From the NCBI RefSeq assembly GCF_016093275.1, contig NZ_JAEDAK010000025.1:1-43750 (forward strand): a stretch of DNA of 43,750 bases. The letters run 5' to 3'. The position numbers and the translations under genes are program-made. Origin of the DNA: Inhella proteolytica (GTDB lineage: Bacteria; Pseudomonadota; Gammaproteobacteria; Burkholderiales; Burkholderiaceae_C). Positions within the stretch are counted from its first letter, which is position 1. Every line of letters begins with the position of its first letter. Of the stretch, positions 1 to 43,750 are shown in pieces. The notes below the pieces were generated by a model. That model searched no databases and was not told the DNA's origin. It saw only the letters and a program-made list of their open reading frames with translations.

Positions 1-2697
1 ACGCCCGCCGCGCTGCCGCCCGCCCTGCCCGCCGCGCTGCGCCGCCCGCCCCAGCTGGTGGGGCGCGAGGCCCTGTGCCAGGCGCTGGCCCGCCACCTGG
101 CGCTGGGCCGCAGCGCCTTGCTGGCCGGGCCGGGTGGGGTGGGCAAATCGCGCCTGCTGCAGCACCTGGCCGGCGCGGCCGAAGGCTTGGTGTGGGTGGA
201 CGCCCGCCCGGGCGATGCGCTGGTGCCAGGCGGCGTGGTGGGGCAGCTTTTGGCGGCGGCGCTGGCGCGCTTTGCACCGGCGCTGGATGCCGCCACGGCG
301 GCCGACCTGCGCATCTGGCTGCCGCACACCGAGACGCGCGCCGTGCCGGACCTGCGCTCAGGCCTGGAGCATCTGCGCACCCTGGAGGCCGTGGTGCGCG
401 CGCTCTCGGCCTGCCACGCGCGCGGCCTGCGCCTGCTGGTGGTGGACGACCTGCAGTTCGCCGACAGCGCCAGCCTGGAGCTGCTGCACCGCCTGCTGGG
501 CCGCTGGCTGGCGCAGGCCGCCGAGGCCCCCGGCCAGGCCCCTCAGCTGCTGATGGGCGCGCGCCCCCAGGAGCTGCCGCCCGCCGGCCTGGCGCTGCTG
601 GCCACGCTGGCCGGCCACGAGCAAGGCCAGGTGTTTGAGATGGTGCCGCTGGAACCCGCGGCGGTGGCCGAGCTGGTGCACAGCCTGCAGCTGCCCGCCG
701 CGCTGGATGCAAGCTGGGGCGCGGACGGCCGCCAGGCCCTTGCCGCCGCCCTGCACGCCACCGTGGGCGGCAGCCCGGCCTATGTGCTCGAAGCCCTGCG
801 CCAGCTCGCGCTGGACGGCTTTGCCAGCTGGCAGCCCGGCCAGCCCCTGCCCGTGCCGGCCTCGCTGCGCGAAACCCTGCGCCGCCGCGTCGAGCGCCTG
901 CCGGCCGAAGCCTTGCAGCTGGCCCAGCTCGCGGCCGTGGCGCAGGCGGATTTCGACATCGAGCTGGCCGAGGCCGCGCTGGGCCGCCCAGCCCTGGCGC
1001 TGGCGCCCCTGCTGGCCGCGCTGGAAGCCGCCTGGGTGTTCGATGGCGCGCGCTTCAGCCACGACCTGGTGGCCGAGGCCGTGCACAGCCTGCTGCCCGC
1101 CGCTTTGGTGGCGCCACTGCACCGCCGCGTGGCCGAGCACCTGATCGCCCGCGGCGGCCAGCAGGCCGCACGCATCGCCCACCACTTGCAGGCGGCAGGC
1201 GCCGCACGCCAGGCCGCGCCCTGGCTGCTGCGCGCCGGCGCGGCGGCGCGCGCACGCTGGCAGCTGGCCGAGGCCGCCGAGGCCTTTGAAGCCGCCTCCC
1301 TGGGCCTGGATGCCCCGGAGCAGCAGGCCGCCGCCTTCGATGCCGGCTGCGAGGCGCTGCGCTGCTGGGTGGAACTGCGCCGCTTTGCCCGCACGCAGGC
1401 CTTGCTGGAGCGCATGGCCGAACAGCCGCGCAGCATGGCCGAGCGCGCCCGCCTGCGCGCCCGCGCCGTGCTGCACCTCTTCCACAGCCGCCGCATGGGC
1501 GAGTCCGTGGCAGCGGCCCAGACCCTGGCCGACGAACTGGCGCAAAGCGTGGCCGAGCTGCCGGCCGAGGAGCTGGTGTACGCGCTGCGCGCGGTCTGCC
1601 TGGCGGTGCAGGGCGGCCTGCCCGCGGCGCGCGTGCTGGCCTTGTGCGACGCCCTGGAGCCCGCCGTGCGCGCGCAGGGCGGCGAGTTGCAGGCCGGCTT
1701 TGCGTTGGCGCGCGGCGGCACCCTGCTGTGGGACGCCCAGCCCCTGCAGGCCAGCGTGGCGTTGGAGGCCGCCTGGCTGGACCTCGGGCCGGGCTGCGAC
1801 CCCTTTCTGAAGCGCTCGGTGGGCAACCAGCTGATGCGCGTGCGCCAGGCCCTGGGCGACCTGCCGGGCGCCTGCGCGCTGGGCCAGGCCCTGCTGACCC
1901 CGCAGGCCGGCGCGGACGACGCCAGCTTCGCGGCCGATGTGCTGAGCCTGCTGGCGCTGATGCAGGTGGCGCAAGGCCAGGGTGCCGAGGGCCTGCGCAG
2001 CATCGAGCGCCTGCGCGCCTGCCTGCAGGCCGCGGGCGAGCCGATGCGCGAGCTCTACGCCATCACCATCGCCCTGTGCCTGCTGATGCTGGGCCGCCCC
2101 GGTGACGCGCGCGCCGAGCTGGACGCCCACACCCAGCCACCCGGCCGCGAGGGCTATGCGCTGTACGACTTCGCCCTGCTGGTGGCGCGCGCCCGCCTGG
2201 CCCGGGCCGCGGGCGAAGACCTGGCGCCCTGGTGCGCGCGGCTGGAGGCCGTCGGCCCGCTGCCCACCGGTGGCCAGCTGCAGCGCCGCGTGGCCCTGGC
2301 GGCCCTGCACCCCGCGCCCCTGGCCGAGCTGGAGGCGCTGCTGCAGGCCTTGCGCGAGCGTGGCCAGCATGGGCTGCTGCGCACCGTGCTGCTGGCCGCG
2401 GCCCGCGCCGCGCAAGCCGAAGGGGCGCGGGCGCGCGCTGTGGAACACGCCCAGTCCGCGCTGGCCCTGGCTTCTTGCGTGGAGGCCTGGAGCGACGAGC
2501 CCGCCAGCGTGTGGTGGCAGGCCTATGAAGTGCTGCGGGCCTGCGGTGCGCACGACGCGGCGCAGGCAGCGCTTGCCGCCGGCCAGCGCTGGGTTCAAGC
2601 CGGTGTGGCGCAGTGGCAGACGCAGGCCGAGCGCCACGCCTGGTGCCAGGGCAACCCGGTGCACCGCACGCTGCTGGCTGGGGGTGCAGAGGGCTGA
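1..2697 (+). CDS. ATPase/TPR-type regulator, 5' end outside window
   Basis: The reading frame is open from base 1, so the gene starts upstream; the first GTG in frame (58) falls inside the conserved QLVGRE motif that opens the ATPase domain of these proteins and is not a believable start. A Walker A motif (GPGGVGKS) is encoded near 124-150 and a Walker B-like LLVVDD near 432-450, followed by several hundred residues of alanine/leucine-rich helical repeats that look like degenerate TPRs. This is the layout of large signal-transducing ATPases of the SARP/BTAD and MalT/LuxR class (established family knowledge). No LuxR-type helix-turn-helix is visible at the C-terminus, so a DNA-binding (BTAD-like) domain would have to lie upstream; that is inference. 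The stop TGA (2695-2697) directly abuts the stop of the convergent response regulator gene, leaving no room for a separate terminator. Confidence 0.8.
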   Translation, partial: TPAALPPALPAALRRPPQLVGREALCQALARHLALGRSALLAGPGGVGKSRLLQHLAGAAEGLVWVDARPGDALVPGGVVGQLLAAALARFAPALDAATAADLRIWLPHTETRAVPDLRSGLEHLRTLEAVVRALSACHARGLRLLVVDDLQFADSASLELLHRLLGRWLAQAAEAPGQAPQLLMGARPQELPPAGLALLATLAGHEQGQVFEMVPLEPAAVAELVHSLQLPAALDASWGADGRQALAAALHATVGGSPAYVLEALRQLALDGFASWQPGQPLPVPASLRETLRRRVERLPAEALQLAQLAAVAQADFDIELAEAALGRPALALAPLLAALEAAWVFDGARFSHDLVAEAVHSLLPAALVAPLHRRVAEHLIARGGQQAARIAHHLQAAGAARQAAPWLLRAGAAARARWQLAEAAEAFEAASLGLDAPEQQAAAFDAGCEALRCWVELRRFARTQALLERMAEQPRSMAERARLRARAVLHLFHSRRMGESVAAAQTLADELAQSVAELPAEELVYALRAVCLAVQGGLPAARVLALCDALEPAVRAQGGELQAGFALARGGTLLWDAQPLQASVALEAAWLDLGPGCDPFLKRSVGNQLMRVRQALGDLPGACALGQALLTPQAGADDASFAADVLSLLALMQVAQGQGAEGLRSIERLRACLQAAGEPMRELYAITIALCLLMLGRPGDARAELDAHTQPPGREGYALYDFALLVARARLARAAGEDLAPWCARLEAVGPLPTGGQLQRRVALAALHPAPLAELEALLQALRERGQHGLLRTVLLAAARAAQAEGARARAVEHAQSALALASCVEAWSDEPASVWWQAYEVLRACGAHDAAQAALAAGQRWVQAGVAQWQTQAERHAWCQGNPVHRTLLAGGAEG

Positions 2698-3399
2698 TCA
2701 GCCCGGCGCCGTGAAGCGATACCCCACGCCGTAAACGGACTGGATGGCCGCACCGCCGCAGCCGGCGGCCTCCAGCTTGCGGCGCAGGTTCTTCACATGG
2801 CTGTCCACGGTGCGGTCGCTGACGTCGCGGAACTCGTCGGCGTGCAGCAGGTCGAGCAGGCTGGCGCGCTCGAACACGCGGCCGGGCTGCTGCACGAAGC
2901 CGCGCAGCAGCCGGTACTCCACCGGCGTGAGGTTCAGCCACTGGCCGCGCCAACCCAGGCGCTGACCGGCTTCGTCCAGGCTGAAGCCGCCACTGCCAGG
3001 CAGCTCCACGCCGGCCTGGCCGATCAGCCGGCCCTGCGCGCGGCGCAGCAGGGCGCGCACGCGCGCCACCACCTCGCGCGGGCTATAGGGCTTGCAGAGG
3101 TAGTCGTCGGCGCCGATCTCCAGGCCGAGCAAGCGGTCGAATTCGTCGATGCGCGCGGTCGCCATCAGGATGGGCACGGCCGAGCGGCTGCGGATGCGCT
3201 GGCACAGCTGCAGGCCGTCCAGCCCGGGCAGCATCAGGTCCAGGATCACGCAGTCCCAGGGCCCCTCCTGCTCGAAGCGCTGCCAGGCCAGGGTGCCGTC
3301 GGCACAGGGCTCGGGCTGGTAGCCGGCGTGCAGCAGGTAGTCGCGCAGCAGGGCGCTGATGGCGGGGTCGTCCTCCACGACCAGCACGCGCGCCGTCAT
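2698..3399 (-). CDS. OmpR-family response regulator (BaeR-like)
   Basis: A 233-aa response regulator. The receiver domain shows the acidic pair D10/D11 (VVEDD), phospho-acceptor D54 (VILDLMLPGLDG) and the conserved lysine K103 (GADDYLCKPY). The C-terminal half is an OmpR/PhoB winged helix (LTPVEYRLL, RTVDSHVKNLRRKL, VYGVGYRF). The ATG at 3399 overlaps the stop of the upstream sensor kinase as ATGA, so the two are translationally coupled; an in-frame start seven codons earlier lies inside the kinase gene and is less likely. The receiver ending and the kinase partner resemble BaeR. Regulated genes are unknown, but the inverted repeat at 4888-4914 in the divergent promoter region is a candidate operator (inference). 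Confidence 0.93.
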   Translation of the reverse strand: MTARVLVVEDDPAISALLRDYLLHAGYQPEPCADGTLAWQRFEQEGPWDCVILDLMLPGLDGLQLCQRIRSRSAVPILMATARIDEFDRLLGLEIGADDYLCKPYSPREVVARVRALLRRAQGRLIGQAGVELPGSGGFSLDEAGQRLGWRGQWLNLTPVEYRLLRGFVQQPGRVFERASLLDLLHADEFRDVSDRTVDSHVKNLRRKLEAAGCGGAAIQSVYGVGYRFTAPG

Positions 3400-4859
3400 G
3401 GCTGGCGCTCCGGCAGCCACAGGCTCACGCGCAGGCCGCCGAGCGGGCTGGGCCCGGCGTCGATCTGCCCGCCATGGCGCTGCACCCAGGCACGCGCGAT
3501 GCTTAGGCCCAGGCCGCTGCCGCTGTCTTTGGCACTCCCTCTTTGGCGCGCCGGATCGGCGCGGAACAGCGGGTCGAAGAGGCGCGGCAGCAGCGCCGGC
3601 GGCACGCCGGGCGGGCTGTCGTCCAAGGTGATGCGCACGCCCGCGCCCTCGTGGGCTGCGGCCAGGCGCAGCTGGCCCGGGGCGTCGGTGTAGGCGCGGG
3701 CGTTGGCGAGCAGGTTGTCCAGCACCTGCACGATGCGCTCGCTGTCCCAGTGCACCCGGCTGGGCAGGGGCTGCAGCGCCAGCTCCAGCTGCAGGCCAGC
3801 GGCCTCCAGCGCGGGGCGGTGGCGCTCGGCCAGTTGCTGCAGCAGGGCCGAGGGGTCCAGCGGCGTGGGCTCGCAGGGCAGGGCCTGCAGGTCGGCCAGG
3901 GCCAGGTGGTGGAAGTCGTCGGCCAGGCGGCGCAGACGGTTCACTTCGGTGCTGAGCGACTCCAGGCGCGCGCTGTTGAGCGGGCGCACGCCGTCGCGCA
4001 CGGCGTCCAGCTCGCCGCGCAACACGGTCAGCGGCGTGCGCAGCTCGTGCGAGAGCTCGGCCAGCCAGCGCCGCCGGCTGGCCTCCAGCCCTTGCAGGGC
4101 CTCGGCCAGGTGGTTCACGTCGTCCACCAGGGCGTCGAACTCATTGCGCGTGGGGGCATTGCGGCGCGGGAGGCGCACGGCGAAGTCGCCCTGCGCCAGG
4201 CGGTGGCTGGCGCCCTGCACCTCGGCCAGCGGGCGCAGCCAGCGCCCGGCCAGGCGCCAGGCCAGCGCCGCGGCCACGGCCGCCACCAGCAGGCCCACGG
4301 CCAAGATGCCGAGCAGCTGGCGGCGCAGGAAGCGCTGGTCCAGCACCTCGGGGGCCTCGGGGCGCGGCAGCAGGCGCGCCAGGGCCACCGTCTGGCCGTT
4401 CAGCACCACCGGTTCTTCCAGCTGCCGGCGCCCCGGCGGCGGGCTGCGGCCCCAGAGCAGCTCGCCGTCGGGCGTATGCAGCGTCAGGCCGCGGCGCGCG
4501 CGTTCGCGCTCGGGGTCGGCGCCGGGCGGGGGTGGGGGTTCGCCGGGGGGACCGTAGCGGCCTTCGCCCCCGCGGGGCGGCCGCCCGCGTGGCGGTGGGC
4601 CGGCTTCGGGCGGGGGCTCGCTGCCATCCTGGCCGGGCGGGCGCAGGTGCTCGGGCTGCTGGCGCAGGCCCTCCAGGCCATGGCGCTCGATGGCGGCGCG
4701 TGCCGCGCCCGCAAAGGCCGTGAGGCGCTGGCGGTCCTGCGTGGCCAGGTAGTCCGAAAAGCCCTGCTGCAAGTGAAAGGCCATGAAGCCGCCCATGGCC
4801 GCCACCGCCAGCAGGGTGGTGGCCAGCAGGGTCAGGGCGAGCTGGTGCGTCAGGCGCAT
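3396..4859 (-). CDS. Sensor histidine kinase (BaeS-like)
   Basis: A 487-aa inner-membrane sensor kinase. It has an N-terminal membrane helix (about residues 8-28), a periplasmic part with a long Pro/Gly/Arg-rich insertion (about 72-120), a second membrane helix (about 182-204), a HAMP linker, an H-box with H271 (AELSHELRTPLT), an N-box (NLLANARAYTDAPG) and a G2 box (GLGLSIARAW). The G1 region reads DDSPPGVP instead of the usual DTGPGI, similar to the DSAPGV form seen in BaeS proteins. It autophosphorylates and passes phosphate to the regulator encoded just downstream (family knowledge). BaeSR systems answer envelope stress; whether this one does is inference. The proline-rich periplasmic insert is low-complexity and probably disordered. 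Confidence 0.92.
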   Translation of the reverse strand: MRLTHQLALTLLATTLLAVAAMGGFMAFHLQQGFSDYLATQDRQRLTAFAGAARAAIERHGLEGLRQQPEHLRPPGQDGSEPPPEAGPPPRGRPPRGGEGRYGPPGEPPPPPGADPERERARRGLTLHTPDGELLWGRSPPPGRRQLEEPVVLNGQTVALARLLPRPEAPEVLDQRFLRRQLLGILAVGLLVAAVAAALAWRLAGRWLRPLAEVQGASHRLAQGDFAVRLPRRNAPTRNEFDALVDDVNHLAEALQGLEASRRRWLAELSHELRTPLTVLRGELDAVRDGVRPLNSARLESLSTEVNRLRRLADDFHHLALADLQALPCEPTPLDPSALLQQLAERHRPALEAAGLQLELALQPLPSRVHWDSERIVQVLDNLLANARAYTDAPGQLRLAAAHEGAGVRITLDDSPPGVPPALLPRLFDPLFRADPARQRGSAKDSGSGLGLSIARAWVQRHGGQIDAGPSPLGGLRVSLWLPERQP

Positions 4860-4887
4860 GGCGGCACTCTAGTGCGCGGCGGCCGGG

Positions 4888-4914
4888 CAACTGTGGAGGG
4901 GCTCTCCACAGTTG
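4888..4914. promoter_or_regulatory. 11-bp inverted repeat in divergent promoter region, candidate operator
   Basis: CAACTGTGGAG (4888-4898) is followed after five bases by its exact reverse complement CTCCACAGTTG (4904-4914). It lies in the 116-bp gap between the divergent kinase and cytochrome peroxidase genes. There is no T-run on either side, so a terminator is unlikely. A binding site for the neighbouring response regulator or another dimeric regulator is the simplest reading, but this is inference. Confidence 0.5.
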
Positions 4915-4975
4915 GCCCATGCTGGCTGCACAGTGCGTGCGCAAGCTGTGCGGCATCCTGTTCCGGAGCCCCGCC

Positions 4976-6268
4976 ATGCGCCCTTGCCGCTCGATCCCTC
5001 TGTTGATTGCCTCCTGTCTGGCCCTGGCCGCCTGCGGTGGCGGCGGCCAAGAGGCCAGCCCCACCGTGCAGGCCGAAGCCGCACGCCCCGCACCGCCGCA
5101 GCCCCCCGCACCGCCGGTACCACCCGCTCCGCCGCTGCCGCCCACCCCGCCGGCCTCGGTTCCCGCGCCCACTCCGGCCCCGACGCCGACTCCCGATCTC
5201 AGCGCCCGCGCCGCCGTGGGCGATCAGCTGTTCCATGAGCGCGCGCTGTCGGCCAGCGGCCAGCTCGCCTGCGCCAGCTGCCACGACCCCGCCCGCGGCC
5301 ATGCCGATCCGGCTGGGCGCTTCCTGCCCATCGGCGGCGCGGGCCACAACCAGCAGGGCCTGCGCAGCTCGCCCAGCATCCGCTACCTCGACCAAGCCGG
5401 CGCCTTCACCCGCGACGCCCAGGGCCAGCCGCGCGGCGGCCTGATGTGGGACGGCCGCTTCAACAGCCGCGTCCAGCAGGCCGCCGGCCCGTTGTTCGCC
5501 GCCAACGAGATGGCCAACGCCAACCTGGCCGAGTTCGCCCAGCGCCTGCGCGCCACGCCGGCCTACCCGGCCCTGCTGAGCGCCTACGGCCTGCCGGCCA
5601 ACGCCAGCGACCAGAGCCTGCTCGCCGCCAGCACCGATGCCCTGGCCCGCTACCAGGCGCAGGATCCGGAGTTCAAGCCCTTCAGCAGCAAGTTCGACGC
5701 CGTGCAGGACGGCCGCGCCAGCTTCACGGCCGCCGAGGCGCGCGGCTTCGCCGCCTTCAACGACCCGCAGCGCGGCAACTGCGCCAGCTGCCACAGCAGC
5801 CGCCCGGCCGGCAATGGTGTGCGTGCGCTGTTCACCGACTTCAGCTACCACGCGCTCGGCGTGCCGCGCAACCAGAGCCAGGCCACGCTGGATCCCAGCT
5901 TCTTCGACCTCGGCCTGTGCGGCCCCACGCGCAGCGACCTGGCGGCCGACGCCACCCTGTGCGGCCGCTTCAAGACCCCGACCCTGCGCAACGTGGCGCT
6001 GACCGGCCCCTACTTCCACAACGCGCGCTTCAACAGCCTGGAGGAGGTGGTGAGCTTCTATGCACTGCGCGATGTCGACCCGGCGCGCTTCTACCCGGTA
6101 CTGAACGGCCAGGTGCAGCGCTTCAACGACCTGCCGGCGCGCTACCAGGGCAATGTGGAGCGCCGCGCCCCCTTCGCCCCGCTGGCCGGCAACCGCCCGC
6201 GCCTGAGCGCGCAGGATGTGCAGGATCTGGTGGCCTTCTTGAACACACTGACCGACCAGCCGAACTGA
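4976..6268 (+). CDS. Di-haem cytochrome c peroxidase/MauG-like lipoprotein
   Basis: A 430-aa exported protein with two c-type haem motifs, CASCH at residues 99-103 and CASCH at 269-273, as in bacterial di-haem cytochrome c peroxidases and MauG-like proteins (CCP_MauG family). The start at 4976 has GGAG seven bases upstream and gives a lipoprotein signal ending LALAAC with the lipid-modified Cys at 20. A Pro/Ala/Thr-rich linker (about residues 37-75) separates the membrane anchor from the catalytic part. Family members reduce hydrogen peroxide to water or oxidise protein substrates in the periplasm. The gene is divergent from the BaeSR-like pair, so co-regulation is possible. An in-frame ATG at 4919 would bury the signal sequence and was not chosen. 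Confidence 0.9.
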   Translation: MRPCRSIPLLIASCLALAACGGGGQEASPTVQAEAARPAPPQPPAPPVPPAPPLPPTPPASVPAPTPAPTPTPDLSARAAVGDQLFHERALSASGQLACASCHDPARGHADPAGRFLPIGGAGHNQQGLRSSPSIRYLDQAGAFTRDAQGQPRGGLMWDGRFNSRVQQAAGPLFAANEMANANLAEFAQRLRATPAYPALLSAYGLPANASDQSLLAASTDALARYQAQDPEFKPFSSKFDAVQDGRASFTAAEARGFAAFNDPQRGNCASCHSSRPAGNGVRALFTDFSYHALGVPRNQSQATLDPSFFDLGLCGPTRSDLAADATLCGRFKTPTLRNVALTGPYFHNARFNSLEEVVSFYALRDVDPARFYPVLNGQVQRFNDLPARYQGNVERRAPFAPLAGNRPRLSAQDVQDLVAFLNTLTDQPN

Positions 6269-6344
6269 GGCCCTGGCGGTACAGCTGAAACCCCTTGTGA
6301 CATGATGAACCGGCTGGGCAGAGGGACCACTGCCGGAGGAAACG

Positions 6345-7100
6345 ATGGCCGCTTGGGGCAAAGCCCTGGGACTGTTGCTGCTGCTGACAACCGCCGCATG
6401 GGCCCAGGGGCCGAGCGTGCGCCTGGGCGCCGTGCAGGACTGGGTGTACGACCCGCGCAAGCCCGATGCCGCCTTGCAGGGCCCAGGCCTGGAAGTGGCC
6501 CGTGCGGCGTTCGGCGTACGCGGCATGGAGGTCGATTTCCAGGTGCTGTCGCAAGGGCAGTGCCTGGCCCAGGTGCGCAGCGGGGCGCTGCCGGCCTGCG
6601 TGGCGGTGCTGCGCAGCACCGGCATGGATGAGACCGACCTGCTGTGGCCCCTGCGGCCGATGTTCAAGGTGGTGCCCAAGATCTATGCGCTGGCCTCCAA
6701 GCCCGCGCCGCGACAGGCGGTGCGCACGCGCGACCTGGAGGGCCGGCGTGTCGCCTTCAACCACGGGCAAAGCCACGGCCCGGAGTTCGACAGCAATCTG
6801 CGCGTGCAGCGCCTGCTGGCCGGCAGCGAGCAGCAGGCCTTCCTGCTGCTGCAGCGCGAGCGTGCGGACTACGCCATCGCGCTGGACTTCGTGGCCCGGG
6901 TGCTGTGGCTGAAGCAGCCGCAGCTGGAGGCGCAGTTCCGGGTCGTGGGCTGGGCGCTGCCCACCGAGGTCTACACCGTGTTCTCGCGCCGGCACCCGCA
7001 GGGCGAACGCCTGTTGCAAGAGTTCGAGGCCGGCCTGCAGCAACTCGCCGAACTGGGCAGCCTGCAGTCCATCGAGAACGGCTGGGCAGCCGGCTTCTGA
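6345..7100 (+). CDS. Orphan family-3 periplasmic solute-binding protein
   Basis: A 251-aa protein with a clear signal peptide (hydrophobic residues 7-20, cleavage near AWAQ) and the two-lobe SBP_bac_3 pattern: an early LGAVQDWVYDP strand, a middle RDLEGRRVAFNHGQSHG hinge segment and a late FSRRHPQGERLLQEF segment. The start ATG has a strong GGAGGA four bases away. Such proteins bind amino acids or similar small polar ligands, usually for an ABC importer, but no permease or ATPase gene is present nearby. Three other orphan proteins of this class occur in the window (starts 11979, 14063 and 29683, all on the minus strand). Ligand unknown. Confidence 0.8.
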   Translation: MAAWGKALGLLLLLTTAAWAQGPSVRLGAVQDWVYDPRKPDAALQGPGLEVARAAFGVRGMEVDFQVLSQGQCLAQVRSGALPACVAVLRSTGMDETDLLWPLRPMFKVVPKIYALASKPAPRQAVRTRDLEGRRVAFNHGQSHGPEFDSNLRVQRLLAGSEQQAFLLLQRERADYAIALDFVARVLWLKQPQLEAQFRVVGWALPTEVYTVFSRRHPQGERLLQEFEAGLQQLAELGSLQSIENGWAAGF

Positions 7101-7116
7101 GTGTCCCGGGCCGGCC

Positions 7117-7806
7117 TCAGGGCTGTGGGCGCAGCGTCAGCTCGCAGTCCAGCTGCACCGCATCCTGCACGGCCAGCAGCCCCCCCAGCAGGCTGAAGGG
7201 GGCCAAGCCATGCCGGCTGTGCTGCAGCACCAGGGCGCCGTGCAGTTGCAGTTGCTCGGGGCGGTGGGCCACCTGCAGCGGCAGCCAGTAGTCGGCCGCG
7301 CGGCCCGCCAGCCAGACGCGCAGTTCCGCCAGCCACCAGGGCGCCGCGCCCTGCAGGCAGCGCAGCTGCAGCCAGACCTCGGGGTGGGCCTGCGCCTGCA
7401 GGGCCGTCAGCAGGTTGCGGCGCGTGGCGGCGATGGCCTCGGCCTTCACCGGTTTCTCGTTGAACTCGCCCCCTGCCGCGGCGCGCCACTCAGGGCGGTC
7501 CAGCTCCAGCTGGTCCAGACGCACGCGCAAACCGCCCTGCGTGCCCTGCAGGCCCTGGGCGGGCAGCCATAGGCGGGCGTCGAAGGTGCCGGCTTGCAGG
7601 ATGTGGTGATGCCCCAGGCGCGCCATGGCGCCGCCGCGAAACGCCACGATGCGCAGCCGTGAGGCCGCGGCATCGGCCTGCCACACCTGGCCCCCGGGCG
7701 GCAGCGCGGTGGGCAGCAATTGCTGCGGCTGCGCGTCGAGCGTTGGAGACGGTGCTTGGGCCGCACAGCCTGCCAATGGCAGGCTGAGCAGGGCGCGCCT
7801 ACGCAT
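7117..7806 (-). CDS. YceI-like lipoprotein
   Basis: A 229-aa predicted lipoprotein: MRRRALLSLPLAGC ends in a canonical lipobox LAGC with the modified Cys at 14. The remainder is a single beta-rich domain with features of the YceI lipocalin-like fold, including a GHHHIL segment near residue 65 and a C-terminal strand set ending DAVQLDCELTL. YceI proteins bind isoprenoid-like lipids in the periplasm; the match is by pattern and moderate. The gene begins nine bases after the stop of the M16 peptidase gene on the same strand, so both are probably one operon. Confidence 0.65.
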   Translation of the reverse strand: MRRRALLSLPLAGCAAQAPSPTLDAQPQQLLPTALPPGGQVWQADAAASRLRIVAFRGGAMARLGHHHILQAGTFDARLWLPAQGLQGTQGGLRVRLDQLELDRPEWRAAAGGEFNEKPVKAEAIAATRRNLLTALQAQAHPEVWLQLRCLQGAAPWWLAELRVWLAGRAADYWLPLQVAHRPEQLQLHGALVLQHSRHGLAPFSLLGGLLAVQDAVQLDCELTLRPQP

Positions 7807-7815
7807 GGCCCAGGG

Positions 7816-10509
7816 TCACTTGAAATCCCCGGCCCAGACGAACTGCATGGCGGCAGTTTTGAGGTACTTGCGCACCGCGGCGTTCACCTGCTCCAGCGTG
7901 GCGGCCTGCAGCTCGGCATCCACCTCGGCGCTGCGCTGCATGGTGCGGCCCAGGTCGGCCTGGCTCTGCAGGGCGCCGGCCAAGCCGCCGTCCTGTGCGC
8001 GGGCCAGGGCGCGGGCGGCCAGCAGGGCGCGCTTGGCATTCGTCAGCTCTTGGGCGCTGAAGCCGTCCTTGGCGGCGCGCTCGAATTCCTCGCGCAGCGC
8101 CTTTTCCACGCGCGGGCGGTTCTGCGGCGCAAAGATGGCGCCGAATTCCCACACGCTGTGCGGCTCGTGGGCATTCCAGTCGATGCTGCCGAAGGTGCCA
8201 TAGCTCAGGCCCTCGCGCTCGCGGATGCGGCTCCACAGGCGCGAGTCGGTGTTCTCGGCCAGGATGTAGTTGGCCAGCATCAGCGGCACGAACTCGGCGT
8301 CGCCTTCCTTGACGGGCAGCGAGAGCGCCACCACGCCCATGGCGTTCTGCTTGTCCGGCGTGGCGATGGTCTTTTCCGCGGCGGGCAGCTCGGCCCAGGG
8401 GCGGGTCAGGCGCTGCGGCGGCAGCTCGGCGCGCCAGTCGTTCAGCAGCGGCGTCACGGCGGCCTGCACGGCGGCGGCGTCGAAGTCGCCCACCAGGGCC
8501 AGGCGCAGCTGGTCGGCGCCGTAGTGGCGGCGGTGGAAGGCGCGCACCTGCTCCAGCGTCACGGCCTTGAGCGCCGGGCCCACTTCGTCGAAGGGGCGGG
8601 TGTTGCGCGCGTCCCCGGCGGGGAACTGGCGGCGCAGTTGCTCCAGCAGGTTGGGGGCCAGCTGCTCGGGTTCGGACTTGGCGGCATCCAGCCCCGCCAG
8701 GGCGACATTGCGCTGCTCCTCGAACACCGCGGCATCCAGGCGCGGCTCGCGCAGCATCTGCAACGCCAGCTGGGCGGCCGCGGCGGCGTGTTCGCGGGTG
8801 GTGGACCAGGCCAGGATCACGCTGTCGCCACCGGCGCCCACCTGCAACTCCATCTTCAGCGCGTCCATGCGGTCGCGCAGCGCGGCGCGGTCCAGGGTCT
8901 GGGTGCCTTCGTCCAGCAGCGCGGCGAGCAGATCGGACACCGAGCGCCGGCCGCGCAGGCTGTCGGCATCGCCGAAGCGCAGCTGCAGGCGGGCCTGAAC
9001 CAGGCCGCCGCGGGTGGGCTTGGGCAGCAGGGCCAGGCGGGCGCCGCTGGGCAGCTGCAGGCGCTGCACCTTGGCCTCGATGGCCAGGGGGGCGGTGTCA
9101 AAGGCGGCCACCGCGGCGGCCGCGTTGGCGGGCTTGAAGGTGTCGAGCTGCGCGGCCACGTTCACGGTTTCGGGCTTGGGCGGGCGCTGCGGCAGCTCGG
9201 TGGGCACGTAGAGCGCGAGGCTGCGGTTGGCTGGCAGCAGGCGTTCGGTGGCCACGCGCTGCACTTCGGCCAGCGGCATTTGTTTGACGCGGTCGCGCAC
9301 CAGGAAAAACAGGCGCCAGTCCCCGGCGGCAATGGCCTCGGAGAGTGCGTTGCCCACCTGCTGCGGGTCACCGAACAGCTTGTCCCAGCGGTTCAGCCAG
9401 CGCGTGCGGGCGCGCTCCAGCTCCTGTTCGCTGATGGGCTCCGTGGCCACGCTCTCCAGCACCTGCACCAGGGCCTTGGACAGCGGCTGCGGGTCGGCGC
9501 CGGGCTGGGCGTCGGCGCCGAAGAGCAGCACGCCGGGTTCGGCAAAGGCGGTGGAGAAGGCACTGACGCTGGCGGCCACGCGCTGCTGCTCCACCAGGCG
9601 CTGGTGCAGGCGGCCGGTGGGGGCCTCGCCCAGGATGCCGGTCAGCAGCTCCACCGCGGCGTAATCCGGGTGAGCCGCGGGCGGCACGTGGTAGCCGGCG
9701 GTGGCGCTGGGGGTGCCGCCCTTGCGGCGCACCACCACCTCGCGCTCACCGTCCTGCACCGGGTCCAGGGTGTAGAGCTTGGGCAGCTGGCGCACGGGCT
9801 TCTTCAGCTTGCCGAAGCTGGCCTCGATCCAGGCCAGGGTCTGCGCCGGCTCGAACTTGCCGGTGACGATCAGGGTGGCGTTGTCCGGCTGGTAGTACTG
9901 GCGGTAGAAGGCCTGCAGGCGCTGGATGTCCACCTGCTCGACGTCGGTGCGGGCGCCGATCGGGCTCTTGCCGTAGTTGTGCCACTGGTACATCAGGCCC
10001 AGCAGGCGCTCGAACACGATGGTGCCGGGGCTGTTCTCGCCCATTTCCATTTCGTTGCGCACCACCGTCATCTCGGTGTCGAGGTCGCGCCGCGCGATGT
10101 AGCTGTTCACCATCGCATCGGCCTGCCAGCCCAGGTACCACTTCAGGTTCTCGGGGTTGGCGGCAAAGCTGGCGAAGTAATTGGTGCGGTCCGTCCAGGT
10201 GGTGCCGTTGAAGTCGAAGCCACGCTTGGCGAACTCGGCCATCACGTAACGGTGCGTCGGCGTGCCCTTGAAGATCAGGTGCTCCAGCAGGTGCGCCATG
10301 CCGGTTTCGCCGTAGTTCTCGTGCTTGCTGCCCACCCGGTAGGTCATGTTCACCGTCGTGCTGGGCTTGCTGGCGTCGGGTGCCAGCAGCACCTGCAGGC
10401 CGTTGGGCAGGCGGTACTCGGTGATGCCCTCGACCGCGCGCACGGGTTTCAGGGGCGCGGCGTGGGCGGCGCCGACGATCAGGGCCAGGCCCAGCATCCA
10501 AGTCTTCAT
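7816..10509 (-). CDS. Two-domain M16 zinc peptidase, periplasmic
   Basis: An 897-aa protein with an export signal (residues 1-18, cleavage near AHA-AP). The N-terminal M16 domain has the inverted zinc motif HLLEH (H73, E76, H77), with a downstream acidic NEMEMGENSPG segment carrying the third ligand. A second M16 unit starts near residue 500 (LPSGARLALLPKPTRGG) and lacks the HxxEH motif, as is normal for the non-catalytic half of pitrilysin-type clamshell enzymes. Length and layout match bacterial zinc-dependent peptidases of the PqqL/insulinase class. Substrate unknown. It is the first gene of a probable two-gene operon with the YceI-like lipoprotein. Upstream lies a strong terminator (10574-10603) that isolates it from the small peptide gene. 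Confidence 0.92.
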   Translation of the reverse strand: MKTWMLGLALIVGAAHAAPLKPVRAVEGITEYRLPNGLQVLLAPDASKPSTTVNMTYRVGSKHENYGETGMAHLLEHLIFKGTPTHRYVMAEFAKRGFDFNGTTWTDRTNYFASFAANPENLKWYLGWQADAMVNSYIARRDLDTEMTVVRNEMEMGENSPGTIVFERLLGLMYQWHNYGKSPIGARTDVEQVDIQRLQAFYRQYYQPDNATLIVTGKFEPAQTLAWIEASFGKLKKPVRQLPKLYTLDPVQDGEREVVVRRKGGTPSATAGYHVPPAAHPDYAAVELLTGILGEAPTGRLHQRLVEQQRVAASVSAFSTAFAEPGVLLFGADAQPGADPQPLSKALVQVLESVATEPISEQELERARTRWLNRWDKLFGDPQQVGNALSEAIAAGDWRLFFLVRDRVKQMPLAEVQRVATERLLPANRSLALYVPTELPQRPPKPETVNVAAQLDTFKPANAAAAVAAFDTAPLAIEAKVQRLQLPSGARLALLPKPTRGGLVQARLQLRFGDADSLRGRRSVSDLLAALLDEGTQTLDRAALRDRMDALKMELQVGAGGDSVILAWSTTREHAAAAAQLALQMLREPRLDAAVFEEQRNVALAGLDAAKSEPEQLAPNLLEQLRRQFPAGDARNTRPFDEVGPALKAVTLEQVRAFHRRHYGADQLRLALVGDFDAAAVQAAVTPLLNDWRAELPPQRLTRPWAELPAAEKTIATPDKQNAMGVVALSLPVKEGDAEFVPLMLANYILAENTDSRLWSRIREREGLSYGTFGSIDWNAHEPHSVWEFGAIFAPQNRPRVEKALREEFERAAKDGFSAQELTNAKRALLAARALARAQDGGLAGALQSQADLGRTMQRSAEVDAELQAATLEQVNAAVRKYLKTAAMQFVWAGDFK

Positions 10510-10573
10510 GGCGAACGGGTGTGCAGCGAAAAGGCGCGCAGCTTAAGGCGCGCGCGGGCCGGCATCCAAAAGC

Positions 10574-10603
10574 AAAAGGCCCGCCTTCGACGGAAGGCGG
10601 GCC
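10574..10603 (-). terminator. Intrinsic terminator of peptide gene copy 1
   Basis: A perfect 11-bp stem (10578-10588 with 10593-10603) and a four-base loop, followed on the minus strand by TTTTGCTTTTGG. It lies 40 bases past the stop of peptide copy 1 and before the M16 peptidase gene. Confidence 0.9.
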
Positions 10604-10620
10604 TGCGGATCGAAGCAACC

Positions 10621-10637
10621 CCGGGGCGCAACCCCGG
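10621..10637 (-). other. 3' UTR hairpin, peptide cassette 1
   Basis: CCGGGG (10621-10626) pairs with CCCCGG (10632-10637) across a five-base loop, between the stop codon and the terminator. The other three cassettes have CCCGGG paired with CCCGGG in the same place (for example 12894-12911). The base change is compensated, which supports a real RNA structure. Confidence 0.55.
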
Positions 10638-10643
10638 TGCGGC

Positions 10644-10871
10644 TTACTGACTGCGTCGTGCGGTGATGACCACGGTGGGAAGCTGGTGCACCACCGCCTT
10701 GTGGCCGGTGACCACCACCGTGGGCAGCTGGTGGATGACCGGGGTCACCATTTCCATCGGGGCCGAGGCCAGGGCCGCGGCGCTGGCGAAGGTCAGGCCC
10801 ACCATGGTGATCAGGGTCAGGCCTTCGGTCAGGGTGTTCAGAACCGGGCGGGTGTTGAAGGACTTGCTCAT
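10644..10871 (-). CDS. Small exported HQLPTV-repeat peptide, copy 1
   Basis: A 75-aa protein of unknown function. The start at 10871 is chosen because an AGGAG site lies seven bases upstream and because all four paralogues begin here (M-S/T-K-S-F-N-T-R-P). An in-frame extension to 11042 has no conserved counterpart. Residues 17-37 form a hydrophobic segment ending ASA, a likely signal peptide with cleavage after A37. The remaining roughly 38 residues contain two repeats, HQLPTVVVTGHK (47-58) and HQLPTVVITARR (62-73), spaced by 15. This copy is the most divergent of the four. The repeat ends resemble TonB boxes (VVVTG, VVITA); this is only a pattern resemblance. No modification, transport or immunity genes lie next to it. 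Confidence 0.85.
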   Translation of the reverse strand: MSKSFNTRPVLNTLTEGLTLITMVGLTFASAAALASAPMEMVTPVIHQLPTVVVTGHKAVVHQLPTVVITARRSQ

Positions 10872-10897
10872 GGTGTGCTCCTGGGGGGCTTGGGGTT

Positions 10898-10920
10898 GTC
10901 GATGGCTGGACTGTGTCGAC
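10898..10920 (-). promoter_or_regulatory. Conserved 5' leader element, peptide cassette 1
   Basis: The 18-mer CACAGTCCAGCCATCGAC (minus strand; 10898-10915) occurs in all four peptide cassettes, 26-27 bases before the start codon. It is bounded by GTCGA and TCGAC (10898-10902, 10916-10920), which could pair. Either an RNA leader structure or part of the promoter. Confidence 0.5.
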
Positions 10921-11121
10921 CCAGGGTTTTCCCGTAAATCGCGCTGCGATGGATTGCGGCTCAGCGTGAGCCAACTGCGCGCAGGGCCGATCAACCGCGG
11001 CCTGGGCGCCTCGTCTGCCTGCTCACCGAGCAGGTCGAACACGCCAGGGCTGCATCAGCGGGCGGAAAGATGCACACCGCACCTTCTGGGTGCGTCGCAG
11101 GGCGGGTGGCCGTTGAAGGAC

Positions 11122-11979
11122 CTAGCGCCTATTCACCGGAACCGGGCTTTTGTCAGTGATCTTCTTGATGGCCACGTCCAACCGGTGCATGACGTCCTCG
11201 GGAACGCTTTTGCTGCACAGCAAATGCCGGGGCTCGCCGGGTGGCATGTTCTTGTAGCGGATCTGCACGAAGTCGGCGAGTTGGAAACCGGCGGCCTCAA
11301 TGGCAACGGCCGCTTCCTCGGGCGCCATCAGCATGTAGTCGGCCATCCCCAGCTTGATCTGCCGGACCATCAGCAGGTTCTCGTCCGGAGTGGCCCGGCG
11401 GTTGGGCTGCAACCTTTCGATGAGCGAATCTAGCGGTGCACCGTAGGAGTAAGCCAGCTTGACCAGCAAGCGCAGCGACTTGTCATTGAACAAGTCCTCG
11501 ATCGAGGCGTAGCCCTTGAACCGCTGCTGATTGCTGGCGGCAGCAAGAACCAGTTGCGGCTGATCCTGGTAAACCGGCTTGCTGTAGCGGCCGAACTCCT
11601 CCCGCTCGGCCTTCCAGAACATGCCGATCATGCAGTCCTGCCCCGTGTTTTCTTTCAGGGAGCGGAGCTGACGCGCGAAGGGGGTTTCCTCGATGCGCAC
11701 CGGTACTTGCGCCAGCTTGAACGCTTGGTAGGACGGCCCCCCCGTCAAGCCGACCAGGCCCTCGCCTTGCACCATCATGTAGGGCGGGCGCTGAACGTAA
11801 TGCAGGGTCACGGGCCGCTCAACGGGTACCTGCGCAGCGGCCATCACCGGCCACAGCAAGCTGCCGACCGCACCCGCTGCACGTGACGCGGTTCGGCGTA
11901 CATGTCCGCAGACGCGCCGCGTACCACGGCCTAACCGAACAACAAGGCTTGGCATCGCTGAGTTGGGCTTGTCTTTCAT
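11122..11979 (-). CDS. Orphan family-3 solute-binding protein
   Basis: A 285-aa predicted periplasmic binding protein. Recognisable parts are the opening LHYVQRPPYMMVQGEGLVGL, the FARQLRSLKENTGQDCMIG segment and a C-terminal LDVAIKKITD helix, typical of polar amino acid binding proteins. The start is uncertain: ATG 11979 (MKDKPNSAMPSL) has a poorly spaced GAGG, ATG 11955 has none, and the signal sequence (about residues 22-48, ending AAAQ) is preceded by an unusually long basic stretch. No ABC permease is nearby. It lies between the M50 protease gene and peptide copy 1, all on the minus strand, with 250 bases of non-coding leader before the peptide start. Confidence 0.75.
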   Translation of the reverse strand: MKDKPNSAMPSLVVRLGRGTRRVCGHVRRTASRAAGAVGSLLWPVMAAAQVPVERPVTLHYVQRPPYMMVQGEGLVGLTGGPSYQAFKLAQVPVRIEETPFARQLRSLKENTGQDCMIGMFWKAEREEFGRYSKPVYQDQPQLVLAAASNQQRFKGYASIEDLFNDKSLRLLVKLAYSYGAPLDSLIERLQPNRRATPDENLLMVRQIKLGMADYMLMAPEEAAVAIEAAGFQLADFVQIRYKNMPPGEPRHLLCSKSVPEDVMHRLDVAIKKITDKSPVPVNRR

Positions 11980-12085
11980 GGCCTCGCCGTGGTCTTCAAC
12001 CCCACCAAAAGCGCATCGGTGCTTGCCGGGTCTGGCGCAGGCTCTCTGCCGGGCTGCGCGCGACCCTGAACCCATGTTACGGCCC

Positions 12086-12826
12086 TCACACCCCCGCGCC
12101 ACTCCGGGCGGCACGAACATGCGCCAGCATCTCGTGCACCTCATGCGTCATCACCGCCAGGAAGAGCACCAGCACCAGGTAATAGGCCGCCCACTCCCAG
12201 CGTTTGGCCGGGCTGACCTGGTAATAGCCGGCTGCCTGCGGGCTGTTGCGAAACTTCCAGACGCTCCAGGCCTGCGGGGCGGCCAGCAGCATCAGGATCA
12301 GCAGCACCGGGCTCGGGTTCCAGAAGAACACCGCACCCAGGATGGGCAGGCCGAGCAGCCAGATCTTGGGTGAGAGCACCGCGGTGATGCGTCCGCCATC
12401 GAAAGGCGGCAGCGGCACCAGGTTGAAGAGGTTGAGGAAGAAGCCGCTGTAGGCCACGGCCAGCAGCCAGGGCGTGTCGCCACTGTTTCGCGCCAGGAAG
12501 TAGCAGACCAGCGCCCCGATCGTGCCCAGCAGCGGCCCGCCCATGCCCACGAAGGCCTCGGTCTCGGCGTCGTGCGGCATCTTCTTCATCTCGATCCAGG
12601 CACCCAGAAAGGGGATGAAGGTGGGCAGCCCCACCGGCAGGCCCTTCACGCGGGCGGCGATGTAGTGGCCCATCTCATGCACGAACAGCAGCGCGATGAA
12701 GCCGGCCGCGTAGCGCCAGCCAAAGATGAAGGCGTAGATGACCAGCGAGATCAGCATGCTGCCGCCGCTGGCCAGCAGCGGGCCGAGCTTGGCGCCGGAA
12801 AAGAGCAGGGCGAGGAGCTTGAGCAT
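12086..12826 (-). CDS. Site-2-type (M50) intramembrane metalloprotease
   Basis: A 246-aa polytopic membrane protein with the M50 zinc motif HEMGH (H50, E51, H54) inside a membrane helix and the second conserved motif NLVPLPPFDGGR (136-146, D143 the expected third zinc ligand). At least five hydrophobic helices are visible. No PDZ domain is present, so this is the short rhomboid-like S2P class rather than RseP. Such enzymes cut membrane-spanning segments, including remnant signal peptides. It is flanked by two small exported peptide genes, which makes processing of those signal peptides an attractive but untested idea. A terminator (12856-12883) separates it from peptide copy 2. Confidence 0.92.
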   Translation of the reverse strand: MLKLLALLFSGAKLGPLLASGGSMLISLVIYAFIFGWRYAAGFIALLFVHEMGHYIAARVKGLPVGLPTFIPFLGAWIEMKKMPHDAETEAFVGMGGPLLGTIGALVCYFLARNSGDTPWLLAVAYSGFFLNLFNLVPLPPFDGGRITAVLSPKIWLLGLPILGAVFFWNPSPVLLILMLLAAPQAWSVWKFRNSPQAAGYYQVSPAKRWEWAAYYLVLVLFLAVMTHEVHEMLAHVRAARSGAGV

Positions 12827-12855
12827 GGGGCGGGATTGTCCGGGCCCAGAAGGGC

Positions 12856-12883
12856 AAAAGGCCTGGCGGGTGGCCAGGCCTTT
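12856..12883 (-). terminator. Intrinsic terminator of peptide gene copy 2
   Basis: AAAGGCCTGGC (12857-12867) pairs with GCCAGGCCTTT (12873-12883), loop GGGTG, followed by TTTT on the minus strand. The same stem occurs in cassettes 3 and 4 with different loops (GGATG, GAATG). Confidence 0.88.
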
Positions 12884-12893
12884 GCGTGGGGAA

Positions 12894-12911
12894 CCCGGGG
12901 CTGCACCCGGG
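12894..12911 (-). other. 3' UTR hairpin, peptide cassette 2
   Basis: CCCGGG (12894-12899) and CCCGGG (12906-12911), separated by six bases, can pair between the stop codon and the terminator. Cassettes 3 and 4 carry the same hairpin; cassette 1 has a compensated variant. Confidence 0.5.
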
Positions 12912-12917
12912 CGGGGC

Positions 12918-13142
12918 TTACGCGACGTGGGCGCGCTTGGCGACGACGACCACCGTCGGCAGCTGGTGCTTCTTGACGGTGATCTCGACGGTGGGCAGCT
13001 GGTGGACGACGGGTTCCACCATTTCGATCGGGGCCGAGGCCAGGGCCGCGGCGCTGGCGAAGGTCAGGCCGGCCATGGTGATCAGGGTCAGGCCCTCGGT
13101 GATCTTGGTCAGGGCGGGGCGGGTGTTGAAGCTCTTGGTCAT
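12918..13142 (-). CDS. Small exported HQLPTV-repeat peptide, copy 2
   Basis: A 74-aa protein of unknown function, identical in amino acid sequence to copy 3 (14153-14377). A signal-like hydrophobic segment covers residues 17-37 (cleavage likely ASA-PIE). The mature part carries HQLPTVEITVKK (47-58) directly followed by HQLPTVVVVAKR (59-70), a 12-residue tandem repeat, and a basic end. AGGAG lies seven bases before the ATG. The gene has its own leader element (13169-13197) and terminator (12856-12883), so it is probably transcribed alone. The identity to copy 3 with only one silent difference indicates recent duplication or gene conversion. Confidence 0.88.
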   Translation of the reverse strand: MTKSFNTRPALTKITEGLTLITMAGLTFASAAALASAPIEMVEPVVHQLPTVEITVKKHQLPTVVVVAKRAHVA

Positions 13143-13168
13143 GGTGTTCTCCTGGGTGCAGCGGGGGT

Positions 13169-13197
13169 GGTCGATGGCTGGACTGTGAACCTCGACC
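13169..13197 (-). promoter_or_regulatory. Conserved 5' leader element, peptide cassette 2
   Basis: The 18-mer shared by all cassettes is at 13170-13187. GGTCGA (13169-13174) and TCGACC (13192-13197) flank it and could form a 6-bp stem. The distance to the start codon is 27 bases. Confidence 0.5.
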
Positions 13198-13271
13198 GCC
13201 CGCGCGCCCAGGGCCTTGCGCTGAACCGACGCGGCGGGCGGATGAGCTGCAGCCCGCGCCGTTGAACGGAG

Positions 13272-14063
13272 TCAGCGCTGCAGGTGGCGCGCCAGCAACT
13301 GCTGCAGCTCACCGCTGCGTTCCAGCTGGGACAGCCCCGCTTGCAGCGCCGCTTGCAGCGCCGGCCCGAGCGGGTGCTGGCGGCTGACCATCATGTGGAA
13401 GGCATTGGGCCGCTGCACCGCCAGCGGGGCGCGGCCGAGCTCGCGGTCCTGCGCCAGTTCGTAGCCCGGCAGACCGGCCAGGCCGTGGAAGACCTCTTCG
13501 CCCACCACGATTACGTCGATGCGGCCCAGATGCAGCATCGCCACCAAGCTGGCGTAGTTCGGGGCGCGCTGCAGGCTGGCCATGTCGATCTGGTCCAGCT
13601 GCGAGTAGGTGTAGCCATGCACGCCGCCCAGGCGGTAGCGCTTCAGATCCGCCTGGCCCTGCACCTGCAGGCCCTGGGGGTGCACGCGCTTGCTCCAGAA
13701 GTAGTAGGTGCGCGTGCTGTAGATCGGGGCGCTGATGAGGAACTCGCGCTCGCGCTCCGGGTTGCGGGTGGCGTTGAGCAGCATCTGGTAGTTCTGCCCG
13801 CGCCGCACCTCCTGCAGGCAGCGGGCCCACGGCAGCAGCTCAATGCGGTACCTCATGCCCAGCGGCTGCAGCAGGCGTTCGAGCAGGTCGACCGAATAGC
13901 CCCGCACCCGCCCGGTCTTGCGGCCGTCCTGGCGCTCCACATAGGTATAGGGCGGCCACTCGTTGGCGTCGTCGCAAACTTGCACCGTCCAGCCACGCAG
14001 CCGCTCATCCGCCTGGGCCGGCACACCGCCCAGCAGCAGGATGAGGATCAGAAGCAGACGCAT
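13272..14063 (-). CDS. Orphan family-3 solute-binding protein between duplicated peptide genes
   Basis: A 263-aa periplasmic binding protein with a short clean signal peptide (MRLLLILILLLGGVPAQA). It shows the usual family-3 elements: VCDDANEWPPYTY, GYSVDLLERLLQPLGMRY, LLPWARCLQEVRRGQ, FLISAPIYSTRTYYFWSKR and a C-terminal LQAGLSQLERSGELQQLLARHL helix, as in polar amino acid binding proteins. The ATG at 14063 begins the signal peptide; the longer open frame upstream runs through peptide copy 3 antisense and is not used. It is flanked by the 404-bp direct repeats, so recombination between them would delete it. No transporter partners are visible. Confidence 0.85.
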   Translation of the reverse strand: MRLLLILILLLGGVPAQADERLRGWTVQVCDDANEWPPYTYVERQDGRKTGRVRGYSVDLLERLLQPLGMRYRIELLPWARCLQEVRRGQNYQMLLNATRNPEREREFLISAPIYSTRTYYFWSKRVHPQGLQVQGQADLKRYRLGGVHGYTYSQLDQIDMASLQRAPNYASLVAMLHLGRIDVIVVGEEVFHGLAGLPGYELAQDRELGRAPLAVQRPNAFHMMVSRQHPLGPALQAALQAGLSQLERSGELQQLLARHLQR

Positions 14064-14081
14064 GGAGTCCACCTTAGCTCC

Positions 14082-14118
14082 AAAAAAGCACAAAGGCCTG
14101 GCGGATGGCCAGGCCTTT
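14082..14118 (-). terminator. Intrinsic terminator of peptide gene copy 3
   Basis: AAAGGCCTGGC (14092-14102) pairs with GCCAGGCCTTT (14108-14118), loop GGATG, followed on the minus strand by TTTGTGCTTTTTTG. It lies 18 bases upstream of the solute-binding protein start at 14063. Confidence 0.88.
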
Positions 14119-14152
14119 GCGTGGGGAACCCGGGGCTGCACCCGGGCGGGGC

Positions 14153-14377
14153 TTACGCGACGTGGGCGCGCTTGGCGACGACCACCACCGTCGGCAGCTG
14201 GTGCTTCTTGACGGTGATCTCGACGGTGGGCAGCTGGTGGACGACGGGTTCCACCATTTCGATCGGGGCCGAGGCCAGGGCCGCGGCGCTGGCGAAGGTC
14301 AGGCCGGCCATGGTGATCAGGGTCAGGCCCTCGGTGATCTTGGTCAGGGCGGGGCGGGTGTTGAAGCTCTTGGTCAT
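14153..14377 (-). CDS. Small exported HQLPTV-repeat peptide, copy 3
   Basis: A 74-aa protein of unknown function whose sequence is identical to copy 2: signal-like segment 17-37, then two adjacent 12-residue repeats starting HQLPTV (47 and 59) and a basic tail ending AKRAHVA. The ribosome site AGGAG, the leader element (14404-14432), the 3' hairpin and the terminator are all conserved too. It lies just upstream of the solute-binding protein gene at 13272-14063 on the same strand but is separated from it by the terminator, so the two are probably not one transcript unless termination leaks. Confidence 0.88.
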   Translation of the reverse strand: MTKSFNTRPALTKITEGLTLITMAGLTFASAAALASAPIEMVEPVVHQLPTVEITVKKHQLPTVVVVAKRAHVA

Positions 14378-14403
14378 GGTGTTCTCCTGGGTGCAGCGGG
14401 GGT

Positions 14404-14432
14404 GGTCGATGGCTGGACTGTGAACCTCGACC
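14404..14432 (-). promoter_or_regulatory. Conserved 5' leader element, peptide cassette 3
   Basis: The shared 18-mer is at 14405-14422, flanked by GGTCGA (14404-14409) and TCGACC (14427-14432). It sits 27 bases before the start codon. Confidence 0.5.
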
Positions 14433-14629
14433 GCCCGTGCGCCCAGGGGCGTGCGCTGAACCGACGCGGCGGGCGGATGAACTGCAGCCGGCGGCGGTGA
14501 GTGGTTTCACGCGGCCAATCGCTGGGGGCGTCGCATTCCTGAATGCCCACACCCTGCACGGGGCGGAGTCGGGTTCAGCAGAAGGCCCAGCCAGGCGAAC
14601 CCAGCGCGCGTGGCGCTGCGACCAGCCCG

Positions 14630-14664
14630 AAAAGCACAAAGGCCTGGCGAATGGCCAGGCCTTT
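14630..14664 (-). terminator. Intrinsic terminator of peptide gene copy 4
   Basis: AAAGGCCTGGC (14638-14648) pairs with GCCAGGCCTTT (14654-14664), loop GAATG, followed by TTTGTGCTTTT on the minus strand. Confidence 0.88.
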
Positions 14665-14699
14665 GCACGGGGGAACCCGGGGCTGCACCCGGGCAGGGC

Positions 14700-14924
14700 T
14701 TACGCGGTGTGACTGCGCTTGACCGTCATCACCACTGCGGGCAACTGGTGCTTCTTGACGGTGATCTCGACGGTGGGCAGCTGGTGCACGACCGGCTGCA
14801 CCATCTGGATGGGTGCGGTGGCCAGGGCGGTGGCGCTGACGAAGGTCAGGCCGACCATGGCGATCAGGGTCAGGCCCTCGGTGATCTTGGTCAGGGCGGG
14901 GCGGGTGTTGAAGCTCTTGGTCAT
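14700..14924 (-). CDS. Small exported HQLPTV-repeat peptide, copy 4
   Basis: A 74-aa paralogue of copies 2 and 3. The first 21 residues are identical to theirs; changes appear in the signal segment and the mature part (APIQMVQPVV; second repeat HQLPAVVMTVKR). Repeats begin at residues 47 and 59. The start at 14924 has the same AGGAG spacing as the other copies; an open-frame extension upstream to 15071 is not conserved. The pattern of change (repeat core kept, other positions varied) suggests selection on the HQLP-A/T-V core rather than drift, but four sequences are too few to prove this. Confidence 0.87.
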   Translation of the reverse strand: MTKSFNTRPALTKITEGLTLIAMVGLTFVSATALATAPIQMVQPVVHQLPTVEITVKKHQLPAVVMTVKRSHTA

Positions 14925-14949
14925 GGTGTTCTCCTGGGTGCAGCGGGGT

Positions 14950-14978
14950 GGTCGATGGCTGGACTGTGAGCCTCGACC
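14950..14978 (-). promoter_or_regulatory. Conserved 5' leader element, peptide cassette 4
   Basis: The shared 18-mer is at 14951-14968, flanked by GGTCGA (14950-14955) and TCGACC (14973-14978), 26 bases before the start codon. Confidence 0.5.
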
Positions 14979-15053
14979 GCCCCAGCAACCAGCGCCTTGC
15001 GGCGAAGCGACGCCGGGGCCGGATGAACTGCAGCCCGGGGCGCTGAACGGCAG

Positions 15054-15083
15054 AAAAGAAAACGCCCGCACGGGGCGGGCGTT
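15054..15083 (-). terminator. Intrinsic terminator downstream of the oxidoreductase gene
   Basis: AACGCCCGC (15061-15069) pairs with GCGGGCGTT (15075-15083), loop ACGGG. On the minus strand it is followed by TTCTTTTC. It lies about 170 bases past the oxidoreductase stop and ahead of peptide cassette 4. Confidence 0.85.
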
Positions 15084-15114
15084 TCGCGCTCAGGGGGCTT
15101 GTCCAGCCCGGCCC

Positions 15115-15258
15115 CTAGATGGGTCCAGTCCTTCGGCGCGCGTCACCGGGTCCTCAGGACCTCGCTCGGTCGCGACTCGCCCAGCTTGGCCCCCCTAGAT
15201 GGGTCCAGTCCTTCGTCGCGCGTCACCGGGTCCTCAGGACCCGGCTCGGTCGCGACTC
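15115..15258. repeat. Tandem direct repeat, period 80 bp, about 1.8 copies
   Basis: CTAGATGGGTCCAGTCCTTC begins at 15115 and again at 15195, and the copies match at about 60 of 64 positions. The second copy contains a perfect 9-bp inverted repeat, CCGGGTCCT (15226-15234) with AGGACCCGG (15236-15244), and a GTCGCGAC palindrome core; its end runs into the oxidoreductase stop codon (15257-15259). Function unknown; it could be a REP-like or species-specific dispersed element. Confidence 0.8.
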
Positions 15259-18200
15259 AGCCATTCCACTGGGCCAGCAGGCGCTCCCACTTGGGCATCA
15301 CGGCCTTCACGTGACGCTCCTTCACATGGCCATAGCCACGGATGTCTTCCGGCAGGCGCGCCAGTTCCACCGCCTGCTCCAGGTTGGCCACGCTGAGCTT
15401 GGCCAGCAGCGCGTCGACCATCTTCTTGTAGCGCTGGATCAGCTCGCGCTCCATGCGGCGCTCTTCGGTGTAGCCGAACACGTCCAGCGCCGTGCCGCGC
15501 AGGCCCTTGAGCTTGGCCAACACCGCGAAGGCCGGGCGCACCCAGGCGCCGAAGGGCTGCTTGACCAGTTCGCCCTTGTCGTTCTTTTTGGCGAACAGCG
15601 GCGGGGCCAGGTGGTGCACCAGCTTGTAGTCGCCCTCGAACTGCGCGGCCACCTTGGCCGTGAAGCTCGGGTCGGTGTGCAGGCGGGCCACCTCGTACTC
15701 GTCCTTGTAGGCCATCAGCTTGAACAGGTACTTGGCCACGGCCTCGCTGAGTGCCTTGCCGGCGCCGAGCTTCTCTTCGGCGGCGCGCACCTTGTCCACC
15801 ACGGCCTTGTAGTCGGCGGCGTAGGCGGCGTTCTGGTAGCCGGTCAGGAACTCGACGCGCTTCGCGACCATCTCGTCCAGGCCGGGGCGCTTGACGATCT
15901 GGATCACCGACTCCGCGGCAAACAAGGCCTTGACCTTGGCGTAGTCGGCGGCGCAGCGGCGGCCCCATTCGAAGGCGGCCTTGTTGTTGTCGATCTGCAC
16001 GCCGTTCAGTTCAATGGCGCGCTGGATGGCGGCGTAAGAGAGCGGGATACGGCCCTGCTGCCAGGCGAAGCCCATCATCAGCGGGTTGGTGTAGATCGAA
16101 TCGCCCAGCAGCTTGACGGCCACTTCCTCGGCGTCGAACTTGCCCAGCAGCTCCTTGCCGACGGCGTTCTCCAGCGCCTGCTCGCAGGCACCCTCGGGGT
16201 GCTGCCAGTCGGGCTGCAGCACGAAGGCGGCGGTCGGGCTGCTGTGCGTGTTCAGCGCCACATAGGTGCGGCCCGGGCGCATGGTCTGCAGCGTGGCCTT
16301 GTTGGCGGCCACGATGGCGTCGCAGCCGATGATCAGATCGGCCTCGGCGGTGCCGACCTTGGTGCAGTGGATGGCGTCCTGGGTGTTGGCGATCTGGATA
16401 TGGCTCCAGGTGCTGCCGCCCTTCTGGGCCAGGCCGGCGGCGTCCTGCGTCACCACGCCCTTGCCTTCCAGATGCGCGGCCATGCCGAGCAGCTGGCCGA
16501 TGGTGATGACGCCGGTGCCGCCGACGCCGGCCACCACGATGCCCCAGGCCGTCTCGCAGCTCGGCAGGGTGGGGTGGGGCAGCTCGCCCAGCAGGGCGTT
16601 GTCGAAGGGCGAGTTCTTCTTGGCCTTGGCCTTCTTCAGCTGGCCGCCTTCCACGGTGACGAAGCTGGGGCAGAAGCCCTTCACGCAGCTCAGGTCCTGG
16701 TTGCAGCTGTTCTGGTTGATGGTGCGCTTGCGGCCGAAGTCGGTTTCCAGTGGCTCAATCGACATGCAGTTGCTCTGCACGCCGCAGTCGCCACAGCCCT
16801 CGCAGACCAGCTCGTTGATGACGACGCGCTTCTCGCTGACGGCCATCTTGCCGCGCTTGCGGCGGCGGCGCTTCTCGGTGGCGCAGGTCTGGTCGTAGAG
16901 GATGGCGGTGGTGCCGGCGATCTCGCGGAACTCGCGCTGGATGCTGTCCAGCTGGTCGCGGTGGTGCACCAGCACGCCCGGGGGCAGGGCCACGCCGGTG
17001 TACTTCTCCGGCATGTCGGTGACGATGCAGAACTTCGCCACGCCTTCGCTGATCACGCTCTGCATGATCTGCAGCACCGAGTGCCCTTCGGGGCGCTCGC
17101 CGACCTGCTGGCCGCCCGTCATGGCCACCGCGTCGTTGTAGAGGATCTTGTAGGTGATGTTCACGCCCGCGGCGATGCTCTGGCGGATGGCCAGGATGCC
17201 GCTGTGGAAGTAGGTGCCATCGCCCAGGTTCGCAAAGATGTGCTTGGCGTTGCTGAAGGGCTGCTGGCCCACCCAGGGCACGCCCTCGCCGCCCATCTGC
17301 GTGAAGGTGGCGGTGTTGCGGCCCGGCATCCAGCTCACCATGTAGTGGCAGCCGATGCCCGCCACGGCGCGCGAGCCCTCGGGGACCTTGGTGCTGGTGT
17401 TGTGCGGGCAGCCCGAGCAGAACCAGGGCACGCGGTCGGCACCGCCGGCCACTTTGAGCTCGTCGGTCAGGGCGCGGTCCTTGGCCTCGATGACGGCCAT
17501 GCGCGCATCCAGGCGCGCGGCCACGTCGGCGTCCACGCCCAGGCGCTTGAGGCGGCGGGTGATGGCGCGGGCAATGAGGGCCGGCGTCAGGTCGGCCTGG
17601 GCGCGCAGCAGCCAGCGGTCGCTGGGGTTGGGGCTGGCCCATTCGCCGCCGCTGCGGTCGCCTTCGGTTTCCTCGAACTTGCCCAGCACGTTCGGGCGCA
17701 CGTCCGGGCGCCAGCCGTACAGCTGTTCCTTGATCTGGTATTCGATGACCTGGCGCTTTTCCTCGATGACGAGGATCTCCTGCAGGCCGGTGGCGAAGTC
17801 GCGCGTGATGGTCGCTTCCAGCGGCCACACCACGTTCACCTTGTGCAGGCGGATGCCCAGGCGGCGGCAGGTTTCGTCGTCCAAACCCAGGTCGTGCAGG
17901 GCCTGGCGGGTGTCGTTGTAGGCCTTGCCGGAGGCGATCAGGCCGAGACGGTCGTGGGCGCCCTCGATGACGTTGTAGTTCAGCTTGTTGGCGCGCACGT
18001 ACGCCAGGGCCGCGTACCACTTGTAGTCCATCATCCGCGCCTCCTGGTCCAGGGGCGGGTCGGGCCAGCGGATGTGCAGGCCGCCTTGCGGCATCTCGAA
18101 GTCCTCGGGCATGAGGATCTTGACGCGGTCGGGGCTCACGTCCACCGTGGCGCCGCTCTCGACGATCTCCTGGATCGTCTTCATGCCGCTCCACAGGCCC

Positions 18201-18811
18201 GAATAGCGGCTCATGGCGAAGGCGTGCAGGCCCATGTCCAGGATGTCCTGCACCGTGGTCGGGAAGAACACCGGGAAGCCGGCGGCCTTGAACACGTGGT
18301 CGGACTGGTGCGCGGCGGTGGAGCTCTTGGCGATGTGGTCGTCACCGGCAATGGCGATCACGCCGCCATGCTTGGCCGTGCCGGCCATATTGGCGTGCTT
18401 GAACACGTCGATGCAGCGGTCCACGCCCGGGCCCTTGCCGTACCAGATGCCGTAGACGCCGTCGTACTTCTTCTCCTGCGGGTGCAGGTCCAGCTGCTGC
18501 GTGCCCCACACGGCGGTGGCGCCCAGCTCTTCGTTCACGCCCGGCTTGAAGACGACGTGGTTCTTCTCCAGGTGCTTGCGCGCGGCCCACAGGGCTTGGT
18601 CATACGTGCCCAGCGGCGAGCCGCGGTAGCCGCTGATGAAGCCGGCGGTGTTCAGGCCGTTCATCGCGTCGCGCGTGCGCTGCAGGATGGGCAGGCGCAC
18701 CAGGGCCTGCACCCCGCTCATGAAGGCACGTCCTCGCTCCAGCGCGTACTTGTCGTCCAGGGTGACGGATTCGATCGCGCGGCGGATGTGCTCGGGCAAA
18801 GGGGCGTTCAT
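15257..18811 (-). CDS. Indolepyruvate ferredoxin oxidoreductase, fused single-chain form
   Basis: An 1184-aa enzyme that oxidatively decarboxylates indolepyruvate and other aryl-pyruvates to acyl-CoA with ferredoxin, in aromatic amino acid breakdown. Domains in order: N-terminal pyruvate-oxidoreductase-like TPP domain; TPP-binding C-domain with GIGCHYMVSW (near residue 484) and GDGTYFHSG (near 532); iron-sulphur cysteines CEGCGDCGVQSNC (near 670) and further Cys in SCNQDLSCVKGFCP; gamma-type domain from GVGGTGVITIGQ (near 762); and a C-terminal DUF6537-like region. Proteobacteria commonly have this alpha-gamma fusion instead of separate IorA and IorB. The start at 18811 (MNAPLPEHIRRA) has AGGAG upstream; the open frame continues into the divergent Lrp gene but is not coding there. 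Regulation by that Lrp-type protein is likely. Confidence 0.93.
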   Translation of the reverse strand: MNAPLPEHIRRAIESVTLDDKYALERGRAFMSGVQALVRLPILQRTRDAMNGLNTAGFISGYRGSPLGTYDQALWAARKHLEKNHVVFKPGVNEELGATAVWGTQQLDLHPQEKKYDGVYGIWYGKGPGVDRCIDVFKHANMAGTAKHGGVIAIAGDDHIAKSSTAAHQSDHVFKAAGFPVFFPTTVQDILDMGLHAFAMSRYSGLWSGMKTIQEIVESGATVDVSPDRVKILMPEDFEMPQGGLHIRWPDPPLDQEARMMDYKWYAALAYVRANKLNYNVIEGAHDRLGLIASGKAYNDTRQALHDLGLDDETCRRLGIRLHKVNVVWPLEATITRDFATGLQEILVIEEKRQVIEYQIKEQLYGWRPDVRPNVLGKFEETEGDRSGGEWASPNPSDRWLLRAQADLTPALIARAITRRLKRLGVDADVAARLDARMAVIEAKDRALTDELKVAGGADRVPWFCSGCPHNTSTKVPEGSRAVAGIGCHYMVSWMPGRNTATFTQMGGEGVPWVGQQPFSNAKHIFANLGDGTYFHSGILAIRQSIAAGVNITYKILYNDAVAMTGGQQVGERPEGHSVLQIMQSVISEGVAKFCIVTDMPEKYTGVALPPGVLVHHRDQLDSIQREFREIAGTTAILYDQTCATEKRRRRKRGKMAVSEKRVVINELVCEGCGDCGVQSNCMSIEPLETDFGRKRTINQNSCNQDLSCVKGFCPSFVTVEGGQLKKAKAKKNSPFDNALLGELPHPTLPSCETAWGIVVAGVGGTGVITIGQLLGMAAHLEGKGVVTQDAAGLAQKGGSTWSHIQIANTQDAIHCTKVGTAEADLIIGCDAIVAANKATLQTMRPGRTYVALNTHSSPTAAFVLQPDWQHPEGACEQALENAVGKELLGKFDAEEVAVKLLGDSIYTNPLMMGFAWQQGRIPLSYAAIQRAIELNGVQIDNNKAAFEWGRRCAADYAKVKALFAAESVIQIVKRPGLDEMVAKRVEFLTGYQNAAYAADYKAVVDKVRAAEEKLGAGKALSEAVAKYLFKLMAYKDEYEVARLHTDPSFTAKVAAQFEGDYKLVHHLAPPLFAKKNDKGELVKQPFGAWVRPAFAVLAKLKGLRGTALDVFGYTEERRMERELIQRYKKMVDALLAKLSVANLEQAVELARLPEDIRGYGHVKERHVKAVMPKWERLLAQWNG

Positions 18812-18975
18812 GGGTGGAAGCTCCTGAGGCGGGGGCCAGGGTTGGGGAAGTGTGCGCCGCAGGGCCTGCGGCAGGGGGCGGGCAAGCCCTTGTGGGGCCA
18901 TTCCGGGCAGCCGGCCAGTGTAAGAACGAAGCCCGGATCGATGTTTGCGAACTTTGCCGGTGAAACGGCTGTTTG

Positions 18976-18990
18976 AGCAAGAATCTTGCT
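18976..18990. promoter_or_regulatory. 15-bp palindrome, candidate Lrp/AsnC operator
   Basis: AGCAAGA (18976-18982), a central A, then TCTTGCT (18984-18990): a perfect 7-bp inverted repeat of the 15-bp size usual for Lrp/AsnC sites. It sits 23 bases before the Lrp gene start, in the 202-base region shared with the divergent oxidoreductase gene. Confidence 0.55.
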
Positions 18991-19013
18991 GTCGATACCG
19001 ATTGGTGGAAACC

Positions 19014-19583
19014 ATGGCTGAAGCAAAACCGCCCCGCACGAAAGACCCGCGCCGAGCCATCGCTGCCGCCAAGGCCGCGGCGGAGGCCCAGGAAGAGCGC
19101 GGTGGCGAGGGCCTGGACCGCTATGACATCGCCATCCTGGCCGCGCTGCAGCAGGACGCGCGCCTGACCAATGCCGAGCTGGCTGCGCGCATCGGCCTAT
19201 CCGCCGCCCCCACCTGGCGGCGCGTGCGCTGGCTGGAGGAGCAGGGCTTCATCACCGGCTACCGCGCCGAAATCGACCGCCGCCGCATCGGCCTGGGCGT
19301 GCTGGCCTTCGTCAAGGTGGACGCCGACCGCAACAATGCCGCCGCCACGCGCCAACTGGAAGCCGCCTTGCGGGCCCTGCCCGAGGTCATCAGCTGTCAC
19401 TACATCAGTGGCGCCGGCACCTTCGAGCTGCAGGTCGTGGCCACGGACCTGGACGCCTTCAGCCGTTTCACGCTCGACACCCTGCTGGTGCTGCCGAACG
19501 TTGGCGACGTGCACACCAGCTTCTCCCTCGGGGAGGTGAAGGCTGCGGGGGCCCTGCCTTTGGGGCACCTGCAGCTGCGCTGA
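19014..19583 (+). CDS. Lrp/AsnC-family transcriptional regulator
   Basis: A 189-aa regulator. After a charged N-terminal tail of about 35 residues comes the AsnC-type helix-turn-helix (LDRYDIAILAALQQDARLTN, AELAARIGLSAAPTWRRVRW LEE) and the RAM ligand-binding domain (FVKVDADRN, LPEVISCHYISGAGTFELQV, LPNVGDVHTSFSLGEVK). The start ATG at 19014 follows the candidate operator closely; an earlier in-frame ATG at 18945 would overlap the operator and is less likely. These regulators sense amino acids. The divergent position next to the indolepyruvate oxidoreductase suggests control of that gene and of itself in response to an aromatic amino acid (inference). Confidence 0.92.
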   Translation: MAEAKPPRTKDPRRAIAAAKAAAEAQEERGGEGLDRYDIAILAALQQDARLTNAELAARIGLSAAPTWRRVRWLEEQGFITGYRAEIDRRRIGLGVLAFVKVDADRNNAAATRQLEAALRALPEVISCHYISGAGTFELQVVATDLDAFSRFTLDTLLVLPNVGDVHTSFSLGEVKAAGALPLGHLQLR

Positions 19584-19598
19584 TACGCTGCCGGGCCG

Positions 19599-20723
19599 AT
19601 GAGCCCCAAGCGCCGCCAGACCGACAAGCCCCAGCCCCTGGAGGGCCTGCTGGGGCGCGAGCCCAAGTTGCGCCAGCGCATGGCGCAGCAGCTGCTCTCC
19701 TTCGGCCTGGTGCTGGCCAACAGCCTGATGCTGGGTTACGCCGTGCTGCTCGCGCGCACCCCACTGGGCTGGTGGCTGCTCTGGGTGGGCCTGGCGCTGA
19801 CGGTGCAGCTGGGCATCAGCCTGGCGGTACGCCTGGGCTGGACGGCGCGCCTGCCCGACCCCTCGCTGGCTTCCACGCAGATCGGCCTGATGCTGCTGCT
19901 GGGCGCGGCGGCCTACCCGCTCTCCGGCCCGCTGCGCGGCTTGGTGGTGCCGATGATGATGCTGACCCTGGCCTTCGGCATGTTCGCGCCCTCCGGCCGG
20001 GCCATGCTGCGGCTCAATGCCCTGGGCCTGGCGCTGATTCTTTCCGCCATGGCCTTTGACTTCTGGGTCTGGCCCGGCCGCGGCCAGCCGGCCGAGACCG
20101 TCGGCCATGCGCTCTTCGCCATGGTCTGCTTCCCTGGCCTGGGCCTGCTGCTGCTGCGCATGGCGCGCCTGCGCGAGCGCCAGCGTGAGCAGCGCCAGGC
20201 GCTGAACGAGGCGCTCACGCGCATCAACCGCCTGGCCACGCGCGACGACCTCACCGGCCTCTACAACCGCCGCCACGGCAAGCATGTGTTGCAGCAGGCC
20301 CTGCAGCGCCAGAAGCGCAAGCCCACCGGCCTGCTGGCCGTGCTGCTGGACCTGGACCACTTCAAGAAGATCAACGACACCAAGGGACATGCGGCCGGTG
20401 ACGCCGTGCTGCGCTGCTTCGCCAAGGCCCTGCACCAGAGCCTGCGCAAGGGCGACACCGCGGTGCGCTGGGGCGGCGAGGAGTTCGTGGTGGTGCTGGA
20501 GCCCACCGCCAGCGAGGGCTTGCTGGCCTGGGTGGCGCGGCTGAAACTGGCCATCGAGCGCCAGCCCCTGGTGACGGAACGCCCCGAGCTGCGCTTCACC
20601 TTCAGCGGTGGCGCCGCCTTCTGGCGCCCGGGCGAGACCCTGGAGCAGTGGCTGGAGCGGGCCGACGCCGCGCTCTACCGCGCCAAGGCCGAGGGACGCG
20701 ATCGCGTCATCGAGGCCTCATGA
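19599..20723 (+). CDS. Membrane diguanylate cyclase 1 (GGDEF)
   Basis: A 374-aa protein with about five to six hydrophobic helices (residues 33-187), a short coiled coil (188-212) and a GGDEF domain starting RDDLTGLYNRRH. The active-site signature GGEEF is at 292-296, and the inhibitory I-site RKGD (283-286) lies the expected five residues before it, so the enzyme should make cyclic di-GMP from GTP and be feedback-inhibited. The membrane part is not a named sensor domain I can recognise. It starts 15 bases after the Lrp gene and is directly coupled to a second, homologous cyclase. Confidence 0.93.
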   Translation: MSPKRRQTDKPQPLEGLLGREPKLRQRMAQQLLSFGLVLANSLMLGYAVLLARTPLGWWLLWVGLALTVQLGISLAVRLGWTARLPDPSLASTQIGLMLLLGAAAYPLSGPLRGLVVPMMMLTLAFGMFAPSGRAMLRLNALGLALILSAMAFDFWVWPGRGQPAETVGHALFAMVCFPGLGLLLLRMARLRERQREQRQALNEALTRINRLATRDDLTGLYNRRHGKHVLQQALQRQKRKPTGLLAVLLDLDHFKKINDTKGHAAGDAVLRCFAKALHQSLRKGDTAVRWGGEEFVVVLEPTASEGLLAWVARLKLAIERQPLVTERPELRFTFSGGAAFWRPGETLEQWLERADAALYRAKAEGRDRVIEAS

Positions 20724-21814
20724 AACGGCTCGCAGACGCCTTGCTGGGCCTGGAGCCCAAGCTGCGTCTGCGCGCCAGCCAGCAGCTCTTCGCCACGCTG
20801 CTGTTCCTGGGCTGCATCCTCATCCTGCATTACGCCGCCACGCTCAGTGGCGCGCCGCGCGGCCTGGTCTGGGCCTGGACGGTGCTGAGCATCGGCGCGC
20901 AGCTGCTGTTCTATGGCCTGGTGCGCAGCGGCTGGTCGGCGCGCACGGCCGAGCCCTCGCTGACGGTGCCGCAGATCGTCGTGGCCCAGGCCGCCGCCGC
21001 GGCGGCCTATCCCTTGAGCGGACCCCTGAGCCCGCTGGTGCTGCCCATCAGCATGCTGATCCTGGTGTTCGGCATGTTCCGCCTGAGCGGCGCGGCGGCG
21101 GTGCGTCTGGCCTGGCTGAGCCTGGCGATGCTGAGCGGCGCCATGGCGCTGGCGGTCTGGGTCTGGCCGCGTGATGTCGCCCTGCCGCTCGTCATCGGCC
21201 ACTGGATGATGGCCCTGGTCACCTTCCCGGGCGTGGCCATCCTCACCGGGCGCATCTCCACCATGCGGCACCGCCTGCGCGAACAGCGCGAGCAGCTGAA
21301 CCAGGCGCTGGCGCGCATCGAGGAGCTGGCCACGCGCGACGCGCTGACCGGGCTCTACAACCGCCGCCATGCCCAGAGCCTGCTGGAGCAGGCCTGGCAG
21401 CGCCGCCAGCGTGGCGGCAGCCCCTTCTGCGTGGCCCTGATCGACCTGGACCACTTCAAGCGCGTCAACGACTACCACGGCCATGCCGCCGGCGACGCCG
21501 TGCTCTGCGCCTTCGCGCACTGCGCCGAACAGGGCCTGCGCACCACCGACACCCTGGCCCGCTGGGGCGGCGAGGAGTTCCTGCTGCTGCTCGACCACAC
21601 CGACACCTTCGGCGCCCTGCAGGTGCTGGAGCGCATGCAGGCCGCCGTGGCCCAGCTGCTGGTGCCGGTGGGCGAGGAGCTGCTGCGCGTGGGTTTTTCC
21701 GCCGGCCTGGCCGCCAGCCAGCCGGACGAGACCCTGCCCAAGATGCTGGAACGCGCCGACCAGGCGCTCTACCGCGCCAAGGCCGAGGGCCGCGGGCGGG
21801 TGGTGAGGGTTTGA
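20720..21814 (+). CDS. Membrane diguanylate cyclase 2 (GGDEF), tandem paralogue
   Basis: A 364-aa paralogue of the preceding cyclase; the two share the opening pattern LLG-x-EPKLR-x-R and the motif AYPLSGPL in the membrane part, so they come from a tandem duplication. GGEEF is at 283-287 and the I-site RTTD at 274-277, both intact. The ATG at 20720 overlaps the upstream stop as ATGA, so translation is coupled. Both products probably sit in the inner membrane and raise cyclic di-GMP, perhaps in answer to related signals. Confidence 0.93.
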   Translation: MKRLADALLGLEPKLRLRASQQLFATLLFLGCILILHYAATLSGAPRGLVWAWTVLSIGAQLLFYGLVRSGWSARTAEPSLTVPQIVVAQAAAAAAYPLSGPLSPLVLPISMLILVFGMFRLSGAAAVRLAWLSLAMLSGAMALAVWVWPRDVALPLVIGHWMMALVTFPGVAILTGRISTMRHRLREQREQLNQALARIEELATRDALTGLYNRRHAQSLLEQAWQRRQRGGSPFCVALIDLDHFKRVNDYHGHAAGDAVLCAFAHCAEQGLRTTDTLARWGGEEFLLLLDHTDTFGALQVLERMQAAVAQLLVPVGEELLRVGFSAGLAASQPDETLPKMLERADQALYRAKAEGRGRVVRV

Positions 21815-21822
21815 ATCCAAGC

Positions 21823-22701
21823 ATGAGTACCGCCGCCCTGCCACCCCGCCACGCCTTGCTGGCCCTCTCGGTCGTTGCCATCTGGGGCAGCAACTTCGTC
21901 GTCATGAAGTGGGCGCTGGCCGCCTTCAGCCCGGTCTGGCTGGCGGCCCTGCGCTTCAGCCTGGCCGCACTGCCCCTGCTGTGGATCGCCCGCCCGGCCG
22001 CGCCCTGGCGCATCCTGGCCGGCTACGGCCTGCTGATCGGCGTCGGCCAGTTCGGCCTGCTGTTCTGGGCGCTGCAGAGCGCCATCTCGCCCGGCATGGC
22101 CTCGCTGGTGGTGCAGAGCCAGGTCTTCCTGACCCTGCTGCTGGCCCTGCTGCTGCGCGGCCAGCGCCTGCGCGCCATCCAGGGCCTGGCGCTGGCGCTG
22201 GCGGCCAGCGGCATCGGCTGGATCGCCTGGCAGCTCGACGGTTCCGCCAGCCCGCTCGGCCTGGCCCTGGTGCTGGCCGCGGCCTTGAGCTGGGCCATCG
22301 CCAATCTGGTGGGCCAGGCGGCCGGCAAGGTGGACATGCTCGGCTTCATGGTCTGGAGCAGCGCCTGCGCCGCGCCGGCCCTGATCGCCCTGGCCTTGAT
22401 CTTCGAAGGCCCGCAGGCGCTGGTGAAGGGCGTGCAGGCCGCGCACTGGGACAGCTGGCTGGCCGTGCTCTGGCAGGCCGTGGGCAACACCCTGTACGGC
22501 TACGGCGTCTGGGGCTGGCTGCTGGCGCGCCATGCGGCCGTGCAGGTCGTGCCCATGGCCCTGCTGGTGCCGGTGTTCGGCATGGGCTGCTCGGCCTGGT
22601 GGCTGGGCGAGAGCCTGGCGGCCTGGAAGCTGCAGGGCGCGGCGCTCGTCATGGTGGGCTTGGGCCTCAATCTGTGGAGCCAGTGGAGGGCCTCGCGATG
22701 A
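21823..22701 (+). CDS. eamA: EamA/YdeD-type metabolite exporter
   Basis: A 292-aa inner-membrane protein with ten hydrophobic helices arranged as two EamA repeats. Its pattern is close to E. coli EamA (YdeD), which exports cysteine and O-acetylserine: AIWGSNFVVMKWAL, LAALRFSLAALPLLWI, GMASLVVQSQVFLTLLLA, YGYGVWGWLLAR and VPMALLVPVFGMG all have clear counterparts. The ATG at 21823 was chosen; a TTG at 21811 overlapping the cyclase stop is possible. The actual substrate here is unproven. The gene ends in an ATGA overlap with a secreted protein gene. Confidence 0.85.
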   Translation: MSTAALPPRHALLALSVVAIWGSNFVVMKWALAAFSPVWLAALRFSLAALPLLWIARPAAPWRILAGYGLLIGVGQFGLLFWALQSAISPGMASLVVQSQVFLTLLLALLLRGQRLRAIQGLALALAASGIGWIAWQLDGSASPLGLALVLAAALSWAIANLVGQAAGKVDMLGFMVWSSACAAPALIALALIFEGPQALVKGVQAAHWDSWLAVLWQAVGNTLYGYGVWGWLLARHAAVQVVPMALLVPVFGMGCSAWWLGESLAAWKLQGAALVMVGLGLNLWSQWRASR

Positions 22702-23261
22702 AGCGGCGCGGCCTGATGCTGCTCCTGGCGGCGCCGGCCTGGGCCGGCGACTTGCCGCCCGTCTACGAGCTGGAGCTGCGCTGGGTCGAATGGGGCCGCA
22801 GCTCGGGTGGCTTGAGCACCGCCCAACCCCCCGCCCAGGGCCTGAGCACCACGACGCCCGGCATCCCCACCCTGGGCCCGGGCCTGCGCGTGCAGGCCGG
22901 CGCCACCGCCGAATGGGAGCTGGAACACCCCGGCGCAGGCTGGCAATGGCTGCAACTGCGCCAGGGCGGCGCCCGCATCCAGTGGAACGCCGCCCAGCCG
23001 CAGCCCTGGCGATTGCGCTTCACCCCCACGCCGCGCGGCCAGGCCGTGCAGCTGGCGCTGGAGTTTCAGCAACCCGAAGGCTCCGGCGGCCGCCAGCTCT
23101 GGCGCAGCCAGCTCACCGTGCGGCCCGAGCACTGGGTGGTGCTGGCGCGCAGCGGCATGGCCCAGCCCCCGCTGCCGCCGGGTCAGCTCAGCACCCTGGC
23201 CCTGGGCCCGCAGCGCGAGCTGCAGATCCGCCTGCGCCAGATCCTCGATCCCTCGGAGTGA
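22698..23261 (+). CDS. Secreted protein of unknown function
   Basis: A 187-aa protein that I do not recognise. It has a short signal peptide ([17 protein letters not shown]) and a mature part rich in predicted beta strands ([71 protein letters not shown]), which suggests a small beta-sandwich periplasmic domain. Its start overlaps the stop of the EamA-type exporter gene as ATGA, so the two are translationally coupled and may work together. Confidence 0.75.
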
Positions 23262-23271
23262 AGCAGAACCC

Positions 23272-23646
23272 ATGATCCGCATCGCCCTGGTCGCCCACGA
23301 CCGCAAGAAGGACGCCATGGTGGCCCTGGCGCGCGAGCACCTGGGCTTTCTGCAGACCTGCCAGCTGATGGGCACCGGCACCACCGGCGGCCGCCTGAAG
23401 AGCGAGCTGGGTCTGGCGGTGGAATGCCTGCTCAGCGGCCCGCTGGGCGGCGACCTGCAGATCGGCGCCCGCCTGGCCACCGGCGGACTGGACGCCTTGA
23501 TCTTCCTCCGCGACCCGATGACGCCGCAGCCGCATGAGCCCGACATCAATGCCCTGGTGCGGGCCTGCGATGTGCACGATGTGCCTTGCGCGACGAATGT
23601 GAGCAGTGCGCGGATGGTGTTGGGGGCGTTGCAGCGATATTCGTAA
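23272..23646 (+). CDS. mgsA: Methylglyoxal synthase
   Basis: A 124-aa cytosolic enzyme converting dihydroxyacetone phosphate to methylglyoxal and phosphate, a bypass of lower glycolysis during phosphate shortage. All signature motifs are present: [16 protein letters not shown] (34-40), [13 protein letters not shown] (54-66, with catalytic D61) and [14 protein letters not shown] (78-91). It is shorter than the E. coli enzyme (152 aa) but covers the full core. It starts 10 bases after the preceding gene and is followed by an abrupt drop in G+C content. Confidence 0.95.
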
Positions 23647-23675
23647 TCTGGCGTTAATCGAATAATGCGCCATGA

Positions 23676-24212
23676 CTACTTTCCTGCTCTTAGGCGCTTG
23701 AGCATTGAAAACGGAAGCGCCAAATACATGATGGCATAGTCAATTGACGAAACAAGTGCAAGCACTGCGATCGGCCCGATTAGAAACTGACCCACCTCGG
23801 ACTGTGTCGCGGCAGCAAACAGTTTTCCTCCCCAACTGCTGCTTGCTACGTGTCTCAACGGTGCAAACCAAACAAGACAGCAGAGGGTGATGACAATGGG
23901 GATCCACCCGAGATACGCAACTGTCAAGATTTTCGTGGTGCTGTTGCCGGAACCTAGCCGGACGGTGGTAAATCTGTCGGCTGGGCTGGTTTCCATGGCC
24001 AGGAATGCCGCCAATGGGAGTGCTGCAATTATCGAGATTCCATAAAAAACTGATGAGCTTGGCGGAAATCTCATTGGCTCCGCCATCATGAGTTCTAAAG
24101 AAGGAATGAAAATAAAAAATGAACCTATCAGCTTGGCTGTATTGGCATCAATGGCGACGCAAATGAGAGCCAGCATCTGCAGGCCGATCCAGATCCCTAG
24201 ATGTCTGTTCAT
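23676..24212 (-). CDS. Membrane protein of unknown function in A+T-rich island
   Basis: A 178-aa protein with about four hydrophobic segments (roughly residues 8-40, 57-73, 95-117 and 140-165) and no family I can name. Base composition is near 50% G+C against about 70% around it, and codon choice is clearly different (many ATA, AAA, TTT and AAT codons). This indicates acquisition from outside. No transposase, integrase or flanking repeat is visible. A single isolated cargo gene such as an immunity or phage-resistance membrane protein is possible, but nothing in the sequence shows it. Confidence 0.65.
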   Translation of the reverse strand: MNRHLGIWIGLQMLALICVAIDANTAKLIGSFFIFIPSLELMMAEPMRFPPSSSVFYGISIIAALPLAAFLAMETSPADRFTTVRLGSGNSTTKILTVAYLGWIPIVITLCCLVWFAPLRHVASSSWGGKLFAAATQSEVGQFLIGPIAVLALVSSIDYAIMYLALPFSMLKRLRAGK

Positions 24213-24235
24213 TGTGGAAACCGAAAAAAGCTAAT

Positions 24236-24272
24236 AAAAAAATGCTCATGCATACAGGCCTGCACGAGGCCT
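24236..24272 (-). terminator. Possible terminator of the M28 peptidase gene
   Basis: On the minus strand AGGCC/GGCCT arms (24256-24272) are followed by a small ATGC-ATGA-GCAT hairpin and a run of seven T (24236-24242). The stems are short, so this is tentative. Confidence 0.4.
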
Positions 24273-24314
24273 TGGATTGGCAATTTTCTTCATTGGCCCG
24301 CAGCTTCTTGGCAT

Positions 24315-25700
24315 TCAGTTGCCCTTGGGCGGCGCATACGCCGCCAAACCTGCCTGTCCCCGCGTCCCCAGCGCCTGCACCGCAAACACCCAGTCGTCCC
24401 GCGACACGCCCTTGAGCAGCGCCTCGCGCGCCTGCGGCCCCAGGTCCAGCGCCTGCTGCCATTGCGCCGCCTCGCTGCGCCGCCACAGCACGCGGTAGCC
24501 GCTCGCACCGGCCACGGGGGCCCATTGCAGCCGGGTGTCGTTGCTGAGCTCGCGCGCATCCACGCGCACCTCGGCGGGCGGGCCCGGGGCCCAGGCCAGG
24601 CTGAGCAGGCCGGCCAGATTGGCCTGCGTCACGCGGGCCACATAGGCGGGGTCGACGAACTCGGGCAGGTCGCCAAAGCGTTGACCGTTCTCCACCCGGA
24701 TGTTCTGGTGCTGGTGGGCGTAGTTCTCGAAGGGTTCGCTGAAGCGCACGGCGGCCAGGCCGCGTTCCAGAAAGGGCAGGTGGTCGCCGCCGCGCAGGGT
24801 GCGGTCGCGGCGCTGGATCAGGTTGACCTGAAAGCCCGGCACGTAAGCCTCGACGGCGCGCTGCAGATGGCGGCCGAACTGGGCGGTGGGCAGGTCCTCG
24901 GCGCCGCCGGCGGCGGCCAGTTCCTGCTGGGCCTTGAGGCGCGGATGCGTCTCGGCATTGGCGCCGCGCAGCAGCAGGCGCAGCAGCGGGTCCAGGCCGT
25001 CGGCAAACAGACGCAGGCTGTGGGGCGCGTGCTCGCCCAGGGCGCCGCGCGGGCTGCCGACGATGTCATTGGTGATCACGCCCTCGACGCCGGCGCCGGC
25101 ATCGAACTCGCGCGCCAGCTGGGCCGCGCCCAGCAGGCCCTGCTCCTCACCGGCCACGGCGGCGAAGACGATCGTGGCGTCCAGCGGGCGGGTCTTGGCG
25201 GCCTGGGCGGCCAGGCAGGCGGCCTCCATCACCGCCACGGTGCCGGAGGCGTCGTCATTCGCGCCCGGGGCCTCGCCCTCGGCGTCCATCACGTCGCCGT
25301 TGCGGCTGTCGTAATGGCCCAGCATCAGCAGCACGCGCTGGCTGCCGGCGCGGCCGGGCAGGGTGGCCAGCACGTTGACGATCTCGGTGGGGGCGGCAAT
25401 GCGCCGCCCCGGCGGCTCGGTGTGGCGGCGCGTCTCCACCTGCAGCGGCGTGCCGGCGGCGCAGGCGCGCAGCTCGGCCTCGATCCAGCGCCAGGCCGCG
25501 CCGATGCCGCGCGTGGGATGGCTCTGGCTGGAGGTGGTGTGGCGGGTGCCGAAGGCGGCCAGGCGCTCGATGCGGGCCTGCAGGCGCGTGGGCGAGACCT
25601 GCTCCAGCGTCTGGCTCAGCAAGGTATCGGCTGGCGGTGCCGGTGGCGGCGCAGCCTGCGCCGTCGCAGCGAACAGAAAGGAAAGCAGCGTCAGGCGCAT
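24315..25700 (-). CDS. Exported M28 zinc aminopeptidase
   Basis: A 461-aa protein with a signal peptide (MRLTLLSFLFAATAQA) and an M28 metallopeptidase domain. Expected metal and catalytic motifs are visible in order: GHYDS (first zinc ligands), GANDDASGT, AGEEQGLLG (catalytic Glu pair), NDIVGS and a late YAHQHQNIRV with the last His ligand. The C-terminal 95 residues (from about 365) form a fibronectin type III-like beta domain (TRLQWAPVAGASGYRVLWRR). The start has GGAGG five bases upstream. It probably releases N-terminal amino acids from peptides in the periplasm or outside the cell. Confidence 0.92.
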   Translation of the reverse strand: MRLTLLSFLFAATAQAAPPPAPPADTLLSQTLEQVSPTRLQARIERLAAFGTRHTTSSQSHPTRGIGAAWRWIEAELRACAAGTPLQVETRRHTEPPGRRIAAPTEIVNVLATLPGRAGSQRVLLMLGHYDSRNGDVMDAEGEAPGANDDASGTVAVMEAACLAAQAAKTRPLDATIVFAAVAGEEQGLLGAAQLAREFDAGAGVEGVITNDIVGSPRGALGEHAPHSLRLFADGLDPLLRLLLRGANAETHPRLKAQQELAAAGGAEDLPTAQFGRHLQRAVEAYVPGFQVNLIQRRDRTLRGGDHLPFLERGLAAVRFSEPFENYAHQHQNIRVENGQRFGDLPEFVDPAYVARVTQANLAGLLSLAWAPGPPAEVRVDARELSNDTRLQWAPVAGASGYRVLWRRSEAAQWQQALDLGPQAREALLKGVSRDDWVFAVQALGTRGQAGLAAYAPPKGN

Positions 25701-25750
25701 CCGGGCCTCCTAGCATCGGGGCCCGCACCCTAACCCAGGAAGCCATCCCC

Positions 25751-26707
25751 ATGCACGCGGCAGACCTTCGCTCCGGCATCCTTGAACTGGCCCCCGAGCC
25801 CGAACAACGCCAGACCCTGCTGGCCCTCGCCGGTCTGGATGGCCGGCCCCCCGCGCGCCTGCAGCAGTGGCCGCGCGCGCTGGCGCCGCTGGCTGGCCTG
25901 CTGTTCGGCCTGGGCGTGGTGATGTGGGTGGCGGCGAACTGGGCCGATTGGTCGCGCCCGGCGCGCTTTGCGCTGCTGCAGGCCACCTGGCTCATCGCCC
26001 TGCTGGGCGCCTGGCGCCTGCCGCGGGCGCGGGCCGGCCTGGGGTTGGCGGCCCTGCTGCTGCAGGGCGGCCTGCTGGCCTTTTTCGGCCAGACCTACCA
26101 GACCGGCGCCGACCCCTGGCAGCTGTTTGCCCTGTGGGCGGCCTTGAGCCTGCCGCTGGCGCTGGCCCTGCGCAGTGATTGGGTCTGGGTGCCCTGGACC
26201 CTGCTGGTGGCCCTGGGCGTGCAGTTGTGGATGCACACCTACAGTGGCCACCGCTGGGGGCTGGAGGCCAGCACCCTGGGCGTGCAGTTCACGGCCAGCG
26301 TGGCCCTGCTGGCGGTCTGGCTGGCGCTGGGGCCCGAGCTGCGCCGCTGGAGTGGCAGCGGGCCCTGGGCCGAGCGCGCCATGGCGCTGTGGCTGGCCAT
26401 GAGCCTGGGCGGCTGGGGCCTGTTGGCCTTGTTCGCGCGCGAGTGGGGGCTGCTGTACTTCTGGGCCGGTGCGGCGCTGGCGGGCGGCTTTGCGCTGCGC
26501 TGGCGCGGCGGGGACCTGGTGCAGCTCTCCATCCTGGCCCTGGCCTGGGACACCTGGGCGGCCTTCGGGCTCGGGCGCATCCTGTTTGAAGGTGCGAGCG
26601 GCGACCCCTTCGGGCGGCTGCTGCTGCTCGGTCTGCTGGTGACCGGCCTGCTGGCGGGCAGCGTGAACCTGCTGATGCGCCGTGCGCGCCAAGGAGAAGG
26701 CGCATGA
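25751..26707 (+). CDS. DUF2157 membrane protein
   Basis: A 318-aa polytopic inner-membrane protein with about nine hydrophobic helices after a 45-residue cytosolic N-terminus. The N-terminal part and first helices (LFGLGVVMWVAANWADW) match the DUF2157 pattern. Function is not known. The ATG at 25751 directly follows the gap behind the divergent M28 gene. Its stop overlaps the next start as ATGA, so it is coupled to the DUF4401/GDYXXLXY protein. Confidence 0.85.
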   Translation: MHAADLRSGILELAPEPEQRQTLLALAGLDGRPPARLQQWPRALAPLAGLLFGLGVVMWVAANWADWSRPARFALLQATWLIALLGAWRLPRARAGLGLAALLLQGGLLAFFGQTYQTGADPWQLFALWAALSLPLALALRSDWVWVPWTLLVALGVQLWMHTYSGHRWGLEASTLGVQFTASVALLAVWLALGPELRRWSGSGPWAERAMALWLAMSLGGWGLLALFAREWGLLYFWAGAALAGGFALRWRGGDLVQLSILALAWDTWAAFGLGRILFEGASGDPFGRLLLLGLLVTGLLAGSVNLLMRRARQGEGA

Positions 26708-28239
26708 AGGGCCCGGAACTGTTGCGCGCCGCCGAGGCGCAGGGCCTGATCGAGCCCGGCCAGGCCTGGCCCGCCGGCCGCCCCTGGCCGGTGCTCTTGA
26801 TGACGGCGCTGGGCGCCTGGCTGGCGGCCATTCCGCTGCTGGGCGCGGCCGGCGCGCTGTTCGGCGCGGTGTTTGAGCGCTCGGTGGGCCTGTACGGCGT
26901 GGGCGCCGCGGCGCTGGCGCTGGCGGTGTGGCTGCTGAAGGACCGTGGCCAGCCCTTGTTCGTGGAGCAGCTCGGCCTGCCCACGCTGCTGGCCGGCTTG
27001 CTGTGCATCGGCGTGCGCCTGACCAAGGACCTGCCCGACCGTGGCGCCGCCTTCGTCATGGCCCTGCTTTGCCTGGCCCTGGCCTGGGGCTTCGGGCGGG
27101 CCTGGCTGCGCATGCTGCTGGGCGCGGCGGCCGGCGGCCTGTTGCTGGCGGTGCTGCAGTGGGACGGTTTTGGCCGTTCCTCCGTCTGGCCCTCGGCCCT
27201 GCTGCTGCTGGGGGGCGTGGCGGCGCTGTGGTGGCTGCGCTGGCCGCAAGGGCGCGCGGCAGCCTGGTCCGATGCTCTGGGCTGCGGTCTGTTCTGCGCC
27301 CTGGTGGTGGCCTTGGCCCTGGATGCCGGCATGAGCTGGATGCTGGCCGGCCTGGGCCCGGTGGCCTGGAACTGGGCCTGGATGTGGCGGGAGGGCGCTG
27401 CGCTGGCCGTGCTGCCGGTGGCCCTGGGCGCGGCGAGCCTGCTGGCCTGGCGCTGGCCCGCGCTGCGCAGCCCGCGCTGGGCCGCCTGTGCGCTGCTGCT
27501 GGCCCTGGCCAGCCTGCCCCTGCCGGGGTTGGCGGTGCTGGCCCTGGCCGCCGCCCTGGCGGCGCTGCAGCAGCGCGCGCGCCTGGCCGTGGCCGCCGGA
27601 CTGGGCATGCTGTGGGTGCTGGGCAGCTTCTACTACCGCATGGACTGGACACTGCAGGGCAAGGCGATCGGGCTGATCGCCCTGGCCGGCCTGCTGGCGG
27701 CGGTGGCGCGCTGGCCGGGCCGGGCCAGCACGGCGCCAGTAGCGCCCGCAGCCCACAGCCTGCCCATCGGCTTGGCGCTGGCCGCGCTGGCCGGCCTGCT
27801 GCTGGTGAACATCGGCATCGTGCAGAAGGAGCGCCTGATCGCCAGCGGCGAGCCGCTGTTCGTGGAGCTGGCGCCGGTGGACCCGCGCTCGCTGATGCAG
27901 GGCGACTTCATGCGCCTGAACTACAGCCTGCTGGCGCAGGCCGGCGAGCCCGCGCCCCGCCCGGGGGCCGAGCGCCCGCTGCTGGTGCTGCGCCGCGATG
28001 CGCGCGGCGTCGGTCGGTTCGTGCGCGTGTTCGGCGCGGGGCCGGCGCTGGCGGCGGACGAACGCCTGCTCGAACTCAGCCCCAAGGACGGGCGCTGGAC
28101 GGTCGTCAGCGACGCCTGGTTCTTCAAGGAAGGCGAGGGCCAGCGCTGGCAGGGCGCGCGCTATGCCGAGCTGCGCCTGCAGCCCGACGGCCGCGCGCTG
28201 CTGGTGGGCCTGCGCGGGGCGGAGCTGCAGCCTTTATAA
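26704..28239 (+). CDS. DUF4401-GDYXXLXY fusion membrane protein
   Basis: A 511-aa protein with two parts: an N-terminal multi-helix membrane region (about residues 30-350) of the DUF4401 type, and a C-terminal region starting with one more helix (about 360-378) followed by the motif GDFMRLNY (near 400), the hallmark of the GDYXXLXY family. These two families are usually separate neighbouring genes next to DUF2157; here they form one chain, which supports a shared membrane complex. Function unknown. The stop TAA (28237-28239) directly abuts the opposite-strand stop of the dienelactone hydrolase gene. Confidence 0.85.
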   Translation: MKGPELLRAAEAQGLIEPGQAWPAGRPWPVLLMTALGAWLAAIPLLGAAGALFGAVFERSVGLYGVGAAALALAVWLLKDRGQPLFVEQLGLPTLLAGLLCIGVRLTKDLPDRGAAFVMALLCLALAWGFGRAWLRMLLGAAAGGLLLAVLQWDGFGRSSVWPSALLLLGGVAALWWLRWPQGRAAAWSDALGCGLFCALVVALALDAGMSWMLAGLGPVAWNWAWMWREGAALAVLPVALGAASLLAWRWPALRSPRWAACALLLALASLPLPGLAVLALAAALAALQQRARLAVAAGLGMLWVLGSFYYRMDWTLQGKAIGLIALAGLLAAVARWPGRASTAPVAPAAHSLPIGLALAALAGLLLVNIGIVQKERLIASGEPLFVELAPVDPRSLMQGDFMRLNYSLLAQAGEPAPRPGAERPLLVLRRDARGVGRFVRVFGAGPALAADERLLELSPKDGRWTVVSDAWFFKEGEGQRWQGARYAELRLQPDGRALLVGLRGAELQPL

Positions 28240-28893
28240 ATGCCGACCGAGGAAGTCGAGCAGGCGCGTCCAGGCCTGCTCGGCGCAGGCGGCGTCGTAC
28301 ACCGGCCGGGTGGCGTTGAAGAAGCCGTGCGCGGCCTCGTAGTAGTGGATCTCGGGGCTGCGGCCGGCGGCACGCATCTCGGCTTCGAGGCCACGCGCCA
28401 CGGTGGGTGTGCACCAGTCGTCCTGCAGCGCGAAATGGGCCTGGAAGGGGATGCGGATGTCGGCCGGGCGCGCCAGCTCGGCCGGAGGCACGCCATAAAA
28501 GCAGCTGGCAGCGGCAAATTCCGGCGCATGCACGGCGGCGGCCACGGTGAGTGCGCCGCCCATGCAAAAGCCCATCACGGCCACCTTGCGGCCGTTGCGC
28601 GCCAGGTGGGCGCCGGCGCCGCGCAGGTCCTGGTGCGTGGCGTCCACGAAGTCCAGGCTCTGCATCAGGTGGTTGGCCTCGTCGGCCGCGGTCGTCAGGC
28701 GGCCGCGGTAGAGGTCGGGCGCCAGCGCGGAGTAGCCGGCGGCGGCCAGGCGGTCCACCACCGCGCAGATCTGCGGGTTCAGCCCCCACCACTCCTGAAT
28801 GACCACCACACCGGGCGCATCAGCGCGTGCGGCGGCCTCGAAGTAGGCGGGGGTCTTGGCGCCGTCGGGGCGCTTGAATTCGATCATCGGCAT
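28234..28893 (-). CDS. Dienelactone hydrolase family protein
   Basis: A 219-aa alpha/beta hydrolase of the dienelactone hydrolase family. The triad is visible: C110 (GFCMGG), D158 or D159 (LQDDWCTP) and H189 (AAHGFF), with the supporting E34 (QEWWG). Family members hydrolyse 4-carboxymethylenebutenolide in chlorocatechol breakdown, but most genomic copies have other or unknown ester substrates. The start at 28893 has AGGAG seven bases upstream; an ATG two codons later is possible. It follows the solute-binding protein gene by 19 bases, so they probably share a transcript. Confidence 0.9.
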   Translation of the reverse strand: MPMIEFKRPDGAKTPAYFEAAARADAPGVVVIQEWWGLNPQICAVVDRLAAAGYSALAPDLYRGRLTTAADEANHLMQSLDFVDATHQDLRGAGAHLARNGRKVAVMGFCMGGALTVAAAVHAPEFAAASCFYGVPPAELARPADIRIPFQAHFALQDDWCTPTVARGLEAEMRAAGRSPEIHYYEAAHGFFNATRPVYDAACAEQAWTRLLDFLGRHL

Positions 28894-28912
28894 TCGGGGC
28901 TCCTGCGGAGGG

Positions 28913-29683
28913 TCAGGGCGGCAGCATGTGGGGAAGCCACTTTTTGAACAGTTTGGCAAAGCTGCCATCGCGCTTCATTGCGTCCAGCGCCTGCTGCCAG
29001 CGCCGCACCTCTTCATCGGGCGTGGCCAGCGAGAACGCCAGGTAGCCCATGGCGCCGGGGTAGACCATGGCCGTGGTCACGGCGTCGGGCGCATAGCCCT
29101 CGCGCTTGAGCAGATCGGGCAGGGTCAGCAGTTCCGAGGCCATCAGCGGCGCGCGGCCGACCACCAGCATGCGGATGGCCGCGCCGGGGGTGCTGACCTC
29201 GGTCAGGTTCTTGAAGCCGCGCTTTTGCAGCTCCTGCGCCGAGGCCCAGTCGCGGATGACGATGATCTGGCTGGCCTTGGCGGCGTCGTCCAGGCTGCGC
29301 AGATGGCGCTCGGTGCCCTTGGCGGTGAACAGCGCGTTCTGGAACTCCACCACCGGGCCGACCCACTTGAACAGCTTCTCGCGATGGGCCGCGCGCGCCA
29401 TGGTGAACAGGCACACCGGATGCGGGCCCTGGGCCTCCTGGTAGCCGCGCGTCCAGGGCATGAACTCCACCGGGATGTCCAGGCCCAGACGCTTCTGCAG
29501 CAGCAGCACCAACTCGCCGGCCATGCCGCTGGGGCGGCCCTGGTCTTCAAAGTTGACAGGCGGGAAATCCTCGCTGAGCAGGCGCAGCGTGGGTGGCTCC
29601 TGGGCCAACGCGCCGCGCCCCAGACCCATCCCCAGGCCGGCCAGCACCAAGCCGCGGCGCCGCGGGAAGGGTGACGAAAACAT
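28913..29683 (-). CDS. Orphan family-3 solute-binding protein
   Basis: A 256-aa periplasmic binding protein. The N-terminus (FPRRRGLVLAGLGMGLGRGALAQ) contains twin arginines before a weakly hydrophobic stretch, so Tat export is possible. Family-3 features follow: LRLLSEDFPPVNFEDQGRPS, GELVLLLQKRLGLDI, FMPWTRGYQEAQ, and a final MKRDGSFAKLFKKWLP helix. No ABC partners are near. It shares the minus strand with the dienelactone hydrolase gene 19 bases downstream. Ligand unknown. Confidence 0.83.
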   Translation of the reverse strand: MFSSPFPRRRGLVLAGLGMGLGRGALAQEPPTLRLLSEDFPPVNFEDQGRPSGMAGELVLLLQKRLGLDIPVEFMPWTRGYQEAQGPHPVCLFTMARAAHREKLFKWVGPVVEFQNALFTAKGTERHLRSLDDAAKASQIIVIRDWASAQELQKRGFKNLTEVSTPGAAIRMLVVGRAPLMASELLTLPDLLKREGYAPDAVTTAMVYPGAMGYLAFSLATPDEEVRRWQQALDAMKRDGSFAKLFKKWLPHMLPP

Positions 29684-29871
29684 GACGCGATTTTCGCCCC
29701 CGGCCCGGGCCACCAAGGGCGGACAAGTACCCGGGGCCCGCCGCGCCCTCACCTGGATGCGGGGGGCTGGGTGCAGGCTGCCTGGCGCGGGGGCGTGGCG
29801 CCCTAGACTCGTCCGCCGCGCCGGCACTCGCAGGCTCGGCGGCACACCACTTCATCGGGAGGCATGGCGCC

Positions 29872-30612
29872 ATGGCCACTTTGCAGCAAGGGTCCGTCGG
29901 ACCCGCCGTCAGCACGCTTCAGGCGCGGCTGAATGCGCTGAATGTCGTTCAACCCCTGCTGGCGGTGGATGGCATCTTCGGGCCCAAGACCAAGGCGGCG
30001 GTAGTCAGCTTCCAGAGCCGCACGCCGCCGCTGAAGGCGGACGGCATCGTCGGCCCGAAGACCCAGGCCGCCCTGGCGGCGGCGCAGCCCTTCCCGCCGG
30101 CGCCCAGCATCGTGCTGAACTACACCGTGCCCTCGCCCGTGCACATCGCGCAGGACAAGACCATGTCCTGCTGGTTCGCCTCGGCGCAGATGCTGATCCA
30201 GTGGAAGCGTCAGCGCACGCAGATGACGGACGCGCGCCACCCCGATCCGGCCGATTCGCCGAAGTGGTCCAAGCTCTACTCGGACAACACCGGCATCACC
30301 AACGGCAAGATCCGCGAGTTCGGCCGCGACATGGGCTTCGCCTATGTGCCGCCGATGTCGCCCACGCCCGAGGCCATCATGGGCTGGCTGCGGGCGTTCG
30401 GGCCGCTGTGGGTGAATGGCAAGCGGCACATCACCGTCATCGCCGGCATCCGCGGGCCGCGCGAGAACTGCGAGGTGCTGGTGCTCGACCCGGGCCGCCC
30501 CGCCGAAAAAGGCGGCTCCTGGCGCAATCTGCGCACCTGGTACGTGCTGGACAAGCACTCGGGGCGCGACACCGCCACCGACGTCGAGGCGGTGTTCTTG
30601 CGCCTGCCCTGA
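29872..30612 (+). CDS. Peptidoglycan-binding plus papain-like cysteine protease
   Basis: A 246-aa two-domain protein. Residues 3-70 are a PG_binding_1 domain (GSVGPAVSTLQARLNAL, VDGIFGPKTKAAV, VDGIVGPKTQAAL-type turns). Residues 90-246 resemble the AvrRpt2/C70 papain-like family: catalytic Cys in KTMSCWFASAQM (C100), His in NGKRHITVIAGI (H186) and Asp in VLVLDPG (D206). No signal peptide is present, so export would need a non-Sec route or lysis. Such domain pairs occur in secreted effectors and wall-active proteins (family knowledge); the role here is inference. It stands alone between a divergent binding-protein gene and convergent mltA. Confidence 0.8.
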   Translation: MATLQQGSVGPAVSTLQARLNALNVVQPLLAVDGIFGPKTKAAVVSFQSRTPPLKADGIVGPKTQAALAAAQPFPPAPSIVLNYTVPSPVHIAQDKTMSCWFASAQMLIQWKRQRTQMTDARHPDPADSPKWSKLYSDNTGITNGKIREFGRDMGFAYVPPMSPTPEAIMGWLRAFGPLWVNGKRHITVIAGIRGPRENCEVLVLDPGRPAEKGGSWRNLRTWYVLDKHSGRDTATDVEAVFLRLP

Positions 30613-30619
30613 GCGCCGC

Positions 30620-31738
30620 TCAGGGCGTGCTGGCGCGCGGCAGCAGCACCCAGTAGCGCAGCGCCTGCTTCATGCGCCCGGCCTGTGTCTCGGCGGCGGC
30701 GCCCCAGCCCCAGAAGTAGTCGGCGCGCACGGCGCCCTGGATGGCGCTGCCGGTGTCCTGCGCCAGCACCAAGCGGCGCAGCGGGGTCTGGCTGAGCGGC
30801 TCGGTGCTGTCCAGCCACAGCAGGTGGCCGTATGGGATGGCATTGCGGTCCACCGCCACCGAGCGGCCGGGCGTCAGGGGCAGGCCCTGGCCGCCGCGCG
30901 GGCCCTTCTCGGGGTCGGGCAGCGGCTCTTCGCGGAAGAACACCAGGCGCGGGTTGCTCCACAGCATCTCGTTCAGTCGCGCCGGGTTGGCCTGGCCCCA
31001 GGCCTTGATGGCCGGCCAATTCGCTTCGTGGGCCTTCAGCAGACCTTGCTCGATCAGCCAGCGACCCACCGAGCGGTAGGGCTGCTCGTTGTGGCCGGCA
31101 AAGGCCAGGCGCAGCAGGCGCTCGCGGCCGTCGGGCTCGCGCACCAGCACGCGGCCCGAGCCCTGGATTTGCAGCAGCAGCGCGTCCAGCGTGTCTTCCA
31201 CGTAGAGCAGGGGCGGCACGCGGCCGCGCCATTGCTGGTCGAACTGCTGGCGCGGCGCGCGCGCCAGCTGCGCGTCGGCCGGTGGCGCAAACAGCGGCAC
31301 CTTGAACTGCGCATCGGGCTGGCGGCGCGCCCGCAGCTCGGGCTCGAAGTAGCCCGTGGCCAGGCCCTGCGGGTTGCCATCGGCAGCTTCCACGCGGTGC
31401 GGCTGCAGCTGTTCCATCAGCCAGCCATGCGCCTGCAGGCGATCGCCGGGGGCCTCTTCCAGGGCGAGGCGGGCACACAGACGCTCCCACTGGGCGGGTG
31501 GGCGCTGGCAGTTCTGGCGCAGCGCGGGCCACAGGGTTTCGGCGGCGTCCTCACCCCAGCCGGGCAGTTCACTCCAGCTGGTGGGCACCCAGCGCGCCGG
31601 GCCGGGGGCGGGCGGCCTGGGGCTGGGCGGCGTGGACTCGGGGGCCGGTTCGGGTGCCGGCGCGGGCCCTGGGGGCGGTGGCAAGGTGCTGCAGGCGGCC
31701 AGGCTGAGCAGCACCAGCGCATGGTGCAATGCCCGCAT
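30620..31738 (-). CDS. mltA: Membrane-bound lytic murein transglycosylase A
   Basis: A 372-aa lipoprotein that cleaves peptidoglycan to 1,6-anhydro-muropeptides. MRALHHALVLLSLAAC ends in a lipobox with Cys at 16, followed by a Pro-rich linker. The MltA core shows GLATGYFEPELRARR and the QIQGSGRVLV motif, and the C-terminal 3D domain shows VLAQDTGSAIQGAVRADYF WGWG with the catalytic Asp. The ATG at 31738 overlaps head to head with the ATG of the small membrane protein on the other strand (CATG at 31736-31739). An in-frame ATG four codons earlier is possible. Confidence 0.93.
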   Translation of the reverse strand: MRALHHALVLLSLAACSTLPPPPGPAPAPEPAPESTPPSPRPPAPGPARWVPTSWSELPGWGEDAAETLWPALRQNCQRPPAQWERLCARLALEEAPGDRLQAHGWLMEQLQPHRVEAADGNPQGLATGYFEPELRARRQPDAQFKVPLFAPPADAQLARAPRQQFDQQWRGRVPPLLYVEDTLDALLLQIQGSGRVLVREPDGRERLLRLAFAGHNEQPYRSVGRWLIEQGLLKAHEANWPAIKAWGQANPARLNEMLWSNPRLVFFREEPLPDPEKGPRGGQGLPLTPGRSVAVDRNAIPYGHLLWLDSTEPLSQTPLRRLVLAQDTGSAIQGAVRADYFWGWGAAAETQAGRMKQALRYWVLLPRASTP

Positions 31739-31850
31739 GGGACTGATCATTCTGGAGCTGCTGCTGGCGCTGGGCCTGGCGGTGTTCATCGTCTGGTGGA
31801 CGATGTTTTCGGGACGGAACAAGGGCAAGGACGAAGACCGGGATCAGTGA
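31737..31850 (+). CDS. Tiny single-span membrane protein
   Basis: A 37-aa protein: one hydrophobic helix (residues 3-22, LIILELLLALGLAVFIVWW) followed by a charged tail GRNKGKDEDRDQ. The pattern (membrane span plus polar tail) is typical of genuine small membrane proteins. No strong ribosome site is visible. Its start overlaps that of mltA on the other strand and its end overlaps the apaG stop region by seven bases. Function unknown. Confidence 0.55.
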   Translation: MGLIILELLLALGLAVFIVWWTMFSGRNKGKDEDRDQ

Positions 31851-32230
31851 AGGTGGCTGGTGTCGGCCAGCAGGAACTCGGGCACCTCGGCGTAGAAGAT
31901 CTCGGCGTCTTCGGTGACGCACAGGTAGCGCCCGCTCATGCTGCCCTGCGGGGTGCCGATCTGCGCCCAGGAGCTGTACTGGAAGCGCTGGCCCGGCTGC
32001 AGATAGGGCTGGTGGCCCACCACGGCCAGGCCCTTGACCTCCTCGACCTGGCCGCGCGCGTCGAGGATGCGCCACTGCCGGGCCACCAGCTGGGCTGGCA
32101 CCTTGCCCACGTTCTCGATCGTGACCGTGTACTGGAAGGCCCAGCGCTCCTGCGCGGGGTCGGTCTGCTCGGCCAGCGGCTGCACGACGACGCTGCAGCG
32201 AAACTCGGCGGAAGAGGAGCTTGAAGACAT
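31844..32230 (-). CDS. apaG: ApaG-domain protein
   Basis: A 128-aa single-domain ApaG protein (Co2+/Mg2+ efflux-associated by name; precise role unclear). It has the typical fibronectin-like strand pattern, FQYTVTIENVGKVPAQLVARQW, a VVGHQPYLQPGQRFQYSS region and GSMSGRYLCV near the end. An AGGA site lies eight bases before the ATG, inside the divergent tag gene. The start overlaps the tag start in a CATG palindrome (32228-32231), so each gene's promoter and ribosome site must lie within the other. Confidence 0.95.
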   Translation of the reverse strand: MSSSSSSAEFRCSVVVQPLAEQTDPAQERWAFQYTVTIENVGKVPAQLVARQWRILDARGQVEEVKGLAVVGHQPYLQPGQRFQYSSWAQIGTPQGSMSGRYLCVTEDAEIFYAEVPEFLLADTSHLH

Positions 32231-32831
32231 GAGAACGATCCTGGGAGAGGACGGCCGGGCGCGCTGCGCCTGGTGCGAGGCGACCGATTTTCCGCTCTAC
32301 CGCCGCTACCACGACGAGGAGTGGGGCTATCCGGTGGCCGATGAGACGCGGCTGTTTGAAAAGCTCTGCCTGGAAGGCTTCCAGTCGGGCCTGAGCTGGC
32401 GCACCATCCTGGCCAAACGCGAGGCGTTCCGGGCCGCCTTTTCCGGCTTTGACGCCGCGCGGGTGGCGGCCTTCGAAGGTGCCGATGTGGCGCGCCTGCT
32501 GGGCGACGCCGGCATCGTCCGGCACCGCGGCAAGATCGAGGCCACGATCGGCAACGCGCGGGCGCTGCGCGCACTGCAGGACGGCGGCCGCAGCCTGGCG
32601 GCGCTGGTCTGGACCTATGAGGAAAAGCCTGAACCCCCGGTGGTGCGGGCGGAGTCGTCGGCCTCGCAGGCCCTGTCCAAACAGCTGAAGAAGCTGGGTT
32701 TCCGCTTCGTCGGCCCCACCACCTGCTACGCCTTCATGCAGGCCATGGGCCTGGTGAACGACCATGCCGAAGGCTGCTGGGCGCGCGCCAAGGCCGAGCA
32801 GGCGCGCCGGACCTTCCGGGTGCCTTCCTAG
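32229..32831 (+). CDS. tag: 3-methyladenine DNA glycosylase I
   Basis: A 200-aa base-excision repair enzyme removing 3-methyladenine from alkylated DNA. It aligns along its whole length with E. coli Tag: [61 protein letters not shown] and [10 protein letters not shown]. The zinc ligands are represented by the N-terminal CAWC, H28 and the final HxxxC. An AGGAG lies about ten bases before the ATG, inside apaG. It ends just before rpe. Confidence 0.95.
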
Positions 32832-32842
32832 AATCGCGCCCT

Positions 32843-33517
32843 ATGAGCCATCGCATCGCCCCCAGCATCCTCTCCGCCGATTTCGCCCGTTTGGGCGATG
32901 AATGCCGCAACGTCCTGGCGGCCGGCGCCGACTGGATCCACTTCGACGTGATGGACAACCATTACGTGCCGAATCTGACCTTCGGGCCGATGGTCTGCCA
33001 GGCCCTGCGCCCGCACTGCGTGCTGCCCGATGGCCGCCCGGCACCGATCGATGTGCACCTGATGGTCGAGCCCGTCGATGCCCTGGCCCAGGCCTTCTGC
33101 AAGGCCGGCGCCGATCTGGTCAGCTTCCACCCCGAGGCCAGCAAGCACGTGGACCGCACGCTGCAGCTGATCAAGGCCGAGGGCAAGCAGGCCGGCCTGG
33201 TGTTCAACCCCGGCACGCCACTGGATGTGCTGGACTGGGTGATCGACAAGGTCGATCTGGTGCTGATCATGAGCGTCAACCCTGGTTTCGGCGGCCAGAG
33301 CTTCATCGACTCGGCGCTGCGCAAGTTGGAGAAGGCGCGCAAGCTGATTGAGCAGACCGGGCGCGACATCCGCCTCGAGGTGGACGGTGGCGTCAAGGTG
33401 GACAACATCCGCCGCATCGCCGACGCTGGCGCCGACACCTTCGTGGCCGGCTCGGCCATCTTCGGCCAGGGCGACTACAAGGCGGTCATCGACACCATGC
33501 GCCAGCAACTCGCGTGA
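32843..33517 (+). CDS. rpe: Ribulose-phosphate 3-epimerase
   Basis: A 224-aa TIM-barrel enzyme interconverting ribulose 5-phosphate and xylulose 5-phosphate in the pentose phosphate and Calvin pathways. Diagnostic motifs are [50 protein letters not shown] and EVDGGVK, containing the metal-binding His/Asp residues. The stop overlaps the GTG start of the next gene (GTGA). In many Burkholderiales rpe stands directly before gph and trpE; here other genes are inserted. Confidence 0.97.
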
Positions 33518-33960
33518 GCTCCGTCCTCCTCGTCTGTCGGGCGAACCTGTGTCGCTCGCCCATGGCCGAGGTGGTCTTTCGTGCCTGCGCACTCGCCCTG
33601 GGCCTGCGCCGCGTGGCCTCGGCCGGTGTGTGGGCCTCCAGCCGGCCCGAGCGCATGGACCCGCGCGCCGCCGCCTGCCTGGAGCGGCGCCGCTATGTGT
33701 TGGACCCGAAATGGCGCTCGCGCAAGGTGCAGCGCGAGGATCTGGCCAAGTTCGAGGTGTTGCTGGCGCTGGACAACGAGGTGCTGGACGAGCTGCGCCG
33801 GATCTTCCCCGAGGCCCCGCCGCAGCGCCTGCGCCTGCTGCTGGACCATGTGCCGGGGATGGCTGGCCAGGACGTGCCCGACCCCTACTACTCCAGCGCG
33901 CAGGGCTTCGAGCACGCGCTCGATCTGATCGAGCGCGCGGTCGGTTCGTTCAGGCCTTAG
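33514..33960 (+). CDS. Low-molecular-weight protein-tyrosine phosphatase
   Basis: A 148-aa cytosolic phosphatase. The P-loop C8-RANLC-R14-S (CX5R) follows the usual [16 protein letters not shown] opening, and the catalytic Asp is in VPDPYYSS. It starts with GTG overlapping the rpe stop, so it is translated together with rpe. Its last 11 bases overlap the 3' end of psuG on the other strand. Bacterial relatives act on tyrosine kinases controlling capsule and exopolysaccharide; no such kinase is nearby. Confidence 0.92.
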
Positions 33961-34876
33961 GCAAGCGGGCCAGATTAGCGGCCAGGCGCGCGCCCAGCAC
34001 GGCGTTGTGCTTCACCAGTTCGATATTGGTGGCCAACGAGCGGCCCTGCGAAAGTTCGGCCAGGCGCTTCAACATGAAGGGCGTGCTGGCCTTGCCGTGG
34101 ATGCCCTGTTCATCGGCCTCACGCAGCGCCTGGGCGATCCAGACCTCGACCTGGGCGGCCGGGATCTCGTGCGCGGCCGGCACCGGGTTGGCCACCACCA
34201 CGCCGCTGCTCAGGCCCAGGCCCCAATGGCAGCGCAGGAAGGCGGCCAGTGCGGCCGGCTCGTCGATGCGGAAGTCGGCCTTCAGGCCGCTCTCGCGGCT
34301 GTAGAAGGCCGGAAAGCCCTCCTGCCCCACGGCCACCACCGGTACGCCCTGGGTCTCCAGCACTTCCAGCGTCAGCGGCAGGTCCAGGATGCTCTTGGCG
34401 CCGGCGCACACCACGGCCACCGGCGTGCGCGCCAGCTCCATCAGGTCGGCGCTGATGTCCATGCTCTGTTGGGCGCCGCGGTGCACGCCGCCGATGCCAC
34501 CCGTCACGAACACGCGGATGCCGGCGGCCTGCGCGCACAGCATCGTGGCGGCCACGGTGGTGGCGCCCAGACGGCGCTGTGCCACGGCGTAGGCGATATC
34601 GCGCCGGCTCAGCTTCAGGGCCTGGGCGCCGGCCTGGGCCAGCTGCTCCAGTTCGGCCGCACTCAGGCCGACGCGGATGGCGCCGTCCATCACCGCAATG
34701 GTGGCCGGCACCGCGCCATGCGAACGGATCAGGTCCTCCACAGCCTGGGCGGTGGTCAGGTTCTGCGGATAGGGCATGCCATGGGCCACGATGGTGGACT
34801 CCAGCGCCACCACGGGGCAGCCGTCAGCCAGGGCATCGGCCACTTCGGGGGCGCAGCGCAGCCAGTCAGTTTTCAT
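33950..34876 (-). CDS. psuG: Pseudouridine-5'-phosphate glycosidase
   Basis: A 308-aa enzyme splitting pseudouridine 5'-phosphate to uracil and ribose 5-phosphate. Family motifs are ALESTIVAHGMPYPQN, PATIAVMDGAIRVGL, FVTGGIGGVHRGAQQSMDIS, VCAGAKSILDLPLTLE and LKRLAELSQGRSLATNIELV. It overlaps the end of the kinase gene psuK by 11 bases on the same strand, forming the two-step pseudouridine salvage operon psuKG. The product ribose 5-phosphate feeds the same pentose phosphate pool as the adjacent rpe. Confidence 0.96.
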   Translation of the reverse strand: MKTDWLRCAPEVADALADGCPVVALESTIVAHGMPYPQNLTTAQAVEDLIRSHGAVPATIAVMDGAIRVGLSAAELEQLAQAGAQALKLSRRDIAYAVAQRRLGATTVAATMLCAQAAGIRVFVTGGIGGVHRGAQQSMDISADLMELARTPVAVVCAGAKSILDLPLTLEVLETQGVPVVAVGQEGFPAFYSRESGLKADFRIDEPAALAAFLRCHWGLGLSSGVVVANPVPAAHEIPAAQVEVWIAQALREADEQGIHGKASTPFMLKRLAELSQGRSLATNIELVKHNAVLGARLAANLARLPKA

Positions 34877-35801
34877 TGCGGTCTTCCAGGTCGTTGAGCA
34901 GGGCCGGGTGGATTTCCGGCGCCACGCTCAGGGGGGATTGCAGGCAGATTTGGGCCAGGCGCTGGCCGAAACGGGCGGCGGCCAGCCAGTCGCCCGGCCG
35001 CTGCAGCAGCGCGGCCAGCACGCCGGCGCTGAAGGCATCGCCCGCACCGGTCACATCGGCCACCTGCGGCGTGGGCGGGGCCGGCAGGGTCTGCCACTGC
35101 CATTGGATCTCGCCCCACTGACCCAGGCGCACGCCTTGCGCGCCCTGGGTCACCAGGGCGCGGCGCAGGCCGCGGCGCGCCAGCTCGGTGTTGCCGCCGG
35201 CGGCCCACCATTCGCCGCTGTTGGCGATCAGCAAATCCAGGCGCGAGAGGTCCTCGGGCAGGGCCGCCATCTTGGGCTCGGACACGGCCAGGATCACGGC
35301 CAGGCCCTGGCGCTCTTCGGCCAGCCAGGCTTCCAGGGTGTCGCGGCGCAGGTTCAGGTCGGCCAGTTGGATGGCGGCTTGGCTGCGTTTGGGCTGGGTG
35401 CGCGTGAGCTTGGCCGGGCCCAGGGTGTTGAGCGCGTCCAGCTGCGCCAGGCCCAGGTGCAGTTCGCCGTTGGGCTCCAGCACGGCGGTGTAGGCACCGG
35501 TGGCGGTGTCCGGCACGGTCAGCACGGCGTCGATGTCCAGCCCCAGGCGCAGGCAGTCCATGCGCAGCAGGGCGCCGGCGGCGTCGTCGCCCCAGGCGCT
35601 CAGCAAGGCCACGGGCAGACCCAGCAGGCTGAGGTTGTGCGCCACATTGCGCGCCACGCCGCCGGGGTGAGAGGTTTCGCTCACCGGGTTCGAGCTGGCC
35701 AGCACCGGCGGCGCCTCCAGGCGCAGCTTGCGGTCCCAGACGGCGCCACCCAGGCACCAGATATTCGGCTCAGAAGCTGACACGGCGACACTGACCCCCA
35801 T
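34866..35801 (-). CDS. psuK: Pseudouridine kinase, PfkB family
   Basis: A 311-aa PfkB-type sugar kinase, called PsuK from its overlap with psuG. It has the early WCLGGAVWDRKL strand, the substrate motif HPGGVARNVAHNLSLLG and the ATP/catalytic motif VADVTGAGDAFSAGVL with the catalytic Asp. It would phosphorylate pseudouridine at the 5' position. The only Met near the N-terminus is at 35801; this ATG overlaps the gph ATG on the other strand in CATG (35799-35802). A GTG six codons later is an alternative start. Confidence 0.9.
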   Translation of the reverse strand: MGVSVAVSASEPNIWCLGGAVWDRKLRLEAPPVLASSNPVSETSHPGGVARNVAHNLSLLGLPVALLSAWGDDAAGALLRMDCLRLGLDIDAVLTVPDTATGAYTAVLEPNGELHLGLAQLDALNTLGPAKLTRTQPKRSQAAIQLADLNLRRDTLEAWLAEERQGLAVILAVSEPKMAALPEDLSRLDLLIANSGEWWAAGGNTELARRGLRRALVTQGAQGVRLGQWGEIQWQWQTLPAPPTPQVADVTGAGDAFSAGVLAALLQRPGDWLAAARFGQRLAQICLQSPLSVAPEIHPALLNDLEDRNEN

Positions 35802-36489
35802 GAAGATTGAAGCCCTGTTGGTGGACCTGGATGGCACCCTGCTTGACACGGTGGGCGACTTCGTCGCCGCGCTCACGCCCCTGGCTGCCGAACTGGGCGC
35901 CCCGGCGCCCTCCGAAGCGCTGGTGCGGCGCTTGATCGGCCGTGGCGGCGCGCAGCTGCTGCGCGACCTGCTGGCCCATTGGGGTCTGACGGTGCAGGAC
36001 TTCGAGGCCCTGCGGGAGCGGTACGAGTGCCATTACAGAGCGGTCAACGGGCAGCGAGCCCGGCTGTTCGAGGGGGTGGTGGTGGGCCTGGAGGGCCTGC
36101 GAGCCCTGGGTCTGCGGCTGGCCTGCGTCACCAACAAGCCGCAGGCGAATGCGCAGGCGCTATTGGAACGCTTCCAGCTGGCCGCGTATTTCGAACTGTT
36201 AGTGGGTGGCGCCCAGGGTCTGCGCGCCAAGCCTGCGCCGGACAGCCTGCTGCAGGCCTGCGCCGGCCTGGGCCTGCCGCCCGCGCGCTGCCTGATGGTG
36301 GGGGATTCCGCAAACGACGCGGCGGCCGCGCGGGCCGCCGGTTGTGCAGGTGTGGTGCTGCTGCGCCATGGCTACAACCATGGCGAGCCGATCGAGGCGG
36401 TGCCGGCCGAGGCCCATCTGGATGGGCTCGACCAGCTGCCCGCCTGGCTCAGCGACCGCGCTTTTCTTTGCCCAGCAGCTGGTTCTTGA
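35800..36489 (+). CDS. gph: Phosphoglycolate phosphatase (HAD family)
   Basis: A 229-aa haloacid-dehalogenase phosphatase removing phosphate from 2-phosphoglycolate. HAD motifs are intact: I, LLVDLDGTLLDT (D9 and D11 region); II, CVTNK; III, the Lys in RAKPAPDSLL; IV, MVGDSANDAAAA. The helical cap follows motif I. The start at 35800 fits the family N-terminus exactly and overlaps the psuK start. The final 41 bases overlap the 3' end of the convergent chalcone-isomerase-like gene. In Burkholderiales gph normally precedes trpE. Confidence 0.93.
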   Translation: MKIEALLVDLDGTLLDTVGDFVAALTPLAAELGAPAPSEALVRRLIGRGGAQLLRDLLAHWGLTVQDFEALRERYECHYRAVNGQRARLFEGVVVGLEGLRALGLRLACVTNKPQANAQALLERFQLAAYFELLVGGAQGLRAKPAPDSLLQACAGLGLPPARCLMVGDSANDAAAARAAGCAGVVLLRHGYNHGEPIEAVPAEAHLDGLDQLPAWLSDRAFLCPAAGS

Positions 36490-37048
36490 GGTCGTCGTCG
36501 GCAGGCTTCTCGCCCAGCCAGATGCGCAGCAGGGCGTTGAAGAACTCGGGCTCTGGGATGACCTCACCCACCGGCTTGTAGTCCACGAACACCTGGGCGC
36601 CGGTGCCGGGGATCCAGTCGATGCCAATGGCGGCGCCCGAGGGGGCCTTCTTCATGTCGTTGAAGATCTGGCCGAACTTGAAGATGCCATTGATGGTCTT
36701 GGCGCGCTCTTCGGGCAGGGCGTTCTTCTGCATGCCGTCGGTGAAGGCCTTGCCGAGGTCCTTGCCGTCCACATCGCGCAGCATCTTCAGCAGCACGCGC
36801 TTGGGGCCATCCTGCTTGATCAGGCCGTCCGGCGTGTCGGCCTTCTGCTTGAAATAGAAGCCCACGGTGTAGACCTTGAAGATGGCCTTGTAGCGCACCC
36901 CCAGGCCATTCAAGACCAGTTTCTGACCGGCCACTTCGGCCGTGGTGTCGAACTTCGCCCCCCCGGCCTCGACGGTCTCGGCCAGGGCGCCCAAGGGCAG
37001 GGTGGGCAGGGCAAGGGCTAGCAGGGTGCTCAGAAAGGCTCGGCGCAT
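36449..37048 (-). CDS. Chalcone isomerase-like exported protein
   Basis: A 199-aa protein with a signal peptide (MRRAFLSTLLALALPTLPLGALA) and a chalcone-isomerase-like domain: GQKLVLNGLGVRYKAIFKVY, TVGFYFKQKADT, KRVLLKMLRDVDGKD, GTGAQVFVDYKPVGEV and FFNALLRIWLGEKPAD. Bacterial members have no shown isomerase activity and may bind fatty acids; function unknown. GGAG is placed seven bases before the ATG. It lies on the opposite strand between gph and trpE. Confidence 0.9.
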   Translation of the reverse strand: MRRAFLSTLLALALPTLPLGALAETVEAGGAKFDTTAEVAGQKLVLNGLGVRYKAIFKVYTVGFYFKQKADTPDGLIKQDGPKRVLLKMLRDVDGKDLGKAFTDGMQKNALPEERAKTINGIFKFGQIFNDMKKAPSGAAIGIDWIPGTGAQVFVDYKPVGEVIPEPEFFNALLRIWLGEKPADDDLKNQLLGKEKRGR

Positions 37049-37191
37049 GCGGGTCTCCAACGCGGCGGGTGAAAGGCAATTGTGGCGAGATGTTGCGCTC
37101 GCTACCCCAGGGGAAGTGCTTGCCTGCAACGCGAATACGGGTGCATTGGTTCACGAAGCCTGGCTCCATGGGCATGGCTACACTCCGCCGC

Positions 37192-37272
37192 ATGTTCGTG
37201 AACCGCAAACTCACCAAGGGGTCTGGCGACCGGGGAGCCTGGCCCTGGCGACCCTGCACTCTGCGAAGCTGA
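37192..37272 (+). CDS. trpL: Candidate trp leader peptide (Trp-Pro-Trp)
   Basis: A short frame of 26 codons ends RGAWPWRPCTLRS, with two Trp codons separated by one Pro, 52 bases before the trpE start. A hairpin that could follow it is GGGCGTGG (37275-37282) with CCGCGCCC (37288-37295). No T-run follows, and no good ribosome site precedes the ATG at 37192 (another in-frame ATG is at 37168). Ribosome-stalling control of trpE is suggested by position and codons but not shown. Confidence 0.35.
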   Translation: MFVNRKLTKGSGDRGAWPWRPCTLRS

Positions 37273-37323
37273 GTGGGCGTGGCGTGGCCGCGCCCGGGTG
37301 AACCCTTGCGTGCAGGACCCGCT

Positions 37324-38814
37324 GTGATCACGAACGAACAAGACTTTTTGCGTCTGGCCGAAGCCGGCCACAACCGCATTCCCCTGGTGCGCCAGGCCTT
37401 TGCGGACCTCGAAACCCCGCTCTCCCTGTACCTGAAGCTCTGCGCCGGTCGGCCGCTGAGCTTCCTGCTCGAATCCGTCATCGGCGGCGAGCGCTTCGGG
37501 CGCTACTCATTCATCGGCCTGCCAGCGCGCAGCCTGCTGCGCGCCCGCGGCTCGGTCTGCGAGATCGTGCGCGACGGCGAGGTCATCGAGCGCCACGAGG
37601 GCAACCCGCTCGACTTCATCGCTGCCTACCAGGAGCGCCTGAAGCCGGCGGTGCTGCCCGGCCTGCCGCGTTTCTGCGGCGGCCTGGCCGGCTACTTCGG
37701 TTATGACACCGTGCGCGCCATCGAGCCGCGCCTGGCCAAGAGCCGCCCTGCCGGTGGTCTGGGTCTGCCGGATATCCAGCTGCTGCTGAGCGAGGAGGTG
37801 GCCGTCATCGACAACCTCAGCGGCCGGCTCTACCTGATCGTCTGGGCCGATCCTGCGGTGCCCGAGGCCTACGCCAAGGCCCAGGCGCGCCTGGACGAGC
37901 TGGCCGGCAGCCTGCGCCGTGGCGTCGGCCTGCCCGAGGTCAAGCCCAGTGCGCCGCAGCCCGTGCAGCGCGAACGCGACCCGGCCGAGTTCATGCAGGC
38001 GGTCGAAAAAGCCAAGGAATTCATCGCCGCCGGCGACTGTATGCAGGTGGTGATCGGCCAGCGCTTGAAGAAGCGTTTTGACGCCGACCCCTTGAGCCTG
38101 TATCGCGCGCTGCGCTCGCTGAACCCCAGCCCGTACATGTATTACTACGACATGGGGGATCACCAGATCGTCGGCGCCTCGCCGGAGATCCTCGTGCGCG
38201 AGGAGCATCGTTCAATCGAGGATGGCGGCGGCCGCAAGATCACCATCCGCCCGCTGGCCGGCACCCGCCCACGCGGCGCCACGCCGCAGGCCGACGCCCT
38301 GCTGGAAGCCGAGCTGCGCGGCGACGCCAAGGAGCGCGCCGAGCACCTGATGCTGATCGACCTGGCGCGCAACGACATCGGCCGCATCGCCCGCACCGGC
38401 AGCGTCAAGGTGACGGCGGCCTTCGAGGTTGAGCGTTACTCGCACGTGATGCACATCGTCAGCAACGTCGAAGGTGTGCTGCGGCCCGAGGTGGGGCAAC
38501 TGGACGTGCTGAAGGCGAGCTTCCCGGCCGGCACGCTGACCGGCGCGCCCAAGGTGCGCGCGATGGAGCTGATCGACGAGCTGGAACCCGTGGAACGCGG
38601 CATCTACGGCGGCGCCTGCGGCTACCTGAGCTTCGCTGGCGACATGGACCTGGCCATCGCCATCCGCACCGGCATCGTCAAGGACGGCACGCTGTACGTG
38701 CAGGCCGCGGCCGGCGTGGTGGCCGATTCGGTCCCTGAGCTGGAGTGGAAGGAAACCGAGGCCAAGGCGCGTGCCGTGCTGGCGGCGGCCGAGCTGGTGG
38801 AAGGGGGGTTCTGA
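37324..38814 (+). CDS. trpE: Anthranilate synthase component I
   Basis: A 496-aa enzyme making anthranilate from chorismate with ammonia supplied by TrpG. N-terminal feedback region ([28 protein letters not shown]) and the chorismate-binding core ([78 protein letters not shown]) are complete. The start is GTG at 37324 with AGGA eight bases upstream; the family N-terminus starts here (M-I-T-N/E). It opens the trpE-trpG-ltaE-trpD-trpC-ung run. Confidence 0.96.
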
Positions 38815-38815
38815 A

Positions 38816-39400
38816 ATGATCTTGATGATCGACAACTACGACAGCTTCACCTTCAACCTGGTGCAGTACCTGGGCGAACTGGGGGCCGAGGTGAAGGTGC
38901 TGCGCAACGACGAGATCGACGTCGCCGGCATCGCCGCGCTGAACCCCAGCCACCTGATCCTCTCCCCCGGCCCCTGCACGCCCACCGAGGCCGGTGTGTG
39001 CGTGCCGGCCATCCAGGCCTTCAAGGGCAAGCTGCCCATCCTGGGCGTGTGCCTGGGCCACCAGAGCATCGGCCAGGCCCTGGGCGGCAAGGTCGTGCGG
39101 GCGCAGCGCCAGATGCATGGCAAGGCCAGCACCATCACGAACGACGGCCGCGGCGTGTTCAAGGGCCTGCCGTCGCAGTTCAGCGTGATCCGCTACCACT
39201 CGCTGGTGATTGAGCCCGCGAGCTGCCCGCCCGAGCTGGAGGTCAGCGCGCGCAGCGAGGACGGCGAGATCATGGCCGTGCGCCACCGGGAGCTGGCGGG
39301 CACGAAGACGCCGATCGAGGGCGTGCAGTACCACCCCGAATCGATCCTTTCCGAGCATGGCCATGCCCAGCTGAAGAACTTCTTGGAGCTGGCCCCATGA
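38816..39400 (+). CDS. trpG: Anthranilate synthase component II (glutamine amidotransferase)
   Basis: A 194-aa class I glutamine amidotransferase supplying ammonia to Trp[30 protein letters not shown], the nucleophile C79 in GVCLGHQ and the HxE pair in [10 protein letters not shown] are present. It starts one base after the trpE stop with GGGG-rich ribosome site in the trpE end. The stop overlaps the threonine aldolase start as ATGA. TrpG may also serve 4-amino-4-deoxychorismate synthesis. Confidence 0.97.
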
Positions 39401-40425
39401 GCGCGCTTGTGGACCTGCGCAGCGACACCGTCACCCGCCCGACGGCCGGGATGCGCGCCGCCATGGCCGCGGCGCCCTTGGGCGACGACGTGTTTGGTGA
39501 CGACCCGAGCGTCAAGGCCCTGCAGGCGGCCGTGGCTGAGCGCCTGGGTTTCGAGGCCGCGCTCTTCCTGCCCAGCGGCACGCAAAGCAATCTGGTGGCC
39601 CTGATGAGCCACTGCGAGCGGGGCGACGAATACATCGTCGGCCAGCAGCAGCATTGCTACCGCTGGGAGGCCGGCGGTGCGGCGGTGCTGGGCTCCATCC
39701 AGCCGCAGCCGCTGACCCAGCAGCCGGACGGCAGCCTGCTGCTGGCGGACATCGAGGCCGCGATCAAGCCGGATGACCCGCACTTTGCCCGCACGCGCCT
39801 GCTCTGCCTGGAAAACACGATTGGCGGCCAGGTGCTGGACCCGGTCTACGTACGCGAGACCCAGGCGCTGGTGCGCCGCCATGGCCTGAGCCTGCATCTG
39901 GACGGTGCGCGGCTCTTCAATGCCGCCGCTGCTCCGTCGGGTGAGGTGCTGGCCAATGCCCGAGCGATTTGTGCTGGCTTCGATTCGGTCTCGGTCTGCT
40001 TTTCCAAGGGCCTGGGCGCGCCGGTCGGCTCGGTGCTTTGCGGCTCGGCCGCCTTCATCGGCCGCGCCCGGCGCTGGCGCAAGATGTGCGGCGGGGCGAT
40101 GCGCCAGGCCGGCCTGCTGGCCGCGGCGGCGCAATACGCGCTCGACCACCACCTGGAGCGCCTGCGCGAGGACCATGCGCGCGCGCAGCGACTCGCCGCG
40201 GGCCTGCAAGGCCTGCCCGGCCTGGCAGTGCAGATGCCGCAGACCAACATCGTGTTTGCCGATGTCGCGCCCGAGCGCGGCGCCGGCCTGATCCCGTTCT
40301 TGAAGGAGCGCGGCGTGCTGGCCACCGGCCTGTACCGCCTGCGCTTTGTCACCCATCTGGATGTGGACGAGGCCGGTGTGGACCGTGCCATCGCCGCCGT
40401 CCGTGCCTATTTCAGCGAGGCCTGA
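39397..40425 (+). CDS. ltaE: Low-specificity L-threonine aldolase inside the trp operon
   Basis: A 342-aa PLP enzyme of the aromatic beta-eliminating lyase/threonine aldolase fold, splitting threonine or allo-threonine to glycine and acetaldehyde. Motifs [47 protein letters not shown] and the PLP lysine K204 in [14 protein letters not shown] match E. coli LtaE. It is coupled to trpG by ATGA and followed by trpD after one base, so it is a true operon member. This is not part of tryptophan synthesis; its presence between trpG and trpD is unusual. Confidence 0.93.
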
Positions 40426-40426
40426 G

Positions 40427-41452
40427 ATGCCGATCACCGACCAAGAAGCCCTGCAGCGCGTCATCGAACACCGCGAGATCTTTCCCGACGAGATGCTGGC
40501 GCTGATGCGCCGCATCATGACGGGCGAGATGTCGCCGGTGGTGGCGGCGGCGCTCATCACCGGCTTGCGTGTGAAGAAGGAAACCGTGGGCGAGATCGCC
40601 GCCGCCGCCGAGGTGATGCGCGAGCTCAGCCGCAAGGTGCCGGTGGCACCGCACCCGCACCTGGTTGACGTGGTGGGCACCGGCGGCGACGGTGCGCACA
40701 GCTTCAACATCAGCACCTGCTCGATGTTCGTGGCCGCCGCCGCTGGTGCCGTGGTGGCCAAGCACGGCAACCGCAGCGTCAGCAGCAAGAGCGGCAGTGC
40801 CGATGTGCTGGAGAGCCTGGGGGCTCGCATCGACCTGCAGCCCGAGGCCGTGGCGCGCTGCCTGGCCGAGGCCGGCATGGGTTTCATGTTTGCGCCCAAC
40901 CACCACCCGGCGATGAAGAACATCGCCCCGGTGCGTAAGGAGTTGGGCGTGCGCACGATCTTCAACATCCTGGGCCCGCTGACCAATCCGGCTGGTGCGC
41001 CCAACATCCTGATGGGCGTGTTCCACCCGGATCTGGTCGGCATCCAGGTGCGTGTGCTGCAGCGCTTGGGCGCCAAGCATGCACTGGTCGTTTATGGGCA
41101 GGACGGGCTGGACGAGGTCTCGCTCGGCGCCGCCACCCTGGTGGGCGAACTGCGCGACGGCCAAGTCACCGAGTACAGCATCCACCCCGAGGACTACGGC
41201 ATCGCCATGGCGGCCACGCGCAATCTGAGAGTCGAGAACGCCGAGGCCTCGAAGGCCATGCTGCTGGGTGTGCTGGAGGGCAAGACCGGCCCGGCGCGCG
41301 ACATCGTGCTGCTGAATGCGGGGGCGGCGCTGTACGCCGCCGATGTCGCCGAATCCATCGCCGCGGGCATCGAACGGGCCCGCACGGCCCTCGACAGCGG
41401 CGCTGCACGCGCCAAGCTGGACCAGTTCGTGAACGCGACTCAGCGGGGCTGA
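40427..41452 (+). CDS. trpD: Anthranilate phosphoribosyltransferase
   Basis: A 341-aa enzyme joining anthranilate with phosphoribosyl pyrophosphate. The glycine-rich PRPP site [56 protein letters not shown] and YGQDGLDE are intact. It starts one base after the ltaE stop. Length is typical. Confidence 0.97.
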
Positions 41453-41455
41453 GTG

Positions 41456-42238
41456 ATGGAAGACGTGTTGCGCCGCATCGTGGCGGTCAAGCAAGAAGAA
41501 GTGGCGGCGCTGCGCCTGCGCGCGGCCGAGCTGCGCCGCAGCGCCGAGCAGGCACCGCCCGCGCGCGGCTTTGCCGCCGCGCTGCAAGGCCGTGTGGCAA
41601 CGGGCCGGTCGGCAGTGATTGCGGAGGTCAAGAAGGCCAGCCCCAGCAAGGGCGTGCTGCGCGAGTCCTTCGATCCGGCCGCCATTGCCGCCAGCTACGC
41701 CCGGCACGGCGCGGCTTGCCTGTCCGTGCTGACCGATGAACGCTTCTTCCAAGGCTGCACGGCCTATCTGCAGCAGGCGCATGCCGCCTGCAGCCTGCCC
41801 GTGCTCCGCAAGGACTTCATGATCGACGAGCTGCAGATCATGGACGCCAAGGCCATGGGGGCGGACGCCATCCTGCTGATCGTGGCCTGCCTGGACGATG
41901 CGCAGCTGCGGGATCTGGAGGCTTGTGCGCTGGCCCTGGGCCTGGACGTGCTGGTGGAGTCCCACGACGCGGCCGAGCTGGACCGTGCGCTGCGCCTGAA
42001 GACGCCGCTGATGGGCATCAACAACCGCAACCTGCGCACCTTCGAGGTCAGCCTGGACACCACGCTGAGCCTGCGGGGTGCGATCGGCCCCGAGCGGCTG
42101 CTGATCACCGAATCGGGCGTGCTGGTGCGCGCTGACGTCGAGCGGCTGCGTGCGGCCGATGTGCGGGCCTTTCTGGTGGGCGAGGCCTTCATGCGCGCTC
42201 CGGACCCTGGCCAGGCGCTGGCCGAGCTTTTCGCTTGA
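41456..42238 (+). CDS. trpC: Indole-3-glycerol phosphate synthase
   Basis: A 260-aa TIM-barrel enzyme closing the indole ring. Key motifs: [20 protein letters not shown] (catalytic Lys), [45 protein letters not shown] and the phosphate-binding ITESGV...[12 protein letters not shown] at 41456 was chosen; a GTG directly before it (41453) is possible. Its stop is within the TTGA overlap with ung. Confidence 0.97.
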
Positions 42239-42945
42239 GCGCCCTGCAGGAACCGCTGGGGGCGGCGCTGGCGCGCGCCCGGCTGGACGCGGGGTGGCAG
42301 TCGCCCCTTGTGCAGTGGCGCGAAGGTGCGCAGCCGCTGATCGATCGCATCGAGGCGTGGCAACGGGCGGGTGCGCAGATCTACCCGGCGCAGCCCCTGC
42401 GGGCGCTGGAGCTGACGCCCTTGTCCGCTTGCCGGGTGGTGATCCTGGGTCAGGATCCCTATCACGGCCCAGGTCAGGCCGAGGGGCTGGCCTTTTCCGT
42501 GCCGGTGGGCCAGAAGCTGCCGCCCAGCCTGCGCAACATCTACAAGGAGTTGCAGCGCGACCTCGGGCTGGCGCCCGCCGCGCACGGGCACCTGGGCGGC
42601 TGGGCGCGCCGCGGGGTGCTGCTGCTCAATACGGTGCTCACGGTCGAGGATGGCCAGGCCGGTGCTCATGCCGGCTGGGGCTGGGAGGCGCTGACGGACG
42701 CGCTGATCCGTGCCGTGGCGGCCGATCCGCGGCCCAAGGCCTTCCTGCTCTGGGGGGCGCATGCGCAGTCCAAGCAGCCGCTGCTGCAGGGCGGCCAGCA
42801 CCTGGTGCTGACGGCCAACCATCCTTCGCCGCTTTCGGCCCTGCGTCCGCCGCGCCCCTTCATCGGCTGCGGTCACTTCGGTGCCGTCCAACGCTGGCTG
42901 GAGGCGCAAGGACAGAGCTGGAGCTGGGCTGTCGGGTCAGCCTGA
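42235..42945 (+). CDS. ung: Uracil-DNA glycosylase
   Basis: A 236-aa family 1 uracil-DNA glycosylase, removing uracil from DNA. The water-activating motif [22 protein letters not shown] (D74), [20 protein letters not shown] and the [11 protein letters not shown] loop are present. The start is TTG at 42235, overlapping the trpC stop as TTGA; no other Met exists in the whole frame. Translational coupling to trpC would explain a weak start. It is the last gene of the trp transcript before the tRNA promoter. Confidence 0.93.
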
Positions 42946-42956
42946 GAGGCAGGGGC

Positions 42957-42984
42957 TTGCGGGGCGAGAAACCTCTGCTATAGT
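42957..42984 (+). promoter_or_regulatory. Sigma-70-type promoter of the tRNA-tuf cluster
   Basis: TTGCGG (42957-42962), a 16-base spacer and TATAGT (42979-42984), preceded by TGC as in an extended -10. The GC-rich CGCGGGC right after the -10 is typical of stringently controlled stable RNA promoters. Confidence 0.75.
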
Positions 42985-42999
42985 CGCGGGCTCGCTCCC

Positions 43000-43085
43000 G
43001 GAGGGGTGGCCGAGTGGTTAAAGGCAGCAGACTGTAAATCTGCCCGCTAACGCGTACGCTGGTTCGAATCCAGCCTCCTCCACCA
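43000..43085 (+). tRNA. tRNA-Tyr (GTA)
   Basis: A class II tRNA of 86 bases. Acceptor GGAGGGG pairs with CTCCTCC (one G-U). Anticodon arm CAGA-CT-GTA-AA-TCTG, a long variable arm, T-loop TTCGAAT, discriminator A and encoded CCA. Confidence 0.97.
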
Positions 43086-43101
43086 AAGCGATGCTCCTTC
43101 A

Positions 43102-43175
43102 GCGGGAGTAGTTCAATGGTAGAACCTTAGCCTTCCAAGCTAATGACGCGGGTTCGATTCCCGTCTCCCGCTCCA
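43102..43175 (+). tRNA. tRNA-Gly (TCC)
   Basis: A 74-base tRNA. Acceptor GCGGGAG pairs with CTCCCGC; anticodon arm TTAGC-CT-TCC-AA-GCTAA; T-loop TTCGATT; CCA encoded. Confidence 0.97.
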
Positions 43176-43243
43176 GAGCGGTTGGCTTGTGGGGCGAGGC
43201 GGCACCGGATTGCGGATTGCGAAGTCCTCAGCCCTGTGTCGCT

Positions 43244-43318
<75 letters not shown>

Positions 43319-43371
43319 CCCTTTTTCGTCTTTTCTTCCCTTCTTTCTGGGCGGAGCGCCAGGAGCACCAA

Positions 43372-43750
<379 letters not shown>

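Follow-up and report, generated by a model that had tools for sequence, protein, structure and literature searches.

Nutrient receptors of the outer membrane grip their energy supplier TonB through a docking strand, the TonB box. Proline substitutions inside the strand inactivate TonB boxes, and group B (TonB-dependent) colicins are non-receptor proteins that also carry one (PMC11658791). TonB is reported at about 300-1000 molecules per cell compared with 500-14,000 of one receptor, and the sharing of a few hundred TonB among many more receptors is presented as an open question (PMC11658791). In the binding work of PMC3602595, the C-terminal domain of TonB was bound by a free TonB-box peptide of 12 residues (Kd about 50 uM), but the paralogue HasB was not; box peptides therefore need not bind every TonB. 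In the open-access library searched, no description of free-standing TonB-box mini-proteins was found.

Here, small proteins of Inhella proteolytica and its relatives are described whose repeated motif resembles the TonB box in sequence. The best explanation, held at slightly less than even confidence, is that the four genes of an array in this species encode free-standing tandem TonB-box peptides that would face the periplasm and occupy TonB, tuning or protecting its use.

A four-gene array with its own upstream elements and 3' hairpins

The window, i.e. the whole stretch of 43,750 nucleotides that was analysed, comprises positions 1-43,750 of the forward strand of contig NZ_JAEDAK010000025.1 (Inhella proteolytica, GCF_016093275.1). 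The array of 74-75 codon genes on one strand described in a first-pass annotation is real, with all four genes on the minus strand and two of the proteins identical (Table 1). The export-type N terminus proposed at the time is likewise predicted in every copy, as a hydrophobic segment at about residues 16-36 that is followed by two HQLP(T/A)V... repeats. Copies 2 and 3 with their flanks share 97.8% identity across 409 nt and are a recent duplicate. The genome also holds two further paralogues.

Table 1. Coordinates of genes, upstream elements and 3' hairpins of the array within the window
Feature	Position	Strand	Remarks
Copy 1 CDS incl. stop	10644..10871	minus	75 aa; boxes LPTVVVTGHK + LPTVVITARR
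Copy 2 CDS incl. stop	12918..13142	minus	74 aa; boxes LPTVEITVKK + LPTVVVVAKR
Copy 3 CDS incl. stop	14153..14377	minus	74 aa; protein identical to copy 2
Copy 4 CDS incl. stop	14700..14924	minus	74 aa; boxes LPTVEITVKK + LPAVVMTVKR
Copy 1 upstream element, CACAGTCCAGCCATCG	10900..10915	minus	exact match
Copy 2 conserved upstream element	13172..13187	minus	exact match to shared 16-nt element
Copy 3 conserved upstream element	14407..14422	minus	exact match to shared 16-nt element
Copy 4 conserved upstream element	14953..14968	minus	exact match to shared 16-nt element
Copy 1 3' hairpins, T-rich tail after second	10565..10646	minus	z -3.9; terminator scan
Copy 2 3' hairpins	12848..12920	minus	z -3.9; absent from T-run-rule list
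Copy 3 3' hairpins + terminator	14084..14155	minus	z -5.9; terminator scan
Copy 4 3' hairpins	14630..14702	minus	z -5.6; absent from T-run-rule list

An exact 16-nt element, CACAGTCCAGCCATCG, is common to all four copies and ends 28-29 nt upstream of the start. Across the family, 21 of 25 matches to its pattern lie upstream of peptide genes while a reversed control gave 0. This conserved promoter/leader element, specific to the family, is a family-wide feature overlooked in the first-pass annotation. A scan of the window found no sigma-70 consensus promoter; a CTGG-N17-GCCGAMACTG arrangement seems visible by eye in several of 30 upstream regions. Known RNA families were also considered, and the four matches were all far under their gathering scores.

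Two 3' hairpins follow each copy, with RNA fold z-scores of -3.9 to -5.9 against shuffles. The proposal that the copies are self-contained units is supported. As for the intrinsic terminator claimed for each, it is clear at copies 1 and 3 and likely at copies 2 and 4, because the terminator scan with a T-run rule lists just the former two and leaves the hairpins of the others unlisted.

An unannotated family in Inhella and related genera

Several copies are kept in each of five congeners (3-5 copies), and homologues that retain the repeat core are present in 5/5, so the idea of a family extending beyond this strain survives. Relatives also occur in other genera of the taxonomic family, giving 75 clean proteins of 73-124 aa with two or more boxes (two in 70, three in 4, and four or more in 1). 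A 76th protein (from L174) contains an X arising from N in the record, and enters the counts given out of 76 but not those out of 75. The double-box pattern exceeds chance, with 39 open frames in 324,576 bases (the window plus 20 stretches chosen for lying round such genes) versus 0 in the same DNA reversed. In hand-picked pairs, dN was below dS in 11 of 14 and not in the other three.

The earlier remark that no named family fits also stands: at E 1, Pfam gave no family for any copy in the window, neither Pfam nor NCBIfam matched at E 0.01, and the 22 members of profile A4 (see below) had no match below E 0.01. An order-wide search (E 1e-6) produced matches in 2 of 300 genomes, with at most 18 candidates scored per genome. 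A phylum-wide search (E 1e-5, at most 13 candidates per genome) matched 5 of 398, by peptides only in the own genome and G258. Absence of the peptides elsewhere is weakly supported, because few candidates were scored per genome and no other known carrier appears among the matches listed by either search. A plasmid location was also considered, and one query returned no match. Even without TonB binding, this unannotated family is sizeable and possesses an upstream element of its own.

Resemblance to receptor TonB boxes

The TonB-box likeness of the repeats had been overlooked previously. Profile A4, built from 22 small proteins with no receptor included, was run on 150 genomes of the family. 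Among the matches listed, 45 lie in frames of at least 600 codons. Plug-containing TonB-dependent receptors account for 42 of these, namely 38 of the 40 that were fetched, L130, and three of the own genome that were assigned from frame length and position. The other three are another exported protein with a box (L135), probably an antisense frame (L144), and a peptide at a contig edge (L124). In 38/38 receptors, the A4 match is in frame with the plug and spans the stretch that immediately precedes it. Measured to the best plug domain, the nearest box lies 15-26 residues ahead in 37 of the 38; in the exception, L145, the distance rule chose another site, yet the A4 match there contains KLETVVVTGIR. 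The long-frame matches in the 398 phylum genomes number five; every one is a receptor with a plug, and four are new.

The boxes themselves are alike. For example, the species' own receptors carry QLDTVVVTGIRKS, KLERVVVTGSSIK and QLETVVITAERR, a window peptide carries QLPTVVVTGHK, and relatives carry KLERVVITGKR with QLPRVVITGKR, RLDTVTITAKR, or three to four boxes. A 10-column matrix was made from 25 own receptor boxes; of the 30 own receptors, five in which no box was recognised (L032, L042, L047, L051 and L054) were left out. Twelve peptides were scored with this matrix, and for none did more than 1 of 1000 shuffles of the tail reach the best box. These comparisons show a resemblance, at the level of sequence, between the N-terminal segment and box of the peptides and the same region of the lineage's own TonB-dependent receptors. 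The peptides probably bind TonB.

The motif is short, at around 10 residues. Under the receptor-box matrix, copy 1 alone in the window has a second box that is not weak: those of copies 2 and 3 score 12.7 bits (reached by 5 of 1000 shuffles) and that of copy 4 scores 8.9 bits (32 of 1000); the second box of the fifth genomic copy scores 8.0 bits (58 of 1000). Every one of the 18 two-box proteins of Inhella has proline at box position 2, as do 73/76 second boxes, versus 3/63 receptor boxes, the receptors being judged by eye. The peptide proline sits ahead of the strand, at the position of the receptors' D or E.

A different reading is a beta-strand peptide that serves another partner or self-assembles in the envelope, having converged on or descended from a receptor N terminus, and that does not bind TonB. 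In its favour, several boxes depart from receptor boxes at positions 7-8 (EITVKK, VEGRR) as well as in the proline at position 2, and beta-branched residues alternate along the strands. However, this reading is unlikely given that the profile picks receptors among the listed long frames (42/45 and 5/5) and that relatives retain acidic, receptor-like first boxes (37/76 proteins).

Export and topology

A 15-residue window with mean hydropathy of at least 1.67 precedes box 1 in 75/75 clean proteins, and 74/75 have an AxA-like site under a loose rule; these features fit anchor or cleavage alike. From box 1 onward, cysteines number 0 in 55, 2 in 19 (all Cys-ending) and 1 in 2 of the 76 proteins, a pattern as would be expected in an oxidising compartment. 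A low-confidence structure model (pLDDT 54) has a helix at 10-36, no strand, and a tail without structure. Each peptide may be pictured as a hydrophobic export-type segment plus a short, probably unstructured tail that would face the periplasm, either cleaved or membrane-anchored. The tail bears two TonB-box-like strands, a number that rises to four in relatives, and the protein has no further domain.

Genomic neighbours and receptor numbers

The partners suggested earlier, the M50 protease and two orphan binding proteins interleaved with the array, stay next to it in 2/5 congeners (G002 and G003) and were not seen at the peptide loci of G001, G004 and G005, which argues against a general partnership. 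In other genera, annotation of 10 of the 14 recurrent neighbour clusters identified uvrA, a recQ-type helicase, signalling proteins and a prolyl oligopeptidase, and no clear partner gene. In 3 of 20 stretches, a peptide gene was found to have a receptor gene next to it. A look at the sequence gave no supporting gene for sortase-like LPxTG or RiPP leader/core readings, which were set aside.

Two further readings were weighed. In one, an anchored peptide would act as a positive adaptor or chaperone that keeps the TonB C-terminal domain folded or monomeric, or parks it for receptors, aiding uptake. It draws on the same box evidence as a decoy, the hydrophobic window common to all clean proteins could leave the peptide membrane-bound beside TonB, and the own genome has 8 TonB_C matches. 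Nevertheless, TonB, ExbB and ExbD are missing from the 10 annotated clusters, and sequence cannot tell a helper from a decoy; a helper appears improbable. In the other, a released signal or antagonistic peptide would enter neighbouring cells via its TonB box, as TonB-dependent colicins do, these being known non-receptor proteins with such a box (PMC11658791). The proteins are small, export-type and multi-copy, with variable C-terminal tails that bear cysteine pairs. Yet they match no Pfam domain, the boxes fill most of the tail, and the 10 annotated clusters contain no exporter, toxin or candidate immunity gene, though a small immunity gene could escape; this reading is very unlikely.

Carriers of the peptides tend to be rich in receptors. 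Median plug counts were 34 in 25 carriers versus 6 in 32 non-carriers (p 1.4e-6), corresponding to 6.8 versus 1.9 plugs per Mb (p 9e-6), or 6.8 versus 3.1 in genomes of 3.7-6.5 Mb only (p 0.0026), with ancestry ignored throughout. Exceptions include carriers G094 and G111, with just 5 plugs, and non-carriers G021, G026 and G023, with 42, 30 and 28. The comparison leaves out ten genomes (weak matches only, or the own genome) and G013 (65% complete), and thirteen of the 32 non-carriers (G029 to G047), not among the matches listed, are presumed to have been examined without a match. Completeness is 74-89% in non-carriers G044, G045, G047 and G014, and likewise in carriers G049 and G088 (86%).

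Under the preferred reading of TonB-occupying peptides, an abundant, multi-copy two-box peptide would occupy and buffer TonB because TonB is scarcer than its receptors. Occupied TonB would then be buffered, rationed or protected in genomes with dozens of receptors. Such a decoy or buffer role is suggested only tentatively. More speculatively, receptor-rich members of this bacterial family might make a dedicated, co-regulated set of exported peptides built solely of tandem boxes, a new level of TonB control that would compete with receptors and thereby set the sharing of TonB energy, or block hijacking by phages or bacteriocins.

Comparison with known TonB-box proteins

If it binds TonB, a natural free TonB-box peptide would make TonB sharing testable, as a built-in competitor of adjustable dose, and would offer a template for TonB inhibitors. 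Like TonB-dependent receptors (Plug PF07715), the peptides have an export-type N terminus and, shortly after it, a TonB-box-like strand that ends in basic residues, a likeness of sequence that in the window copies includes proline at position 2. Unlike receptors, they lack the plug PF07715 (Pfam, E 1 for window copies and E 0.01 for A4 members) and an outer-membrane beta barrel, the whole protein being 74-75 aa in the window copies and strandless in the low-confidence model. They are also short, at 65-124 aa, and have repeated boxes, their own upstream element and standalone genes. As in group B colicins, the box would sit in a non-receptor protein, by sequence resemblance; in contrast to colicins, no killing or receptor-binding domain was matched, 74-75 aa leave no room for one, and the genes are chromosomal and multi-copy with an apparently Sec-type N terminus. 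Synthetic TonB-box peptides (PMC3602595) are similarly short and free, but are single-box laboratory reagents, whereas those described here are natural and tandem. Should TonB binding prove true, they would add a third class to the two kinds of TonB-box protein already known, receptors and TonB-dependent colicins.

Organisation of the array

The first-pass annotation described a four-copy array of small exported-peptide genes. This description was right in substance, since the genes, their 3' hairpins and a shared 16-nt upstream element were all recovered. The protein products of copies 2 and 3 do not differ, and over 409 nt including flanks their DNA is 97.8% identical; copy 1 shares 75-81% identity with the other copies over the 253-304 nt compared. 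At its 3' end every copy carries a pair of strong hairpins (z -3.9 to -5.9), and in copies 1 and 3 these pass a simple terminator rule. The upstream element, identical in all four, ends 28-29 nt before the start codon. The array is interleaved with two stand-alone family 3 solute-binding proteins, the first of which falls below the Pfam cut-off. An almost perfect tandem repeat of some 80 bases (tagatgggtccagtccttcg...cgcgactc) was also seen by eye in the interval from copy 4 to the oxidoreductase gene.

Features of the array region in the window
Feature	Position	Strand
Copy 1	10644-10871	minus
Solute-binding protein, first	11122-12144	
Copy 2	12918-13142	minus
Solute-binding protein, second	13272-14063	
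Copy 3	14153-14377	minus
Copy 4	14700-14924	minus
Tandem repeat	15110-15262	

Distribution and diversity of the family

The same genome holds a fifth copy (92 aa, contig position C44:205779) and a more distant sixth with degenerate boxes, as we call the TonB-box-like repeats (65 aa, C22:422092). All five congeners examined gave 3-4 matches each at E 0.01, and a profile search covering three congeners gave 3-5 each. Among 14 hand-chosen coding-sequence pairs, dN was below dS in 11 and not in the remaining three.

Beyond the genus, 41 of 250 family genomes had a match at E 0.001 to a profile of the Inhella copies. A broader profile, A4, built from 22 small proteins and no receptor, matched 35 of 150. 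Some weak-E-value matches are receptors rather than peptides. The best A4 match reached 1e-9 or better in 26 of these 35 genomes, own genome counted. In searches of limited sensitivity, two of 300 order genomes matched at 1e-6 (the own genome and G258), and peptide matches among 398 phylum genomes came from the same two.

From the fetched loci came 76 different proteins that have two or more boxes each, at a median spacing of 18. The 75 without unknown residues are 73-124 aa long (median 85); two boxes are present in 70, three in another four (L080, L082, L083, L174), and L091 alone has four clear ones (LPTVTVVGQR, LPEVTVIGKR, LPTVTIIAKR, LPTVTIIGQR). A relative from outside the bacterial family, L192, has three (LATITIVGKR, LQTVTIVAKR, LPTITIVGKR). 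Across the 76, position 2 is P in 39, E in 35 and D in two first boxes, and P in 73, D in two and E in one of the second boxes. From box 1 onward, 55 proteins have no cysteine, two have one and 19 have two (e.g. L024, L084, L181), the second always being the C-terminal residue; a disulphide loop is possible in these 19. Pfam and NCBIfam searches of the small proteins returned no family below E 0.01. The peptide family is real and conserved, with no named family in the libraries searched.

Resemblance to the TonB box

The repeat unit, L-(P/E/D)-(R/T)-V-(V/E)-(V/I)-(T/V/E)-(G/A)-(K/R)-(R/S/K), resembles a TonB box. The most persuasive test was unplanned: when A4 was compared with open frames of at least 600 codons, 42 of the 45 matches listed were TonB-dependent receptors, called with a model of the Plug domain (PF07715) built from 30 own-genome plugs, or by position for three own-genome frames. 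All 38 receptors checked had the A4 match and a plug in one frame, and in 37 of them the box lay 15-26 residues ahead of the best plug domain. In the phylum-wide search, all five long-frame matches were receptors, four of them new. One exception among the 45 frames, L135 (G088 C56:142024-142164), is a large exported non-receptor protein with a signal-like segment followed by LERVEVAGKK, which hints that other periplasmic proteins may also have TonB-box-like N termini.

Scored with a matrix of 25 own receptor boxes, the copy 1 boxes reached 23.5 and 21.5 bits, values attained by none of 1000 shuffles. The second box is weak in copies 2 and 3 (12.7 bits, reached by 5/1000) and in copy 4 (8.9 bits, 32/1000). 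For the 12 peptides tested, the scores of the best boxes were reached by 1-15, and those of the second boxes by 8-61, of 836 open frames from array stretches, a background in which frames of peptides and receptors are included. The chief objection from sequence is the proline at position 2, present in three of the 63 receptor boxes examined visually; in the peptides it occupies the receptor D/E position, ahead of the strand.

A shared upstream element

Across six Inhella genomes, CAMAGTYCAGYCAYCG occurs exactly 18 times, 17 directly upstream of family genes (one of them single-box) and once before a box-less 54-aa exported-type protein. Allowing one mismatch gave 29 occurrences, 21 before family genes, one before the box-less protein and seven before neither, against 10 for the reversed control; L205 was assigned to its separately identified family gene, not the script-picked frame. 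The gene of the box-less protein (MNLRLPPLLSDLLAALALVGLAFVGASLLSK...; L010 1970-2134) has its element at G000 C44:206209-206224, 484 nt past that of the fifth copy.

In other genera, a related element occurs upstream of peptide genes. A second pattern, CGAMACTGNANTCACTGACACAGC, was derived by eye from these regions; when up to three mismatches are allowed, it has 25 matches spread over 12 of 14 carrier genomes, and 0 in the reversed control. Of these, 21 sit 17-34 nt upstream of a two-box protein, 12 of them in regions not used in drawing the pattern; the remaining four have three mismatches each. By a loose rule, either form was present in 62 of 76 upstream regions and neither in 14 (reversed control of one form, 2). 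Since matches precede family genes in Inhella and in other genera, they appear to mark a promoter or leader common to the family.

Genomic context and receptor load

In congener G003, the M16 protease, M50 protease, one binding protein and indolepyruvate oxidoreductase genes keep the same order with the array, and in G002 the M50 protease and binding protein do so; these neighbours were absent from the loci examined in G001, G004 and G005. BLAST clustering of 20 stretches from 15 genomes, plus the window, found 14 neighbour clusters recurring in three or more stretches. Ten were annotated: uvrA and a recQ-type helicase (seven stretches each), a hybrid kinase (five), a GGDEF-EAL protein, a cyclase-ATPase and a prolyl oligopeptidase (four each), a DUF2807 protein and a LytTR regulator (three each), and two without a family. 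Plug-bearing frames occurred in three of the 20 stretches. A TonB-dependent receptor gene lies next to a peptide gene, in convergent orientation, in three genomes (L179 2165-5401, L182 2643-6027, L184 6905-10580).

With kinship ignored throughout, carrier genomes had a median of 34 plug domains (n=25) versus 6 in non-carriers (n=32; p 1.4e-6), or 6.8 versus 1.9 per Mb from rounded genome sizes, and 6.8 versus 3.1 per Mb among 3.7-6.5 Mb genomes alone (p 0.0026). The association has clear exceptions in both directions. The own genome had 33 plug and 8 TonB_C matches.

Possible role and relation to known TonB systems

According to excerpts of the literature, the receptor box joins the TonB C-terminal domain as an added strand, and TonB is scarcer than one single receptor species (PMC11658791). 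With an affinity of about 50 uM, a free box peptide of 12 residues is a weak ligand of TonB, and it does not bind the paralogue HasB (PMC3602595). Because of this strand addition, weak free-peptide binding and scarcity, an abundant exported two-box peptide would be expected to compete for TonB. Such competition could ration TonB, protect it or block phage or bacteriocin entry. Judged from sequence, the peptides probably bind TonB; their action as a decoy or buffer is a more tentative proposal, and its nearest rival is a helper role toward TonB.

The excerpts of PMC11658791 describe the box as common to all receptors and TonB-dependent colicins, with strand form mattering more to its function than side chains. 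The small proteins themselves were rejected as receptors and as colicins. They are most likely natural tandem TonB-box peptides.
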